This document shows positions 1-64,000 of a stretch of 64,000 nucleotides of DNA, in pieces; positions within the stretch are counted from its first letter, which is position 1, and every line of letters begins with the position of its first letter. The notes under the pieces are model-generated. The model saw nothing but the letters and a program-made list of their open reading frames with translations, did not search any database and was not told the DNA's origin. The DNA lies in NCBI RefSeq assembly GCF_000219215.1, contig NC_015726.1:2914001-2978000 (forward strand). Direction: 5' to 3'. Origin of the DNA: Cupriavidus necator N-1 (GTDB taxonomy: Bacteria; Pseudomonadota; Gammaproteobacteria; Burkholderiales; Burkholderiaceae). The position numbers and the translations under genes are program-made.

Positions 1-2
1 CC

Positions 3-1262
3 ATGGTGGGCATGCCCGACGGCGCCGGCGGCCAGAAGGCGATTCAGGTATCGATCCAGGGCGATGACCTGGACGAACTGCGGCGCCTGTCCAGGGAAGC
101 GGGCACACGCATGAAAGCGATCCGCGGCCTGGCCGACCTGGACTCGAGCATGAAGGACGACCGCCCCACCATCGAGGTGCGCATCCGGCGCGAGCTGGCC
201 TCGGACCTGGGCGTGGGCGTGGCGCAGATCGGCAACGCCCTGCGCCCGCTGCTGGCCGGCGACGCCATCAGCTCATGGCGCGCGCCCGATGACGAGAACT
301 ACGACGTGCGCGTGCGCCTGCCCAAGGACGCGCGCACCGGCATGGCCGACCTGAGCGCGCTGATGATCGCGAGCAGCCAGACCAACGCCGACGGCTCGCC
401 CAGGATGGTGCCGCTGCGCCAGATCGCCGAGCTGGTGCCGACCACCGGCGCCAACCAGATCAGCCGGCGCGACCTGAACCGCGAGGTCGAGCTGACCGCC
501 AACGTGGCCGGGCGCTCTGCCGGTGAAGTCGCACGCGACGTCAAGGCCGCGCTGGACGGCATGAACTGGCCGGCCGGCTACAAGTACCGCTTTGGCGGCT
601 CGACCAAGTCGATGAACGAGTCCTTCGGCTACGCCGTGTCGGCGCTGGCACTGGCGGTGATCTTCATCTACATGATCCTGGCCTCGCAGTTCGCCAGCTT
701 CTTCCAGCCGATCGCCATCATGACCTCGCTGCCGCTGACGCTGGTCGGGGTGTTCGCGGCGCTGCTGCTGTTCCGCTCGACGCTGAACATGTTCTCGATC
801 ATCGGCTTCATCATGCTGATGGGGCTGGTGACCAAGAACGCGATCCTGCTGGTGGACTTCGCCAACCAGGCGCGCCAGGGCCATGTCGACGGCGCCGACG
901 GCCGCCAGCCGCTGTCGCGCGAGGCGGCGCTGGTGGAGGCCGCGCGCGTGCGGCTGCGCCCCATCCTGATGACCACGCTGGGCATGATCTTCGGCATGGT
1001 GCCGCTGGCCTTCAGCCTGGGCGAAGGCGCCGAGCAGCGCGCGCCAATGGGCCAGACCGTGATCGGCGGGATCATTACCTCGTCGATCCTGACGCTGGTG
1101 GTGGTGCCGGTGATCTATACGTATCTTGATGATTTCGGGGCCTGGCTGCGCCGGCTGTGGCAAGGCAAGGCGGCCAGCGGGCCCGCAGCGCACGCCCCGC
1201 CCGCACCCGGCCGGCAAGCGGCTCCGGACCGGCCGGCCCCGGCGGACGCCAGCGCGGAATGA
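3..1262 (+). CDS. RND multidrug efflux transporter, C-terminal part (5' end outside window)
   Basis: This is the C-terminal part of an inner-membrane proton-driven RND pump of the HAE1 (AcrB/MdtB) family, which exports drugs or other small molecules with a periplasmic adaptor and an outer-membrane channel. The frame is open at the window edge, so the first in-frame ATG at position 3 is not the real start. Visible parts are a periplasmic porter/docking region (about residues 1-200) and then the last group of membrane helices. The helices include the family-typical stretches GGSTKSMNESF, MLMGLVTKNAILLVDFA and MTTLGMIFGMVPLA. The protein ends in a Pro/Ala-rich hydrophilic tail of about 35 residues. 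A TolC-type gene lies 1.2 kb downstream on the same strand and could serve as channel, but two unrelated genes separate them. The family is clear; the substrate is unknown. Confidence 0.93.
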   Translation: MVGMPDGAGGQKAIQVSIQGDDLDELRRLSREAGTRMKAIRGLADLDSSMKDDRPTIEVRIRRELASDLGVGVAQIGNALRPLLAGDAISSWRAPDDENYDVRVRLPKDARTGMADLSALMIASSQTNADGSPRMVPLRQIAELVPTTGANQISRRDLNREVELTANVAGRSAGEVARDVKAALDGMNWPAGYKYRFGGSTKSMNESFGYAVSALALAVIFIYMILASQFASFFQPIAIMTSLPLTLVGVFAALLLFRSTLNMFSIIGFIMLMGLVTKNAILLVDFANQARQGHVDGADGRQPLSREAALVEAARVRLRPILMTTLGMIFGMVPLAFSLGEGAEQRAPMGQTVIGGIITSSILTLVVVPVIYTYLDDFGAWLRRLWQGKAASGPAAHAPPAPGRQAAPDRPAPADASAE

Positions 1263-1375
1263 GCCCGGCGGCGTCTGCAAGGTTAAAATAAAGGGTTTGA
1301 TAAGACTGTCCGGCCGTGGCACCGCGCGGCCGGCGCACAGACCGACAGCGGTTGGCATTGGTAAGGAATGGCAAG

Positions 1376-2029
1376 ATGGATCTCGAAAAAGCCCGATTCA
1401 ACATGATCGAACAGCAAATCCGCCCGTGGGACGTGCTGGACCAGGAAATCCTGGACCTGCTGGCGGTGGTCAAGCGGGAGCAGTTCGTCCCGGCCGCGTA
1501 CGCCTCGCTGGCGTTCGTCGACATGGAGATTCCGCTGCCCGCCGGGCAGAACATGCTGGCCCCGCGCGTGGAAGCCCGCATCCTGCAGGACCTGGCCGTG
1601 CGCAAGCATGAGAACGTGCTGGAAATCGGCGCCGGCTCCGGCTACATGGCCGCCCTGCTGGCCAACCGCGCGCGCCACGTGCTGACCGTGGACATCGTGC
1701 CCGAGCTGGTTGAGCTGGCCCGCACCAACCTGGCCAACGCCGGCGTCACCAACGTCGACGTGGCCGAAGGCAACGCCGCCGACGGCTGGAGCGCCGCCGC
1801 GCCCTACGACGTGATCTGCATCTCGGGCTCGCTGCCGGCGATTCCGCAGTCGATCCTGTCGCAGGTCAAGGTGGGCGGCCGCATCGCCGCCTTCATCGGC
1901 GAGCTGCCGGTGATGGAAGCGCGCCTGGTCACGCGCGTGTCCGAGACCGAATACCAGGTCGTCAACCTGTTCGAAACTGCGGTCAAGCCCCTGCAGGGCG
2001 CGGCCCGGCCGTCGCAATTCCAGTTCTGA
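1376..2029 (+). CDS. pcm: protein-L-isoaspartate O-methyltransferase-like protein
   Basis: This is a 217-residue SAM-dependent methyltransferase of the PCMT family, which repairs isoaspartyl residues in aged proteins. The SAM-binding glycine motif EIGAGSGY is at residues 83-90, followed by a Rossmann fold. In canonical PIMT the segment before it contains an active-site Ser (an ISQP-like motif). Here that segment reads GQNMLAPR, so the Ser is absent. This divergent form may be a methyltransferase of different specificity. The start at 1376 is chosen because AAGGA at 1363-1367 sits 8 nt upstream and the family-like sequence begins there; an in-frame extension to 1316 exists but has no such support. 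It is followed closely by a rhodanese gene and a TolC-type gene, and these three probably form one operon. Confidence 0.85.
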   Translation: MDLEKARFNMIEQQIRPWDVLDQEILDLLAVVKREQFVPAAYASLAFVDMEIPLPAGQNMLAPRVEARILQDLAVRKHENVLEIGAGSGYMAALLANRARHVLTVDIVPELVELARTNLANAGVTNVDVAEGNAADGWSAAAPYDVICISGSLPAIPQSILSQVKVGGRIAAFIGELPVMEARLVTRVSETEYQVVNLFETAVKPLQGAARPSQFQF

Positions 2030-2042
2030 GGACATAACCACC

Positions 2043-2366
2043 ATGCAGGTCATCAAAGCGGCCGAACTGGCCCAGTGGCTGGCCGATGCCAGCCGCGCCA
2101 AACCGGTCCTGCTCGACGTGCGTGAAGGCTGGGAGGTGCAGACCTGCGCCATGCCCGGCATCACCCACATCCCGATGCGGGACATCCCCGCGCGCGCGGC
2201 CGAACTGGACGAAGACGCCGACATCGTCTGCATCTGCCACCACGGCGCACGCAGCATGCAGGTGGCGGCCTACCTGGAGCGCCAGGGCTACGCAAGGGTC
2301 TACAACCTGACCGGCGGCGTCGACGCCTGGGCCAGCGATGTCGACCCGGCCATGCCGAAGTACTGA
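2043..2366 (+). CDS. single-domain rhodanese-like sulfurtransferase
   Basis: This is a 107-residue single rhodanese domain (GlpE/PspE size), a sulfurtransferase that carries a persulfide on its active-site cysteine. The loop CHHGARS at residues 65-71 supplies the catalytic Cys65, and the N-terminal CH2-A type motif is visible as LLDVRE (residues 23-28). There is no signal peptide, so it is expected in the cytoplasm. It starts 13 nt after the pcm-like gene and ends about 75 nt before the tolC-type start, so co-transcription is likely. The sulfur acceptor cannot be told from sequence. Confidence 0.92.
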   Translation: MQVIKAAELAQWLADASRAKPVLLDVREGWEVQTCAMPGITHIPMRDIPARAAELDEDADIVCICHHGARSMQVAAYLERQGYARVYNLTGGVDAWASDVDPAMPKY

Positions 2367-2441
2367 AGCGGCAGTCCAGCACAGCAACACCAAGAAGAAA
2401 TGACTGTAGCCGCGGCCCGCGCCCGGCAACCTGGAGCTTTC

Positions 2442-3959
2442 ATGACGTTTGCGCCCAACGCCCTGCCCGGAGTGATCCGGACACGCCTGGCGATCGCGGT
2501 TTCCGTGCTTGCCCCGCTGCTGGCCATGCTGCCGGCGGCACCGGCAAGCGCGGCCGACCTGCTGCAGGTCTATCGCGATGCGCAAGCCAATGACGCGCAG
2601 TTTGCCAGCGCGCGCTCGCAGCTGCTGGCCACACGCGAGCGGCTGCCCCAGGGCCGCGCCGGGCTGCTGCCGCAGGTGGTTGGCACCGCGGGCGCCAACC
2701 GCACCAAGCTCGACCAGACGGCTTCGCTGCCGGTCGGCGCCGGGGCCAGCGCCTCCGGCACGCGCTTCTTCAACAACAACAACTGGCAGCTGCAACTGAG
2801 CCAGCCGCTGTTCCGCTGGGACCGCTGGGAAACCTACAAGCAGGGCGAACTGGCGTCGCTCGCCGGTGAAGTCAGCTTCCACCAGGCTGAGCTCGACCTG
2901 ATCACCCGCAGCGCGCAGGCCTACTTCGACGTGCTGGCGGCACAGGACAACCTCTACCTGGCACGCGCGCAGAAAAAGGCCATCTCCGAGCAGCTGGAGC
3001 AGGCCAAGCGCAATTTCGAGGTCGGCACCGCCACCATCACCGACACCAACGACGCCCAGGCCCGCTACGATCTGGCCACCTCGACCGAGATCGCCTCGCA
3101 GAGCGACCTGGAGATCAAGCGCGCCACGCTGCAGCAGATCACCGGCAAGCCGGTCGACGAAGTGCTGGGCCTGCGCCCCGAGGCGCCCATCCCTGGCCCG
3201 CAGCCGCCCGACGTCAACGCCTGGGCCGCGCAGGCAGAGACCAGCAACCTGCAGGTGAACCTGGCCAGCTACAACCTGGAAACCGCCCAGCGCGAGACCA
3301 ACAAGGCCAAGGCCGGCCACCTGCCCTCGGTCGATCTGGTGGCGTCATACGGTTTCACCAACCAGACCGGCAGCGCCACGCAGGCGATCTCCACCCATTA
3401 CAACGCCTCGCAGATCGGCGTGCAACTGACCATGCCGATCTTCGCCGGCGGCCAGATCCAGTCGCGCGTGCGCGAGACCCTGGCCCTGGCCGACAAGGCC
3501 GCCAGCGACCTGGAATTCGCGCGCCGCACCGCCGCGCAGACGGCACGCCAGACCTACTCCGGCGTGTCCAACGGCCTGGCCCAGGTCAAGGCCCTGGAAG
3601 CCGCCGAACGCTCGGCCACCAGCGCGGTGGAATCCAACCAGCTCGGCTATGAAGTGGGCGTGCGCATCAATATCGACGTGCTGAACGCCGAAGCGCAACT
3701 GTTCTCCACCCGGCGCGACCTCGCCAAAGCCCGCTACGACACCATCATGAACGGCCTGAGGCTGAAGGCCTCCACTGGCGTGCTGCAGGAAGCCGACGTG
3801 GTGCAGATCAACACCCTGCTGACCTCGTCGCCCGGTGCGCTGTACAAGCTGCCCGCGCCCGCCCAGGCCGGCGCCAGGGCCCCGGCAACCCCGCGCGCCT
3901 CGGTCGAGCGCCGCGGCACGCGGCGCGAAGCCACGCCTGCCGGCGCACCGCGCACCTGA
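2442..3959 (+). CDS. tolC: TolC-family type I secretion/efflux outer membrane protein
   Basis: This is an outer-membrane channel protein of the TolC family (505 residues from the chosen start), forming the exit duct for tripartite pumps or type I secretion. A Sec signal peptide is visible (basic start, a hydrophobic stretch, then a PASAA cleavage region), followed by DLLQVYRDAQANDAQF, typical of TolC mature N-termini. Two OEP repeats with long helical segments follow, and a Pro/Ala/Arg-rich C-terminal tail extends beyond the barrel. The start at 2442 has GGAG 6-7 nt upstream and places the signal peptide correctly. An in-frame ATG at 2400 would add 14 residues ahead of it and cannot be excluded. 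A strong palindrome follows the stop. Whether it serves the RND pump at the window start is not known. Confidence 0.92.
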   Translation: MTFAPNALPGVIRTRLAIAVSVLAPLLAMLPAAPASAADLLQVYRDAQANDAQFASARSQLLATRERLPQGRAGLLPQVVGTAGANRTKLDQTASLPVGAGASASGTRFFNNNNWQLQLSQPLFRWDRWETYKQGELASLAGEVSFHQAELDLITRSAQAYFDVLAAQDNLYLARAQKKAISEQLEQAKRNFEVGTATITDTNDAQARYDLATSTEIASQSDLEIKRATLQQITGKPVDEVLGLRPEAPIPGPQPPDVNAWAAQAETSNLQVNLASYNLETAQRETNKAKAGHLPSVDLVASYGFTNQTGSATQAISTHYNASQIGVQLTMPIFAGGQIQSRVRETLALADKAASDLEFARRTAAQTARQTYSGVSNGLAQVKALEAAERSATSAVESNQLGYEVGVRINIDVLNAEAQLFSTRRDLAKARYDTIMNGLRLKASTGVLQEADVVQINTLLTSSPGALYKLPAPAQAGARAPATPRASVERRGTRREATPAGAPRT

Positions 3960-3981
3960 TCCTCCGCAGCGCGCCGCAACG

Positions 3982-4011
3982 CAAATGGGCCGCAATTGCG
4001 GCCCATTTGCA
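3982..4011. terminator. long perfect palindrome between convergent genes, probable bidirectional terminator
   Basis: A nearly 30-nt perfect palindrome (arms of about 15 nt, GCAAATGGGCCGCAA and its complement) lies between the tolC-type stop and the stop of the convergent META-domain gene. Its position and symmetry suit a bidirectional terminator, although no long U-tract follows on either strand. Coordinates may be off by 1-2 nt. Confidence 0.6.
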
Positions 4012-4027
4012 TGAACGACGTCGCGCC

Positions 4028-4852
4028 CTAGTTCGCCCGCGTACGCGACTCCACCTTCAGCAGCTGCCAGCGGATCGACGACGCATCCGCCGGAGGGTTC
4101 GGCACCTGGTACTCACGCACGCGCAGCTTGTAGGCCACGCCCGGCTCAAAGTCCAGCCCCTCGATCGGGCCATACCAGAGCTGCCACGGCGCCTCCGGCG
4201 ATTCGCGCCAGCGATAGCACGTCATCTTGCCCACGCCCGAGCACTCCACGCGCTGCGAATCGATGTAGACCACCTTATCCACGCCCCCGGCTTCCACGCT
4301 CGCACCGCGCTTGCCCAGGCCTTCGCGCTCAACAAACTGCAGCAGGTCACCGCCGGCAGTCTTCCAGATGATCTGCCGACCCGTGCTGCCCGCCGACGGC
4401 TGTGTGCCGACCGTGGCAAACGGCGTCTGCATCGCCTTGAGCAGGGCCGATTCCAGTTCCATACGCGGCGGCGGGCAAGCCATGCGCGTGCCGGCAATGC
4501 GGTCGAAGCGGATGCCGGTATCGGTCTTGCCATAGCTGCCGGTAAAGCGGTTGCACCCACTGGTGCCGCTGACCGTACCCTGCGCGGCATCGATGCCCTC
4601 ATTGAACTCAAAAATGATGGGCTGGCCGTTGTCGCCGTGCGGGATATCGCGCAGCGCGCCGTCGGGCTGCTGCCAGCGCACCAGTTCCCAGCGGCTGGGG
4701 CCGGAGGGTTGGGTCTGGTTGAGGTTGGTGCCAGCGGAGGGGAGGTCCGGTGCTGTCGCGGTCGTGCAGGCACCTAGCGCGGTTGCCACCAGCAAGGCGG
4801 CCGCGCTGCGGGCAGCCAGGGCGAAGGGGAACAGGCTGGTACGGCTGTGCAT
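4028..4852 (-). CDS. META and DUF4377 domain lipoprotein
   Basis: This is a 274-residue predicted outer-membrane or periplasmic lipoprotein. The N-terminus has a signal sequence ending in the lipobox LGAC, followed by a short flexible linker. A META domain (HslJ-like) follows, with the conserved SGTSGCNRFTGSY and MACPPPRMELE stretches. A C-terminal DUF4377-type region carries VECSGVGKMTCYRW and ends near WQLLKVESR. HslJ-type proteins are linked to heat shock and novobiocin tolerance in E. coli, but the role here is unknown. The start at 4852 is preferred because GGAG lies 7 nt upstream and the lipoprotein signal starts there; the open frame reaches back to 4921. It is convergent with the tolC-type gene and divergent from waaL. 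Confidence 0.85.
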   Translation of the reverse strand: MHSRTSLFPFALAARSAAALLVATALGACTTATAPDLPSAGTNLNQTQPSGPSRWELVRWQQPDGALRDIPHGDNGQPIIFEFNEGIDAAQGTVSGTSGCNRFTGSYGKTDTGIRFDRIAGTRMACPPPRMELESALLKAMQTPFATVGTQPSAGSTGRQIIWKTAGGDLLQFVEREGLGKRGASVEAGGVDKVVYIDSQRVECSGVGKMTCYRWRESPEAPWQLWYGPIEGLDFEPGVAYKLRVREYQVPNPPADASSIRWQLLKVESRTRAN

Positions 4853-5206
4853 GAAGGGCTCCTGTAACAGGCCGCTCAAGACGGCCGCATGGATGCAATC
4901 GACAGATCTGACAAAGGGCATGCCGAAAAGTGCACCCCTACTGATACATCAGTTTAGCAAGGCGGTTGCGCCAAAGCCCGGTCAAGCACCGATTAAATCA
5001 CATACATCCTGTAACGTCCCAACCGCGTCGGCGGGCTAGGATGCGGAACGTCAAGAAATCCCACCCTGACCATCCGATATAATTGCCTCGCCCGGCGCAG
5101 CAATGTGACCGACAGGCTCCGCTGCTCAACAGGCGGCAACAATAATAAGAAGGATGGATCGGCCCGCATCCCGAGTGCACAACCCTTCCTCCGGAAACCT
5201 CTCTCC
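4853..5206. promoter_or_regulatory. intergenic region between divergent lipoprotein and waaL genes, with a candidate -10
   Basis: This is a 354-nt region without a convincing gene. A perfect TATAAT occurs at 5078-5083, about 120 nt before the chosen waaL start, and is a candidate -10 for the plus strand. No good -35 is seen at the usual spacing. An AT-rich patch around 4935-4960 may hold the promoter of the lipoprotein gene. The assignment rests on sequence only. Confidence 0.35.
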
Positions 5207-6496
5207 ATGCTCTTGATGACGAGATTGCAGAGATCCCAATCGTATGGGGTCGACAAAGCTCTGTACCTGGCCGCCTGTGCCGTCCTGGCTGCGTTCCCTG
5301 CGCTGATGTTTGTCAAGCCGACGGTTAGCAACCTCTGCTACGGACTCCTGCTCGGCTGGAGCGCCATCACTCTCGTTGCCGGCGGGCGCGCGGGCCGGGC
5401 GGAATGTGGCGCGCTGCTGCGCCGATACTGGCTGTTCATGCTGGCCATGGCGGCGCTGCCGCTTGCGGTGCTGTTGCAGCAACTGCTGGCCGGGGCGGAG
5501 GAGCCGCATGTTTCTTACCTGTACCTGCGCTTTGCATTGTTCATTCCGTTGGTTTTTGGGATGGTACGGCTTGGCAGGGGTGGGATGCGGAGTGTGCAGT
5601 GGGGTTTCGTGGTCTGCGCACTCCTTTCCGCCGCTTGGATCCACGAGGCGACAGCTGCCGGTCGCCCAGCTCACGTAGGGTTCTCCAATATCATTCCCCT
5701 TAGCAATCTGTCCATGCTGATGGGAATTCTCGCCCTGATTTCAATTGGATGGGATCGCCCCAGGGGCTATCTGCAGTCGGGCCTGAAGCTGCTGGCCGGC
5801 TCTGCTGGCCTGTACGCCTCATACACCAGCGGCACGCGTGGCGGCTGGCTCGCAATCCCCGTGCTGGCGCTGATTGCGTTGGCAGCATCACGCAGATTGA
5901 CCCGCGTACACAAGGTGGCCGCACTGGCTGGACTGGCTGGTCTCATGGTCCTCACGTGGTTCGGCAGCCCCTTTGTGCAGCAGCGCACGACAGACGTTGT
6001 ATCCGAACTGTCTCAATTTGATCACCATGTAACACTGGACACGTCGATCGGGATACGGCTACAGCTGTGGCGAACATCGCTCCAGATGGTGCAGGCCCAT
6101 CCCTGGACCGGCGTGGGGCCGGACAACTATGAACAGGCTCTGCAGGCCCTGGCGGCACAGCACGTGATTACCGCTGAGGCCGCCACCATGCCGCACACCC
6201 ACAATGACATCCTGCACGCGGCGGCCACACTCGGCATACCAGGGCTGCTGGCAGTGCTCATGCTGTATCTTGTGCCAGCCGCCTTCTTCCTGCGCCACCT
6301 GCGCAATGACGATCGGGATACACAAGTCGCCAGCGCCATGGGCCTAGCCCTGTGCTGCGGCTTCATGGTGTTCGGCCTGACCGAGGTCATGTTCGCCACG
6401 ACCCTGGTCAATGCCTTCTACAGCCTGATCATGGCCGTGTGCTTCGCCTACGTGGTTGCGCGCAAGGACGCCTTGCCCGCGCAGGCGGCCAGTTGA
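5207..6496 (+). CDS. waaL: O-antigen ligase / polymerase family membrane protein (WaaL/Wzy_C)
   Basis: This is a 429-residue polytopic inner-membrane protein. The central and C-terminal regions carry the Wzy_C signature: SGTRGGWLAI in the middle, then GVGPDNYEQ and PHTHNDILHAAATLGIPG in the large periplasmic loop. Such proteins either ligate undecaprenyl-linked O-antigen to lipid A-core (WaaL) or polymerise O-units (Wzy). Neighbouring waaA and waaC genes favour WaaL. It is, however, the only Wzy/WaaL-family protein I could find in the window, although a Wzx-type flippase is present, so a polymerase role is open. The start ATG at 5207 is chosen because the membrane region begins soon after; an upstream in-frame ATG at 5105 would add a hydrophilic 34-residue leader. 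It overlaps the next gene by a few bases. Confidence 0.85.
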   Translation: MLLMTRLQRSQSYGVDKALYLAACAVLAAFPALMFVKPTVSNLCYGLLLGWSAITLVAGGRAGRAECGALLRRYWLFMLAMAALPLAVLLQQLLAGAEEPHVSYLYLRFALFIPLVFGMVRLGRGGMRSVQWGFVVCALLSAAWIHEATAAGRPAHVGFSNIIPLSNLSMLMGILALISIGWDRPRGYLQSGLKLLAGSAGLYASYTSGTRGGWLAIPVLALIALAASRRLTRVHKVAALAGLAGLMVLTWFGSPFVQQRTTDVVSELSQFDHHVTLDTSIGIRLQLWRTSLQMVQAHPWTGVGPDNYEQALQALAAQHVITAEAATMPHTHNDILHAAATLGIPGLLAVLMLYLVPAAFFLRHLRNDDRDTQVASAMGLALCCGFMVFGLTEVMFATTLVNAFYSLIMAVCFAYVVARKDALPAQAAS

Positions 6497-7584
6497 GCCA
6501 GGGCTCACGACAGCACATCTGCTTCCTGACCGGTACCTTGAATGCGATGGCCGGCGCGGAACGGATGACCGCAACGATCGCCAATGCGCTGGCCGACCTT
6601 GGCCATCATGTCACCATCCTGAGCCTCTGGGACGCTACCAGCCAGTTTCCGTTGCATCCGCGCGTGCGCCATGTAGCGCTGTACGCGCAACGGCCCTCCT
6701 TCAAACGCGCCTATTTCGGCACGGTTTCCGGCATCCGCAGGCACTGCACCGCGCATCGCATCGATGTGCTGGTACAGGTCGACACCATGCTCGAACTGTT
6801 CGTGCTGCCTGCCACCCTCGGCCTGGGCCTGCACCATATCGCGTGGGAGCATTGCCATTTCGACGAGGATCTCGGCAGGCCGGCGCGCAAGGTGGCACGG
6901 CGACTGGCCGCGCAGTTCTGCCGGCAGGTAGTCGTGCTGACAGAGCGGGACCGCCGCCGCTGGCTTGAGGCACTGCGGCCGCGCAGCGAGGTCGTCTGCC
7001 TGCCGAATCCGCTGCCATTTCCGATGCCGGCCGAACCCGCGCCACGCATGCAGAAGACCGTGCTGGCCATGGGCCGGCTGGTCCCGGCGAAAGGCTTTGA
7101 TGTCTTGCTGCGCGCCTGGCAGAAGGTAGTGGAAGCGGAACCGGAATGGCAACTGGTCATCCACGGCGAAGGCGAAGAGCGCCCTGCCCTCACTGCACTG
7201 ATCGGCCAGCTGCAACTGCAAGACCGGGCCAGCCTGCCGGGTATCTGCCAGGATCCGGCGCAGGCCTACGGGCGTGCATCGGTCTTCTGCCTGAGTTCGC
7301 GCTATGAGGGATTCGGACTGGTGCTGATCGAAGCGATGGCCTTTGGCCTGCCGATCGTATCGACCGATTGCGAGACCGGACCCCGCGAACTGCTCACCCC
7401 GGGGCAGGATGCGCTGGTGGTTGCAGCGGATGATGCCGATGCGCTGGCCAAGGCGCTGCTGACGGTAATCCGCCAACCGGAACTGGCGAGCCGCCTTGGC
7501 GCCGGTGGCCGCCACAAGGCAAGCCATTTCACGCTGGAGCGGCTTGCCCTGCAGTGGGATGCCCTGGTCAAGGCACCAGGGTAA
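6493..7584 (+). CDS. GT4-family glycosyltransferase (LPS core type)
   Basis: This is a 363-residue GT-B retaining glycosyltransferase. The N-terminal domain begins with the strand ICFLTGTLNAMAGAERMT, and the C-terminal GT4 domain carries AMGRLVPAKGFD and the EX7E region SSRYEGFGLVLIEAM that binds the nucleotide sugar. The likely start is a TTG at 6493 that overlaps the waaL stop codon, since the first beta strand begins within ten residues of it. An ATG at 6544 would delete that strand. It lies between waaL and the convergent waaA, so it probably adds a sugar to the LPS core or first O-unit. The donor and linkage are unknown. Confidence 0.85.
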   Translation: MSQGSRQHICFLTGTLNAMAGAERMTATIANALADLGHHVTILSLWDATSQFPLHPRVRHVALYAQRPSFKRAYFGTVSGIRRHCTAHRIDVLVQVDTMLELFVLPATLGLGLHHIAWEHCHFDEDLGRPARKVARRLAAQFCRQVVVLTERDRRRWLEALRPRSEVVCLPNPLPFPMPAEPAPRMQKTVLAMGRLVPAKGFDVLLRAWQKVVEAEPEWQLVIHGEGEERPALTALIGQLQLQDRASLPGICQDPAQAYGRASVFCLSSRYEGFGLVLIEAMAFGLPIVSTDCETGPRELLTPGQDALVVAADDADALAKALLTVIRQPELASRLGAGGRHKASHFTLERLALQWDALVKAPG

Positions 7585-7592
7585 GCACCGGA

Positions 7593-8882
7593 TCAGCCTT
7601 CCAGCGCCGGGGCCAGCGCAGCGAGGGTGCGCACGGTGGCGCCCCGATGCAAACCCGCAAAGGTCTGCGCATGCGCGCGCATATCCGCCAGCCGCGCTGG
7701 ATCGGCCAGCACGCTTGCCGCGGTGCGCATCAGCGCATCGGCATTGTCGACGCGCAGGCAAGCGCCTGCGGCAATCGCGTCTTCCGTCGCCTGCGCAAAG
7801 TTGAAGGTATGCGGACCAACCAGCACCGGCGTGCCGACCGCGCAGGCCTCGATCAGGTTCTGCCCCCCGAGCGGCAACAGGCTGCCACCGATAAAGGCAA
7901 GATCCGACGCAGCAAAGTACATCGCCATCTCGCCCATCGAATCGCCCAGCACGATATCGGCAGTCAGCAGCGACTGGATGCCGTCAAGATCCAGTGCACT
8001 GCGGCGCTCGACCGAGAACCCCGCACGCGCCGCCATCGCGGCGACTTCATCGAAGCGCTGCGGGTGACGGGGGATCAGCAGCAGAGCGGGACGCGGGACA
8101 TTGCCCGCCAGTGATTGCCAACGGGAGAAGGCGTCGAGCAACATCGGCTCCTCTCCCTCACGCGTGCTGGCTGCGGCCAGCACCGCACGCGTGCCAAAGA
8201 CCTTGCGCAACTGCTCGCCCAGCGCAACGCCTGCCGGCGCCGGCTGCATATCGAATTTCAGGTTGCCCGTGATCTGCACCGCCGGCACGCCCAACGCCTG
8301 GAAACGCTCGGCATCACCCACCGTCTGCGCCAGCACGCCCGCAAAATCCCCATACATGACCGCCGCCGCGCGCCCAAACCGCGCCGTGCGCCGGAAGCTG
8401 CGCGGCGACAGGCGCGCATTGACCAGGAACAGCGGCACCCCCGCCTTGCGCGCGCCGCGCACCAGGTTGGGCCACACCTCCGTCTCCATCAGCATGCCCG
8501 CTTGCGGCCGGAAATACCGCATGAAACACCCCACCAGCCATGGCAGGTCATACGGCAGGTAGCACTGCAGGATGCGCGGCTCCTTGCCGAACAGCTGCGC
8601 ACCGGTCTGGCGGCCGGTCGGCGTCATGTGCGTCAGCAGCAGACGGTGGTGCGGATAGGCGCCGAGCAGCGCCTCGATCAGCGGCTGCGCGGCGCGGGTC
8701 TCGCCTACTGACACGGCGTGGACCCATAGCCACGGACCTTTCCGGGGCAGGCTGCCGTAGACACCCAGGCGCTCGCCGACATGCTGCACGTAGCCCGGCT
8801 CCTTGCGCGCACGCCAGGCCAGCCGCAGCAGCGCCAGCGGCAGCACCACCACCCACAACATGCTATAGAGCAAACGCAGCAT
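7593..8882 (-). CDS. waaA: 3-deoxy-D-manno-octulosonic acid (Kdo) transferase
   Basis: WaaA (KdtA) transfers Kdo from CMP-Kdo to the lipid A precursor at the inner membrane. The protein is 429 residues, the usual length. An N-terminal hydrophobic anchor (MLRLLYSMLWVVVLPLALL) is followed by the family motif GPWLWVHAVSVGE. The C-terminal GT-B domain has FIGGSLLPLGGQNLIE. The start at 8882 overlaps the stop of the upstream waaC gene in an ATGA arrangement, indicating translational coupling. It converges with the GT4 gene, with only 8 nt between their stops. Confidence 0.96.
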   Translation of the reverse strand: MLRLLYSMLWVVVLPLALLRLAWRARKEPGYVQHVGERLGVYGSLPRKGPWLWVHAVSVGETRAAQPLIEALLGAYPHHRLLLTHMTPTGRQTGAQLFGKEPRILQCYLPYDLPWLVGCFMRYFRPQAGMLMETEVWPNLVRGARKAGVPLFLVNARLSPRSFRRTARFGRAAAVMYGDFAGVLAQTVGDAERFQALGVPAVQITGNLKFDMQPAPAGVALGEQLRKVFGTRAVLAAASTREGEEPMLLDAFSRWQSLAGNVPRPALLLIPRHPQRFDEVAAMAARAGFSVERRSALDLDGIQSLLTADIVLGDSMGEMAMYFAASDLAFIGGSLLPLGGQNLIEACAVGTPVLVGPHTFNFAQATEDAIAAGACLRVDNADALMRTAASVLADPARLADMRAHAQTFAGLHRGATVRTLAALAPALEG

Positions 8883-9988
8883 CAGGCAGCCACTCCGCGC
8901 ACGCGGCAAGCCGCGTCGTAGACCTCATCGACCGACGGCACCACGCCGTCGTCACCGACATTGGCGATGCGCCCGGACCAGTAGCCCTCAGTCTTCCAGC
9001 GCCACGTGGCCGTATAGATCTCCACCGTCGGCCGGCACAGCGCCGCGGCGATATGGACCAGGCCCGTATCGACCCCAATCACCACCTCGGCCCGGTTGAT
9101 CAGCCCGAAACCCTGCATCACGGAGAATCGCGGCAACACCCTCGCCTGCGGCACACCGGCAGCGATCTCTTCGGCAGCCTGGCGTTCCTTGTCATTGCCC
9201 CACGGCAGCAACATCACCAGACCCTCATCCGCCAACCGCCTGCCCAGCGCATGCCAGTTCTGCACCGCCCATTTCTTGCGCGCGCCAGCAGTCGCGTGGA
9301 AGCACACGGCATAGCGTGCAGGCAGGTCGCCCCACAGCGGATCGTCAACATGCAGCGATTGCGCGGCAGGCCCGAAAAACTGCGGCGGCTCCGCTGGCGC
9401 AAGCCCGGTCAGCGCAGCGCCCAGCAAGCGCGAGCGCCGCACCGAATGCGTCTGGCGCGGCACCCGCACCGGATCGGTGTATAGCAGCCGCGCCGCCGGC
9501 TCATAGCCGGAGCCCTGCGTGGCATTGCCCAGCCCGATAATCGGCGCACCGGGCGCCCGCGCGGCCACGCGCGCGACCACCGCGGTCTTGAGCAAACCCT
9601 GGCTCTCGATCACCGCGTCATAGCGCTCCTGGCGCAACGCGTCACGCACCTCGCCCACCTCGCGCCAGGTGCCGCCCTGCAGGATGCGCTTGCGCCAGCG
9701 CCGCAGCGCAAACGGAATTACCCGGCGAACCTCCGGCAACAGCCGGACAAGCTCGACATAGCCCTCTTCCACCACCCAGTCGATCTCGGCACCCGGCCAG
9801 CGCGCGCGCAGATCGTGCACCAGCGGCATGTTGTGCACCACGTCACCGAGCGACGACACCTTGACCAGCAGGATGCGCGGCCGTTCCGGCAGGGTGAAAG
9901 GCACCGCGGCCGGCGTGGGCTGCGCCACACCGGCCGCGTCCGACGATGCCGCCGGCACCGTCGCGCGCTCAGAACGGGAGCTGAGCAT
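8882..9988 (-). CDS. waaC: lipopolysaccharide heptosyltransferase I
   Basis: This is a GT9-family ADP-heptose:LPS heptosyltransferase of 368 residues that adds the first heptose to Kdo2-lipid A. After an Ala/Pro-rich leader of about 35 residues the conserved core starts with ILLVKVSSLGDVVHNMPLVHDL. Toward the C-terminus GVDTGLVHIAAAL and the PTVEIYTAT region form the donor site. The gene overlaps the upstream mutase gene by 20 nt and the downstream waaA by 3 nt, so all three appear translationally coupled. The leader is longer than in E. coli WaaC, and the true start could be internal. Confidence 0.95.
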   Translation of the reverse strand: MLSSRSERATVPAASSDAAGVAQPTPAAVPFTLPERPRILLVKVSSLGDVVHNMPLVHDLRARWPGAEIDWVVEEGYVELVRLLPEVRRVIPFALRRWRKRILQGGTWREVGEVRDALRQERYDAVIESQGLLKTAVVARVAARAPGAPIIGLGNATQGSGYEPAARLLYTDPVRVPRQTHSVRRSRLLGAALTGLAPAEPPQFFGPAAQSLHVDDPLWGDLPARYAVCFHATAGARKKWAVQNWHALGRRLADEGLVMLLPWGNDKERQAAEEIAAGVPQARVLPRFSVMQGFGLINRAEVVIGVDTGLVHIAAALCRPTVEIYTATWRWKTEGYWSGRIANVGDDGVVPSVDEVYDAACRVRGVAA

Positions 9989-11354
9989 CCGGCTTCTCTG
10001 CCAGGATCACGCGCTTGAACTCCGCCTGGATACGTGCCAGCGCGGCGTCGTTGTCCGCCTCGAAACGCATCACCACCACCGGGGTGGTGTTGGACGGGCG
10101 CGCCAGGCCGAAGCCATCGGCATATTCCACGCGCACGCCGTCGATGGTGATCACCTCGCGCGCCCCGTCGAACTTCGCGTTCGCCTTGATCCGGTCCAGC
10201 AGCGTGAACGGCTCGCCCTCGGCACACTTGAGCTGCAGTTCCGGCGTGTTGTTGGCATTCGGCAGCGCATTCAGCACCGCGCTCGGATCCGCGTGGCGCG
10301 ACAGGATCTCCAACAGGCGCGCACCCGTGTACAGGCCATCGTCAAAGCCGTACCAGCGGTCCTTGAAGAACACGTGACCGCTCATCTCGCCCGCGATCGG
10401 CGCGCCCGTTTCCTTCAGCTTGGCCTTGACCAGCGAATGGCCGGTCTTCCACATCAGCGGCTCGCCGCCGTGTTCTCGGATCCAGGGGGCCAGCTTGCCG
10501 GTACATTTCACGTCGTAAATAACCTGGGCACCTGGGTTGCGCGACAGGATCTCTTCAGCGAACAGCATCAGTTGCCTGTCCGGGAAAATCACCTGACCGT
10601 CCTTGGTCACCACACCAAGGCGGTCGCCATCGCCGTCGAAGGCCAGGCCAAGCTCGCAGTCAGTCTCGCGCAGGGCCTTCATCAGATCCTGCAGATTCTC
10701 GATATGTGCGGGATCAGGGTGGTGGTTCGGGAAGTTGCCGTCCACGTCGCAGAACAGCTCAGTCACCTCACAGCCCAGTCCACGGAAAAGGTCACCCACG
10801 AAGGCACCGGCCACGCCGTTGCCGGCATCCAGGGCAACCTTCATCGGACGGGCCAGCTTGACGTCGCTGATGATGCGGTCGAGGTACTTTTGGCGCACAT
10901 CGACTTGCTTGTAGGTGCCGGCACCGCTGGTGAAATTGCCGGCTTCGATCCGCTGGCGCAGCGCCTGGATCTGCTCGCCATAGATCGCCTTGCTGGCCAG
11001 CACCATCTTGAAACCGTTGTAGTCCGGCGGGTTGTGGCTGCCGGTGACCATGATGCCGGAGGTCGGGCGAACGCCGTCGATCTCGATGTTGGTGGCGAAG
11101 TAGACCATCGGGGTGGCGACCAGGCCGATGTCGATCACGTCCAGGCCGGCGGCGCGCAGGCCTTCGACCAGGCCGGAGATGAGGTCGGGGCCGGAGAGGC
11201 GGCCGTCGCGGCCTACGGCGATGGTTTTTTCGCCCAGTTCAGTCGCCGCCGAACCGAACGACAGCCCGATCTGGCGCGCAACGTCGCGCGTGAGAGTCTT
11301 ACCCACGATTCCGCGAATGTCGTAGGCTTTAAAAATGGTGGGATCGATTTGCAT
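9969..11354 (-). CDS. manB: phosphomannomutase/phosphoglucomutase
   Basis: This is a 461-residue alpha-D-phosphohexomutase of the AlgC/ManB type, interconverting sugar 6-phosphates and 1-phosphates. The phosphoserine loop TGSHNP places the catalytic Ser at residue 106, and the Mg2+ loop DGDGDR is at 240-245. GEMSGH in domain 3 is the sugar-specificity loop. The start ATG at 11354 has GGAAG 5 nt upstream. Placed at the head of the waaC-waaA operon, it can supply mannose-1-P for the manC product 36 kb away, and glucose-1-P for RfbA. Preference for mannose or glucose cannot be read from sequence; AlgC enzymes use both. Confidence 0.93.
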   Translation of the reverse strand: MQIDPTIFKAYDIRGIVGKTLTRDVARQIGLSFGSAATELGEKTIAVGRDGRLSGPDLISGLVEGLRAAGLDVIDIGLVATPMVYFATNIEIDGVRPTSGIMVTGSHNPPDYNGFKMVLASKAIYGEQIQALRQRIEAGNFTSGAGTYKQVDVRQKYLDRIISDVKLARPMKVALDAGNGVAGAFVGDLFRGLGCEVTELFCDVDGNFPNHHPDPAHIENLQDLMKALRETDCELGLAFDGDGDRLGVVTKDGQVIFPDRQLMLFAEEILSRNPGAQVIYDVKCTGKLAPWIREHGGEPLMWKTGHSLVKAKLKETGAPIAGEMSGHVFFKDRWYGFDDGLYTGARLLEILSRHADPSAVLNALPNANNTPELQLKCAEGEPFTLLDRIKANAKFDGAREVITIDGVRVEYADGFGLARPSNTTPVVVMRFEADNDAALARIQAEFKRVILAEKPDAQLPF

Positions 11355-11428
11355 GTGGCTTCCTGTATCGCGTTCCGGCCGCACCGCACTTTCAAAACAG
11401 AAAATGCGACGCACCAAAGGGTGCTATT

Positions 11429-11461
11429 TTGCCGGATTGCGGCAGCCCCGGGCGGTATAAT
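11429..11461 (+). promoter_or_regulatory. candidate promoter upstream of the plus-strand glycosyltransferase operon
   Basis: TATAAT at 11456-11461 lies in the region between the divergent manB-type mutase and the 11628 operon. Partial -35 matches (TTGCCG at 11429, spacing 21; ATTGCG near 11436, spacing about 15) are not ideal. The transcript leader to the GT4 start would be about 160 nt. This is a sequence-only suggestion. Confidence 0.35.
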
Positions 11462-11627
11462 CGCCGCATTATCACGGATGGACACAATTTTCGGAGTCTG
11501 TCCTACATCGAGCGGTGCCCTGTCCGCCGCCCCTGGGCCGCTCCCCGTTTGGGGCGCCATGGTAGCTGGCAGCAATCTGCCCGGGCACCCGGCAACCTCC
11601 CTCTCAGCTTGCATTGCCCTGTGACAT

Positions 11628-12803
11628 ATGGCGGCCGCGACCCGGCTACAGACGTACAGACCCTTGAGACCAACTGCCCAGCCTTCGCCACGCCCTCGCA
11701 TCGCCTATCTGATCACCAATTCGGAGATCGGCGGCGCGCAGTCGCATGTCGCTGACCTGTTGCAGTCGATGGTGGGCAAAGCCGATACCGTCCTCCTGGC
11801 CGGCGGCGACGGCCCCCTGTTCGATATTGCCAAACAGGCAGGCGCCCAGGCCGTCCGGCTGGCGCGGCTAGACAATGCGCTGTCTCCGTGGCGTGCAATC
11901 GCTACCCTGCGCGAGCTGGTCAAGGCGCTCAAACAGGCCGCGCCCGACCTGATCCACGCGCATAGCGCCAAGGCCGGCGCGCTGGGCCGCATCGCCGGAT
12001 TCCTGCTCGGCATACCTGTCATCTATACAGTCCATGGCTTCGCGTTCAAGCCCGAGGCTCCGGCGCGCCAGCGCTTCGCTGCGCGCGTGGCGGAATGGAT
12101 GTTGGCGCCGCTGACGGCGCGCGTCATCTGCGTGGCGGAAGCGGAGCGGCGGCTGGCACAGGCACTGCCTTTGCCGGCTGATCGAATCGCTGTCGTTCCA
12201 AATGGGATCGCCGATTCCATTCAGCAGGCCACGCCTGAGAATCCGATGCGCCGAATCGTCATGGTGGCACGCTTTGCGGCGCCGAAACGGCCCGATGCGG
12301 TGATCCGGGCGTTTGCTCGATCCAGCCTGACCGATTGCGAACTCGTTCTGGCGGGGGATGGTCCGGAGCGCGAGGCAATGCAGCAGTTGGCCCAGGCCAT
12401 CGCGCCCGGCCGGGTGACATTCCCAGGCAGCGTGACAGATATCGCCGGACTATTGGCTACTGCCCAGGCATTCACGCTGGCCTCCGACCATGAAGGCTTC
12501 CCCCTCTCCGTGCTGGAAGCCATGCGAGCCGGGCTGCCGATCATCGCCTCTGACCTGCCCGGAATCCGGGAACAACTGGAAGATGGCAAGCATGGCCTGC
12601 TGGTCAACCACCACGACGAATCCGCGCTGGCCGCAGCCTTCGAGCGCCTTGCCGGCGAACCCGCCCTCCGCGCCTGCCTTGGCCGCGCCGCCCGCCAACG
12701 CTGGGAACAACTTTTCGGCCTGAAACGGATGGCCGACGCCACATGGACCATCTACCAGGCCACGCTCCCGATCCCGCCTCGCGCGACGCGAGTGCCGACA
12801 TGA
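11628..12803 (+). CDS. GT4-family glycosyltransferase
   Basis: This is a 391-residue GT-B glycosyltransferase. The N-terminal domain has ITNSEIGGAQSHVADLL (the GGA acceptor-side loop typical of GT4 enzymes such as EpsD/WbnH-like) and IHAHSAKAGALGRIAGF. The C-terminal domain has VARFAAPKRPD and SDHEGFPLSVLEAMRAGLPI, which is the EX7E donor-binding signature. It is the first gene of a four-gene operon whose members all overlap by 1-4 nt. The second gene is an initiating phosphoglycosyltransferase, so this enzyme probably adds an early sugar of the lipid-linked repeat unit. No strong ribosome binding site is seen before the ATG at 11628. Confidence 0.87.
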   Translation: MAAATRLQTYRPLRPTAQPSPRPRIAYLITNSEIGGAQSHVADLLQSMVGKADTVLLAGGDGPLFDIAKQAGAQAVRLARLDNALSPWRAIATLRELVKALKQAAPDLIHAHSAKAGALGRIAGFLLGIPVIYTVHGFAFKPEAPARQRFAARVAEWMLAPLTARVICVAEAERRLAQALPLPADRIAVVPNGIADSIQQATPENPMRRIVMVARFAAPKRPDAVIRAFARSSLTDCELVLAGDGPEREAMQQLAQAIAPGRVTFPGSVTDIAGLLATAQAFTLASDHEGFPLSVLEAMRAGLPIIASDLPGIREQLEDGKHGLLVNHHDESALAAAFERLAGEPALRACLGRAARQRWEQLFGLKRMADATWTIYQATLPIPPRATRVPT

Positions 12804-14125
12804 TGCATTCGACCAAGACCGACACCCTGCCCCGTCACGCGGTCCGCCGGCGCATCGCCGGCTCCGAAACCATTCGCCGCATCAGCCGGATGCTGGCATG
12901 GGCGGCGCTGGGACTGGCCTTGTTTGCAGTCAACGCGGCGCTGGCGGAGCTGGCCCATCGGGCCGGGTTCGTGACCCACGTGTTTACGCGCACGCTGCTG
13001 TGGTCGATCGTGCCATATCTGGCCGGTTTCATGCTCCTGCATCGCTCACTGCACCTGCCGGCGATGGAAGGGAACAGCCTTGTCGGGCTGGCCGCCACGC
13101 TGCCATTCGTAGCGCTTCTATTCGTCTTCGCTGCATTCCATATCGAATATTCCCGCGGCGCCATGCTGCTCGCCTACATCATCACGCTGGGTTGGACCTG
13201 GCTGGGCTACCGCCGTTTCGTGCAGAACTACGTTCCGCTGTTCGGCTATACCGACCCCCATGCGCTAGAGCAACTGGACACCATACTGGCCATGCCCGGT
13301 GCAGCACCAGCTGCGCACATGCGATTCGAACTCATCCGCTCCCTGGAAGACGCCAAGCATTGTGACGGGCTGATGCTCGACCGAGGCGCCACGGCAGACC
13401 CGGAGCGCACCAGGCAGCTCGCCCAGTACAAGATGAGCGACGTGCGGATGTACTCCGTGGAGCGCGTTGGCGAGATGCTGACCGGACGGGTTGGGCTATC
13501 CCACATCGATGAGAACTTCCTCGATGACTACGCCGCCCATTACCTCTATGGTTATCTCAAGCGAGCCGTTGATATCCTTGCCGTGCTTTGCCTGGCACCA
13601 TTTGTCCTACCCATCGGCCTGGCCGTGGCATTGGCGATCCGGATGGAAACACCAGGCGGCGCCATCTTCCGCCAGTCACGCGTGGGCCTGTTTGGCAAGC
13701 CGTTTGTCATGCTCAAGTTCCGCAGCATGGGCGTCGATAAAAGCGCCCCGGCACAGTTCGCCGCGCGGCGCGATCCGCGTGTCACGCGTGTGGGCCGCAT
13801 CATCCGCAAATACCGGCTCGACGAGATTCCACAACTGTGGAACGTCCTGATCGGCCAAATGAGTTTCATTGGACCCCGGCCGGAACAGGTGCCGATGGTC
13901 GAGCAATTCTCGGAAACGATTGCTTACTACCCCTACCGTCACCTGGTTCGTCCCGGGCTATCCGGCTGGGCGCAGGTACAACAGGGATACGCCGGTAGTC
14001 ATGAAGAAACGGTGACCAAGCTGAGCTACGACCTGTACTACGTCAAGCACTGCTCGCTGGCACTGGATATGCTGATCGCGCTGAAGACAATGCGTACGCT
14101 GTTGACAGGCTACGGGGCCCGCTGA
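12800..14125 (+). CDS. polyprenyl-phosphate phosphoglycosyltransferase (WbaP/WcaJ type)
   Basis: This polyPGT starts lipid-linked glycan synthesis by moving a sugar-1-phosphate onto undecaprenyl phosphate. It is 441 residues, with an N-terminal set of membrane helices, a soluble central part and a C-terminal bacterial sugar transferase domain. The catalytic domain starts with the hydrophobic re-entrant helix after YLKRAVDILAV. It has MLKFRSM, then RKYRLDEIPQLWNVLIGQMSFIGPRPE and RPGLSGWAQV. The Asp-Glu pair in LDEIPQ is the expected catalytic dyad. The start at 12800 overlaps the previous stop as ATGA, so translation is coupled. The sugar is not predictable. A second, unrelated initiator (WecA type) lies 5 kb downstream. 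Confidence 0.93.
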   Translation: MMHSTKTDTLPRHAVRRRIAGSETIRRISRMLAWAALGLALFAVNAALAELAHRAGFVTHVFTRTLLWSIVPYLAGFMLLHRSLHLPAMEGNSLVGLAATLPFVALLFVFAAFHIEYSRGAMLLAYIITLGWTWLGYRRFVQNYVPLFGYTDPHALEQLDTILAMPGAAPAAHMRFELIRSLEDAKHCDGLMLDRGATADPERTRQLAQYKMSDVRMYSVERVGEMLTGRVGLSHIDENFLDDYAAHYLYGYLKRAVDILAVLCLAPFVLPIGLAVALAIRMETPGGAIFRQSRVGLFGKPFVMLKFRSMGVDKSAPAQFAARRDPRVTRVGRIIRKYRLDEIPQLWNVLIGQMSFIGPRPEQVPMVEQFSETIAYYPYRHLVRPGLSGWAQVQQGYAGSHEETVTKLSYDLYYVKHCSLALDMLIALKTMRTLLTGYGAR

Positions 14126-15258
14126 TGACGAAGGCAGGCAGTCCTGATGCGCAACGGCCATTGCGCATCATGGTGATCACCACTGGGCTCAAGCTAGGTG
14201 GGGCCGAGCAGCAAATCGCCGCGCTTGCCGGACGCTTCATAGCCCTGGGAAACGACGTAGCCATCCTGAACCTGACCGCAGGCACGGAAGTGGACCTGCC
14301 GCCGGGCATCCCCGTGACCGAACTTGGCATGCGCAAGACGCCGGCGTCGATGCTCGCTGCGCTGCGCAAGGCACGACAGGTTATTCGCCAGTGGCAGCCG
14401 GACGTGATCCACGCCCACATGATCCACGGCAACCTGTTTGCACGGACGCTGGCACGGACGTGCCCGATGCCACCAGTCATTTGTTCCGCACATAGCGCGC
14501 GGGAAGGCGGCAGGCTGCGCGCCCTCGCCTATCGCGCGACGGACCGTTGGTGCGACCTCACCACCCATGTCAGCGAAGCGGGCAGGCAGGCCATGATTGC
14601 GAGCGGCGCTGTGCCAAGCGGCCGCGTGATCGTGATGCCCAACGGCATCGATACCGATCGCTTCCGGCAAGACGATGCCTCGCGTGAGCGCATGCGCCGG
14701 GATCTTGGCCTCAACGCCGGGGACGTGCTGGTGCTGAATGTCGGCCGACTGGTGCCGGAGAAGGACCAGGCTATGTTGATCGAGGCATTCCGCGAGGTGT
14801 ATCGCAGGCTTCCGGGGGCCAGACTGATGATTGCCGGGGACGGACCGCTGCGCGCCGAACTCGCGAGCCAGATTGCAAAGTATGGGTTAAATCAAGCCGT
14901 GCTGCTGGCTGGCGCAAGGAAAGACATCCCTGAGCTATTGCGCGCAGCCGATGTCTTTGTCCTGTCATCGCGCATCGAGGGCATGCCGCTGGCCGTTGGC
15001 GAAGCCTTGGCCAGCGGTTTGCCGGTAGTTTCGACCGCAGCGGCCGGCGTGGCCGAACTGGCAGGCGATGTCGCAACAATCACGCCGGTTGGCGACGCTG
15101 CTGCTCTGGCCAGTGGCCTTGCTACCGCCATCGAAGAACTGCCCGGCACCCAAGCTCAACAGCACCGACGCCGACAGCAGGTGATCAACAGCTTCGACAT
15201 GGCCGCCGTTGCACGGCAATGGCTGGCGCAATACCTTCAACTGAAGGAAGCCCGCTGA
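14125..15258 (+). CDS. GT4-family glycosyltransferase
   Basis: This is a 377-residue GT-B glycosyltransferase with GLKLGGAEQQIAALA in the N-terminal domain, LNVGRLVPEKDQAMLIEAF at the start of the donor domain, and the EX7E-type SSRIEGMPLAVGEALASGLPV. The ATG at 14125 overlaps the stop of the initiating transferase by one base, and its own stop overlaps the flippase start in the same way, so the four genes are translated as one coupled unit. It likely extends the lipid-linked unit begun by the preceding enzyme. Confidence 0.88.
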   Translation: MTKAGSPDAQRPLRIMVITTGLKLGGAEQQIAALAGRFIALGNDVAILNLTAGTEVDLPPGIPVTELGMRKTPASMLAALRKARQVIRQWQPDVIHAHMIHGNLFARTLARTCPMPPVICSAHSAREGGRLRALAYRATDRWCDLTTHVSEAGRQAMIASGAVPSGRVIVMPNGIDTDRFRQDDASRERMRRDLGLNAGDVLVLNVGRLVPEKDQAMLIEAFREVYRRLPGARLMIAGDGPLRAELASQIAKYGLNQAVLLAGARKDIPELLRAADVFVLSSRIEGMPLAVGEALASGLPVVSTAAAGVAELAGDVATITPVGDAAALASGLATAIEELPGTQAQQHRRRQQVINSFDMAAVARQWLAQYLQLKEAR

Positions 15259-16508
15259 TGCGCCGCAAAGTTGCCGGCAACTTGCTTTGGATGCTCGCTG
15301 ACCGCGGGCTTCAGGTCGCGGTCGGCATCGCCGTGGTCGGCATGCTGGCGCGCGCGCTTGGTACTGAGGGCTTCGCACATTTCCAGTATGCGCAATCGCT
15401 GGTGTTCATCGCGGCCTCCATTCCATTGATCTGCTCCGCCGAAGTCGTGGTACCAAGGCTCGTCGCCCGGCCGGCCCCAGAAGCCACCCACGCGCTGCTC
15501 GCCCACGCCTTTGCGATCCGCCTGACCGCAGGCCTTGCCGGCTATGCCCTGATGTGCGCCTACCTGGCATTCACACAACAGCCGGCAGACACGTGGATCC
15601 CCGCAGCCATCCTCGGCACGGCCATCATGCTGCGCGAACCCGTCGGCGTGGTCATCGCGTGGATGCAGGCGCGTACGCATAACCGGCCGAACGTAGTCTT
15701 CAACCTCATTGCACTGGCTGCGAAGGCTGGGCTGGTCGGCACACTGTTCTTTACCGGCGTCAACCTGCTGCCTGCGTATGCGACAGCATTTGCCATCGAA
15801 CCGCTGATTGCCGCTGCGCTGCTAGCCTGGTACTACCTGTCACGCGCGCCGCGTACCGTACCAACCCGCGACGCGTCGCTGACCCGAGACCTGGTACGCG
15901 ATGGGACGCTGTTCTGGGTAAGTTTCATGCTGATGGTGTGCGCGCGACGTGCGGACCAGCTGATTCTCAAGCCGTACGTGCCACTTGCAGAGCTAGGGGC
16001 GTATGCAGCGACCATGCAAGTGCTGGATAATTTTTCGACTATCGCTACGATCCTGGCGGCCGGGGTTGCGCCGATGTATGTGTTCGGTCAGCACTCGGTG
16101 GGAGCGGCACGACGGAATGTGCTGCGCGTAACTGGCGGCATGATCGCAATCGGGCTTTGCGGGGCAATCATCCTGGCACTTTGTGCTGAATGGGTGGTTC
16201 AGTTGCTGTACGGGCAGGCGTTCAGCGAGACGGTCGTGCTGCTGCGGCTGGCAGCGCTGGCGTCGACGCTGATTTTTGCGGATGTTGGATTGAGTTTATT
16301 GCCGGTGTATCTGCGCAAGCCGCGGTGGGTAGCAGTGAAGTGGGCGCTGGTGCTTGCAACAACGGTAGTTGTCGACCTGATTGCTGTACCGCGTCTGGGT
16401 GCACGCGGGGCCGTGCTGGGTTATGCCATGGCTAATGCCGTTGCATTGATCTTTGGGTTAGCGTTGGTACTTCGCACGCGCCCTGCTACTGCTATCGCAT
16501 CGGCATAA
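15258..16508 (+). CDS. wzx: Wzx-type oligosaccharide flippase
   Basis: This is a 416-residue polytopic membrane protein of the polysaccharide transporter (MOP/PST) superfamily that flips undecaprenyl-linked repeat units to the periplasm. The N-terminus (RRKVAGNLLWMLADRGLQVAVGIAVVGMLARALGTEGF) is typical of Wzx proteins, and alternating hydrophobic helices continue to the C-terminus. The ATG at 15258 overlaps the stop of the preceding GT4 gene. It is the last gene of the operon, and an IS256-family element sits 49 nt beyond its stop. No separate Wzy polymerase gene is visible nearby. Confidence 0.88.
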   Translation: MRRKVAGNLLWMLADRGLQVAVGIAVVGMLARALGTEGFAHFQYAQSLVFIAASIPLICSAEVVVPRLVARPAPEATHALLAHAFAIRLTAGLAGYALMCAYLAFTQQPADTWIPAAILGTAIMLREPVGVVIAWMQARTHNRPNVVFNLIALAAKAGLVGTLFFTGVNLLPAYATAFAIEPLIAAALLAWYYLSRAPRTVPTRDASLTRDLVRDGTLFWVSFMLMVCARRADQLILKPYVPLAELGAYAATMQVLDNFSTIATILAAGVAPMYVFGQHSVGAARRNVLRVTGGMIAIGLCGAIILALCAEWVVQLLYGQAFSETVVLLRLAALASTLIFADVGLSLLPVYLRKPRWVAVKWALVLATTVVVDLIAVPRLGARGAVLGYAMANAVALIFGLALVLRTRPATAIASA

Positions 16509-16549
16509 GCCAGTCCGGAACCGCTTCTTGGCTGGCGAGTGGCGCGCCC

Positions 16550-16557
16550 ACTGGCGT
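16550..16557. repeat. 8-bp target site duplication, left copy
   Basis: ACTGGCGT directly precedes the left end of the IS256-family element and is repeated exactly at 17944-17951 after its right end. IS256-family elements usually duplicate 8-9 bp. The intact pair shows a simple, probably recent insertion. Confidence 0.9.
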
Positions 16558-17943
16558 GGGCCTGTCAGTTTTTTTGTGTGCAGGGCAGTTAAAGGCTCAT
16601 CGTCATTTCGACCGGTGAGCCAGCATTATCTCAACGATGTGGATGGGTGAAGCGCTCCTCGTAGAGGATTGCAAACTGGTTCATGGCAGCCTTCCAGTCA
16701 TGCGTTGAACTGCCCCACTTCCCGGTGATGTTGCGCAGGGCCAGCCACAGCAGCTTGGTCGCCGCTTCATCGCTGGGGAAGTGACCCCGCGTCTTGATGA
16801 TCTTGCGCAGTTGGGCGTTGACGCTCTCGATCGCGTTGGTCGTGTAGATGATCTTGCGGATCGCCGGCGGGAACGTAAAGAACGGGATCACCTGGTCCCA
16901 CGCGCGACGCCAGGACGCGGCGATCGGGGTGTACCGCTTGCCCCATTCCCCTTGCTCGAAGGCCGCCAGCTCGGCCAGCGCAGCCTCCACGGTGGGCGCG
17001 GTGTACACGGGCTTGAGCGCCGCAGCCACGGCCCGGCGCTCCTTCCAACTGGCGTATTCCAAACTGTTCCGGATCAGATGCACGATGCAGGTCTGCAGCG
17101 TGGTGTTCGGGAACACCGCGGCCAGGGCCTGTTCCATGCCCTTAAGACCATCGGTCACCGCGATCAGTATGTCCTGGGTGCCACGGGTCTTCAGGTCGTT
17201 GAACACCTTCATCCAGAACTTGGCACCTTCGGTGGTCTCGATCCACAGGCCCAGGATGTCGCGCGTGCCGTCCGGCAGCACGCCCAAGGCCAGGTAGACG
17301 GCCTTGTTGCGCACCACGCCGTCCTCACGCATCTTGACCCGCAGCGCGTCGAAGAACACGACCGGATACATCACCTCAAGCGGGCGGGCCTGCCAGGCAG
17401 TGACTTCGTCCATCACTGCATCGGTCACCGAGCTGATGAACTCGGGCGAGACCTCGGTGCCGTACTGTTCGGCCAGAAACGCCTGGATCTCGCGCACGGT
17501 CATGCCACGGGCGTACATGGCGATGATCTTGTCGTCGAACCCGGTGAAGCGCCGTTCGTGCTTGGGAATCAGGATCGGATCGAAGCTGCCATCGCGGTCG
17601 CGCGGGATGTCCACCCTCAGCGGGCCATCCTCGGTCAGGACGGTCTTGGCGCTCTTGCCGTTGCGCTGGTTGGCCGTGCCGGCCGGGCGCTCCGCGCCCG
17701 GCTGGTAGCCCAGGTGATGGCCGAGCTCGGCGCCCAAGGCGCGCTCGATCAGGGCCTTCTTGAACGCCATCGAGGCGTCCTGAACCGCCTCGGCGGTCAT
17801 GGGGCCCTTCACGAAATGGGCGATCAGGTCCTCGGGAATGGCCGGCAGCTCACGGTCTGCGGCTTGGCTGGTTTTCGTCTTGCGTGGCATACATGCTCCT
17901 TATCGACATGTTATGCCCTAAACACAAAATTTCTGACAGGTCC
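16558..17943 (-). mobile_element. complete IS256-family insertion sequence (1386 bp)
   Basis: The boundaries come from imperfect terminal inverted repeats (23 of 29 positions match between 16558-16586 and the complement of 17915-17943) and from the identical 8-bp flanks ACTGGCGT. The left end begins GGGCCTGTCAG and the right end, read inward, GGACCTGTCAG. One intact transposase gene fills the element. It lies between the flippase operon and the wecA-type gene and interrupts no obvious reading frame. The pre-insertion sequence could form a CACTGG/CCAGTG hairpin, so the target may have been a stem-loop such as a terminator. Confidence 0.92.
16631..17890 (-). CDS. IS256-family transposase
   Basis: This is a full-length 419-residue Mutator/IS256-type DDE transposase that cuts and joins the ends of its own element. 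The catalytic residues are in place: Asp181 in FFDALRV, Asp247 in VTDGLKGM and Glu355 in TTNAIESVN. The family signature around C268 and H271 (LQTCIVHLIRNS) is also present. The start at 17890 has AAGGAG just upstream. There is no frameshift or stop, so it is probably functional. Confidence 0.97.
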   Translation of the reverse strand: MPRKTKTSQAADRELPAIPEDLIAHFVKGPMTAEAVQDASMAFKKALIERALGAELGHHLGYQPGAERPAGTANQRNGKSAKTVLTEDGPLRVDIPRDRDGSFDPILIPKHERRFTGFDDKIIAMYARGMTVREIQAFLAEQYGTEVSPEFISSVTDAVMDEVTAWQARPLEVMYPVVFFDALRVKMREDGVVRNKAVYLALGVLPDGTRDILGLWIETTEGAKFWMKVFNDLKTRGTQDILIAVTDGLKGMEQALAAVFPNTTLQTCIVHLIRNSLEYASWKERRAVAAALKPVYTAPTVEAALAELAAFEQGEWGKRYTPIAASWRRAWDQVIPFFTFPPAIRKIIYTTNAIESVNAQLRKIIKTRGHFPSDEAATKLLWLALRNITGKWGSSTHDWKAAMNQFAILYEERFTHPHR

Positions 17944-17951
17944 ACTGGCGT
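17944..17951. repeat. 8-bp target site duplication, right copy
   Basis: ACTGGCGT follows the right inverted repeat and is identical to the left copy at 16550-16557. Confidence 0.9.
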
Positions 17952-18132
17952 CGCCTCCAGTGACCTTTAGAGTTATCTCATTCTCCGCCCGGCCTGTGCC
18001 GCCCCCGCTACTTGCTTGGGTTCCTTGAAGGAGCGGCAACTAACACGTACTTGCGCAGGGTCCCCATGGCTCATCCGCCTCGCTCTAGCACCATTCAGCA
18101 ATGAACCGCGTGACAGGCGGCTGAATGTCGGA

Positions 18133-19218
18133 TCAATAGGATTTGCGCGTCAATCTAACCACAATACGACGGCCTACTCGTATCAAGCGCCACGCGTTGC
18201 GCATGATCATCAAGTGAACAAGGACTAGCCCAAGAAAGAGAATAAATAGCGTCTGTTCAGAATATCCTGCTTTCCAGCCATATACGCCGCAAAACCCAAA
18301 TATAGCGTTACTGACCAGGATGACCCAGACAATTGCGTCAGGCCCTAGCCCTAGCCTGAGCAGCACGTGATGAAGATGTGTCCTATCCGCCGCCAGCGGG
18401 TTCTTGCCCTTCAGTACCCGTCGCACTACCACAGTGAAGAGGTCAATCAGGACAAATCCAAGTACCCATAACATCACCACAGGAGGTATTTGTCGATCCG
18501 CGTTATAGCCACGCTGCGAGAGAAGAACCGCGAACCACACTATACTGAACCCCAGCATTAAACTACCGGCATCCCCCAGAAAGACCTTTTTTCCTCCCCG
18601 AAATGGATTCTTCATATTGAACAAGAGAAAACCAAGAATGGCACCGCAGAATATTACGCACATGCGTTGAGCGGCACCATTATCGACCTGCCCTGCCAAA
18701 TATGCGAACCACGCAAATGTGATGGCGGCTAGCCCTCCCGCCAAGCCGTCCAGACCGTCACACATATTCATGGCATTAATTACGGCGACGGCTGCAAAGA
18801 GTGTCAGAGGAATTCCCCAATTACCCAGTTCAATTTCTCTGCGACCAAAAATATCTCCAAGCGTACCAAGATAAATTCCACCCCATGATGTCATCAGAAT
18901 GGCCGCCAGCAACTGAGCTCCAAGCTTCGCCACCGGCGACATTCCCTTCATATCATCGATGACCCCCACAATTGCCAAGAGTGTCAAGCCCCCCAAGAGG
19001 GCGACATAGTACCCGTGAGAACGCATGAACAGCATCGCACCCGCCCAGACGGCGATCGTGATGGCAATTCCGCCCACTAAGGGTATTTCGCCATGGTGAC
19101 GCTTGCGCGAGTCGGGCCGGTCGACCAACCCGCCTACAATTGCCACCGGTCGCAATGCGACTACCGCGATGACCGTGGCCAACAGCGAGAAAAGTGGAAC
19201 CCAAAAAAAATCAAACAT
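18133..19218 (-). CDS. wecA: WecA-type undecaprenyl-phosphate sugar-1-phosphate transferase
   Basis: This is a 361-residue polytopic membrane enzyme of the MraY/WecA family that moves an N-acetylhexosamine-1-phosphate from its UDP donor to undecaprenyl phosphate. Diagnostic motifs are present in order: DD at 88-89 (VIDDMKG), NxxNxxDGxDG (D154 and D157 in MCDGLDGLAGG), GDAGSLMLGF, and the cytoplasmic HLHH at 281-284. It is transcribed opposite to both neighbouring operons. Its base composition is visibly AT-richer than the flanking genes, which suggests separate acquisition. It could start the polymer made by the large minus-strand cluster, since WecB makes UDP-ManNAc from UDP-GlcNAc there. 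The precise substrate is an inference. Confidence 0.93.
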   Translation of the reverse strand: MFDFFWVPLFSLLATVIAVVALRPVAIVGGLVDRPDSRKRHHGEIPLVGGIAITIAVWAGAMLFMRSHGYYVALLGGLTLLAIVGVIDDMKGMSPVAKLGAQLLAAILMTSWGGIYLGTLGDIFGRREIELGNWGIPLTLFAAVAVINAMNMCDGLDGLAGGLAAITFAWFAYLAGQVDNGAAQRMCVIFCGAILGFLLFNMKNPFRGGKKVFLGDAGSLMLGFSIVWFAVLLSQRGYNADRQIPPVVMLWVLGFVLIDLFTVVVRRVLKGKNPLAADRTHLHHVLLRLGLGPDAIVWVILVSNAIFGFCGVYGWKAGYSEQTLFILFLGLVLVHLMIMRNAWRLIRVGRRIVVRLTRKSY

Positions 19219-19755
19219 TTAGAAAACCCGAATAGATCCTGCACAGCCTGTTTGTCCGGCTCGTGCAGAGCATGCCCGGAGCACGTCAAGCAGGCTCTTC
19301 CTGTAGCTTACCCTGCTCATCGCAACTTGCGCTCGGTGGAGCGATACGTGAAGAAATGTTGCAGAAGCACGAGCCCAGCCTGAAGTTGGCCGCGATTGTG
19401 CAGGACTATATACTATGTGCACCGCGTCCTGTGCCCCACTGCCCTGCCTTAGGGCCTCCTATCGCTTACAACGGGGGCGGAGTCTTCCCCATTCCATGGC
19501 ATTAACGCCGACAATATCTGCTCTGAATGGCCATTAAGTGCCCACAGGCCAAAGGCGAAGGCAACGGCCCCGGTTACAGTTCGACATACACTTAACAGGC
19601 TGTTGCAAGCAGCAGCCCCTCCAAGACTGGTAGCGGAGTCGGCGGCCCGGGGGCGCCGAAGTGATAGCCATATCCCCGCACACCGATTAAAATATCGCGA
19701 TTCTTCAGGCCTTGGCTGTCGACACGTGACTCGCTGCGATCAAGAGAACAGGACT
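19219..19755. promoter_or_regulatory. intergenic region between divergent wecA-type and GT2 genes; candidate promoters
   Basis: No convincing gene is seen here, and an open frame from 19603 continues into the GT2 gene without family similarity. A good sigma70-like pair TTGGCC (19386-19391) and TATACT (19409-19414) with 17-nt spacing points to the plus strand. A second -10-like TAAAAT lies at 19688-19693, about 65 nt before the chosen GT2 start. The long leader (about 340 nt from the first promoter) may carry regulation, but I recognise no riboswitch or leader peptide. Confidence 0.4.
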
Positions 19756-20781
19756 TTGCCCTATTTCCCCGTATTTATTTCCGTTCTCTTCGTGGTGCGC
19801 AACGAAGCTGCGCAGTACGAAAAGATCCTCTCCGAAGCATCTGCGGCGATTGCGCCACTTGTGAGCGACTATGAGCTGATCGTGGTCGACAACGCATCGA
19901 CCGACGACAGCGTCCAGACCCTGAAAAGCCTTTCGGGAGAAGGCGGTCTTCCCAATCTGCAGATCTACGCGTTGACCAAGGAGGTCGACACAGACACGGC
20001 CGCATGGGTGGGCCTGGAAAATGCCCTCGGGGACTTCGTCGCGGTTGTCGATCCATTTGTCGACGACATTACCTTTCTCCCCGAAATGCTCGACAAGGCA
20101 GCAAGCGGCGCGGATGTCGTCTTCGCGACGAACAAGCAGAAACCGGCGCAAGGCTTGCTGTACCGCGGTGCGTTCGGTGTGTTTAACGGCCTGTTCAGAT
20201 GGTTCAGCGGGGTGGACCTCGCTCGTGAGGCGCCACAATATCGACTTCTTAGCAAGCGCGTCATCAACTTCATACTTCAGCACCGACAGCCGGCGCTGAC
20301 CTATCGCCACCTGCCTGCCACGGGAGGCTTTGCGCGCGCCAACCTCGCGTACAGCGCCGCGCCCCGGCAAGCGCCTCGCAAGCGCCTGGGCAACAGCATC
20401 GATCGGGGCATGCGACTGCTGGTCTCCACGACGCGCGCGCCGATGCGGCTGGTGACGGTCTTGTCGCTGTTCGGCGCGGTCGCCAACCTCCTGTATTCGG
20501 CATACGTTGTCGTGATCTGGCTCTTCAAGCCCGACGTCGCGCCAGGATGGATCAGCCTTTCGCTGCAACAGTCGGGCATGTTCTTCCTGATTTCGATGGT
20601 CCTGCTAGTGCTTGGCGAGTACATCCTTGATATGGCGACTGCCTCCAACGAGGGACCGCTCTACCACGTAGGACAGGAATTCACGAGCGCGCGCATGACG
20701 CGCAACGAGAAGCTAAATATCGAGGTGGTAGCGTCTGTACCGTCCGAGAACCGGACTGCGAAGCCGCAGCAGATCACCTGA
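19756..20781 (+). CDS. GT2 polyprenyl-phosphate glycosyltransferase-like protein (GtrB/ArnC architecture)
   Basis: This is an inverting GT-A enzyme of about 341 residues: SVLFVVRNEA at the N-terminus, LIVVDNASTDDSV for the nucleotide site, then VAVVDPFVDD in place of the usual DxD. Two hydrophobic segments in the last 100 residues (a long stretch after RLVTVLSLFGAVANLL and another around MFFLISMVLLVLGEYILD) give the two-helix tail of GtrB, ArnC and DPM synthases, which charge polyprenyl phosphate with a single sugar. The start is uncertain. A TTG at 19756 begins just before the first strand, whereas the frame is open to an ATG at 19603 with low-complexity unrelated sequence. Its stop overlaps the next gene by one base. 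It heads a seven-gene operon. Confidence 0.8.
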   Translation: MPYFPVFISVLFVVRNEAAQYEKILSEASAAIAPLVSDYELIVVDNASTDDSVQTLKSLSGEGGLPNLQIYALTKEVDTDTAAWVGLENALGDFVAVVDPFVDDITFLPEMLDKAASGADVVFATNKQKPAQGLLYRGAFGVFNGLFRWFSGVDLAREAPQYRLLSKRVINFILQHRQPALTYRHLPATGGFARANLAYSAAPRQAPRKRLGNSIDRGMRLLVSTTRAPMRLVTVLSLFGAVANLLYSAYVVVIWLFKPDVAPGWISLSLQQSGMFFLISMVLLVLGEYILDMATASNEGPLYHVGQEFTSARMTRNEKLNIEVVASVPSENRTAKPQQIT

Positions 20782-21941
20782 TGGCCAGTGTGCGCACCAT
20801 TTACGATGCGGTCATCATCGGCGGAGGGTTTTACGGCGCAGCCATTGCCGTCTATCTCGCGCAGCAGCGCGGACTGAAGCAGATCCTGCTCGTCGAGCGC
20901 GAGCCGGCATTGCTATCTCGCGCCTCCTATAGCAACCAGGCGCGCGTCCACAACGGGTACCACTATCCGCGCAGCTTCACAACGGCCTACCGGAGCCGGA
21001 TCAACCTTCCACGCTTCGTCCGTGACTGGCCGCAGGCGGTCAAGCAGGATTTCACCAAGCTGTATGCCATTGCCCGGCGCAACTCCAAGGTCAGCTCACG
21101 CCAGTTTCAGCGCTTCTGCCAAGAAATCGGCGCCCGGATCGAGCCTGCCGGTCCGACGCTGCGCAACCTGTTCGCACCGCGGCTGATCGAAGATGTGTTC
21201 CTTGTCGAAGAGTACGCGTTCGACACTAGACGGCTCGCGGAATGGGCACGTCGTGAACTAGAGGAGCACGGCGTTGAAGTCTGCTGCGAGACCGTGGTCA
21301 GCGCCATTTCGCGCAGCGACCCCGGACTCTGCGCCGTTGAAATGCATGACCGCGCGGGGAATGGACGCGTGGTCAAGAGCGCCAACGTCTTCAATTGCAC
21401 GTACAGCGGGCTGAACCAGTTTGGCGGAGACTTTCCGGGCACCCGGACGGAGCTGAAGCAGGAAATCACGGAGATGGCGCTGGTGGATGCACCGGCCGGC
21501 CTGAAGGATATCGGCATCACTGTCATGGACGGCCCATTCTTCTCGATGATGCCCTTCCCTGCGCGCGGCTTGCACACACTTTCGCACGTGCGCTATACCC
21601 CGCATCTGCATTGGGACGACTGTGGTGGTGTCAGTCCCTACGACCGACTCGCGGCATATGACAAGGCCTCACGCGTGGACCGCATGATTCGCGACGTTTC
21701 GCGCTATGTTCCTTTGGTCGCCGAAGCGCGTCACATCGATTCGCTGTTCGAGATCAAGACCGTCCTGCGCAAGAACGAGGGGGACGATGGCAGGCCCATC
21801 CTCTTCGAGAAGCACGCGGAACTGCCTGGCTGTTATTCGATCCTCGGCGGCAAGATCGACAACATCTACGACGTCCTTGAAAGACTGGATGACGAAACAC
21901 TCACTCCGGCGCCCGCCTCACTGAGCAAAAGCAACATATGA
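20781..21941 (+). CDS. FAD-dependent oxidoreductase (DAO-like)
   Basis: This is a 386-residue flavoprotein. The dinucleotide-binding motif is at the start: DAVIIGGGFYGAAIAVYLAQQ, then an acidic residue in LVEREPA. The following SRASYSNQARVHNGYHYPRS resembles the isoalloxazine-proximal loop of D-amino-acid oxidase-fold enzymes. The C-terminal ILGGKIDNIYDV closes the FAD site. The substrate is not known. Given its position between a lipid-sugar transferase and an epimerase-like gene, it may oxidise a sugar or sugar-amine precursor. It starts on the last base of the upstream stop and overlaps the next gene by 4 nt. Confidence 0.83.
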   Translation: MASVRTIYDAVIIGGGFYGAAIAVYLAQQRGLKQILLVEREPALLSRASYSNQARVHNGYHYPRSFTTAYRSRINLPRFVRDWPQAVKQDFTKLYAIARRNSKVSSRQFQRFCQEIGARIEPAGPTLRNLFAPRLIEDVFLVEEYAFDTRRLAEWARRELEEHGVEVCCETVVSAISRSDPGLCAVEMHDRAGNGRVVKSANVFNCTYSGLNQFGGDFPGTRTELKQEITEMALVDAPAGLKDIGITVMDGPFFSMMPFPARGLHTLSHVRYTPHLHWDDCGGVSPYDRLAAYDKASRVDRMIRDVSRYVPLVAEARHIDSLFEIKTVLRKNEGDDGRPILFEKHAELPGCYSILGGKIDNIYDVLERLDDETLTPAPASLSKSNI

Positions 21942-22726
21942 ACAACGCACTGATCGGCTTCTCGGGCTTCGTTGGCACGACGCTTCTTAGGCAAGCCCCT
22001 TTCGAGGCCTTGTACCGCTCGACCAATATTGGCGAGATCGATGGCAAGGACTTTGACACGGTGGTCTGTGCCGGCGCGCCCGCTCAAAAATGGATCGCAA
22101 ATCGCGAGCCGGCAGCAGACCGTGAAAAAATCGAAGCGCTCATCGCCCACCTTCGCACGGTCTCATGCAAGACGTTTGTCCTGATCAGCACTGTCGATGT
22201 GTTCAAGACGCCGGTCGGCGTCGATGAAAGCTCGCCGGTGGACAAGAGCGGATTGCATGCCTATGGCCTGCACCGCCTAATGCTCGAGGAATTCGTCGCC
22301 AGCCATTTCGCGAACCATCTGATCGTCCGCCTGCCTGGCCTGATCGGTCCGAGCCTGCGCAAGAACGTTATCTTCGACTTCCTGAACGACAACAACCTGC
22401 ACGCGATCGACAGTCGTGGCGTCTTCCAGTTCTACCCGATGGTCAATCTCTGGTACGACATCGAAGTCGCGTTGCACGCGGGCCTAAAACTAGTTCACCT
22501 GACCGCCGCACCAATCAGTGTCGCGGACGTGTCGGCTCAGGGCTTCGGCAAGCCGTTCGAGCAGGTGGTGGGTGACAATGCCACCCGCTATGACTTGCGC
22601 ACGCGCCACGCGGCAGTGTTCGGTGCCTCGGGCGTATACCAATATGACCAACGTGCGACGCTGCAGGCGGTCCGCGCATACGCCCAGTCCGAGCCGCGCA
22701 CCTTGAAGGCCGGGAGCGGGGCATGA
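21938..22726 (+). CDS. NAD-dependent epimerase/dehydratase-like (extended SDR) protein
   Basis: This is a short extended-SDR protein of 262 residues. The Rossmann start reads ALIGFSGFVGTTLL, and LISTVDVF matches the SDR strand 5 region. The catalytic tetrad is altered: the usual YxxxK appears as YGLHR, with Arg where Lys is expected, while VRLPGLIGP matches the substrate-loop region. It may be an epimerase or dehydratase variant or a non-catalytic sugar-nucleotide-binding protein. It overlaps both neighbours by 4 nt in ATGA arrangements. Confidence 0.75.
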   Translation: MNNALIGFSGFVGTTLLRQAPFEALYRSTNIGEIDGKDFDTVVCAGAPAQKWIANREPAADREKIEALIAHLRTVSCKTFVLISTVDVFKTPVGVDESSPVDKSGLHAYGLHRLMLEEFVASHFANHLIVRLPGLIGPSLRKNVIFDFLNDNNLHAIDSRGVFQFYPMVNLWYDIEVALHAGLKLVHLTAAPISVADVSAQGFGKPFEQVVGDNATRYDLRTRHAAVFGASGVYQYDQRATLQAVRAYAQSEPRTLKAGSGA

Positions 22727-23559
22727 GAATCGCTATCTCGAACATCGCCTGGGATGTCGCCGAAGACGAGTCTGTGGCGGCGCTGTTGCACAAGTTCGGC
22801 GTCGACGCGATCGACGTAGCCCCTGGCAAATATTTCCCGGATCCCGAACATGCGAGCGATGCCGACATCGCGCGGGTGCGCGATCAGTGGAAGGCACACG
22901 GGATTGAGCTGACCGGCATGCAATCGCTGCTGTTCGGTACTTCCGGGCTCAATCTGTTCGGTTCGTCGGCAGCGCGCTCGGCGATGCTGCATCGCCTCGC
23001 CGCCGTAGCACGGATCGGCGGCAAACTTGGCGCGACCCGACTGGTATTCGGCTCGCCAAGGAATCGGGATCGCGGCGCCCTTGACGATCGTGAGGTTACA
23101 GAGATTGCCGTGCCGTTTTTTCGCGAGCTGGGCGACATTGCGCATGGCCACGGCGTGACGTTCTGCCTCGAGCCCAACCCGGTGTGCTACGGCGCGAATT
23201 TTATGACCACCAGCGCAGAGACCGTGAACATGGTGCGGCTGGTCGCCCATCCGGCTATCCGCATGCAGTTCGACACCGGATCGCTGGCCATCAATGGGGA
23301 AGACCCCGCCGACGTGCTGGAGCACAACGCCGATCTGATCGGTCATGTCCACGCCAGCGAGCCCCAGCTGGTTCCGCTGGGTGATGGCACGACCGACCAC
23401 GCTGCCATGGCTGCACAACTAGCCACGCACCTGCCCGGACACGTCGTCTCCATTGAAATGGTAGCCAAGGCGAACGAGCCGCACCTTCCAGCCATCCAAC
23501 GCGCGCTGGCGACAGCCCAACGCTGGTATCGGCAAGCACCAGGAGTCCCACTCGCATGA
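22723..23559 (+). CDS. sugar phosphate isomerase/epimerase-like TIM barrel protein
   Basis: This is a 278-residue AP-endonuclease-2/xylose-isomerase-like TIM barrel. Metal-site style strands are visible: RLVFGSPRNRD, FCLEPNP (Glu ligand), MQFDTGSLAI (Asp ligand), IGHVHASEPQ (His ligand) and VSIEMVAK (Glu ligand). Members isomerise or epimerise keto-sugars and related compounds. In this operon it may build or tailor the sugar loaded by the GT2 enzymes. It overlaps both neighbours by 4 nt. Confidence 0.8.
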   Translation: MRIAISNIAWDVAEDESVAALLHKFGVDAIDVAPGKYFPDPEHASDADIARVRDQWKAHGIELTGMQSLLFGTSGLNLFGSSAARSAMLHRLAAVARIGGKLGATRLVFGSPRNRDRGALDDREVTEIAVPFFRELGDIAHGHGVTFCLEPNPVCYGANFMTTSAETVNMVRLVAHPAIRMQFDTGSLAINGEDPADVLEHNADLIGHVHASEPQLVPLGDGTTDHAAMAAQLATHLPGHVVSIEMVAKANEPHLPAIQRALATAQRWYRQAPGVPLA

Positions 23560-23912
23560 AATGGCTGATTCTGATTCTAGGCATCGCCAGCAACGCATCG
23601 GCCAGCGTACTGGTCAAGATGGCGATGATTCCCCCCCGCAGATTTCCCTCGCTAAGTGAACCGCTCGCCGCCTTCACCAACTGGCCATTCTGGGTCGGCC
23701 TCGGCCTGTATGGCGCAGCCTTTCTGCTCTATGCCGCGGCGCTTGCCCGGCTGCCGCTCAACGTCGCCCACCCCGTCCTGACATCGGGGGCCGTGGCGAC
23801 GGTAGCAACGCTTTCGGTGCTCATCTTCCGCGAGCCTTTTCACTGGACTACCGGCGCGGGCATCCTGCTTGTCATCGCGGGCGTCGTCCTGATCACCGCC
23901 AAGGTGGCCTGA
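23556..23912 (+). CDS. SMR/EamA-like small membrane transporter, possible lipid-sugar flippase
   Basis: This is a 118-residue protein with four predicted membrane helices, the size and pattern of SMR (EmrE/ArnE) proteins: a first helix with ILGIASNASASVLVKMA, then GLYGAAFLLYAAALARLPLNVAHPVL and a final GAGILLVIAGVVLI. The LPLNVAHPV motif resembles ArnE-type subunits that flip undecaprenyl-phosphate-aminoarabinose. Lying between two GT2 genes and next to a GT-C-like gene, it is a good candidate for flipping polyprenyl-phosphate sugar rather than exporting drugs. That role is an inference. No second subunit is present, so it would act as a homodimer. Confidence 0.8.
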   Translation: MKWLILILGIASNASASVLVKMAMIPPRRFPSLSEPLAAFTNWPFWVGLGLYGAAFLLYAAALARLPLNVAHPVLTSGAVATVATLSVLIFREPFHWTTGAGILLVIAGVVLITAKVA

Positions 23913-23921
23913 CCGTTAACC

Positions 23922-24752
23922 ATGACCCGAACGATGAAATCTGAAATCCCTTCCGACACGCGAGCAACTTGGCAAGTGCCGACGTACGACATCGCGATGT
24001 GGGAGGGGCGACGCCACCCCTGGTGCGTGATCATTCCGGTGATCAACGAAGGCGAGCGCATCCGCACCCTGCTTGCGCGCATGTCGGCCCTGCGGATCGC
24101 GGACATCGCGGACATCGTCATCGTCGACGGCGGAAGCACAGACGGCTCGCTTCAGCACGAGTTCCTGCGCAGCCGGGACGTGGCGGGACTTATCGTCAAG
24201 ACCGGCGCCGGCAGGCTGAGTGCCCAGCTGCGCTGCGCATACGCATTCGCGCTCGATCAGGGCTATGACGGCATCGTGACGATCGATGGCAACGACAAGG
24301 ATGATCCCGAGGCAATTCCGCGTTTCGTGGAAGCGTTGAAGAACGGTGTCGACTTCGTGCAGGCGTCGCGCTTCCTCGCCGGTGGCCTCGCCGAGAACAC
24401 GCCGAAATCGCGAGACCTGGCGATCCGCTTCATTCACGCGCCTGCGCTCAGCCTGAGCTCAGGCTTTCACTGGACAGACACGACGCAAGGCTTCCGGGCC
24501 TACAGCAGCCGTATGCTCCTCGATCCCCTCGTGGCCCCGTTTCGCGATGTCTTTTCGGGCTACGAGCTCCTCGCCTACCTCTCTTACCGCGTACCGAAAC
24601 TGGGCTATCGGTGCCAGGAACTCGCGACGGTGCGCCGTTATCCCAAGGGGGAGGTTCCGACCAAGATCGGCGGCATGCGGGGCAATCTGAAGCTTCTCGA
24701 AGTCCTGTTCCGTGCGTGCGCGGGCCACTACAACCCTAAGGCCGTCTCGTAA
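23922..24752 (+). CDS. GT2-family glycosyltransferase (DPM1-like)
   Basis: This is a 276-residue GT-A enzyme similar in layout to dolichol-phosphate mannose synthases: VIIPVINEGERI, IVIVDGGSTDGSL and IVTIDGNDKDDPE with the DxND-type metal site. QASRFLAGG and a DTTQGFRAYSSRML segment match the acceptor region of DPM-like proteins. It lacks the C-terminal membrane helices of the first GT2 in the operon, so the two may work on different steps. It starts 9 nt after the small transporter and ends directly before the GTG of the large membrane protein. Confidence 0.87.
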   Translation: MTRTMKSEIPSDTRATWQVPTYDIAMWEGRRHPWCVIIPVINEGERIRTLLARMSALRIADIADIVIVDGGSTDGSLQHEFLRSRDVAGLIVKTGAGRLSAQLRCAYAFALDQGYDGIVTIDGNDKDDPEAIPRFVEALKNGVDFVQASRFLAGGLAENTPKSRDLAIRFIHAPALSLSSGFHWTDTTQGFRAYSSRMLLDPLVAPFRDVFSGYELLAYLSYRVPKLGYRCQELATVRRYPKGEVPTKIGGMRGNLKLLEVLFRACAGHYNPKAVS

Positions 24753-27692
24753 GTGACAAGCGTGTCGATCCCACTGCCATCGTTTCCACAAAAGGCCGCG
24801 GCGATCCTGTCGGCTTGTGCCGTCGCCGCCATGGCGCTGTCAGCTGCCCTGACCTTCACGAACGCGCCCGTCTACTCCGACTTCATCGTCGGCAACACCG
24901 CGTGGCACGCGAACACCAAGCTGCAGGACCTAATGGCACCGCCGATCGCGATCCTTGCGTTCATCGCCACGCTGTGGAGCATCGGCGCGCTGCTGCGCAT
25001 CCAGGAATCCAGGCACGGGCAGGCACACGCGGAAGCACTCGCTGGCCAGTTCCTGCTGTGGACGCTTCCGTTCGCCATTGCCGTCGGTCTGCTTGCCGTC
25101 GGCTTTCCCGCAGACCCCAACCTGATACAAATATCAGCCGGCGGCGTGGTCGCGCTTGCGACAATATACGGCTGCGGATCTGGACGCACTTCGCAAATTG
25201 CGCCGGCTACTGCCGGTGTGCTGCTGTTGGCGGCCATGCTGCTGGCTACGCTACCGCTCGCCGGCGCGATCGTACATGGACGATTCTTCACACCGGAAAT
25301 CAGCGCTGCCCGGCTTGCCTCGCTCACGAAAATTTCCCAGGCGCTGATGTGGGCAGGTCTGGTCGCAGCTGCCGCGCTCGCATGCCTCAGGCGCAGTTGG
25401 GCGGAGCGGTGCCTTCCATTTGCCGCGCTTGCCGCGCAGATGGGAACGACGACGCTGATGGTGCTACTGATTCCCGCAGGCTGGCTCACGGCAAATGGAA
25501 CCGGGAGCGGTTACCACACGCACCACCGGCTCGATATCCTGGTCGCCGTGCTCGTCGCATGGGGCGCGGTGGATGCTGTCGTACGCGCCGTCCGGTGGCA
25601 AGCGTCCGTCGATGCAAACCCCGGCGCGCTTTGGTCACCTGTCGCTTTGTTCGGATTGCTCGTGGCGATCAAGAGTGGCATGACCCAAGCGCCGCTTGTG
25701 CCGGCTGATGACTATCACTTCGGCGAGTATCTACTCGGATGGTGGTCCTACCTTCAGGGCGCGGTTCCCTATATCGATTACATTCCGGCGCACGGCATCG
25801 CGGAAGACGATCTGCGCGGCATCGTGGCGGTGCTGTTCTACGACGGTACCGCCGCGGCCATCGGCGACGCCACTCGCCTGGCCAGCGCCTTGCTGTCGCT
25901 CGTCGCCTATATGTGCATGCTGCGTTTCTCGCGCAGCCTGGCGCTGGCGTTCGTTGCAACGTTCATTATCGGCGACCGCCTGCCATGGTTATTCCTGACG
26001 CCATTCATCTGCCTGTGGTGCAGCCCGACGCTGTTCGCCCGTCCGTCGCGCTGGCTAGCATGCTGGCTGTTAACGGTGCCGGTCGCGATTCTTGGGCTCC
26101 CGCCCCAAGCCAGTCTGCTAGTTGCCGGATCGGCGCCGCTGGCGGTATTTGCGATGTGGCGCTGCTGGAAACATCCGGAGCAGCGTGAATGGAAATACCT
26201 GGTGCCGGCACTTCTCCTGCTCGGACTCGCGACACTCGCCACGCCACTGGTGGCGATGCTGCTCGGCGCCGCCCGGTATGTCCTTGAGAACGGCCCAATC
26301 AACCAGGTCGCCTATGGGATTCCCTGGCAGGCGAGCTGGAACGGCGGCCCGCGCTCTGGCCTTTTGTATGAGCTTCTGCGCGGCTCATGGGTGCTGACAC
26401 CCTTGTTCGGGCTCTGGCTAATGCTCAGTGCCCGGCGCGACGCCACCCGGCGCTGGCAGATCCTCCCGCCAGCGATCGTGCTGATGATCTTCGTGCTGCT
26501 GCTTATTCCCTACTCGATGGGACGCATCGACGCCAACGATCTATCGCGGCCTGGCCGCGTCGCCATTTTCAGCTGCGCCGTGCTGCTCCCGATCCTGCTC
26601 TGGCGCGTAGGTCGCCCCGGTCTGCAGGGCGGTGTGCTTGTGCTGGCAGCCGCCATGGGCAGTGCCCTTGGTTTCGGCCCGCTCACAGTGACGCCACTGT
26701 TCGCGGCCTCGCCTTCGCGGATCTGGGTGGGGTCGCCTCGGGACGGGGCATCGGTGGGGCTGCCCAATCTCGGTACCGGGATTGTCCAGGACGACCAATG
26801 GCAGCGCTTGACCGAGCTGCGGGAGCGTGTCGACGCGCGGATTGCGCCCGGCGAGCGCTATCTCGACCTGACCTCGCGCAATGCACAGTACTTCTACCTG
26901 AATCGTCTACCCCCACTGCCCGTCACTGCAGCCTACAACATGGTGCCTGGCCCGCAGCAATTACGCGCCGCCAGAATGATCATGCGCAATCCGCCCAGGC
27001 TGGCACTGTTCAAGGGAGACAACGTCATTCACGACGGCGGCGGCCTCGCGCTGCGCGACCCTCTGCTCTATCGCTTCATCGTCGCACACTACGCGCCGGT
27101 CCAGGATGGACCCTTCATCTTTGGCACCTGGAAGAGCAATGACAGCGCCGCACCCGGCAACGCGGAGCCGACGCCGGCCGAGGTGACGCTGTTGGAAAAT
27201 GCGTTTGCCCCGTCCGATCTGCTGAAGATTCCTGTCGCCTGGGGACGTTCCGACCACAGCCTGCAGCGCAAGATGACGCTGGTCCGAAAACTCGCCCCGA
27301 CGGTCGCCGGCACCTCGGTAAAAGGCGGCGCCCCGGCCGTCGCGCATGGACAGGACCCCATCGCGCTGCCGCTTTCCCCTGCGCTGGCCGGCAAGTCGGC
27401 AGGTCTTCTGCGCATGCGCTTTGCGTGCATCGGCGCCAACGCGCCGCCTCGCCTGCGCGTGCGCTGGTCGACGGATACACTAAGCGCTGACGCCGCGGCC
27501 AGCGGACTCGTGTTCACGGCCGACGAAGGCATATTGATCGTCCCGCTCGACGCTTCGCCCCGCTGGCTGACCGCGCGGGACATCACGGGCATCCGGATCA
27601 ACCTGGAGAATCCGGATGCCTGCAAGAATATCTCGATCGACGATGCCGGACTGTATCAGCGCAACGACGTGGCACACCTGCCGCAATCCTGA
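24753..27692 (+). CDS. large polytopic membrane protein, GT-C-like glycosyltransferase candidate
   Basis: This is a 979-residue protein with many hydrophobic helices in the first 650 residues and a soluble C-terminal part of about 330 residues. Near residue 310 a loop with acidic residues (PADDYHFGEYLLGWW, then PAHGIAEDD) sits between helices, as in GT-C enzymes that take sugars from polyprenyl phosphate in the periplasm. The first soluble segment (YLDLTSRNAQYFYLNR) recalls the periplasmic domains of such proteins. The start codon is a GTG directly after the preceding stop, so translation is coupled. I do not recognise a named family, and the GT-C call rests on topology and context. The acceptor would be O-antigen or another periplasmic glycan. 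Confidence 0.65.
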   Translation: MTSVSIPLPSFPQKAAAILSACAVAAMALSAALTFTNAPVYSDFIVGNTAWHANTKLQDLMAPPIAILAFIATLWSIGALLRIQESRHGQAHAEALAGQFLLWTLPFAIAVGLLAVGFPADPNLIQISAGGVVALATIYGCGSGRTSQIAPATAGVLLLAAMLLATLPLAGAIVHGRFFTPEISAARLASLTKISQALMWAGLVAAAALACLRRSWAERCLPFAALAAQMGTTTLMVLLIPAGWLTANGTGSGYHTHHRLDILVAVLVAWGAVDAVVRAVRWQASVDANPGALWSPVALFGLLVAIKSGMTQAPLVPADDYHFGEYLLGWWSYLQGAVPYIDYIPAHGIAEDDLRGIVAVLFYDGTAAAIGDATRLASALLSLVAYMCMLRFSRSLALAFVATFIIGDRLPWLFLTPFICLWCSPTLFARPSRWLACWLLTVPVAILGLPPQASLLVAGSAPLAVFAMWRCWKHPEQREWKYLVPALLLLGLATLATPLVAMLLGAARYVLENGPINQVAYGIPWQASWNGGPRSGLLYELLRGSWVLTPLFGLWLMLSARRDATRRWQILPPAIVLMIFVLLLIPYSMGRIDANDLSRPGRVAIFSCAVLLPILLWRVGRPGLQGGVLVLAAAMGSALGFGPLTVTPLFAASPSRIWVGSPRDGASVGLPNLGTGIVQDDQWQRLTELRERVDARIAPGERYLDLTSRNAQYFYLNRLPPLPVTAAYNMVPGPQQLRAARMIMRNPPRLALFKGDNVIHDGGGLALRDPLLYRFIVAHYAPVQDGPFIFGTWKSNDSAAPGNAEPTPAEVTLLENAFAPSDLLKIPVAWGRSDHSLQRKMTLVRKLAPTVAGTSVKGGAPAVAHGQDPIALPLSPALAGKSAGLLRMRFACIGANAPPRLRVRWSTDTLSADAAASGLVFTADEGILIVPLDASPRWLTARDITGIRINLENPDACKNISIDDAGLYQRNDVAHLPQS

Positions 27693-27838
27693 CGCCCGGC
27701 AGCCAGCCCGGAGGTAGCACGACGCCGCATGCGCGCATCACAGGCCATGCCTCCTGAAGCACGGACGCATGCCATCTCGCCGATTCAAATGCATCGCAGA
27801 GCGCCAGGCCGACACGGCAATCATGACAGACGGGAACA

Positions 27839-27946
27839 ATGAATCTTCGAGCGCCCGACGGGCCGTCGCTGCGCAACAGCGCCGGCCTGATAGTCCTTGC
27901 AGCGGGAATCGTGGCGGCATTGGTGACCCTGACCACGCTGATCTAG
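27839..27946 (+). pseudogene. 5' fragment of a membrane-protein gene cut by an IS630-type insertion
   Basis: An ATG at 27839 with GGGA upstream opens a frame of 35 codons. A hydrophilic start (MNLRAPDGPSLRNS) runs into one hydrophobic helix (AGLIVLAAGIVAALVTLTTLI), and then a TAG lies exactly at the edge of the IS630 remnant (the CTAG at 27943-27946). This looks like the N-terminus of a membrane protein, probably the eighth gene of the preceding operon, truncated by the insertion at a TA dinucleotide. The rest of the gene is not visible beyond the remnant. It could instead be a chance frame. Confidence 0.45.
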
Positions 27947-28320
27947 TGTCCTGTTCCGCTGATTCGTTCGCAAAGTCTATTTAGCTTGGCGAGAATCGAA
28001 TTCGCGGTGGCCGTCCAGTTGACTGGCTTGCAATTCTGGTTAATGAGCGACGAAGTGATCGACCTTTTGAACGAACTCCTTGACCGACCTGAATGAGCCA
28101 CGACGGATGGCCTTGTCAGTGATGATCGAGAAAAAGCATTCGAATTCAAACAGGAACCGTAGTTAGGGATGAAATGCATGTGCCAGCGCGGACGGGCTGG
28201 CAACCACGCCTTGATCTTGGGGTGCTTATGGCTGCTGTAGTTATCCACGATGCAATGCACATCGAGTTCAGCGGGGACGGCCTTGTCGATCGAACGCAAG
28301 GGATACGAGATACACGGCAC
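27943..28320 (-). pseudogene. degenerate IS630-family transposase fragment
   Basis: Translation on the minus strand gives IDKAVPAELDVHCIVDNYSSHKHPKIKAWL, the second-Asp region of IS630 DDE transposases. It is followed by HMHFIPNYGS and, after a region read out of frame, NQNCKPVNWTATANSILAKL, the C-terminal IS630 signature. The middle part (about 28030-28160), including the expected catalytic Glu, is legible only in another frame, so at least two frameshifts are present. The N-terminal two thirds are missing. The element is dead. Its edge at the TA of CTAG fits the IS630 habit of inserting at TA. Confidence 0.75.
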
Positions 28321-28639
28321 CCGCCATGGCACTTTATAGCCAGGCGCGTGCCCCTACAATAGCCTGAACCAACTCTTCTCAAGGAGCGCAAGCAATGGTC
28401 GCATGATGGCTAACAGGTTGGACCGGGGCGAGGAAAACCCGATAGGGAACATGAGCCACCAAGCTCGCCAATCAGATGGGGACTTCGCCAGCGAATTCCA
28501 TATGGGCCAGCAGACCTGAACGGCCTGCACATACGGGTCGGACATAGGGGCTGCCTTCACCTGTCGACCAGCTCGCCTTACAATCCGGGAGGCGTCCACA
28601 TAAGCATTTCCTTAGCGCACCCTGCCGCTGGTCCTGCCG
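28321..28639. other. non-coding or eroded stretch between the IS630 remnant and the minus-strand cluster
   Basis: About 320 nt without a supportable gene. A minus-strand open frame of 81 codons (28354-28599) is rich in Trp, Pro and Arg and matches no family I recognise. No matching IS630 end was found here. The stretch probably holds scrambled remains of the insertion and the 3' end of the polysaccharide operon. Confidence 0.4.
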
Positions 28640-29539
28640 CTATCTCGACCCGTCCGCGATGGTGCCGAAGCTCTCCACCACGCGCCCTGTATGCGGATGC
28701 GGCCGTGTCGCAAAATAATCAAAGAAATGTTGCTGCCAAAGGCTGCAGGCAAGATCCATACGCTTCTTCAACTCCGACGTGAAGGAGCCATTCCTGTCGG
28801 CAGCATCTATGTCGTCGCGCATCCGCTGAAGAAGCAAGCGCTCGAATGAATTGACGCAATATGACTCGACCTGCTCCTGATCGAACGCGTAAGCACACGT
28901 TCTGAGCTCAGGATGAACCGCCAAATAGGTGCTAAGCAGCCGTTCAATTATGAAAGGCAGATACGACGCCCTATCGGTATGGGCCGTTTCCTGCATTACG
29001 CCGCGTGCCGCGGTATGATTGGGCTGACCTTCAAGAAAGCGAGCGATGGGCTCCAGCACGCCTCCCACGTATTGATCCCAGAAGGCTTGGCTACCGACCC
29101 AGAAATTGCAGTAGGCCAGGGTACGGAAGTTGTTGCGAGGAGCATGACGCACATCCATGGCCACGCCGCTCGCATCAAGCAAGGCCTGCGCGGCATCGGC
29201 AAGCCCGGGATGGGCATACTCGCCCTGCATCCAGACGTTATAGGACCAGTAGGCGATCTGCGGGAACGGATTGATGAACACGACATCAACTGAGTCATTT
29301 TCCCGCACGAAGCGCAAGAAACGCTCACCGGAAATCCCAGCCTTCAAGCAGAACTTGGGCGAGAACAGCCCCATATGCCGGTGGCGCCGATGCGCGCCGT
29401 TCCGGTAGAGATCGATTAGGAGCTGGAATTCACGCCACTCGGGTCGTGCGTTCTCGAACCGGAGCGGCAGAAAGGCGGGCTCGACGAGTTGCGCTCCTTC
29501 CGCGAAAACCGGTTCAAAGATCGCGATATCGGCGCTCAT
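28640..29539 (-). CDS. unrecognised protein at the end of the polysaccharide operon
   Basis: This is a 299-residue soluble protein without signal peptide or membrane helix. It is aromatic-rich, with a block RHRHMGLFSPKFCLKAGISGERFLRF followed by DVVFINPFPQIAYWSYNVW, then FRTLAYCNFWVGSQAFWDQYV. This gives alternating strand-helix character, but I cannot assign a family or a catalytic motif. It overlaps the histidine phosphatase gene by 4 nt (ATGA), so it belongs to the same translational unit. It is the last gene of the minus-strand cluster. A role in glycan synthesis or modification is suggested only by position. Confidence 0.75.
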   Translation of the reverse strand: MSADIAIFEPVFAEGAQLVEPAFLPLRFENARPEWREFQLLIDLYRNGAHRRHRHMGLFSPKFCLKAGISGERFLRFVRENDSVDVVFINPFPQIAYWSYNVWMQGEYAHPGLADAAQALLDASGVAMDVRHAPRNNFRTLAYCNFWVGSQAFWDQYVGGVLEPIARFLEGQPNHTAARGVMQETAHTDRASYLPFIIERLLSTYLAVHPELRTCAYAFDQEQVESYCVNSFERLLLQRMRDDIDAADRNGSFTSELKKRMDLACSLWQQHFFDYFATRPHPHTGRVVESFGTIADGSR

Positions 29540-30126
29540 ACGTGCCCAAGCCTCTCAACGCAGAAGCGATTCAGATCCGCGCGCCACCTCAAGTAAGTGA
29601 AAGAGGCATTGGGCACGGTGAAAGTCGGATAATGTGACTCGATTGGCACGCCTAGCAAGTGCTGCAGGATGACGCTGATTGGCCCGCCATGAGCGACCAC
29701 GGCCAGCAGGCCGGTGTTTGCGATTCCGGCCATTACAGTCTCGTCCGTCCACGCGCGAACACGCACCGTCATGTCCCAATGCGACTCGCCGCCCTCATAG
29801 GTATTGCGGATATCGCGATGGAAATCGGGATAGGCGGAATTGAAGTCGCGCTCGAGCCACGTTCCAAAAATACCGGGATGTGTCTCGGCTAGGCGTGCGT
29901 CGAATGCAATCTCCGCAGTATCGAACAGCGTCTCGGCAGTCTGCCTCGCCCGGCGCCAGGGACTACTAACAACACGCGAGGGTGCATAGTCGTACTGCGC
30001 CAGCGTTTCGCGCAAGCATTCCGACTGGCTTCGCCCCAGCTCGGACAGCTCGTCCTGGTCATTGGAAATCAACAGGCCATTGGCGTTTGCGTTCGATTGG
30101 CCATGACGAATGATCAACAGGTCCAT
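29536..30126 (-). CDS. histidine phosphatase family protein
   Basis: This is a 196-residue phosphoglycerate-mutase-like phosphatase. The phosphohistidine motif is LLIIRHGQSNAN at the very start (RHG at 7-9), SSPWRRARQTAE carries the second Arg, and VVAHGGPIS holds the second catalytic His. Such enzymes remove phosphate from sugars, nucleotides or small metabolites. In a polysaccharide operon it could act on a sugar phosphate. The ATG at 30126 is preferred because the RHG motif must lie near the N-terminus; the frame opens at 30159. The gene begins 19 nt after the upstream glycosyltransferase stop. Confidence 0.88.
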   Translation of the reverse strand: MDLLIIRHGQSNANANGLLISNDQDELSELGRSQSECLRETLAQYDYAPSRVVSSPWRRARQTAETLFDTAEIAFDARLAETHPGIFGTWLERDFNSAYPDFHRDIRNTYEGGESHWDMTVRVRAWTDETVMAGIANTGLLAVVAHGGPISVILQHLLGVPIESHYPTFTVPNASFTYLRWRADLNRFCVERLGHV

Positions 30127-30145
30127 GCAGTCCTCAGTTACACCG

Positions 30146-31198
30146 TTATTGCGCACCATACATCAGCAGTTCCATGAACGTCCGCGCGGGGCGCTCAAGC
30201 CCGAATCGGGCACGCGTATCCTCATGCGCATTCTGTCGCAGTGCGTTGCGCAGAGTTTCATCTCGATACAACTCCTCCATCGCCTCGGACCACTCGCCCA
30301 CGTTGTTCTCCACCAGCATTGCAGTCTGGCGGTGCGTGATCGCATCCTCGTAGACCGGCGTGCGAGAGTAGATTCCCGGGATGCCAAGACTGCCATAGTC
30401 GATGTATTTGATACAGGATTTGCAGCTGTTGAAGAACAACGCATCCGGATCCTCACGTCCGCCCAGAGGAACGATTGCGAAAAGATAGCCGGCATCGCGG
30501 ATCGCATGCTTATACCCAGTATTGTCGAGGAAACCGCGTGCGCGCAAACGCGGAATGCGAGACATTTCCGGGAAGCGGTCTCCCCAGAAATCAAGCTCCG
30601 CTTCCGGATGGCGTTCCATGAAATCTGCGATGACCTGAAGAAAGCCCTTCTTGAAATGGACCAGCTTGATACCGTCTGTATTCGAAAAAAGGATCCGTGG
30701 CGGGCTAGCCTCCAGCCATTCGCCGTCGGCACATGCAGACGACTGATGATCGAATCCGTTCGGAATAATCACCACAGATGGCCGAATGCGCCTGAGGCGT
30801 TCCTGGAGAACTCGATTGGATACGGTCGCCACGGAAGCATGGCGCACCATCCACATAATATTAGCGAGCAGGTCATCGCTCAGGTCGGTGACGCTGTACA
30901 TCGGCAAGTCGATGATCCAGTCGTCCATATCGTAAATGGTCTTCAACCCGAGGTCGTTGGCCATCTTCATAAGGTCGACCGCTCGCGTCGAGGTGTGCTT
31001 GTTGAAGAGCACGGCATCGAAGCGCCGCAACTGGCTGATCGTCACATCGCCTTCAACTATCTCTTCCCACTCGATCAGTCCCGCGTTGGCCATGTAGGTC
31101 AGCAACGGACCAAAACGTGCCGCTATCGACCGCGACATCAGCTTGTCGTGAGAGAGGGAGATACGCTGGACAACCAGTAGGCGAGGAATCCTGTTCAT
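30146..31198 (-). CDS. GT4-like glycosyltransferase
   Basis: This is a protein of about 350 residues with GT-B layout. The N-terminal domain contains the acidic stretch IYDMDDWIIDLP. The linker VVIIPNGFDH is the usual strand preceding the donor domain. The C-terminal domain ends in KCIKYIDYGSLGIPGIYSRTPVYEDAI, the equivalent of the GT4 donor-binding region. The Glu of the EX7E motif is not obvious (KYIDYGSLGIP), so it is a divergent member. The start at 31198 has GAGG 9 nt upstream; a second ATG at 31213 is possible. It overlaps the upstream GT4 gene only if the earlier ATG is used. Confidence 0.8.
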   Translation of the reverse strand: MNRIPRLLVVQRISLSHDKLMSRSIAARFGPLLTYMANAGLIEWEEIVEGDVTISQLRRFDAVLFNKHTSTRAVDLMKMANDLGLKTIYDMDDWIIDLPMYSVTDLSDDLLANIMWMVRHASVATVSNRVLQERLRRIRPSVVIIPNGFDHQSSACADGEWLEASPPRILFSNTDGIKLVHFKKGFLQVIADFMERHPEAELDFWGDRFPEMSRIPRLRARGFLDNTGYKHAIRDAGYLFAIVPLGGREDPDALFFNSCKSCIKYIDYGSLGIPGIYSRTPVYEDAITHRQTAMLVENNVGEWSEAMEELYRDETLRNALRQNAHEDTRARFGLERPARTFMELLMYGAQ

Positions 31199-31199
31199 G

Positions 31200-32183
31200 T
31201 CAAGTATCCTCATTTTCCAGCAACTCGGCTAGCTGGCGCCCAATCACTTCTGCGGAGTGCCGGCTCATCGTGCGTTCGTACGTCGCCTGGATCTTGCGCT
31301 CCCAATCGGCATCCGCGAGGCTCCCCCTGATCGTGGTCGCCAGCGCCTCCGCGGAGTCCGGCGGCGCATACCAGACATCGTCGCCAAAGTGCTCCCGCTG
31401 CCAGGGGCCATCTGCCATGATCATCGGCTTCTTCATGATCGCGGCCTCCAGGCTGGACCGCCCGGGCGGGTCGCTGCTGACCTCCACCATCACGCTGCAG
31501 TTGTCGATGATCGACCGAAGCAACGCACTGCACGGCTGCACAAATGGCAGGAATACGATGCGGCCATGCGCTTCCTCCACGCATTGCCGATAGTACTCGT
31601 CGTCGCGCGCACCGCCGACAAATACGCCATCCATGCCCAGCATGTTCAGGGCGCGAATAAGTTGCAGCTGGTTCTTGACGGGCTCAATCAGACCAAGACA
31701 AAGTGCGTAGTCGCTCGCACCGCAGACCGCAGAAGCCAAGTCCTTATCAACCGGTGCGAGAAAGCGCCGGGACACGCAGGCCGGGACGACCTCCGCCTTG
31801 CCATCAGGCAAGTTCACGTAACGACTGAAGTTCAGCAGCTCAGACTCGGATTTGAACAGCAGCTTGTGCACCACGCCGATGATGCCCTCTATCCGGTCGA
31901 CTTCTGATTGCGACGGCGGCTCGTTCCACCAGACATTCGGCCACAGGAAAATTGGCTTGTTGCGGTGCCGAGCCTCACGAATCATCGCATCGCCATCGGC
32001 GTGAACCGAGAAATGCATGATTCCATCATAGAAGCTGAATGGCCGGCTGCCGATGCCATAGATATCCGCGTGGATACCCGAGGTGTTGAGGATCTCCGCC
32101 ACCTGCACCATTTCAGACTCGCCACCGCCGCTGGTGGCGAAAGCCGTGCTGTAAGTCGTAAGCAAGAACTTCAAGCCGTTCAT
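31200..32183 (-). CDS. GT4-family glycosyltransferase
   Basis: This is a 327-residue GT-B enzyme. The start LLTTYSTAFATSGGGESEMVQ carries the glycine-rich acceptor-side loop. The middle has ALCLGLIEPVKNQLQLIRAL (the RxxxxKN donor-domain motif, here with Glu for Arg), and VEVSSDPPGRSSLEAAIMKKPMIM is the EX7E-like segment. It closely parallels the gene at 37944-38918 (STYPMAFHTPGGGEIQLL and NVGNIEPRKNQLSLVRAM), so the two probably arose by duplication. It overlaps the next upstream gene by 4 nt. Confidence 0.83.
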   Translation of the reverse strand: MNGLKFLLTTYSTAFATSGGGESEMVQVAEILNTSGIHADIYGIGSRPFSFYDGIMHFSVHADGDAMIREARHRNKPIFLWPNVWWNEPPSQSEVDRIEGIIGVVHKLLFKSESELLNFSRYVNLPDGKAEVVPACVSRRFLAPVDKDLASAVCGASDYALCLGLIEPVKNQLQLIRALNMLGMDGVFVGGARDDEYYRQCVEEAHGRIVFLPFVQPCSALLRSIIDNCSVMVEVSSDPPGRSSLEAAIMKKPMIMADGPWQREHFGDDVWYAPPDSAEALATTIRGSLADADWERKIQATYERTMSRHSAEVIGRQLAELLENEDT

Positions 32184-33232
32184 TTGCGACCTCCCTCTCT
32201 GGCAAAGGCAAGCACTTCCGCCCAGTGCGAATCCGATGCCCTGTCCAGCACTTCCAATGCGCGCGAAACGCGCGCCGCGCGGTCAACTGAAGACCCATCC
32301 AAGTGCCGGACGACGCCAGCAGCCCACTTACCAGCAGTCGCATCCGGCGCGTAGACGTCCCCTGCATCGCACAGCTCCTCTGCAGCCGTACCACCCCGGA
32401 CAAGCGCAGGCATGCCCCTGAACATCGCTTCGAGCACCGGCACGCAGAAGCCCTCGTGACGGCTCATGACCAACATGACGTCGCTGTCCTCGAAGCAATC
32501 GAGCAGATCTTCGTCATCGAGCACCCCTTTGAAATCCAGATATTCCAGAATCCCCAGCGCGCGGGCGCGATTGATCAGGTAACGCAAATACTCGTGGTTG
32601 GGCGTACTGCCGACGATCGACAGCGATACCTCGACGTTATCGTGCCGGAGGACTTGCAGGACCTCCAGCGCGTCTTCGATCCGCTTGTGCGGGACCACGC
32701 GCCCAACCATCAACAGGTTCCGGCGCCCGTTCGAACGGGCGCGCGGGCGCCTGCGCTCGAAGCCCGGCATGTCGGCGAACACCGGTGGTATGACATGTAC
32801 CGGTCTATTATCCACTGCCTGAACCAGGCTGCCTGCTGTGAAGTGCGAGTTTGCCACTAGCACATCGAATCCAACGAGGCGCGGCAACTGCCGGATTGCC
32901 TCCGCGCAGAGTTCGGCCGTGCGGGGCTCGAACTCCTGAAGAAGCTCAGGATCCGTGACACCATGAAAATAACAAGCCTTGCGATTCGGAAGCGCCAGCA
33001 GCCTGTCGAGCTGCGGATCGACAATGGAGTAGCTCACCAGCAATAAATCATCAGGAGCGATCTCGTCGAACAAGGCGCTTATCGGGCGGATATCCGCGAC
33101 GCCGATATCGAAATTGCGCGCGTACAACCGCACCTCCCAGCCGGATCGCTGCGCGCAACGCGCAATGCCGAGGCAGTGATTGCCAACGGCGTCTCCGACG
33201 AAGATGTCGATAGCGCAGATCATCAGCCTCAT
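32180..33232 (-). CDS. GT4-family glycosyltransferase
   Basis: This is a 350-residue GT-B glycosyltransferase. The N-terminal domain opens with MICAIDIFVGDAVGNHCLGIAR, and CYFHGVTDPELLQEF is characteristic of WbdA/WbdB-like mannosyl- and rhamnosyltransferases of ABC-exported O-antigens. The donor domain has LMVGRVVPHKRIEDALEVL and VMSRHEGFCVPVLEAMFRGMPAL with the EX7E pair. It overlaps the neighbouring genes by 4 nt on each side. The sugar is probably mannose or rhamnose given the precursor genes of the operon, but this is inference. Confidence 0.87.
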   Translation of the reverse strand: MRLMICAIDIFVGDAVGNHCLGIARCAQRSGWEVRLYARNFDIGVADIRPISALFDEIAPDDLLLVSYSIVDPQLDRLLALPNRKACYFHGVTDPELLQEFEPRTAELCAEAIRQLPRLVGFDVLVANSHFTAGSLVQAVDNRPVHVIPPVFADMPGFERRRPRARSNGRRNLLMVGRVVPHKRIEDALEVLQVLRHDNVEVSLSIVGSTPNHEYLRYLINRARALGILEYLDFKGVLDDEDLLDCFEDSDVMLVMSRHEGFCVPVLEAMFRGMPALVRGGTAAEELCDAGDVYAPDATAGKWAAGVVRHLDGSSVDRAARVSRALEVLDRASDSHWAEVLAFAREGGRK

Positions 33233-35772
33233 TGCTGCCCCCCTTGTACTCCGCCTTCCGCAACGATGGCTTTCAAGCGTGCCTCGTAAGCGCGTGCGAC
33301 CGCGGCAAGCGAGTAACTGTCTTTGATGCGCTCTTGACCAGCGGCCGCAATGCGCGCGCGCTCCTCAGGAGTTTCATAAAGTCGGCGAAGCTGTTGAGCG
33401 GCGATCGACACGTCTGGATCACACCAATATTGGCCTTCACTGAACAGATACTCGCCGGCACGCAACGGAACGAGTTCTCCGTCCACAAGGTACGAAGTCT
33501 GCGGGTCGCAGAAGTCGACATTGCCAGAGAAATTGGTCGCCACGACAGGTTGGCCAAGACCCATGGCTTCGGCGATCACACGCCCAAAGCCCTCGCTGCG
33601 GTGTAGCGAGATGTATGCATCGCAAGCAGCCATGAAATCGACCGAGTCCTGCCGGCTCATGTGTTCGGACACGATCTGAATGCGTGGATCCATTTCTGCC
33701 ATCCGTAGGACACCTTGCCAGGTCGGATCGGAGTCGCGCACGTTCATTGCCTTGATCACAAGGCCGACCGGCTCGTTGTCCGAGCCGAATGCTTTCTGAA
33801 ATGCCTGCACGCCCGCTATTGGGTTCTTGCGGCTGAGCCAGGAGTTACCGTCAAACATCAGATAGAACAGGAAGCGATCTTCAGCCATTCCAAAGCGCTG
33901 ACGATCCGGGTTCACTGGCTTTGGGATCTCAACGGCCATCGGCATGTGGACAACACGTGAGTGACCAAGGCGCTTATAGACCGCTTCGACGAATCGACTC
34001 TGCGCCCAAATTTCGTCCACAAAGCCATGCACCTCACCGAACGCCTGGGGCCAATGGGGCAGCTCCCACGGCCATGCGCCAATCCTGTACGTATTTGAAT
34101 CGATGATCCGGCGGCCGCCCTCGAGCGCAAGACGGACCATCTCCGGTGGTGGCAAGCAGAACAGGGATACGCCGTAGCGCAGATCGGCACTGAGCAGATG
34201 ATCGGCAGAGTGGTCGCGCTTTGCCGGCCCCACCATTGGCGCGTTGACAAGCACCACCGGGACCGACAGGCGTTCGAATACGCGCGCTGCTGTTCGTGCG
34301 TCCTCCCCAAGACCAAGTGAGCCTTGTGGAAAGCCAACGATATTGACGCCAAACGGCAGCATGCCAAAGCGCTGCGTCGCAGCACCTACGTATTGACCAC
34401 GCTCATCATCCAGTTGAACGTCCAAGCCAATCAGTGCCTTGTATTCCTTACTCCCTGAGATTTGCCACCACTGCACAAGTCCGCGTATGCCCTCGACGTT
34501 GCTCAGGTCGAAACTTGCACGAAGGTCTGGGCGCTCCAACCACAGTGCGTAGAGGAACTTTGGCAACGGATGAAGGCTATCGCGCGCCTGGTATGGCTCT
34601 AGCAGGCGTTCCCACTGGCCATCCGCTGACCATTCAAGCATGGGATATTCATTGCGGCCATACTGGTTCCACCATTCGTAGCATGCCAACTGTCCGGTGA
34701 ACGTGTCCACCTGCATTGCCTTCTGCAAATCTGGGCGCATGCTAAAAATGACCGCTAGGAAACGCGGCAGCCTCAAGACGGCTTGCGAATCGTCAGCCAC
34801 GCCGTTCAGATAGTTCCAAAGCGGCGTTGTACTCCAGGCTAGTTTCGAATACTCATGCCGGCCAAAGCGCTCCCACCAATTCGCACATTCGAACAGGCCC
34901 TTCAGGGAGTCCGTCGTCATCGAAAGCGAGAAATCCGTACGCTCCGCCAACAGAGTTTCGAGAAAACGGGGTAGCCGCACCCCGGTCTGGGCGTCGACGC
35001 GCTCGATCTCATTCATCCCGGTCCAAATGCCTGCAGTGGACCAACTGAGACGAGGATACTCTTGCTTACCGTGCCGCTCCCACCAGTTCACGCATGCGAA
35101 CATCCCGAGCAGCGTGTTCGTCGTAAGTACGGGCTTGAGGTCTGGCCGTTCAGCCAGAAGCATTGGGAGGAATCGAGGTGCAGGTATCCCCAGCGCCATT
35201 GGAACACCGGCGGGCTCACTCAGGTGTAGCCATATCGCAGTCGAGCTCCAATTAAGGCGCGGGTACTCTTCGCGCCCGTGTGATTCCCACCAATTCATCG
35301 CCGCTAGTTGCCCGGCAAATGTAGACAGGTCCAACGTCCGGTGCAGATCCGGTCTGCTGTTGATGATCAGGTCCAGAAAGCGCGGGAATTCCTCGATGCC
35401 GCTACCAGCGATAGGGCGGCGCTCGCTCAGTGCACGAATCAGGGGTTCGGGCTCTAGTACATCCGGGGTCGAGCTGCGCAGCCATAGCGCTACGCATTCC
35501 GGAAACTCATCAATCAGCGTATTGCTATCGAACTGATCTATGAATGCCACGTCCTGTTCGCGAAGTTCCCAGTCGAAGTCTGGATAGTCCTTCCGGCCGA
35601 GGGCCTTCCACCAAAAATACAGCACCATCCGCCCACGAACGGTGCGGCTTTCGAAGTGCGCCAAATCAGCCCGAAATTTAATCAGGAAATAGATCGCGCT
35701 AGGTAACGCGAAGGGTGCACTCTCGAGGGGGTGCCGGTATTCGGCAAGCCAACCGGTAATATTCGACTTCAT
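33229..35772 (-). CDS. glycosyltransferase with N-terminal tandem NWW repeats fused to a GT4 domain
   Basis: This 847-residue protein has two parts. Residues about 20-450 hold tandem repeats of about 69 residues built on the pattern LPRFL...ERPDL...NWWERHG..EYPRL.WST. The Trp pairs fall at residues 54, 161, 230, 299, 367 and 435, so the last five are spaced 68-69 apart and the first is divergent. Residues from about 470 onward form a GT-B glycosyltransferase: FGVNIVGFPQGSLGLGEDAR, then LMFDGNSWLSRKNPIAGVQAF, and LHRSEGFGRVIAEAMGLGQPVVAT with the EX7E pair. The repeats carry no known catalytic motif and may bind glycan or partner enzymes. The gene overlaps the downstream GT4 gene by 4 nt and ends 6 nt after the upstream GT2 gene. 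Confidence 0.85.
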   Translation of the reverse strand: MKSNITGWLAEYRHPLESAPFALPSAIYFLIKFRADLAHFESRTVRGRMVLYFWWKALGRKDYPDFDWELREQDVAFIDQFDSNTLIDEFPECVALWLRSSTPDVLEPEPLIRALSERRPIAGSGIEEFPRFLDLIINSRPDLHRTLDLSTFAGQLAAMNWWESHGREEYPRLNWSSTAIWLHLSEPAGVPMALGIPAPRFLPMLLAERPDLKPVLTTNTLLGMFACVNWWERHGKQEYPRLSWSTAGIWTGMNEIERVDAQTGVRLPRFLETLLAERTDFSLSMTTDSLKGLFECANWWERFGRHEYSKLAWSTTPLWNYLNGVADDSQAVLRLPRFLAVIFSMRPDLQKAMQVDTFTGQLACYEWWNQYGRNEYPMLEWSADGQWERLLEPYQARDSLHPLPKFLYALWLERPDLRASFDLSNVEGIRGLVQWWQISGSKEYKALIGLDVQLDDERGQYVGAATQRFGMLPFGVNIVGFPQGSLGLGEDARTAARVFERLSVPVVLVNAPMVGPAKRDHSADHLLSADLRYGVSLFCLPPPEMVRLALEGGRRIIDSNTYRIGAWPWELPHWPQAFGEVHGFVDEIWAQSRFVEAVYKRLGHSRVVHMPMAVEIPKPVNPDRQRFGMAEDRFLFYLMFDGNSWLSRKNPIAGVQAFQKAFGSDNEPVGLVIKAMNVRDSDPTWQGVLRMAEMDPRIQIVSEHMSRQDSVDFMAACDAYISLHRSEGFGRVIAEAMGLGQPVVATNFSGNVDFCDPQTSYLVDGELVPLRAGEYLFSEGQYWCDPDVSIAAQQLRRLYETPEERARIAAAGQERIKDSYSLAAVARAYEARLKAIVAEGGVQGGQQ
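34423..35415 (-). repeat. five in-gene tandem repeats of about 207 bp coding for the NWW modules
   Basis: Within the 847-residue glycosyltransferase gene, codons about 120-450 encode five consecutive modules with Trp-Trp pairs at residues 161, 230, 299, 367 and 435. The protein period is 68-69 residues. Shared elements per module are a PRFL-type helix start, ERPDL or a variant, a WW pair, G(R/K)xEYP and a WS near the end. DNA identity between copies looks moderate, so the array seems old rather than newly amplified. Confidence 0.85.
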
Positions 35773-35778
35773 GCGAGT

Positions 35779-37947
35779 TCAATGCGAACCGGGGACACGC
35801 GAATACATGGCAATCGCGAAGTCTTCCGAATCCAAAGTGAGATTGGGGGAGTAGCAGCGGTCATTCAGGAGTTTCTCACCCCAGCGGGATTTGACGAAGG
35901 CAATCTCGCGGTCAAACCGCGCCTTCTTCTCGGGCGTATCCTCATATCCTCGCGACGCCGATTCGTGATGATAAAGTTCGGCATACGGCGTCCACACGTT
36001 GCGATAACCAGCCCGCTGCACGCGCAGGCAGAAGTCGACATCATTGAAGGCGACTTCCAGCTGCTCGTCGAGACCGCCAACCTCCTTGTAAATCGATGCC
36101 CGAATCAGCAGGCAGGCTGCCGTCACGGCGCTCATGTCGCTACGCAGCAGCGTCCGATAGAAATAGCCTGGGGCGTGGCGCGGCGAATGCTTGTGCGAAT
36201 GCCCCGCTACGCCTCCCAGGCCGACGATCACGCCGGCATGCTGAACCGTATCGTCGGGATAGAGCAGCTTCGCACCCACCGCACCGACCCTGTCCTGAAC
36301 CGCCAATGACACCATCTCGGTAAGCCAGTCCGGGTCAATGACTTCGATGTCATTGTTTATCAGACAAATGAAGTCGGCATCGCTGGCCAATGCTACTCGG
36401 TTATTGATTCTCGAATAGTTAAAGGGGGATTCGTCACGTGAAACGCGGATGTGTGCGTCGCCCGCATAGGATGCGAACAGATCAAACGTCGGCTGTTCGG
36501 TCGAGCCGTTGTCGATGATGGTGATCACATAGTTCGCGTATGTCGTCTTCTCACGAATTGAATCGACACACTGGCGAACGAGAACTGCAGCGTCGCGCGT
36601 TGGGATGATGATCTCCACGCGCGGCAACTTTTCCGGCAGGGAATAAACAACCTTGTTGAAGCCGCTCGCTCGCGGTGCGGGCTCTACCGTGCCTGAGACG
36701 CCTATGCGCACTAGGTGATCGGCGATTGCACGCTGCGCAGCAGTCGAAGCATAGGGCTTCACCTCATGGCTCGACGCGGTGCTCTGCGGAATCAGTCTCC
36801 AGTGATACAAAACCCTGGGCACATGGTGCACGGCGTCACTGCCGTAGGCATCCATCACGCGCAATGCGAGGTCATAGTCCTGCGCACCCTCAAAGCCTAT
36901 GCGAAACCCTCCCACTTCATGCAATGCGGCCGTCTTGTAGACGGAAAAGTGACAGATCATATTCTGGCTCAGGAAGAGCGCATAGTTGAGATCGCACTTG
37001 AAATAAGGCTCCGAGCGGACACCTTCCACGGAAATCTTGTCCTCGTCGCTGTATAGCAGAACGGCATCTGGCCTTGCGTTGATCGCCTCGACCATATGGA
37101 ACAGCGCAAGTGGATGTAGCTCGTCGTCGTGATCCAGCAGGCCGACATACTCGCCCGCCGCCATCTCGATTGCGGTATTGCTCGCCGCACTGATGTGACC
37201 GTTGGTCTCGCGATAGGTCACCTTAATGCGTGGATCGCGTGCGGCATAGGCATCGAGTATTTCGCGAACATGCGGTTCAGACGAACAGTCGTCCGCGACG
37301 CAAAGCTCCCAACGATCGTAGACCTGCCCGGCTACCGACTCGATAGCCTTCTGGAGCCATTGCGCCGGCGTGTTGTAGGTCGGCATCGCAATGCTGATCA
37401 GCGGCCGCTGGGCCCAACGCGCAGCGCATTCGCGATAGCGCGGGTAGTTCGCCGGCGACGGCTCGTTGTTCTCGATCCAGCGGTCGTAGCTCAGATCAAC
37501 CTGATTACCTGCGCAGCTCGAACCATTGCCAATACTCTCATCCGTCACAACTATGCGCCGCGAGTCGGGCTCGGCCTGATCGACACCGCCGACAATCTCG
37601 ATACGCAGATCAAGCACTGAGAACAAGCCCGGATGCGAGACCGCATCGAATCGCAAACCACGCAGCGACGCCGGGAAAACTATCTCCTGATCTACGAAAC
37701 CATCAGGATCGACATTGAAATAGATAGCACCCTGCTCCGACAGGCCCGCACCGACATCAACATAGAGCACGCAGGGCGAACGGCGCAGATGCTTGGTGGC
37801 AAGCCTGAATGAGAACCGCACAACCTGCTCTCGCATCTGCTCCCAGCCCTCTATCAGGAATTGAGGATCTCCGGAGATTGCCTGCCACTGGAACGCGGCT
37901 TCCGTGGCGGCCTCGACGTTCCTGAATGCTTTCAGTTGGATTTTCAT
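35779..37947 (-). CDS. bimodular GT2 glycosyltransferase
   Basis: This is a 722-residue protein with two tandem GT-A domains. An N-terminal domain of about 180 residues looks beta-rich and is not a GT. The first GT2 domain starts at about residue 183 (ISIAMPTYNTPAQWL), with the metal site LLDHDDE at 271-276 and later GAQDYDLALRV. The second starts near 445 (VEIIIPTRDAAVLV), with CLINNDIEVIDPDWL as its metal site and a later EVAFNDVDFCLRV. Two active sites suggest two linkages made by one polypeptide, as in WbbO-like or WsaE-like polymer synthases. The gene overlaps the upstream GT4 gene by 4 nt. Confidence 0.9.
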   Translation of the reverse strand: MKIQLKAFRNVEAATEAAFQWQAISGDPQFLIEGWEQMREQVVRFSFRLATKHLRRSPCVLYVDVGAGLSEQGAIYFNVDPDGFVDQEIVFPASLRGLRFDAVSHPGLFSVLDLRIEIVGGVDQAEPDSRRIVVTDESIGNGSSCAGNQVDLSYDRWIENNEPSPANYPRYRECAARWAQRPLISIAMPTYNTPAQWLQKAIESVAGQVYDRWELCVADDCSSEPHVREILDAYAARDPRIKVTYRETNGHISAASNTAIEMAAGEYVGLLDHDDELHPLALFHMVEAINARPDAVLLYSDEDKISVEGVRSEPYFKCDLNYALFLSQNMICHFSVYKTAALHEVGGFRIGFEGAQDYDLALRVMDAYGSDAVHHVPRVLYHWRLIPQSTASSHEVKPYASTAAQRAIADHLVRIGVSGTVEPAPRASGFNKVVYSLPEKLPRVEIIIPTRDAAVLVRQCVDSIREKTTYANYVITIIDNGSTEQPTFDLFASYAGDAHIRVSRDESPFNYSRINNRVALASDADFICLINNDIEVIDPDWLTEMVSLAVQDRVGAVGAKLLYPDDTVQHAGVIVGLGGVAGHSHKHSPRHAPGYFYRTLLRSDMSAVTAACLLIRASIYKEVGGLDEQLEVAFNDVDFCLRVQRAGYRNVWTPYAELYHHESASRGYEDTPEKKARFDREIAFVKSRWGEKLLNDRCYSPNLTLDSEDFAIAMYSRVPGSH

Positions 37948-38918
37948 TTCGTAATCACAGAGCTATAGATTGTCGCCATGGGTTCAAGCACAGCAGACCA
38001 GCGAAAGTCCCGCGTCGGGGTATGCTGACTGGATCCAATTGAGCCGCCGATAGCGGCCAGGATCGCGCGAACGATACTTTGGGTATCGGCCGGATCCAGG
38101 TAGGCCGCGTCGTCGCCGAAATACTCACAGGTAGACCCAACTTGGGTAACAGCAATGCGGCAGCCGGCTGCGTAGGCCTCGAGCGCCGCGAGGCCGGGCG
38201 TTTCAAGCGTACTGGGCAGGCAGAATATTTCACATGCCGCATAGGCCGAGCGCAACAGCAGGGAATCATGTGGAAGGGGGCCCAGATAGGCCACCTGGCT
38301 GCCGCCCTCCTCCAGGCATTGGCGCGCGTAGACCGGATCGCGCTGGTGGCCAATCAGAACGAGCTTACGCTCGGGGAAAGCTTTCATCGCCCGCACCAGC
38401 GAAAGCTGGTTCTTGCGCGGCTCAATATTCCCGACATTGAGCACAAAGGCGCTGCCGATGTCGAAATGCTCGCGGAACAGATCAGGCGAAACCGCCTCAT
38501 AGAACATCGGCTCTACACCATTGAGCACCGAGACGAAGCGCTCGCGGGGCTGGTCGAATACGCGCGCGAGCGTGTCGCATTCAATCTCCGAGTTCGCGAT
38601 CACACGATCGGCCAGCGAAAACTGGTGTGCGATCTCGGCCATCGGATACAGGTGTGCGGTATCTTCGGTAACCCACAAGCTGGACGATACGACCAGCGGC
38701 AAACCCAGTTGCCGGACAAAATTGCAGTAGTGGACCGAGCCACCCACGCACGAAAAGAAATGAACCAGTTCGTGATCGAGGAAGCGTGGATTCCAAGGGT
38801 CAAACAGCGTGACGTCGATACCGAAGCGCGAAAGATTGCGTTGGTACGCCAGCAACTGGATCTCCCCACCGCCAGGGGTGTGGAATGCCATTGGATAGGT
38901 AGAAAATAGTGCCTTCAT
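37944..38918 (-). CDS. GT4-family glycosyltransferase
   Basis: This is a 324-residue GT-B enzyme with the start STYPMAFHTPGGGEIQLLAYQ, an RVIANSEIECDTL segment, the donor-domain strand VLNVGNIEPRKNQLSLVRAM and CLPSTLETPGLAALEAYAAGC, which contains the EX7E-like pair. Its closest relative in the window is the gene at 31200-32183. It is separated from the upstream GT4 gene by 135 nt, the widest gap within the glycosyltransferase block, which may mark an internal promoter or a junction between two gene sets. Confidence 0.87.
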   Translation of the reverse strand: MKALFSTYPMAFHTPGGGEIQLLAYQRNLSRFGIDVTLFDPWNPRFLDHELVHFFSCVGGSVHYCNFVRQLGLPLVVSSSLWVTEDTAHLYPMAEIAHQFSLADRVIANSEIECDTLARVFDQPRERFVSVLNGVEPMFYEAVSPDLFREHFDIGSAFVLNVGNIEPRKNQLSLVRAMKAFPERKLVLIGHQRDPVYARQCLEEGGSQVAYLGPLPHDSLLLRSAYAACEIFCLPSTLETPGLAALEAYAAGCRIAVTQVGSTCEYFGDDAAYLDPADTQSIVRAILAAIGGSIGSSQHTPTRDFRWSAVLEPMATIYSSVITK

Positions 38919-39053
38919 TCGCAGTACTCTTCACTACAGTGCAGCGACCACGCGGGTCATGCGTTATTCATTGCACGGTGCATGCCGCCGGAGCAACTTC
39001 CACGCCCGCCGTCGACATCACAGTCAGGCTCGCCAATTGTTCGGCATTGCCGA

Positions 39054-40313
39054 TCAACATGAGCCTTCCGTCGCGCCTGCTCCAGTGACCCTGTGCGCAG
39101 CGTAATGCGTTTGAGCGACCTCCCGGTATAGATCGTCATAAGCCTTGCCAAGCGCGGTGCCCGAAAACAAGCGCAAATATCGTTCACGCGCGGCCTTGCC
39201 CATCCTCGTAGCAAGTGCCGAATCAGCCAGCAATTGGCGAAGCGCTGCGGCCATCTCTGTTGGCGCCTCAGGCGGAACCACGAAGCCGGTCACACCGTGC
39301 TCGTTCACGAACGATGTGCCACTACCAATCTCACAACAGACCATTGGCTTGCCGAACATTGCGGCTTCGACCAGCACCATGCCGAATGCCTCCGATCGGA
39401 GATGCGACGGGAGCACAAGCGCGCGGCAGCGGCGTAACAGTGCGACCTTCTCTGCGTCGGAAACCTGACCGGCAAACACAACCCGGTCGGCGCGATGCTT
39501 CACAGCCAGCGCCCTCAGGCGTTCCATCTCAGGGCCGGATCCTGCGATCACGATCGTTGCCGGTACATCACCTGCAGCCTCAATCAGTGTGTGCAGGCCC
39601 TTGTAGTAGCGAAGCACGCCAAGCGCCAGGAAGACTGGAGCACCGGCGCAATCATCATCCAGGCCGAAGCGCGCAAGCAGCGCCGCGTCGTTCGATGTCG
39701 GCGTCGCGCTAGCGTAGTCCCCGATACCCAGCGGAATCGCATGCAGCCGCCGCTTTTTCACCATCGTTCCGAGTACCGGACTCGTGTGGGCATATGTCGG
39801 AGACGTCGCAACTACCGCATCCATCGAGTCGAGCATTCGCCGCATTAGCGGCTTGTACAGCATTCCCAGATAGCGCTGGCGAACAATATCCGAATGATAG
39901 GTCATCACCGCCGGCTTGTTCCTTCGGCCCAGCATGCGCAGCATGTCGCCGAATGGCCACGGGAAATGAAAGTGAAGCACATCAGCCCAACGCTCGAGCG
40001 CGCGAAAGCGGAGCAGGGACTGGGGTCCACCGAGATCGCAAGAAGCCGGCGCCGCCCACGACCTGGTACGAACGACCTGGGCCTCAGGCAAGCTCACCAC
40101 TTCCGGCTCTGGCGTCGGCGACAGCGTGAATATCCGCGATTCGATTCCGCGCTCAGAGCAAGACAGCGCAATCTGCCGAATAGCCTCCTGAAGGCCACCT
40201 GGCGGATCAGGAAAGTAAGTGCGATAGATATGCAGCACGCGAAGCGGCCTCACGCCGCCGTCAGTACCGGCAGCGCGTCCAGGGGGGCATACGGGCAGTC
40301 GCATATCGTTCAT
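39054..40313 (-). CDS. GT4-family glycosyltransferase (WbpY/WbdC-like mannosyltransferase candidate)
   Basis: This is a 419-residue GT-B glycosyltransferase. After a 24-residue leader comes VLHIYRTYFPDPPGGLQEAIRQIA, HFHFPWPFGDML and VMTYHSDIVRQRYLGMLYKPL, sequences typical of the GDP-mannose-dependent WbpY/WbdC/WbdB group. The donor domain has LALGVLRYYKGLHTLIEAA and LPSHLRSEAFGMVLVEAAMFGKPMV with the EX7E pair. Together with manB and manC this supports mannose in the polymer. It overlaps the downstream end of the frameshifted glycosyltransferase gene by 4 nt. Confidence 0.87.
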   Translation of the reverse strand: MNDMRLPVCPPGRAAGTDGGVRPLRVLHIYRTYFPDPPGGLQEAIRQIALSCSERGIESRIFTLSPTPEPEVVSLPEAQVVRTRSWAAPASCDLGGPQSLLRFRALERWADVLHFHFPWPFGDMLRMLGRRNKPAVMTYHSDIVRQRYLGMLYKPLMRRMLDSMDAVVATSPTYAHTSPVLGTMVKKRRLHAIPLGIGDYASATPTSNDAALLARFGLDDDCAGAPVFLALGVLRYYKGLHTLIEAAGDVPATIVIAGSGPEMERLRALAVKHRADRVVFAGQVSDAEKVALLRRCRALVLPSHLRSEAFGMVLVEAAMFGKPMVCCEIGSGTSFVNEHGVTGFVVPPEAPTEMAAALRQLLADSALATRMGKAARERYLRLFSGTALGKAYDDLYREVAQTHYAAHRVTGAGATEGSC

Positions 40314-41519
40314 GCGCGTGCCTCCAGGCTGCGAACTGTATCAAGCATCTTGGTGGTACGCGCTTCCCAGGTATTGTCGCCAACGAAACGGCATGCCTCG
40401 TCACGACTCAGCTTGCCGCGCGCGAGCTGTTTCTCGATTGCAGCGACGAAGCTGTCGGCGTCAGCGCCGACCTCGAGGCCTTCCGAACGTGCCTCGGTGA
40501 ACGCGAGCGGCGTAGATACGACCGGCAAGCCGGCTGCAAGGTACTCGAAAAACTTCATCGGGAACATGGACTTCGTGTAGTCGTTGAGCAATGTCGGCAG
40601 CAAACCGACGCACATGGCCCGAAGGTAGTCCGGCAACTGCGCATAGCTGCGGTAGCCCAGAAAATGCACATTGGACAATTGTGCAAGTTCAGCGACCGGC
40701 TTACTCCGCTGACCCTCGCGCTCCTCGCCGATGAATACCCACTGCCAGTCTGGGCGCGCGCGTGCTGCCGCAAGCAGCAGACCGAAGTCAACCTTGAAGT
40801 CAGACAACACACCATGGTAGACGACGCGCGGCTCGGGGATCGCGGCCAGTTCCGGTGGCAACTGTCCTGGCTCAAGTGCCCGACCGAAATGGCGGTCATC
40901 CACGACATTGGCAAGAAAGTACGTATTCGGATTAAATGACTGACAACGTTCTTTGAGCGACATTGCCGTGGCGAACACTACATCGCACCCGGCCAGCAGG
41001 CGCCGCTCTGCCATGTTGAATGCTTCCACATCGACACCGGGAACTGCGGCCAGGTCATCAACACAGTGATAAACCAGCGCACCGCGTTCCAGGCTGTCGA
41101 CGGCATCCATCATGAACGGGTGATACGTCCAAACCAGCGGTTTGCGCATACCGCGCGCGCGCGAAGCGGCTGATGCCGCTGCGCAGCAATGCCTGATTGA
41201 AACGTCGGACCAGCGGCCAGTGATGGAGGGCAGGCACGACCAAGGGCGAAAACACCCATATATTGGTATCGCGCCTGGGAGCGCCAAGCAGCACTGACTG
41301 CATGCCCCGCCAGAGCCGGCGCCAGAGTCGGCCCCAGTCGCGCTGGCTCGCCATGCGCGGTGCACGCAGCCCGACGCTCTCCACATAGAGAACACGCCAG
41401 CCCATGCGGGCAAGGACGCGCGCCGTATGCTGCTTGTTAGTCCAATACGGCTCGTCCCAGTCGGCGGTCGAAAAGAGCACGCAATCCCCAACGGCGCCAG
41501 GCGCTTGATGGCTACCCAA
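40310..41519 (-). pseudogene. glycosyltransferase gene interrupted by a frameshift in a (CG)6 tract
   Basis: Two overlapping frames make up one GT-B protein. The upstream frame from 41519 gives VLFSTADWDEPYWTNKQHTAR and continues through WVFSPLVVPALHH to about 41150. The downstream frame continues with RKPLVWTYHPFMMDAV, LVYHCVDDLAAVPGV, VYHGVLSDFKVDFGLL and FFEYLAAGLPVVST to 40310. The switch lies at the dinucleotide run (CG)6 at 41152-41163. Adding one CG unit, or removing two units or a single base, would rejoin the frames. It may be a real null allele, a phase-variable switch or a sequencing error. The intact product would be about 400 residues. The start overlaps the wecB stop by 8 nt. 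Confidence 0.8.
41152..41163. repeat. (CG)6 dinucleotide tract at the frameshift point
   Basis: Six uninterrupted CG units lie exactly where the two reading frames of the glycosyltransferase meet. Seven or four units would give one continuous frame. Short tracts of this kind can vary by slipped-strand mispairing and are also prone to base-call error. Confidence 0.8.
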
Positions 41520-42636
41520 GGAACGCCTCCATTGGCTCGCCAGTCAGGCTTGCCACAATCCGCTCCGCAGCGCGGCCGTCGCCATAGGGATTGCTTCTGG
41601 CAGCCAGAGCCTCCCGGCGTGCGGGTTCTTCCAGCCAGCGAATCACTTCCCGCTCAATGTTGATATCGGAACGCCCGGCCAGTGTGGCATAGCCGGCATC
41701 GATGCCTTCCATTCGCTCTGTCACATCACGCATGACGACAGTAGGCACGCCAAACGTGGGGGCCTCCTCCTGGATCCCACCAGAATCACTGACGACCAGC
41801 ACACTGCGGCTGATCAGATAGAGACTAGTCGGATAGTCAACCGGGTCAAGCAAAATGAGATTCGCGATGCCCGACAACTCTTCGAGAACCGGCTTCCGAA
41901 CTTTTGGATTCAGGTGGACCGGGAAGACCCACTGATATTCCGGATACCGGGCACAGAGGCGCCTGAGCATTCGGCAAATAGCAAGCAACACCTCGCCATG
42001 ATTCTCCCGACGATGGCAAGTGACGAGAATCTGGGGCGCTCCGTCCTTCAGTGCGACAAGCTCCGCCGGCATCGACGGCGGGGTTTCGCTCCAACTCTGC
42101 CGCACTGCGTTGATAGCATCAACAACTGTATTGCCGGTCACGACAATCGCAGCATCGCGAACACCTTCGCTGAGGAGGCTCGCGCGTGCGCGTGCAGTCG
42201 GCGCGAAATGCCGAGTAGCAATGCGGCCAAGCAGGCTCCGATTTGCCTCCTCTGGAAATGGGCTCGCAAGGTCGCCGGTGCGCAAGCCTGCCTCCACATG
42301 CCCAACCTTGATCCCGCGATGGAAAGCTGCCAGGCCGGCGCACAGCGCTGTAGTCGTGTCCCCCTGCACGAGCACCCAATCTGGCTGCTCCACTTCAAAT
42401 GCCGCGTCGAACTGCGCAATCAGACGTGCTGTCAGCGCATTCAGCGACTGACCTGGAACCATTGCGTCGTACCGCAAGTCCGGCTTGAGCGAAAAAAACG
42501 ACATGGCATGCTCAAGCATCTCGCGATGCTGGCCGCTGCTACAAACAACGGTATCCACTAGCGGCCGCAGAGCGGTGATAACCGGGGCCAGCTTGATGAC
42601 TTCCGGGCGCGTACCCATGACGACCAAGACCTTCAT
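41512..42636 (-). CDS. wecB: UDP-N-acetylglucosamine 2-epimerase (non-hydrolysing)
   Basis: This is a 374-residue enzyme converting UDP-GlcNAc to UDP-ManNAc. Motifs are MGTRPEVIKLAPVI at the start, VQGDTTTALCAGLAAF, and KVGHVEAGLRTGD, followed by SDSGGIQEEAPTFGVPTVVMRD, which contains the active-site glutamates. The ATG at 42636 overlaps the upstream stop as ATGA. A GTG at 42645 is an alternative. No UDP-ManNAc dehydrogenase (WecC) gene is seen, so ManNAc itself, or a product of a remote enzyme, would be incorporated. Confidence 0.95.
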   Translation of the reverse strand: MKVLVVMGTRPEVIKLAPVITALRPLVDTVVCSSGQHREMLEHAMSFFSLKPDLRYDAMVPGQSLNALTARLIAQFDAAFEVEQPDWVLVQGDTTTALCAGLAAFHRGIKVGHVEAGLRTGDLASPFPEEANRSLLGRIATRHFAPTARARASLLSEGVRDAAIVVTGNTVVDAINAVRQSWSETPPSMPAELVALKDGAPQILVTCHRRENHGEVLLAICRMLRRLCARYPEYQWVFPVHLNPKVRKPVLEELSGIANLILLDPVDYPTSLYLISRSVLVVSDSGGIQEEAPTFGVPTVVMRDVTERMEGIDAGYATLAGRSDINIEREVIRWLEEPARREALAARSNPYGDGRAAERIVASLTGEPMEAFLG

Positions 42637-44198
42637 GACAAGCACAACTCCTTTGATACCGGCAAACGGTGGCCCTTGTATTCAACCGCGAGCCCGAGAT
42701 CGCCGACATGCAACGGTGCCGCCGCGATCCTATAGCCATCGCTTCCAGCTACGACCTGCGTCAACGACTTAGCGCGCACGAAGTCCATGGCGATATCCTC
42801 ATTCATGAAGAGCGGCTTATCGCTCGTCTGGCGGATATAGGCGACTAGCGCACGATGTGCGTCGATCCGACTCCGCTCATCCTGCCAACCATAGGCGTAG
42901 CGCTCGGAAAACGGGTGATCAAGGTAGCCAAACAGTGTGCCGGTGTCCCGAGCAACATCAAACGCCTGCTTGAAGATCGCCAGTGGATCGCCTTCTGCCA
43001 GCATGCATTCGCCGTGCAGCATGCATTGCTGACTATGTCCGATGAAGCCGGCCGGCAAGCCGGCAAGTTCCCCGCCGCGCGCGAGAACGAATTCGGGATC
43101 ATTGCGGATAATGCCACCGATGCAACCTTGGTAGCCTATGTCGGCCAGGGCATGAAGCGCATAGCCTGGCGACTGGTGAAACGGCGAAACGGCGTAGCGC
43201 ACGTGGCGTCCTGTTGCCTCGCGGAGACGGATGACAGATTGTGAGCCTTCCTGCAAAGCAGCCTCGTAACTGCCCCCCCAGTTAGGTGCATGTGTGGCCG
43301 TGTGCGACAGAAGCGCACCGCCTTGAGCAAGCAACTCGTTAAGCAGCGGAATATTGCGTGCAGCGGCGAGATTGCTTGTGTGAACCGCGAGGCTGAATGG
43401 CACATCCATGTCTCGATAGGCGTCCCACAACGGGCGCGCCGATTCCACGTCCTCGTCGCAATCCAAACGCGAGGTGATCGCGGCATCATAGCCCCATGGG
43501 ATCTCGCTCAGAACTGGTTGGCATGGCAAGGTCTCCGCGCGATGGTTCGCGAGAAACGCCTCAACAATCCGCCATTCGAACGAATCGCAAGGCCCAACTG
43601 GACGGTTGAACCACAACACGCTCGCGTCGGCCAACTCCCCCAGTGCGGCATACGAACCGGCACGAACGCCATCGACAGTAACTGCAGCAATTTCCTCGGC
43701 GCCTGCGTCCATAGCACGAGAGACGGCCCAGGGCGAACCATCAGCCCGGATCGCGCCGAAGCCAAGGTTATTCCACTCGTCTGTGAAGTCGAATCGCTCG
43801 AAGGCCCGTTCCCACTTCGCACCGCCTAGTATGGCGGCACGCTCACCATAGGCGACAACTGCTGGGCTGGCGCGCCAGGCGCGGCTTGGCGCCGCCTGGC
43901 TCCGGCTCGCTTCAGGTAGCGACGCCGGCCATTCTGCGGATGCCCACCCCAGCCTGTCTGCCAATACAGGTGGAAGCGTACCGAAAAGAATCAGCTTCCG
44001 GCGCCCACCTCGCAGCCAACCGACCAGTAGATCCCCCCAGGAATCGGGCAAATCGACGGCGGCAAGTATCGGATAGCCGACATCGAGTGCACCGTGTCCG
44101 GCCAGGGCAACTTGCGCGCGGCTGACCGATCGGCGCAGTGCCGCGGCAACAAGCCGGCCCGCTGTACTCGACGGTTGCGCGAACAATACGCCGATCAT
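42633..44198 (-). CDS. NodB-like polysaccharide deacetylase family protein with extra N-terminal domain
   Basis: This 521-residue protein carries a deacetylase-type (CE4-like) barrel in its second half: AAITSRLDCDED (metal Asp), ALLSHTATHAPNWGG (the HxxxH-type metal histidines) and YAVSPFHQSPGYALHALADIGYQGCI. The first 200 residues are a separate domain of alternating strands and helices that I cannot name. The protein has no signal peptide, so it would act in the cytoplasm on a sugar nucleotide or lipid-linked intermediate instead of finished polymer. It overlaps the ligase-like gene upstream and wecB downstream by 4 nt each, suggesting action on a WecB-derived amino sugar. Confidence 0.8.
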   Translation of the reverse strand: MIGVLFAQPSSTAGRLVAAALRRSVSRAQVALAGHGALDVGYPILAAVDLPDSWGDLLVGWLRGGRRKLILFGTLPPVLADRLGWASAEWPASLPEASRSQAAPSRAWRASPAVVAYGERAAILGGAKWERAFERFDFTDEWNNLGFGAIRADGSPWAVSRAMDAGAEEIAAVTVDGVRAGSYAALGELADASVLWFNRPVGPCDSFEWRIVEAFLANHRAETLPCQPVLSEIPWGYDAAITSRLDCDEDVESARPLWDAYRDMDVPFSLAVHTSNLAAARNIPLLNELLAQGGALLSHTATHAPNWGGSYEAALQEGSQSVIRLREATGRHVRYAVSPFHQSPGYALHALADIGYQGCIGGIIRNDPEFVLARGGELAGLPAGFIGHSQQCMLHGECMLAEGDPLAIFKQAFDVARDTGTLFGYLDHPFSERYAYGWQDERSRIDAHRALVAYIRQTSDKPLFMNEDIAMDFVRAKSLTQVVAGSDGYRIAAAPLHVGDLGLAVEYKGHRLPVSKELCLS

Positions 44199-45574
44199 GC
44201 TGTCACCACATGCCTGAACTTTGCGCGGCGCCCCACGCGCACGAAGTCCTCATGTCCTACGAAGGCAATATCGAATCCCGACGGCCAAAACGTCCTGAGC
44301 TTCTGGCGCGTCTCGTCGGGGTTCGCCCATGGTTCGAGCACGAGTCGCAGCGTCGGCAACGTCGTACGCAGATCGATCTGAAACTCCTGAATTCCACCAA
44401 CCCGGTGGTCGAGGATGTCCTGAATGTGGTGGGTGGGGTAGTCGACGCCGTTGATCGGGACGACATCGTGGATACGGCCTGTGATATTTGTCAGAACGAA
44501 CGCGTCCGAACGCTCTTCAACGGCAGCAAGATCCCCGGTGGCGTAGCGGATCAACGGCATGAGCTTGTTGCGAAAACCGGTGAAAACAAGTTCATGCGCG
44601 CCATCGGCGTTGTCGGAAAGCGGCCGACTCTCGGGCCAGCCTTCCGACTCGAGGACCTGCAAGCCCTTTCCAGAGCCGTTCAATTCATAAGCCATCACGC
44701 CCAGCTCGGCCAGGCCGTAACGATCCACTACGCGGCAACGCAATGCCGATGCAATCAGCTCGCGCGCCTTTGGCTCGAGCAGCTCACCGCTCGACTCGAA
44801 CACGGCAAATGTTTTGCCGCCGCCATATCGACGTTGAACATAGGCGGCCAACGCATGGATCGTCGACGGATGCGCGTGCACGAGATAGGGCTTGCGCCGC
44901 TTCAGCGTGGTCCAGATTTCCTCCAGGCCGACGTCATCGATACGGTCAAAGAAGATATTGCTGCGATTCATCGCGAAGCATTTGAAGTCTTCGCGCGATG
45001 GCCATTCGGGAATTGGATCGTTGGGGAAACGACACGCAAAGTGCAACTCCGAACGATGGCGCAGCTTGCCGATTGCCTGGCGTGCGAAATACGTTACGGA
45101 TGACGAATAGTCGGCAGCAGGCTGATCGTAGAATATTGTGCACGACAGACCAGTAGAACCGCCAGTCTTGCAAGCATGATGACGAAGGCTTTCCAATGGC
45201 CTGGAGAGCAGTCGATTGCCCTGTTCGCGGATGATGTCCTTCGTCAGATAGGGAAGCGCTTCAAGCTGGCGCGCATCCGTGACTCTTTCGGGATTGAATG
45301 AGATCGCTCGGAACAGGTCTCGGTAGTACGGCACCTCGGAGCCGGCAAAGCACAGAATGTCACGCAACCGCCCTAGTGCAATGGCGCGACGTTGCGGAAA
45401 CGGCAACTTGTAATGATGGCGAAGCTCTGCCACTTTGGCGGCCACGTCACGTCGCTCCATGCGATGAGCGATCGGATACGCGACATAGCCGCCTACGATG
45501 CCTTTGGCCAGCCTCAATGGCTGGTGTGCGAAAAGCGTTTCGCCATACTGGAGCAAAGGATGATCAGCTCGCAT
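44195..45574 (-). CDS. CapK/PaaK-like AMP-forming ligase family protein
   Basis: This is a 459-residue member of the phenylacetate-CoA ligase-like adenylate-forming group (CapK subgroup), often found in capsule and O-antigen loci. The AMP-binding P-loop is KTGGSTGLSCTIFYD, the second motif is VDRYGLAELGVMAYE, and YATGDLAAVEE with TNITGRIHDVV forms the hinge and third motif. CapK-type proteins have no firmly known reaction. An acyl or amino-acyl activation that later modifies a sugar amine is possible, and the adjoining deacetylase could free that amine. It is separated from wzt by 142 nt. Confidence 0.85.
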   Translation of the reverse strand: MRADHPLLQYGETLFAHQPLRLAKGIVGGYVAYPIAHRMERRDVAAKVAELRHHYKLPFPQRRAIALGRLRDILCFAGSEVPYYRDLFRAISFNPERVTDARQLEALPYLTKDIIREQGNRLLSRPLESLRHHACKTGGSTGLSCTIFYDQPAADYSSSVTYFARQAIGKLRHRSELHFACRFPNDPIPEWPSREDFKCFAMNRSNIFFDRIDDVGLEEIWTTLKRRKPYLVHAHPSTIHALAAYVQRRYGGGKTFAVFESSGELLEPKARELIASALRCRVVDRYGLAELGVMAYELNGSGKGLQVLESEGWPESRPLSDNADGAHELVFTGFRNKLMPLIRYATGDLAAVEERSDAFVLTNITGRIHDVVPINGVDYPTHHIQDILDHRVGGIQEFQIDLRTTLPTLRLVLEPWANPDETRQKLRTFWPSGFDIAFVGHEDFVRVGRRAKFRHVVTA

Positions 45575-45716
45575 CTCAATTCAATTGGGGCTTCCGCCGC
45601 ACTGCTGGCGGCTGATGCATATCGGTCGCCGCAATGGGTGATTGTCTTTCAAGCTCTCTGTTCCGCGATCAGCAACGTCGCCGCGGCATTGCGTGTCCAG
45701 ACTGTTCGTCTGTAAG

Positions 45717-46475
45717 TCAGCCTGCCTCCTGCCACGTCACTTCTTCGGCCGCTGCGGGAGCAATCGGAGTATCGGATACGATGCTGCCGTGCTGCATTTC
45801 GATTCGCCGAGTGCAAATCCGCTGCACCATATTCGGGTCATGTGAGGCAACCACCAGGATCGAGGCATTGCTAACCAACGCCCCGAGCCGCTTCTCGGCC
45901 TTCTCGGCAAAAGCAGCATCACCGACGCTCAACCATTCATCCATGATCAATATGTCTGCCTCAACACTCGTCGAGATAGCAAACGCCAGGCGCAACATCA
46001 TGCCGCTCGAATACGTCCGTACCGGCAAGTTCAGGTATTCGTCCAACTCGCTGAAATCGGCAATCTCATCAATCTTGCTGCGGATCTTTGCCGGTGTCAG
46101 GCCATCCAGAATACCGCGAAGATAAATGTTCTCGAAGCCTGTCGCATCAGGGTCCAGTCCCATTGACACGTCGAGCAGCGAGGCGATCTTGCCCTTTGTT
46201 TCCAGCATACCGCTCACCGGGGCGTAGACTCCGGACAGTGTCCGCAACAGCGTGGTCTTGCCCGAACCGTTGTGGCCGACCAAAGCAATCCGCTCGCCAT
46301 CAGAAAAGCGGAAACTAAGCTGATCCAGCGCCGTCACTACCGCGTGATTGCCTGCATCCCGGCCAATCCGGCCCCCGGTTGTCAGGTTCAACACCGCCTT
46401 TTTGAGTGAACGATGCGAGTTTTCGTAGATGGGAAAGGAAACCGAAATTTCCCGGGCATTAATGTATGAACTCAC
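45717..46475 (-). CDS. wzt: polysaccharide ABC exporter ATPase, short form without C-terminal domain
   Basis: This is the nucleotide-binding subunit of a Wzm/Wzt (or KpsMT) exporter, about 252 residues. The Walker A is GHNGSGKTT (about 67-75), the signature YSSGMMLRLAF, and the Walker B LIMDEWLSVGD is followed by the switch His in VVASHD. The protein stops soon after this. It lacks the 150-200 residue carbohydrate-binding domain of O9a-type Wzt, so it should not recognise a terminal cap. The GTG at 46475 follows the wzm stop by 4 nt; an ATG at 46499 inside wzm is an alternative. Confidence 0.93.
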   Translation of the reverse strand: MSSYINAREISVSFPIYENSHRSLKKAVLNLTTGGRIGRDAGNHAVVTALDQLSFRFSDGERIALVGHNGSGKTTLLRTLSGVYAPVSGMLETKGKIASLLDVSMGLDPDATGFENIYLRGILDGLTPAKIRSKIDEIADFSELDEYLNLPVRTYSSGMMLRLAFAISTSVEADILIMDEWLSVGDAAFAEKAEKRLGALVSNASILVVASHDPNMVQRICTRRIEMQHGSIVSDTPIAPAAAEEVTWQEAG

Positions 46476-46479
46476 GATG

Positions 46480-47316
46480 TCACAGCCAGTAAGGAACACG
46501 GTTGCGATAGCGACGCATCAACATTTGCGCGACCGCAAAGCCAAACACCAGCAAACCGATTGACCATGCCCACGACTCCCAATGGAGAGGCCGACCGGTG
46601 ATTGGCGCGCGAACCGTCTCGATCAGGTGGTACAACGGGTTATATTCGGCCACCCAGCTGCGCTCTTTCAATATCTCCGGCGACCACATAACCGGCGTGA
46701 AGAAAAACACAATCTGGATCAAATTGCCGACGATTGGCGGAATGTCGCGGAACCGCGCGCACAAGACGCCGAGCGAGACGCCGACCCAAATGCCGTGTAG
46801 AAGCAACAGCAGGAGAGCCAGCGGCACCAGAAAAAACTCCCAGGTCGGCCAGTGACCGAACGCGATCAGCACGATCACCACTACCGGGAGGCTATGCAGC
46901 AAGATCGCAAAATTACGCCACGCGATCCGGCAAACGTGAATTGTCAACGGAATCCGAACCTGTTTGATCAGGTATGCCGCCCCAATAAACGACAAGCAGC
47001 CTTCATTGGCCACTGCACCAATGAACTGCCATACCACCAGGCCGACAGCCAAGTATGGAAGATAGTCGCGGATTTCCTGGTGCAGCAACGTTGAATACAA
47101 CGCCCCAAGAACCACGACCATGATTGCCGTGCTCAGCGTGAACCAGAATGGTCCAATGACCGAGCGTCGATACCGCTGCTTGATGTCATGCCAGCCTAGC
47201 GTTCCCCAGATCCGCGCCGAGCGAATGCCGATGATCAGGTCATCGTTCCCAGCATGCTCCGCGAGATGCCGTTCCGTGCGTCCAGTTGCTGCAATATCCA
47301 TATCAGACACGTCCAT
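46480..47316 (-). CDS. wzm: polysaccharide ABC exporter permease
   Basis: This is a 278-residue ABC-2 type membrane subunit with six predicted helices. The cytoplasmic start has WHDIKQRYRRSVIGPFWFTLS, a hallmark of Wzm/KpsM proteins, and the C-terminal part has FFFTPVMWSPEIL and YNPLYHLIETVRAPI. It pairs with the Wzt gene downstream to export lipid-linked polysaccharide across the inner membrane. The gene starts inside the end of manC (14-nt overlap), so translation is coupled. A second ATG at 47301 is also possible. Confidence 0.95.
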   Translation of the reverse strand: MDVSDMDIAATGRTERHLAEHAGNDDLIIGIRSARIWGTLGWHDIKQRYRRSVIGPFWFTLSTAIMVVVLGALYSTLLHQEIRDYLPYLAVGLVVWQFIGAVANEGCLSFIGAAYLIKQVRIPLTIHVCRIAWRNFAILLHSLPVVVIVLIAFGHWPTWEFFLVPLALLLLLLHGIWVGVSLGVLCARFRDIPPIVGNLIQIVFFFTPVMWSPEILKERSWVAEYNPLYHLIETVRAPITGRPLHWESWAWSIGLLVFGFAVAQMLMRRYRNRVPYWL

Positions 47317-48718
47317 ACACGTCTTCGAAGCGGACGATGTCGTCCTCCCCGAGGTAATCTCCGCTTTGCACTTCGATCATGATGAGATCGACAACACCCG
47401 GATTCTCCAGCCGGTGCTTGTGTCCCGCAGGGATGTAGGTTGATTCATCCGTGGCAACCAGAAACGATTTCTCGCCGTTGACCACTTTCGCCGTGCCGCG
47501 CACCACGATCCAGTGTTCGCTGCGATGGTGATGCATTTGCAGGCTGAGACTCGCGCCCGGCTTCACCTCGATCCGCTTGATCTTGAAACGCGGACCCTCT
47601 TCAAGCACCGTATAGGCGCCCCAAGGCCGGCGCACAGTGCGATGTAGCTTATAGGTATCGTGACCGCGCTTCTTCAGCTCGCCGTAGATGTGCTTCACAT
47701 CCTGCGTGCGATCCTTGTGGGCAATCAGCAGCGCGTCGGGTGTATCGACCACAACGAGATTTTCGACGCCCACCGCTCCAATCAGGCGCTCATGGCTCAT
47801 CACGAAACAGTTGGTGACGTCGTACATGACCACGTCGCCGTCGATTCTGTTTCCGTGCGCGTCAGCCTTCTGTAGGTCGCCAAGCGCCTTCCATGACCCG
47901 ATGTCGCTCCATCCAATGTTGCAAGGCACCACCGAGGCACTCGTGCACTTCTCCATCACGGCGTAATCAAGTGACTCATCAGGAACCGCGCGAAAAGCGA
48001 TTGAATCCAAGTCGATTTGGGTCCACTCCGGGCCAGCTGCGACATGCGATTGCTCCATGCATTCGGTAGCGGCGGCAAGAATGTCCGGCCGGTGCTCATT
48101 CAGCTCGCGGAGGATGCTGCCGGCGGTAAAACAGAACATGCCGGAGTTCCACAGGAAACGCCCCGAGGCAAGATATTCCTGAGCCTTTTCCAGCGTTGGC
48201 TTCTCTACGAAGCGAACAACCTTCGTACCATCCGCCTCGATATAACCAAAGCCGGTTTCCGGCGAATCGGGCTGGATCCCGAACGTCACGATTTTGCCAT
48301 CGCGCGATAGTGCTTCCGCACGTGCAACGGCTTCAGCGAACGCAGACTGATCGGCGATCAGGTGATCGGCGGTGAGGACCAGCAAGACCTGGTCCTCACC
48401 GAACGTATCGGCCACATACCGCGCAGTTACCGCGATCGCGGCTGCAGTATTGCGCCCCGCAGGCTCCAGCAGGAACGACGTGCGAACGCCATCGATACCG
48501 ACTTCCCGATACTCGTCGACGGTCTTGAAAAAGAGCTCACGATTGGTCACCGTGATGACATGCTCAACCTCAGGCAAGCCCGCCGCCCGAAGATAGGCCT
48601 TCTGCAGCAGGCTCTGTCCATCCGCGAGCCGGATAAATGGCTTAGGATGGTGTTCGCGCGATACCGGCCAGAGCCGGGAACCAGCACCGCCACTCAGAAT
48701 GATTGGAATCAGACTCAC
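47303..48718 (-). CDS. manC: mannose-1-phosphate guanylyltransferase / mannose-6-phosphate isomerase
   Basis: This is a bifunctional type II enzyme of 471 residues that forms GDP-mannose. The nucleotidyltransferase domain begins LIPIILSGGAGSRLWPVSREHHPKPF, with FVEKP and WNSGMF further on. The C-terminal cupin (isomerase) has RPWGAYTVLEEG, LSLQMHHHRSEHWIVVRGTA and YIPAGHKHRLENPG with the metal-binding residues. The GTG at 48718 is chosen because the family motif starts three residues later; the frame is open to 48811 without similarity. Mannose-1-P must come from the mutase at 9969-11354, since no manB is adjacent. Confidence 0.96.
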   Translation of the reverse strand: MSLIPIILSGGAGSRLWPVSREHHPKPFIRLADGQSLLQKAYLRAAGLPEVEHVITVTNRELFFKTVDEYREVGIDGVRTSFLLEPAGRNTAAAIAVTARYVADTFGEDQVLLVLTADHLIADQSAFAEAVARAEALSRDGKIVTFGIQPDSPETGFGYIEADGTKVVRFVEKPTLEKAQEYLASGRFLWNSGMFCFTAGSILRELNEHRPDILAAATECMEQSHVAAGPEWTQIDLDSIAFRAVPDESLDYAVMEKCTSASVVPCNIGWSDIGSWKALGDLQKADAHGNRIDGDVVMYDVTNCFVMSHERLIGAVGVENLVVVDTPDALLIAHKDRTQDVKHIYGELKKRGHDTYKLHRTVRRPWGAYTVLEEGPRFKIKRIEVKPGASLSLQMHHHRSEHWIVVRGTAKVVNGEKSFLVATDESTYIPAGHKHRLENPGVVDLIMIEVQSGDYLGEDDIVRFEDVYGRV

Positions 48719-48758
48719 ATCGTCCTCGCTACCAACATCGGGCAGAAAGAGAGCAAAC

Positions 48759-49316
48759 TCAAACTGCGTCTTCGAAAACTTCCGCCGCGTCGAAGCGCTG
48801 GCCTGCAGCATCCTTCGCTGCGAGCATCGGTTCGGCTATCGGCCAGTCGATCGATAGCGTCGGATCATTCCAGACAATGCTACGTTCGAACTCCTGATAC
48901 CAGTAGTCAGTGGTCTTGTACAGGAACTCTGCGTACTCTGAAGTCACGACAAAGCCATGCGCAAACCCCTCAGGCACCCACAACTGGCGCTTGTTCTCGG
49001 CGGAGAGCGTGACACCGACCCATTGACCGAATGTCGGGGATTGCCTGCGGATATCCACGGCAACATCGAAGACCTCGCCGGCCACCACGCGCACCAGCTT
49101 GCCTTGCGGGTTCTTGATCTGATAATGCAGGCCGCGGAGGACCCCACGCACTGAACGGGAATGGTTGTCCTGCACGAACGCCCGCCTCACGCCAGTCGCT
49201 TCCTCGAACTGACGAGCATTAAAGCTCTCGAAAAAAAAACCACGATCGTCGCCGAATACCTTTGGCTCGACAATCATGACGTCCGGAATCGCAGTGCGAA
49301 TGACGTTCAGACTCAT
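48759..49316 (-). CDS. rfbC: dTDP-4-dehydrorhamnose 3,5-epimerase
   Basis: RfbC (RmlC) is a cupin enzyme of 185 residues that catalyses the third step of dTDP-L-rhamnose synthesis. [26 protein letters not shown] (catalytic His) and [19 protein letters not shown] are all present, as is FAHGFVV. It overlaps rfbA by 4 nt and completes an rfbBDAC block in the order B-D-A-C. Confidence 0.97.
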
Positions 49317-50191
49317 TTGATGGACTCCGAGATGATTTGCTGCAGGTATTTGCCGTAGCCATTCTTCGACAGGGGAGCGGCCAATGCTTCGACCTGCTCG
49401 GCACTAATCCACTTGCTGCGGAAGGCAATTTCTTCCGGGCAGGCAACCATCAGCCCCTGCCGGTGCTGAAGCGTGGCAATAAAGCTCGCCGCCTCCAGCA
49501 ACGACTCATGCGTGCCGGTATCCAGCCACGCATACCCCCGGCCCATGATTTCCACGTCCAACTGCGCCATCTCCAGATAACGCTTATTGACGTCAGTGAT
49601 TTCCAGCTCGCCACGCGGTGACGGCTTAATATCTGCGGCGATATCACAGACTTGGTTGTCGTAAAAGTACAGACCGGTCACCGCATAGTGAGAACGCGGT
49701 TTTGCCGGCTTCTCCTCCAGTGACAGCGCGCGGAAATTGTCATCAAACTCCACCACGCCATAGCGCTCCGGATCGTGCACGTGATATGCGAAGACTGTCG
49801 CACCTTCCTTCTGCTTGGCCGCCCGATCCAACTGGCGCACGAGGTCGTGCCCATGGAAGATGTTGTCCCCCAGGATCAGTGTGGACGGATCCTTGCCGAT
49901 GAACTCACGGCCGATCAGAAAAGCCTGGGCCAGCCCATCTGGCGACGGCTGCACCGCATACTGCAAATTGATGCCCCACTTGCTGCCATCGCCAAGCATG
50001 TCGGCAAAGCGCGGCGTGTCTTCCGGCGTCGAGATAATCAAGATGTCGCGAATCCCCGCCAGCATCAGCGTGGTCAGCGGATAGTAGATCATCGGCTTGT
50101 CGTAGACCGGCAGCAGTTGCTTGGAGACCGATCGCGTGATCGGATAGAGCCGAGTACCGGAGCCTCCGGCGAGGATAATGCCCTTGCGCAT
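49313..50191 (-). CDS. rfbA: glucose-1-phosphate thymidylyltransferase
   Basis: RfbA (RmlA) makes dTDP-glucose from glucose-1-phosphate and dTTP, the entry step to dTDP-rhamnose. It is 292 residues long. The nucleotide-binding start is [17 protein letters not shown], then [25 protein letters not shown] and VEFD with the metal Asp. GKYLQQI closes the C-terminal helix. It lies 10 nt after rfbD. Confidence 0.98.
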
Positions 50192-50201
50192 GATGTCTTG
50201 C

Positions 50202-51116
50202 TCAGGAAAAGATCTGGTCCAGCAGAAAATGTACGCCCTGCTGCCAATCTGGAAGATGAATACCGAAGGTCTGGCGCAGCTTGCTCGTGCCCAGGCGTGA
50301 GTTGGCTGGGCGTGGAGCTGGAAGCGGATACGCCGTAGCGGGGATGGCTTCGATACGCGCCGGATCTACCTTCAGCTCTACGCCTTTAGTCGCGGCATAG
50401 CGCAGCACTTCGGTAGCATAGGCGTGCCAGGTGGTTTCACCGGCTGCAGCCAGATGGTAAATGCCGGAGGCAAAGACCTGCCGATCACCGAATAGCCAGT
50501 GCCGGGCCACAATCTGCGCGGTCACGTCGGCAATCAACGCAGCCGTGGTAGGCGCGCCGAACTGGTCGGCAATCACGCGCAGGCTGTCGCGCTCGCGGCC
50601 AAGACGCAGCATGGTCTTTGCAAAATTGCCACCGTGCGCACCGGCCACCCAGCAGGTGCGAAGGATAAGCGCCTGCGCGCCAATGGCCGCAATGGCCTGC
50701 TCGCCAGCGAGCTTGCTTTTGCCGTAAACCGACTGTGGGTTGACCGCGTCGCTCTCCACGTAGGCGCCGACCTTGGTACCGTCGAAGACATAGTCGGTCG
50801 AATAGTGAACCAGCAAGCTGCCGAGTGCCCTAGCCTCTTCAGCGAGGATACCGGCAGCGATTCCGTTGATGGCAAAGGCCAGATCCGCGTCCGTTTCGGC
50901 CTTGTCCACCGCGGTGTAAGCGGCAGGATTGACGATAACATCGGGCCGGTACTCGCGCACCACGCGACGAATGTCATCCGGGCGCGACAAATCACAGCCC
51001 GAACGATCGAGCGCCACGACTTTGCCAAGCGGCGCAAGGCTACGCCGCAACTCGAAACCCACTTGGCCGTTGCTGCCGGTAACGAGAACGGTGGGGATGG
51101 CGACGTCAGGCTGCAT
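50202..51116 (-). CDS. rfbD: dTDP-4-dehydrorhamnose reductase
   Basis: RfbD (RmlD) reduces dTDP-4-keto-L-rhamnose to dTDP-L-rhamnose. It is 304 residues long. [17 protein letters not shown] is the NAD(P)-binding start, the SDR catalytic motif is YGKSK (about residue 143), and STDYVFDG and RTCWVAG are family signatures. It overlaps the rfbB stop by 11 nt. Confidence 0.97.
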
Positions 51117-52170
51117 ACTGTTTCGTCACCCAGTTTCGATACTCGCCAGACATCACGTCCTGCACCCACGCCTGGTTATCCAGGTACCACTGCACCGTCT
51201 TGCGCAGGCCGGACTCAAACGTCTCCGCCGGCTTCCAGCCAAGCTCGCGCTCCAGCTTGCGGGCATCGATCGCGTAACGACGATCGTGGCCAGGACGATC
51301 TTTCACGAAGGTAATCTGGTCACGATACGAGCCGGTTGCCTTGGAGGACAGGTCGTCCAGCAGGTCGCACAGCGTGTGCACTACATCGAGGTTGGTTTTC
51401 TCGTTCCAGCCGCCGACGTTGTAGGTCTCGCCGAGTCGCCCCTTGGCAAGCACCTCACGAATCGCCGAGCAGTGGTCACGCACGTACAGCCAGTCGCGCA
51501 CATTCAGCCCATCGCCATAGATCGGCAGCGGCTTGCCCGCCAGCGCATTGGCGATGATCAGCGGTATCAGCTTTTCCGGGAAATGGTACGGACCGTAGTT
51601 GTTGGAACAGTTCGTAGTCAGGACCGGCAAGCCGTAGGTATGGTGATACGCGCGCACCAGGTGATCCGAGGCCGCCTTGGATGCCGAGTACGGGCTGTTG
51701 GGCGCGTACGGCGTAGTTTCCGAGAACTGGGGATCGGTCTCGCTCAGCGAGCCGAACACCTCGTCGGTTGAGACATGCAGGAAGCGGAAGTCCGACTTGG
51801 CCTGCCCTTCGAGGCTGCCCCAGTAAGCGCGAGCCGCTTCCAGAAGCGTGAAGGTCCCAACGATATTCGTCTGGATGAATTCGCCCGGACCATGGATGGA
51901 CCGGTCTACATGGCTTTCCGCCGCGAAGTGCACGACTGCACGCGGCTTGTAGGTGGTGAAGAGCTTGTCCAGGGCGTCACGGTCACAAATATCCGTTTGC
52001 GAGAACACGTGCCGTGGATCGTCCTCGACCGACGCCAGCGTCTTCCGATTGCCTGCATAGGTGAGTTTATCGACGTTGATGACCCCATCCGCCGATTTGT
52101 CGCCCAGCCATGCCAGAACGAAGTTGGCGCCGATAAACCCGGCACCGCCAGTGACCAAAATATGCGACAA
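51106..52170 (-). CDS. rfbB: dTDP-glucose 4,6-dehydratase
   Basis: RfbB (RmlB) converts dTDP-glucose to dTDP-4-keto-6-deoxyglucose. It is 354 residues long. [15 protein letters not shown] binds [15 protein letters not shown] and STDEVFGSL are the RmlB signatures, [12 protein letters not shown] holds the catalytic YxxxK, and [18 protein letters not shown] binds substrate. The start codon is a TTG at 52170 with AAGGAG 7 nt upstream. It is the first gene of the long minus-strand operon that runs down to 28640. Confidence 0.98.
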
Positions 52171-52401
52171 AACTTGCTCCTTGCCTCGATATGTTTCGAC
52201 GACCCGACAAAAGCCGAGCGCCCACCTTGTCCTCTTCCTGGACGGCGGGGCGTTAAGTGCCTGCAGAAGTGGCGGTATTCTATCCGACGGAATGCCCTAA
52301 CCTACATCCCCTCCCCCTCTTTTTGTAGCCTCATGTAACCATGCCACGGTATATCGGTCACAAAACTACAAATAGAAGCGAAATAGTTTTTCCTTCTCTT
52401 G

Positions 52402-53250
52402 ATGGTCAACGTTAAAGTGCATTTTTCGACACTCCATGCCATCGGCGATCTCCAAGGCTGCGCCGCCTCCTTGATCGCCCTGCTGGACCAATTGCCCACG
52501 GACACCCCCCTCCGCTTCGTCGGCGACTTGGTCAACCGCGGCCCAGCCTCCCTCCAAACCCTCCGCGCCATCCGCGACATGGGCAGCCGCACTAAAACCG
52601 TCCTGGGCAACCACGACATCCACCTCCTCGCCGTCGCCGCAGGCGTGCGCAAGAAGGGCAAATCCGACACCCTGGACGACATCCTCACCGCCCCCGATTG
52701 TGAGGACCTACTCACCTGGCTCCGCCACCGCCCCCTGGCTTTACTAGAAAACAACTTCCTCCTGGTCCACGCCGGCGTCCTCCCCCAATGGACCGCCACC
52801 CAAGTCATCGACCTCGCCCGCGAAGTCGAAGACCAACTCCAAGGCCCCAACTGGCAAGGCTTCCTCGCCGACATCTTCGGCAACGCCGCCGACCGCTGGC
52901 ACAACGGCCTGCGCGGCATCGAACGCCACCGCGTGGTAATCAATGCCCTCACCCGGCTGCGCTACTGCACTGTCGATGGCGTGATGGACTTCAAGACCAA
53001 GGAAGGCCTGGGCAAGGCGCCGGACGGGTTCATGCCGTGGTTCGACGTGCCGGGGCGGCGTACCGAGGACGTGACGGTGGTATGCGGCCATTGGTCGACG
53101 CTGGGCCTGGTCATGCGGCCAAACCTGATGGCGCTGGATACAGGCTGCGTCTGGGGTGGCAAGCTGACGGCGGCCCGGTTGGCACAGGATCCTGCCGAAC
53201 GGACGGTCGTTCAGGTTGAATGCCCGCAATATTGTGACCCGCTGGCCTGA
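52402..53250 (+). CDS. apaH: symmetrical bis(5'-nucleosyl)-tetraphosphatase
   Basis: ApaH hydrolyses Ap4A to two ADP. It is 282 residues long, close to the family length. The metallophosphatase motifs are HAIGDLQGC (metal His and Asp), FVGDLVNRGP, TVLGNHDIHLLA and LLVHAGVLPQW, followed by CGHWSTLG. The C-terminal LMALDTGCVWGGKLTA is typical. The ATG at 52402 follows a weakly matched ribosome site; a TTG at 52399 or GTG at 52417 are alternatives. It is divergent from rfbB and convergent with plsC. Confidence 0.96.
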   Translation: MVNVKVHFSTLHAIGDLQGCAASLIALLDQLPTDTPLRFVGDLVNRGPASLQTLRAIRDMGSRTKTVLGNHDIHLLAVAAGVRKKGKSDTLDDILTAPDCEDLLTWLRHRPLALLENNFLLVHAGVLPQWTATQVIDLAREVEDQLQGPNWQGFLADIFGNAADRWHNGLRGIERHRVVINALTRLRYCTVDGVMDFKTKEGLGKAPDGFMPWFDVPGRRTEDVTVVCGHWSTLGLVMRPNLMALDTGCVWGGKLTAARLAQDPAERTVVQVECPQYCDPLA

Positions 53251-53256
53251 CTGGCA

Positions 53257-53275
53257 ATCCCGCGTTGGCGGGGAC
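53257..53275. terminator. small hairpin between convergent apaH and plsC
   Basis: The hairpin CCCGC-GTTG-GCGGG lies in the 35-nt gap between the two convergent stop codons, a natural place for a shared terminator. The stem is short and no U-tract follows. Confidence 0.4.
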
Positions 53276-53285
53276 GACAGGACGG

Positions 53286-54119
53286 CTAGCTGATGGCAGC
53301 GGAGCTTGGCTGGGGTACGCCGCCGGGCTCGACGGGGTGATTCAGCCGTCGGGCCGCGGCGGCAGCGTGTTCCGGCGCGCCCTGGCTGAGGTGGGCGACC
53401 ACCTCCCTGGCGGAGTTCGCAAGCTCGCGGCGGTCTCCGGAGGCCGGCACCAGCGCAGGCCCGATTACCAATCTGGCCTTGATCCTGGGTGCGCGCAAGA
53501 CCGCTTCCAGCGACTGCAGCAGTGTGGTCTCGCCGATGTAGGCGGCGGCAAGCGTCGGTTGACCCGTAGCGGCATCGAGGTAGTTCAGCCCCAGGGGCTG
53601 CACCGGTAACCCGCCAGAAATCGGCGCCTGCATCAGGTTGGCGTGGAACGGCAGCACCTCGGTACCGTCGGTCGTGGTGCCTTCGGGGAACACGCCGACG
53701 AGGTCGCCCTGCAGCATCACGTCGGTGATGTCGTGCAGCACGCGGTGGGCATCGCGTTTACGCGCCCGTTCGATGAAGATCGTTCCCGTCTTGCCGCACA
53801 GCCACCCAATCAGCGGCCAGTCGCGTATCTCCGACTTGGCGACGAAGCGCACCGGCTGCCAGCTGTGGATGACGTAGATATCCAGCCACGAAATGTGGTT
53901 GGAAACCACCATCGCGCCCTGGCGGCCGGCGCCGTGCGACGCTGCGCCGGTGGCATCCACCACTTCGACCTCCACCCCGCAAATCCGCAGCAACCGCCGC
54001 GACCAGCGGCGGATATGCCACTCGCGCGTGCGCACACCCAGCCACGGGAACAGCAAGGCGCAGGTCACCAGCCCGCGCAGCAGGTGCAGCACCAGCGCGG
54101 TCTTGCGCAGCCAGATCAT
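53286..54119 (-). CDS. plsC: 1-acyl-sn-glycerol-3-phosphate acyltransferase (lysophospholipid acyltransferase family)
   Basis: This is a 277-residue membrane-associated acyltransferase that acylates lysophosphatidic acid or a related lysophospholipid. An N-terminal hydrophobic helix is followed by NHISWLD (74-80; the HX4D catalytic motif) and FPEGTTTDG (144-152; acceptor phosphate binding). The C-terminus is Ala/Pro-rich. The ATG at 54119 overlaps the stop of the dihydroorotase-like gene as ATGA. A much longer open frame reaching 54710 runs antisense-like through that gene and is not the start. It ends the pyr operon. Confidence 0.94.
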   Translation of the reverse strand: MIWLRKTALVLHLLRGLVTCALLFPWLGVRTREWHIRRWSRRLLRICGVEVEVVDATGAASHGAGRQGAMVVSNHISWLDIYVIHSWQPVRFVAKSEIRDWPLIGWLCGKTGTIFIERARKRDAHRVLHDITDVMLQGDLVGVFPEGTTTDGTEVLPFHANLMQAPISGGLPVQPLGLNYLDAATGQPTLAAAYIGETTLLQSLEAVLRAPRIKARLVIGPALVPASGDRRELANSAREVVAHLSQGAPEHAAAAARRLNHPVEPGGVPQPSSAAIS

Positions 54120-55465
54120 GCGTGGGCGTGGTTTCCGTAGACGACTTGCCCGCCGACCAGGGTCATGCGGACCTTGCCTTCCATCTCGTAGCCGAGCCAC
54201 GGCGAGTTCTTGCCCTGGCTCTTGATGGAGCGGCGGTCGACCTTCCAGACTTGCTTGGGATCGAACACGCACACATCGGCGGCGCTGCCTACGGCCAGGG
54301 TGCCGGCCTTGAGGCCGATCACGCGGGCGGGTTCGGCTGTGATGCGGGCCAGTGCCTGGGCCAGCGGGACCTTGTGGTCGGTGGCCCAGCGCAGGGTCAG
54401 CGGCAGCAGCAGTTCCAGGCCGGTTGCGCCTGGCGATGCCTCGGCGAACGGCAGCAGCTTCTCGTCGTCGTCGACCGGGGTGTGATCGGAGCACAGGGCG
54501 TCGATGGTGCCGTCGGCCAGCGCGGCGACGATGGCGTCGCGGTCGCGCGGGCTGCGCAGCGGCGGCGAGAAGCGCATCTGCGAATTGAAGTAGCCGATAT
54601 CCATATCGGTCAGCGCGACGTGGTGGATATTGACGTCGCAGGTCACGGCCAGGCCTTCGCGCTTGGCCTGGCGCACCAACTCCAGCCCGGCCGCGGACGA
54701 CAGGCGGCACAGGTGCACGCGCGCGGCGGTGCTGCGCATCAGTTCGAAGATGGTGTGCAGGCGCACGGTTTCGGCGATCACTGACACGCCGGACAGGCCC
54801 AGGCGCGACGCCACCGCGCCGCTGGCGGCCACGCCGCCGCCAAGGAAGGGGTCTTCCGGGCGCAGCCAGACGGTGAAGCCGAAGGTCTGTGCGTATTGCA
54901 GCGCGCGCAGCAGCACCTGGGTGTTATGCACCGGGGCCTCGGCCTGGCTGAAGCCGACGCAGCCGGCCTCGGTCAGCTGGTTCATCTCGGTCAGGGTCTC
55001 GCCCTTGAGGCCCAGCGTGAGCGCGCCCAGCGGGTACACGTGGGTCTGGTTCAGGGTGCGGGCGCGGAATTTCAGCATTTCCACCAGGCCGGGCTCATCG
55101 AGCACCGGATCGGTATCGGGCGGGCAGACCAGGCTGGTCACGCCGCCGGCGGTGGCGGCGGCCACTTCGGATTCGAGCGTGGCCTTGTATTCGTAGCCGG
55201 GCTCGCGCAGGCGCGCGGAGAGGTCGACCAGGCCAGGGCACACGATCAGGCCGCTGGCGTCGATGGTCTTGTTGGCGGTGAAGTCCGCCGGGGCGCTGCC
55301 CACGCCGACGATCTTGCCGGCGGCGATGTAGAGGTCCTGCGCGGCGTCGGTGTTGCTGGCCGGATCGATCAGGCGGCCGCCCTTGATGTGAATCTTCATA
55401 GCGTGGCTTGTCGTGTCGCTTGGCTGGTTCAGTGTGTTCTGGCTCGTGTCGCTCGACCGCGTCAT
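54116..55465 (-). CDS. pyrC: dihydroorotase-like subunit, probably non-catalytic (PyrC'/PyrX)
   Basis: This is a 449-residue amidohydrolase-fold protein (427 from the ATG at 55399). It resembles the second dihydroorotase that partners ATCase in Pseudomonas and relatives. The HxH zinc motif of true dihydroorotases is replaced by S-A-R in [13 protein letters not shown] later [12 protein letters not shown] segment is kept. In Pseudomonas the homologous subunit has lost catalysis and supports the PyrB dodecamer. The ATG at 55465 overlaps the pyrB stop (ATGA), which supports coupling, but family similarity begins only at MKIHIKGG (55399). A catalytic PyrC should be encoded elsewhere. Confidence 0.9.
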
Positions 55466-56436
55466 TCGTCGCTATTTCCCGCCACGATGCCCATCACCGC
55501 CATGCGCACGGCGATGCCGAAGGTCACCTGGTTCAGGATCACGGACTGCGGGCCGTCGGCCACGGCGGAGTCGATCTCGACGCCGCGGTTCATGGGGCCC
55601 GGGTGCATCACGATGGCGTCGCGATTGGCCAGTGCCAGGCGCTCCGGCGTGAGGCCGTAGGCCTTGAAGTATTCCTGCGCCGACGGCAGCAGCGCGCCGC
55701 TCATGCGCTCGTTCTGCAGCCGCAGCATGATGACCACGTCCACGCCCTTCAGGCCCTCTTCCATGTTGTGGAAGACGCGCACACCCATCTGCTCCAGTCC
55801 CGACGGCAGCAGCGTGCGCGGGCCAATCGCGCGCACTTCGGGCACTCCCAGCGTGGTCAGCGCGTGGATGTCGGAGCGTGCCACGCGCGAGTGCAGGATG
55901 TCGCCGACAATGGCCACCGTCAGGTTGGTGAAGTCCTTCTTGAAGTGCCGGATCGTGTACATGTCCAGCAGGCCTTGCGTCGGATGCGCGTGGCGGCCGT
56001 CGCCGGCGTTGATCACGTGCACGTGCGGCGCGACGTGCTCGGCGATCAGGTAAGGTGCGCCCGAGCTGGCATGGCGCACCACGAACATGTCGGCGGACAT
56101 CGCCGACAGGTTGTTGATGGTGTCCAGCAGCGACTCACCCTTGCTGGTCGACGAGGCGTTGATGTTCAGGTTCAGCACGTCCGCCGACAGCCGCTTGGCG
56201 GCGATCTCGAAGGTGGTGCGGGTGCGGGTGGAGTTCTCGAAGAACAGGTTGAACACGCTCTTGCCGCGCAGCAGCGGCACCTTCTTGACATCGCGGTCTG
56301 AGTCGGACAGCGATACGAACTGGCTGGCGGTGTCGAGGATGTGCGTGATCATGTCACGCGACAACCCCTCGATCGACAGCAGGTGCTTCAGTTCGCCGTT
56401 CTTGGTGAGCTGCGGGTTGCGGAACGTCTTGGTCAT
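55462..56436 (-). CDS. pyrB: aspartate carbamoyltransferase catalytic subunit
   Basis: PyrB joins carbamoyl phosphate and aspartate in de novo pyrimidine synthesis. It is 324 residues long. [19 protein letters not shown] is the carbamoyl-phosphate motif (STRTR), [20 protein letters not shown] binds substrate, and [16 protein letters not shown] and [11 protein letters not shown] follow. The ATG at 56436 begins the conserved protein ([10 protein letters not shown]); the longer frame to 56562 is Pro/Arg-rich and not family-like. A non-catalytic dihydroorotase-like gene follows with an overlap, and no pyrI is present. Confidence 0.97.
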
Positions 56437-56527
56437 GGCTGGTCGGGCGCGGGCAAAAAACGGGGGTGGTCTGGTCTCGGAGCTGGGGGTCAGGCGCGCA
56501 CGGCGCGCCTGGGGCATTCGGGCCGGT

Positions 56528-57064
56528 TCAGCCGGTGGCGGAATCGGTAGGTTCGGTCGCAAAGGCGAAATGCGCGCCGGCGCCCTCGCCCTGGCGCGAA
56601 AGCACCAGCGTGGTGCCGGGCGGCAGCGCCATCTCGGCGGCAGTCAGGTCGGCGGCAATCGGCAGCTGGCGCCCGCCGCGGTCGACCAGCACGCCCAGCG
56701 CCACGCGCGCGGGACGGCCGTAGTCGAACAGCTCGTTGACGGCGGCACGGATGGTGCGGCCCGTGGCCAGCACATCATCGATCAGCAGGATATTGCGGTC
56801 ATCCACCGAAAACGGCAGCGTGGTCGGCTGGGCCTGGCTGTGCAGGCCTTTCTTGGCATAGTCGTCGCGATGGAAGGCAACGTTGATCACGCCATGCTCG
56901 GGCAGTTTCAGGTCCGCGGCCAGCCGCGCGGCGATCCACGCACCGCCTGAGTAGATGCCGGCCACCGACCAGCGCGCGCGCTCAGCCTCGGGGATCAATG
57001 CCTGGGCCTGGTCCAGCAGCTTGCGGTACAGCGACTCGGCGTCGGGAACGGAAATCTGCGTCAT
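56528..57064 (-). CDS. pyrR: PyrR-like phosphoribosyltransferase (pyrimidine operon regulator family)
   Basis: This is a 178-residue type I phosphoribosyltransferase fold. The PRPP-binding loop is [17 protein letters not shown]. PyrR proteins are uracil phosphoribosyltransferases; in Gram-positives they also act as RNA-binding attenuators. The regulatory role in betaproteobacteria is unproven. The ATG at 57064 overlaps the ruvX stop as ATGA, and family similarity starts there; the frame continues upstream to 57181 as a shadow. It lies 91 nt before pyrB. Confidence 0.93.
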
Positions 57065-57486
57065 AGCGGGAATTGGTCGAAATACTGTTGCAGGATGATG
57101 CGGGCGGCCTCGGCATCGAGCTCGCCGCGGCGGGCGCCGGCCATCGACGCGGCGCGCGAGGTATAGCGCTCGTCCACCCACTCCACCGGCAGGTCAAAGC
57201 GGCCATTGAGCTGGTTGCCGAAACGCCGCGCCAGCTTCATCGAGGGCTGCTCGCCACCTTCGGGGTTGACCGGCATGCCGACGATCAGCTGCACCGGGTT
57301 CCACTCCTGGATGAGCGCCGCCACGGCCTCAAAGCGGCCTTCCACGGTGATATTGGGGAGGATGGTCAGCGCACGCGCCTCGCGCGTGATGAAATTGCCC
57401 AGCGCGACGCCGATCTTTTTTTCGCCGTAGTCGAATGCCAGGACCGTGCCGTCGCGGGGCAGTTCACGCCCCACGGCATCAGGCAT
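57061..57486 (-). CDS. ruvX: Holliday junction resolvase-like YqgF/RuvX
   Basis: This is a 141-residue RNase H-fold protein. [17 protein letters not shown] is the first Asp-bearing motif, and [17 protein letters not shown] and [13 protein letters not shown] contain the further acidic and basic residues. YqgF functions in 16S rRNA maturation in E. coli; nuclease activity on junctions is suggested by fold. It overlaps pyrR by 4 nt and the yqgE gene by 8 nt. Confidence 0.95.
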
Positions 57487-58051
57487 GCCCGGCCTCGCCG
57501 GACAGCATGGTGAAGTCGATGCCCAGCAACCGAATGGCGGCGGCGAAGCGCTCGTCGGGCGGCACGCTGAAGATGATCTCGGGGTCGGCCTGGACCGTCA
57601 GCCAGCCGTTGCGGCTGAGCTCTTCCTCCAGCTGGCCGGCACCCCAGCCGGAGTAACCCAGCGTCAGCAGGAAGCGGTGCGGGCCGCTGCCGTTGGCCAC
57701 AGCCTCCAGCACGTCCTTGGAGGTGGTCATCTCCAGCCCGCCCGGCACAGCCAGCGACGAGACATAGACGCCCACCGGGTCATGCAGCACGAAGCCGCGC
57801 TCGGTCTGCACCGGGCCGCCGAAGTAGACCGGCTGGTGCGCGACTGGCTGGATTTCAAGCTTGAGGTCGATCTTGTCGAACAGCGTGGCCATGTCGATGT
57901 CGATGGGCCGGTTGATCACCAGCCCGAGCGCGCCACGATCATTGTGTTCGCAGATATAGACGACGGAACCCGAAAAAGTCGGATCGGCCATGCCAGGCAT
58001 GGCAATCAGGAACTGATTGGTCAGATTGATAGGTGCTTCGGGCTTCGCCAT
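57479..58051 (-). CDS. yqgE: YqgE/AlgH family protein (UPF0301)
   Basis: This is a 190-residue protein of the YqgE/AlgH family. The conserved N-terminus [31 protein letters not shown] and [10 protein letters not shown] are present, with [16 protein letters not shown] downstream. The biochemical role is not settled; AlgH was first linked to alginate control in Pseudomonas. The family sequence begins at [10 protein letters not shown] (58051). An in-frame ATG at 58060 is possible, and the open frame reaches 58132. It is the first gene of the yqgE-ruvX-pyrR-pyrB-pyrC'-plsC string. Confidence 0.94.
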
Positions 58052-58153
58052 GCCTTGCATTTTATCAAATCGCCGGGGGTCTTCCGGAAAAGATTGGCGG
58101 GCGCTGCAGTGCAGCAATGAGCGCCCCGCCACGCTCTGGAACTGTCGTTTGGC

Positions 58154-58861
58154 TCAATCCTTGCCGGCCAGCGCCGCCAGCTCTTGCGCCGTCAGCCAGC
58201 GCCACCCGCCTTCGGCCAGGGCCGGATCGAGCTGCAGGCCGCCAATGGCGCTGCGATGCAGCGCGCTGACATGGTTGCCGGCCGCCGCCACCATGCGCTT
58301 GACCTGATGGTACTTGCCTTGCACCAGGGTCAGCCGCAGACTGCGTTCGCCGGTGATCTCACACGCTTCTGCCGCGATCGGTGCCGGTTCGTCGAGCAGC
58401 TGCACGCCACTGCACAGCGCTTCGGCCTGTTCCGGCGTGACCGGCTCGGCAGTCGTCACTTCATAGATCTTGGGTACCTTGCGCTTGGGCGAGGTCTGGG
58501 CGTGGATGAACTGGCCATCGTCGGTCAGCAGCAGCAACCCGGTGGTGTCGTGGTCCAGCCGCCCCACGGCCTGCACCTCGCGCTGGCGCAGCGGCACCGG
58601 CAGCAGGTTGTAGACGCTGGGATGATGGCGCGGACGCTGCGAGCACTCGTAGCCGGTGGGCTTGTTCAGCATCAGGTAGGCCTTGGTGCAGGCCAGCCAT
58701 TCCTCGCCGTCGACGGTGAGCCGCAGGCCGTCGACTTCAAACTGCGCGCGCGGGTTTTCGCACAGTTCGCCGTTGACTTCGACCAGCCCGGCGGCGATCA
58801 GGTCGCCGCAGTACCGGCGCGTGCCAAAGCCCTGGGATTGGAGGATGCGGTCGAGTGTCAT
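58154..58861 (-). CDS. rsuA: 16S rRNA pseudouridine(516) synthase-like RsuA family protein
   Basis: This is a 235-residue pseudouridine synthase. The N-terminal S4-like RNA-binding domain (RILQSQGFGTRRYC to VNGELCENPRAQF) precedes the catalytic domain with NKPTGYECS and the catalytic Asp in VGRLDHDTTGLLLLTDDG. KYHQVKRM is the conserved C-terminal motif. RsuA modifies U516 of 16S rRNA; the paralogues RluE and RluF act on 23S, so the exact site is inferred. It starts at 58861, about 150 nt downstream of the end of hemY. Confidence 0.9.
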   Translation of the reverse strand: MTLDRILQSQGFGTRRYCGDLIAAGLVEVNGELCENPRAQFEVDGLRLTVDGEEWLACTKAYLMLNKPTGYECSQRPRHHPSVYNLLPVPLRQREVQAVGRLDHDTTGLLLLTDDGQFIHAQTSPKRKVPKIYEVTTAEPVTPEQAEALCSGVQLLDEPAPIAAEACEITGERSLRLTLVQGKYHQVKRMVAAAGNHVSALHRSAIGGLQLDPALAEGGWRWLTAQELAALAGKD

Positions 58862-58952
58862 GTAATGGATGGTGATAGGGATGGATGGTGACGCGGATGC
58901 TGTGTGGCAGTCCGGATTGCTGCCGCAGTTTGCCTGCGGTCGGTGCGCCCCA

Positions 58953-58968
58953 CTCCCGCTTGCGGGAG
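58953..58968. terminator. GC-rich hairpin downstream of hemY
   Basis: CTCCCGC-TT-GCGGGAG is a 7-bp perfect stem in the 151-nt gap between hemY and rsuA, both on the minus strand. It would end the hemC-hemDX-hemY transcript, but no U-tract follows. The same kind of hairpin occurs as a scattered repeat in related genomes. Confidence 0.45.
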
Positions 58969-59012
58969 AGAGGGAGCACTCGATCGGTTAGTTCACGTGC
59001 AGCCTGAAATCC

Positions 59013-60203
59013 TCACGCCGCCAGCATCGCGCTCTCGCGATAATGCCGCTGCGCGTCGTCGAAGCGCTCGGTTTCCTCGAAGAGCCGCGCCAGCGCCAGG
59101 TGCGTGCGCACGCGCAGGCGGCGCTGCTGGTCGGGCTCGGCGTATTTGAGCGCGCGCTCGAAGCTGGACTGGGCCTTGCCCCACAGCTTCTCGCCCAGGC
59201 ACAGCACGCCCAGCGTGTAGTAGAGGTCGGCGTCGGCGGGATGCGCCGCCAGCCATTTCTCGGCCTGCTGGATCTGCGGCAGCGCGTGGCCGGGAACTGC
59301 GCAATCGGCATAGCGCAGCACCAGGCGGCTGTCCCAGTTGACCTTGAGCGCGTCTTCGATGATGCGGCGGGCCTCGTTCTGCCGGCCCAGCGCTGCGAAG
59401 TAGCGCGCGGCGGGCTCGGCGATGCGGGTGGCGCGGCGCTCGTCGGCGGACAGCGAGCGCCAGAACTCAGACAGCGCGTCGGCGTCGTGGCGGCGCTCGT
59501 CCAGCATGGCTTCGACGGCCATCTGCTTGAGCCGCAGCGCCAGCACCGGATGCAGCGCGTTGCGCTTTTCCAGCGAGCGCGCCAGGCGCAGCACCTCGGT
59601 CCAGTTCTTCAGGTGCTGGTGCGCGCGCAGCGCGATGCGCTGCACGTGGATCTGGCGCGCACCCTGCGACTGCAGCTGGGCGATGGTTTCCAGCGCGCCG
59701 TCGGCGTCGCGGGCATCGACCAGCAACTCGGCCATCGACACCAGCCGTGCCTGCTCGCGCTCGGGGTCGGTGACCTGCGACATCCAGGCGTCGCGCCGCT
59801 CGGTTTCCTGCATCCGGTGCGCGGCGCGGGCGCCGATCAGCGCGGCGGTCTGGGCCTGGTCGTCCCAGGACTGCGCCTCGCGCGCGGCGCGCTCGGCGCG
59901 GGCGAAGCGGCCGGCAAACAGGTTTTCGATCGACTCGCGCAGCGCCGCCTGTGCCTTGCTCATGCGGCTGCGCTCGCGGTAGGCGGCGGCGCGGCGCGGC
60001 ATGTCGGCCAGATGGCGGACGGTGGACATCACCGTCCACACCACGAAGAACAGCAGCAGCAGCAAGGCCAGCGCCAGGTTCAGCGACAACTCGACGCGGT
60101 ACGGCGGATAGAACAGCACCACATTGCTGTGGTTGAACTGCGTGAACAGGGCCAGCCCGACGGCGCCGCCAAACAGGACCGCAACCCAGAACAGAAGGCG
60201 CAT
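59013..60203 (-). CDS. hemY: HemY-like TPR membrane protein
   Basis: This is a 396-residue inner-membrane protein. Two N-terminal hydrophobic helices (LLFWVAVLFGGAVGLALF and LNLALALLLLLFFVVWTV) anchor it, and the rest is a helical TPR-type array in the periplasm or cytoplasm. It carries the HemY N-terminal signature (RMSKAQAALRESIENLFAGRFARAERAA). HemY proteins are conserved beside hemC-hemD-hemX but their function in heme synthesis is not settled. This is the proteobacterial HemY, not the protoporphyrinogen oxidase of that name. It starts 4 nt after hemDX. Confidence 0.93.
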   Translation of the reverse strand: MRLLFWVAVLFGGAVGLALFTQFNHSNVVLFYPPYRVELSLNLALALLLLLFFVVWTVMSTVRHLADMPRRAAAYRERSRMSKAQAALRESIENLFAGRFARAERAAREAQSWDDQAQTAALIGARAAHRMQETERRDAWMSQVTDPEREQARLVSMAELLVDARDADGALETIAQLQSQGARQIHVQRIALRAHQHLKNWTEVLRLARSLEKRNALHPVLALRLKQMAVEAMLDERRHDADALSEFWRSLSADERRATRIAEPAARYFAALGRQNEARRIIEDALKVNWDSRLVLRYADCAVPGHALPQIQQAEKWLAAHPADADLYYTLGVLCLGEKLWGKAQSSFERALKYAEPDQQRRLRVRTHLALARLFEETERFDDAQRHYRESAMLAA

Positions 60204-60207
60204 GGGC

Positions 60208-62328
60208 TTACTCCTTCTTCAGGGCATGCAGCGCGCCCAGGCTTTCGGACATGGTCGGCAGCTGCACCGTGACCGCCCCCGCCTGCGCCTGCCGCAGCAG
60301 CGTCAGCACCCCCTGCACCCGGCGCGACTTGGTATCGAAATAGCGGCTGATCATCGCCTGCGCGGCGGCCAGGTCATTGCGGAACACGGGTTCGTTGCGC
60401 GACAGCAATGCCAGGCGCGCATTGAGCAGGCGCAGCTTGACGTTCTCGCGCAGGAACCAGCCCTGATCGCCAGACAGCAGCAGCGCCTCGGCGTCGTCGA
60501 CCTTGCGGATGCGGACCACCTGCGCCAGTTCCTCGCGCAGGTAGTCCCACAGGCGCGTGAACCAGCCCGGACCCGTGCCGTTGGCGGCGGCCGGCGCGCT
60601 GGCACCGTTGCCGGCGGCACCCTTGCGGGCGTCGGCCTCGCTGCGTTCCAGCATGCGTTCGCTGGACAGCAGCGGCAGTGCGTCGACCTGGTTGATGGCC
60701 TCGTCCAGCTTGATTGCGGCGCCGGTCAGATCGGTGTCGGGCACCGCCTTCATGCGCGCGACGTCGCGCGCGATCGCGCGGCGCAGCAGGTTGTATTGCG
60801 GCTTGTCGGCGCGCGCCAGGCGGGCGTCGGCGCTTTGCAGCGCGGCCAGCGCCACCTGCACGTTGCCGGTCAGTTGCAGTTGCTGGCCGGCACTGGTCAG
60901 CAGCTGCTGGATCTCGGCGATTTCCCAGTCGTCGCGGTTGCGCATCAAGTCCTGGTAGACCTGTTCCAGCGCCACCTGCTTGTCGCGGGTCTCGCCGACC
61001 TGGTTCTCCAGCGCACCGACCTTGGCCTGCAGTTCCTTGACCGTCTCCTGCGCGTTGCGGGTCAGCACGCGCGACTCCTGCACCAGCGCATCGTTGCTTT
61101 GCTGGCGGCGCGCCAGCTCGCCGGTCAGGTGGTCAACGCGCTGCTGCAGCCACCAGAAGCCGCCAGCCGTTGCCACCACCAGCACGGCGACCAGCGCCCA
61201 CAACGCAGCGGACCGCCGTGAGGCTGCACTGGGAGCAGCGGGGGTCGCGGGGCCCGGCGCGGGCGCGGCTTGCGCCGATGCTGCGGAGGCCGCCGTGGGC
61301 GGCGGCGTAGCGGAGGAGGACGTGGTTTCTTGCGTCACGCGTTCGACCTTCGTTGACGTTGCGGGAACTGCTGCGTCCGGCACGGGGGCCGGCGGCGCTT
61401 CGGCTTTGGCGCTCGGCGGGCTGGCTTCGATTGCCGCGCTGGCCATGCTTGCCGGCGCCGGACCGGCATGGGCATCGGCCCACTGCAGGCACGCCGCCAG
61501 CAAGCCGGCATCGCCCGGGGCGGCGCGCAGGACATGGGGGAAACCCAGCGCCAGCGCCTGTTCGGCGATTCTCGCATGCGGCGCGATGCACTGCACCTGC
61601 CGCAGGGCAGCGTCTTCCTCAGGCGACAGATGCTGGCGTGCCAGCGCGTCAAGGTTGCGCACCGCTTCAGAACTGGTTATGAGCCACGCGTGCGGCGCCG
61701 CGCCGGGACGCAGGTTGTCGCGTACGGCCTGCCACTGCATGGCGCTGGGTTCGGGCAGCGTGCGCTGGTAGGCCTCGACGGCCTCGACCTGGGCACCGGC
61801 CTCGCGCAGGCGGTCGCCCAGCCAGTCGCGCCCGCCGTTGCCGCGGATGATCAGGACCGGCTTGCCCGCCAGCGCGGCGGGATCAAGCCGGGCCCACAGG
61901 GCCTCGGAATCAAAGCGCAGCGCTTCGGCGTCCGGCGCGGCGTCATCGGCGCCCTGCCCGTTCGCGACAGCGCCCGCGGGCGCAATCACCCGGCACGCGG
62001 GCGGCGTGATGCCGCGCTCGGCCAGGGCGGCGACGCTGGCCGGCCCGACCACCGCCAGCGGCACCTGCGCCGGCCATTGGGCCACGGACGCGCCCTGCAC
62101 GCCGGCCAGCGCGTCGAGCGCGTAGGTAATGGCATTGGGACTGACAAAGACCACCAGCGCAAAGGTGTCCAGCCGCGCCAGTGCCGCGCGCAGCGGCGCG
62201 TCGTCAGCGGCCGGGCCGATGGCCAGCAAGGGAAAGCTGAGTACGTCCAGGCCCGCGGCCTGCAGCGCCTCGGTCAGTTGCCGGGACTGCCCGGCGGGTC
62301 GTGTGACAACGACGGTCGGGCTGGGCAT
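60208..62328 (-). CDS. hemDX: fused uroporphyrinogen-III synthase (HemD) and HemX protein
   Basis: This 706-residue fusion has two parts. Residues 1 to about 260 form the uroporphyrinogen-III synthase domain (VVTRPAGQSRQLTEALQAAG, VFVSPNAITYALDAL, GNGGRDWLGDRLREAGA), which closes the tetrapyrrole ring. A linker rich in Ala, Pro and Ser follows. A single membrane helix (LWALVAVLVVATAGGFWWL), a coiled-coil stretch and the HemX domain end the protein. HemX is usually separate; HemDX fusions are known in several betaproteobacteria. It lies 9 nt after hemC. Confidence 0.94.
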   Translation of the reverse strand: MPSPTVVVTRPAGQSRQLTEALQAAGLDVLSFPLLAIGPAADDAPLRAALARLDTFALVVFVSPNAITYALDALAGVQGASVAQWPAQVPLAVVGPASVAALAERGITPPACRVIAPAGAVANGQGADDAAPDAEALRFDSEALWARLDPAALAGKPVLIIRGNGGRDWLGDRLREAGAQVEAVEAYQRTLPEPSAMQWQAVRDNLRPGAAPHAWLITSSEAVRNLDALARQHLSPEEDAALRQVQCIAPHARIAEQALALGFPHVLRAAPGDAGLLAACLQWADAHAGPAPASMASAAIEASPPSAKAEAPPAPVPDAAVPATSTKVERVTQETTSSSATPPPTAASAASAQAAPAPGPATPAAPSAASRRSAALWALVAVLVVATAGGFWWLQQRVDHLTGELARRQQSNDALVQESRVLTRNAQETVKELQAKVGALENQVGETRDKQVALEQVYQDLMRNRDDWEIAEIQQLLTSAGQQLQLTGNVQVALAALQSADARLARADKPQYNLLRRAIARDVARMKAVPDTDLTGAAIKLDEAINQVDALPLLSSERMLERSEADARKGAAGNGASAPAAANGTGPGWFTRLWDYLREELAQVVRIRKVDDAEALLLSGDQGWFLRENVKLRLLNARLALLSRNEPVFRNDLAAAQAMISRYFDTKSRRVQGVLTLLRQAQAGAVTVQLPTMSESLGALHALKKE

Positions 62329-62337
62329 GGGGCAGCC

Positions 62338-63351
62338 TCAGGCAGGAGCTTGGGAGCCGGCGGGATCGCCAGAATCGGCCAGTGCCGCGAGGATGGCTTC
62401 GGCACCCTGCGCCAGCAGGTCGCGCGCGCAGGCCTGGCCCAGCGCTTCGGCGGCGGCCAGGTCAGCAGCCGGTCCGGACGCGGCAGCGCGGATGGCGCGC
62501 GTGCCATCGGGCAAGGCGACAAAGGCGTCCAGCCTCAACTGATCGCCTTCCCAGCGCGCATGGGCGGCCAGCGGCACCTGGCACGAGCCGCCCAGCATGC
62601 GCGACACGGCGCGCTCGGCGGTCACGGCCAGCGCCGTCGGCTGGTGGTTCAGGGTTGCCAGCCATTGCGCCAGTTCAGGGCGGTTCGCCGGGATCTCGAT
62701 GCCGAGGGCGCCCTGGCCTGCGGCCGGCAGCGACACCTCGATCGGGATCAGCGCGCGGATTCGCTCGCCCAGGCCCAGGCGCTTGAGGCCGGCGGCGGCC
62801 AGGATGATGGCGCCGTATTCGCCGCGATCCAGCTTGCCCAGCCGCGTGTCCAGGTTCCCGCGCAGCGGCTTGATCACCAGTTGCGGGTAGCGGCTGCGCA
62901 GCGCGGCTTCACGGCGCAGGCTGGAGGTGCCGACCACGGTGCCGGCCGGCATCTCGTCCAGCGAGGCGTAGGCGGAAGACACCAGCGCGTCGCGCGGATC
63001 CTCGCGTTCCATCACCGCGGTCAGGGCGAAGCCTTCGGGCAACTCCATCGGCACATCCTTGAGCGAATGCACCGCCAGGTCTGCCCGGCCTTCGTCCATC
63101 GCGAACTCCAGTTCTTTGACAAACAAACCCTTGCCGCCGACTTTGGACAGCGTACGGTCTAGAATCTGGTCTCCGCGCGTCGTCATGCCAAGAATGGACA
63201 CGTCGCACGCGGGATAGTATTGTTGCAACGCAGCACGCACATGTTCTGCCTGCCACAGGGCCAGACGGCTCTCTCGGGAGGCAATGACGAGCTTTTGCGG
63301 AAGATTGCGAGACACGACAGCGGTAGAGGAAGACAGGGTGGCAGACGACAT
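62338..63351 (-). CDS. hemC: hydroxymethylbilane synthase (porphobilinogen deaminase)
   Basis: HemC polymerises four porphobilinogens into hydroxymethylbilane using a dipyrromethane cofactor. It is 337 residues from the ATG at 63351. [35 protein letters not shown] and [17 protein letters not shown] are the family motifs. The cofactor-binding Cys is in [14 protein letters not shown]. The frame is open to 63393, but the shorter start fits the family. It is divergent from ppc, with 77 nt between the start codons. Confidence 0.97.
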
Positions 63352-63417
63352 GCGCCAATGGTAGCACGCGCCCCAATAGCCCCTCCGCACCAATAGATAA
63401 GCTTAGAGAAGCAGAAC

Positions 63418-63423
63418 GAGGAG
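63418..63423 (+). promoter_or_regulatory. ribosome binding site of ppc
   Basis: GAGGAG lies 5 nt before the ATG at 63429. It fixes the ppc start in an otherwise long Ala/Pro/Ser-rich leader. Confidence 0.8.
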
Positions 63424-63428
63424 ATTGC

Positions 63429-64000
63429 ATGACGCAGCATGCTGCGCGCCCCCACGGCCGGCGGACCGCCCCGGCTGCGAAAGACCAAAGCCCTGCCCTC
63501 GGCGCCGGCCAAGGTGACGCAAACGGCGCATCCACCACCGAATCGAAACGCCCCGCCACCCGCAGCGGGACCAAACGTTCCCCCAAGCCCAAGCTTTCCA
63601 TCGTGTCGAGCAACGGAACCGCCATCGCCCCCACCGCCCGCCGCACCGCCGACAAGGACGTGCCGCTGCGCGAGGACATCCGCTTCCTGGGCCGCCTGCT
63701 GGGCGAATGCCTGCGCGAACAGGAAGGCGACGCAGCCTTCGAGGTGGTCGAAACCATCCGCCAGACCGCGGTGCGCTTCCGCCGCGAGAACGACCGCGCC
63801 GCCGGCGCGGAGCTGGACCGCCTGCTCAAGCGCCTGTCGCGCGACCAGACCAACCAGGTCGTGCGCGCGTTCAGCTATTTCTCGCACCTGGCCAATATCG
63901 CCGAGGACCAGCACCACAACCGCCGCCGCCGCGTGCACGCGCTGGCCGGCTCGCCGCCGCAGGCGGGCAGCCTGGCCCACGCGCTGGAGGCGATCGACGC
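63429..64000 (+). CDS. ppc: phosphoenolpyruvate carboxylase, N-terminal part (3' end outside window)
   Basis: This frame is open to the window edge with no stop (190 codons visible). After about 75 residues of low-complexity leader the PEP carboxylase N-terminus appears: VPLREDIRFLGRLLGECLREQEG, ETIRQTAVRFRREN and the very characteristic RAFSYFSHLANIAEDQHHNRRRR. The enzyme carboxylates PEP to oxaloacetate, an anaplerotic reaction, in the cytoplasm. The leader is longer than in E. coli Ppc. The gene is divergent from hemC. Confidence 0.95.
   Translation, partial: MTQHAARPHGRRTAPAAKDQSPALGAGQGDANGASTTESKRPATRSGTKRSPKPKLSIVSSNGTAIAPTARRTADKDVPLREDIRFLGRLLGECLREQEGDAAFEVVETIRQTAVRFRRENDRAAGAELDRLLKRLSRDQTNQVVRAFSYFSHLANIAEDQHHNRRRRVHALAGSPPQAGSLAHALEAID

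Follow-up and report, generated by a model that had tools for sequence, protein, structure and literature searches.

A small helical module of bacterial glycosyltransferases, amplified into an array in front of the GT4 domain of a Cupriavidus necator protein

The 64,000 bp stretch of the Cupriavidus necator N-1 chromosome analysed here (the window) includes a polysaccharide gene cluster in which one gene predicts a 847-aa protein made up of an array of repeat units fused to a GT4 glycosyltransferase (Table 1). The array gene and both of its neighbours, from which it is separated by a 4-base overlap and a 6-base gap, are arranged as in one operon. As Wzm and Wzt are both present, the cluster is of the ABC-transporter-dependent type. 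Sugar genes are rmlBADC and genes for a GMP_PMI (ManC-like) enzyme and a WecB-like epimerase, and further genes predict a PaaK-like ligase, a polysaccharide deacetylase-like protein and a histidine phosphatase. The seven other transferases that the initial annotation had counted in the cluster were all found, one of them (355 aa) falling below the Pfam cutoff, and its view that Wzt lacks a cap-recognition domain was confirmed, no Wzt_C domain being found by Pfam.

Trp-Trp pairs are located at residues 54, 161, 230, 299, 367 and 435 of the ORF. A 48-position unit profile detects six units scoring 54–78 bits each, with shuffled sequences scoring no more than 6.7 bits, and the unit consensus across the family is LPRFLALLLKERPDLQAAFDLDTFSGRLALLSWWEEHGQEEYPRLKWS. 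The GT4 part has the two-domain GT-B fold and scores 37.9 bits with Pfam Glycos_transf_1 (gathering score 26.4). Six Trp-Trp modules followed by a GT4 domain had been annotated at these positions, and every detail checked by ORF translation, unit profile and Pfam was correct. The unit was not found in the other ORFs of the window. At the DNA level, the window array contains a single repeat family of two 17-base copies; its DNA has diverged, and the unit copies are therefore old in this lineage.

Table 1. Features of the array gene and of selected cluster genes, in window coordinates.
Feature	Position	Strand	Remarks
Downstream GT4 gene, 350 aa	32180..33232	-	4-base overlap with array gene; often a neighbour in relatives
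Whole array gene: unit array (residues 1–465) fused to GT4 glycosyltransferase	33229..35772	-	847 aa
GT4 catalytic domain, GT-B fold, residues 472–842	33247..34359	-	catalysis predicted from sequence/fold
Unit 6, C-terminal unit, residues 403–447	34432..34566	-	unit profile
Unit 5, residues 335–382	34627..34770	-	unit profile
Unit 4, residues 267–314	34831..34974	-	unit profile
Unit 3, residues 199–245	35038..35178	-	unit profile
Unit 2, residues 129–176	35245..35388	-	unit profile
Stretch separating units 1 and 2, residues 70–128	35389..35565	-	four predicted helices, no unit match
Unit 1, distal tip type, residues 23–69	35566..35706	-	highest conservation of all units
Upstream double GT2 gene, 722 aa	35779..37947	-	6 bases from array gene; often a neighbour in relatives
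Wzt ATPase, 260 aa, without Wzt_C domain	45717..46499	-	Pfam
Wzm permease of polysaccharide ABC exporter	46480..47316	-	

No Pfam or NCBIfam family is above cutoff in residues 1–470, where only Qua1 was returned (E 0.27), and neither TPR nor any other named Pfam helical repeat is above cutoff in the array. Among PDB sequences, the GT part alone was matched by the whole 847-aa protein, and a 52-row unit profile found nothing below E 0.14. The absence of a named domain family for the repeats, as first supposed, is thus borne out for Pfam, NCBIfam and PDB sequences. The model of residues 1–465 is mostly helical (pLDDT 87.6, pTM 0.73), its longest helices having no more than 18 residues, and the model of the full-length protein has a pTM of 0.47. 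Comparison of the array fold with PDB and BFVD gave no match at E ≤0.001, which does not by itself prove a new fold, and a structure search gave no match to a known carbohydrate-binding module. Hence the profile search and structure prediction that had been proposed for the array returned a mostly helical model and no known family or significant PDB fold match. A literature search by title and start of abstract found no description of the array, the module or the gene cluster; the clusters in PMC11841133 and PMC9834719, judging from the parts of these papers available, are other clusters and not that of the array.

The array was used as a query against 5.8 billion proteins and, among the 7999 candidates scored, at least 53 proteins matched at E ≤1e-5, all 53 with GT4 Pfam domains. 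Together with the window protein (n = 54), these have 5 units in 7 proteins, 6 in 16, 7 in 21, 8 in 3 and 9 in 7. With the host counted each time, the array was matched in 3 of 399 genomes from the order and in 12 of 398 from the family, and the unit profile in 12 of 398 from the phylum. The profile scan of the phylum was not selected for glycosyltransferases, and 10 of its 11 non-host genomes match in GT4 or GT-A-like ORFs, the eleventh in a short broken frame. A scan of genome contigs with full-length alignment, from which the best 79 GT4-subfamily loci were kept, revealed one or more units in 52 and none in 27.

Four architectures were distinguished in 91 unit-bearing ORFs, a partly redundant set: one unit preceding GT4 (13), 2–10 units preceding GT4 (55), a GT-A-like part followed by one unit (12), and GT-A-like part, unit and GT4 fused in one protein (9). 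The unit therefore belongs to a GT4 or GT-A-like protein in 89 of the 91 ORFs, a figure biased by redundancy and by most loci having been fetched through GT similarity; of the other two ORFs, one is 104 aa long and one is cut by the locus end. With a GT-A-like query, at least 3952 of the 7997 proteins scored are relatives at E ≤1e-5, and the unit was present in all 120 of the GT-A-like relatives among the matches listed, lying toward the C-terminus in the 12 rows viewed. Pfam predicted nothing for this query at E ≤0.05, and a sub-threshold GT8 match was found in one relative (L027). In L027, L028, L033, L038 and L046, the gene for a GT-A-like part and unit adjoins one for a unit and GT4, and these adjacent genes and the fusions suggest that the two GT parts act together. 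Arrays lacking a GT were sought among candidates of about 250–800 aa, the 8000 sharing most words being scored, and all 6 matches carry GT4 Pfam domains. The search for the repeat outside GT fusions that had been proposed hence led back to glycosyltransferases, and the repeat is not peculiar to the window enzyme, being a module of many GT4 and GT-A-like proteins. On its distribution among protein sequences, the unit is an accessory module of glycosyltransferases, and the window protein belongs to a subset in which it was amplified. This GT-associated module, absent from the Pfam and NCBIfam copies used, is shared by many GT4 enzymes and a GT-A-like family with thousands of members.

Array units have the first Trp in 99% of cases and other units in 98%. 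The second, in contrast, is found in 98% of the 510 aligned units of proteins with at least 4 units, the figure being 20% (n = 63) where a protein has fewer. Proteins with at least 5 units, a redundant set, have the first Trp in all 478 units and the second in 476, namely all 71 first, all 336 internal and 69 of the 71 last units; the second Trp thus does not depend on a neighbouring unit at one side. Among charged positions, R12 and D14 alone exceed 65% in array units (profile columns 1, 2, 46 and 47, biased by local alignment ends, were not used), and these reach 80 and 78% in the other unit class. Trp makes up 4.9% of the array and 1.9% of the GT domain. All 74 proteins have an acidic array, with a mean net charge of -3.7 per 100 aa. 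In pairwise comparisons over 62 proteins, unit 1 has a mean identity of 0.68, units 2, 3 and last have 0.54, 0.54 and 0.52, the GT domain has 0.76 and the stretches between units have 0.26–0.47. Past the first pair, successive units start 68–70 residues apart in 287 of 303 cases.

Relatives carry 1–10 copies of the unit before GT4, and at least 25 changes in unit count are placed on a tree of 89 GT4 domains (3–10 units) that was built quickly and has several uncertain deep branches. GT domains are 99.5% identical between L014 (9 units) and P0046 (7), and 94.9% between P0011 (9) and P0051 (5), both labelled Paraburkholderia youngii. In the 9-unit proteins P0005, P0011, P0016 and L013, internal units two apart share a mean identity of 0.66–0.73, and neighbouring units 0.51–0.57, which points to probable duplication of two-unit blocks; units two apart are 91% identical in P0005, L013 and L014. 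This difference is small in P0020–P0022 (9 units), and over all proteins the values are 0.48 and 0.46. Single-unit duplication is seen in P0015, P0007 and P0010, with near-identical units (96%) in P0015. Only 5, 7 or 9 units were counted in 27 chosen proteins of one clade, but this two-unit period is no more than an observation, as L010 of the same clade has 10 units and, elsewhere, P0007, P0010 and P0015 changed by single units. P0054 and P0046, both labelled Paraburkholderia sp. MM5384-R2, differ up to approximately residue 376 of P0046 and are identical from there on; by this comparison the array is recombinant, the pair being two genes or else two alleles. Within each of 10 genomes searched, array matches fell in frames of a single length at a single place, which means one array gene per genome.

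Mapping of neighbours in relatives, which detects only genes similar to those of the window, places the array gene with the double GT2 gene on one side and the 350-aa GT gene on the other in L006–L011, L013, L014, L016, L128–L131 and L133. The order is similar in Rahnella L015 and Rouxiella L069, with approximately 1.7 kb extra in between, and one of the two flanking genes was not found in L012, L125 and L126. An identical mapped gene order accompanies 5, 6 and 9 units in L011, L006 and L013, respectively. A second arrangement accompanies 7, 7 and 9 units (L007, L016 and L014), and another shared order 7 and 10 units (L008 and L010). Of these and related loci, L014 (9 units) belongs to Paraburkholderia tuberum STM678, L010 (10) to P. 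ultramafica LMG 28614, L009 (9) to P. ribeironis STM 7296, L008 (7) to Paraburkholderia sp. BCC1886 and L011 (5) to P. aspalathi LMG 27731. Seven compared neighbour genes are 82–91% identical between the Wzm/Wzt clusters of L016 (7 units) and L014 (9); compared neighbours are 78–89% identical between L010 (10) and L016 (7), and 72–89% between L009 (9) and L131 (7).

Of the 25 genomes tested, 20 have a Wzm (at least 41% identity) no more than about 30 kb from the array gene, and a Wzt open frame of 244–285 aa adjoins Wzm in all 20, the window Wzt being the one scanned with Pfam. Two Hydrogenophaga genomes (4 units) have a 464–468-aa Wzt with Wzt_C on the same contig, about 14–18 kb from the array gene, a pairing made by proximity only. 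Both also have a second Wzm/Wzt pair on another contig (Wzt 41–42% vs 38–39% identity to that of the window). For the last 3 of the 25 genomes, the exporter genes found lie either on a different contig or at a distance of about 300 kb.

Compared with GT4 (GT-B fold) retaining glycosyltransferases, the window protein has an additional array of approximately 450 residues in front. In O-GlcNAc transferase, a TPR superhelix of helical repeats is N-terminal to a GT-B enzyme; the two proteins share this order, but the window array has no TPR Pfam match or significant fold match. The WbdD and WbbB rulers of ABC-dependent O-antigen systems are likewise helical extensions on an enzyme of a Wzm/Wzt cluster. 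However, in the accessible part of PMC11231755 these have coiled coils between a terminating enzyme and the polymerase, and a CBM on Wzt, whereas the window protein has a repeat array and no fused terminator, and its Wzt has no CBM. Given the short helices in the model of residues 1–465, the protein has no extended coiled coil, and Pfam and NCBIfam found no terminating enzyme at the distal end of the array (residues 1–470). PglH, also a GT4 enzyme, has a ruler helix that limits additions, described in the part of PMC5792488 available as a single amphipathic helix in which three side chains are positively charged; the window array is acidic and multi-unit.

The best explanation of the N-terminal half is a small helical module, present as one copy in many bacterial polysaccharide glycosyltransferases, that has been amplified into an array. 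The array may serve as a helical docking boom in an assembly complex, a tentative reading given somewhat less than an even chance. It would pack as a boom on a cytoplasmic GT4 enzyme, its conserved tip docking a component of the Wzm/Wzt polysaccharide assembly, either another transferase or the growing acceptor. Docking would keep successive sugar additions together, and the tip and the catalytic end would count for more than precisely how many middle units there are. Docking or oligomerisation is often the role of domains added to GT enzymes, as in TarM and WbdD, and this reading is ranked first on that ground and because the module lies at junctions of GT-A-like and GT4 parts. The better conservation of the tip than of the other units (0.68 vs 0.52–0.54) also speaks for a boom; against it, sugar stacking would be an equally good role for the second Trp. 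Furthermore, 27 of the 79 GT4-subfamily relatives lack the unit, so that the enzyme part can do without it. Unit-profile and array searches found no partner with a matching unit in the host genome, and docking by unit-unit pairing would therefore need self-association. The initial annotation had also considered a scaffold for the other transferases of the operon; a version with one docking site for each of them is unlikely, as L011, L006 and L013 have different unit numbers and the same mapped gene order.

The Trp pairs could alternatively be sugar-stacking sites of a platform that holds the nascent chain and makes GT4 processive, which is rather unlikely. The enrichment of the second Trp in array units (98% vs 20%), its retention in first, internal and last units and the high Trp content of the array all speak for glycan binding. 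However, the same residue may simply pack helices, R12 and D14 are common to the other unit class, so that no additional polar ligand site is apparent, and known carbohydrate-binding modules were not among the fold matches. Less probable again is drift, in which unequal recombination expands and contracts a tolerated spacer with no length-dependent function. Near-identical units within proteins (96% in P0015, and 91% two apart in P0005, L013 and L014), block duplications and the hybrid array of P0054 and P0046 are consistent with it, but the near-invariant Trp residues (478 and 476 of 478) and the regular spacing (68–70 in 287 of 303) indicate that the units themselves are under constraint; they say nothing of constraint on unit number.

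A chain-length ruler, in which copy number sets the distance from a tip partner to the catalytic site and hence polymer length, is considered still more doubtful than drift, and lowest is its extended form, a modular evolvable ruler of Wzm/Wzt systems without cap recognition by Wzt, tuned by gain or loss of units, often two at once. The anatomy fits, with a conserved tip, a variable number of middle units and a conserved catalytic end, and alike clusters differ in copies, as in L016 (7) and L014 (9). Frequent change in copy number is also what drift would produce, however, and there is no terminating enzyme fused to the array protein, unlike in WbbB and WbdD as described in the part of PMC11231755 available. 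A ruler had been thought necessary because Wzt lacks cap recognition, an argument that does not hold: the same part of PMC11231755 describes ABC systems without a CBM that manage without a ruler, as in Klebsiella pneumoniae O1/O2a, where length is set by the stoichiometry of transporter to synthesis, and in the two Hydrogenophaga genomes the array gene is near a CBM-bearing Wzt. As array copy number varies within a conserved cluster, strains with 7, 9 and 10 units and similar transferases offer a direct test of the ruler.

The unit of the array protein, a helical module of ~48 profile positions, was also found in a GT-A-like family, where it was present in all 120 of the proteins among the matches listed (P0055-P0174). 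The family, which includes L086:1375-2664, is large, with 3952 matches to one query protein, for which a Pfam search returned no match. Among the source names shown, most are 'hypothetical protein' or 'group 1 glycosyl transferase'.

Diverged units precede a GT4 domain in two long ORFs, in L134 and L135, each lying among several genes homologous to those of the window's cluster. The ∼390-480 residues N-terminal to their units have no Pfam match. The Enterovibrio genome that includes L058 contains an additional GT4 match within a 1726-residue frame.

Coordinates of ORFs in the window and in related loci.
Feature	Location	Strand	Description
299-aa protein	window 28640-29539		unmatched in Pfam at E<=0.001 and in NCBIfam at E<=1e-5
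979-aa ORF	window 24753-27692	plus	no Pfam or NCBIfam match (E<=0.001)
1451-aa ORF	L134:7982-12334		8 diverged units, then GT4
1289-aa ORF	L135:7961-11827		7 diverged units, then GT4
Second unit-bearing ORF (Enterovibrio)	L058:12530-13351		truncated by the locus end

Array proteins P0046 and P0054, both named from one strain, share an identical final part and differ from each other in the part before it, a pattern of recombination inside the array. In the Actimicrobium array protein, P0050, the spacing between unit starts given by the unit profile alternates (107, 66, 107, 66, 107 and 70 residues). It is as if a tip unit, a gap and an array unit formed one block that is present three times, and as if block repetition were an alternative route to a longer N-terminus.

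The G+C content of the polysaccharide cluster (window 28000-52000) is 56-61%, compared with 66-70% from window 54000 on and 54-65% at 16000-28000; the cluster may be a transferred region. Many loci have a homologue of the 299-aa protein close to the array gene, and the strand on which it lies varies.
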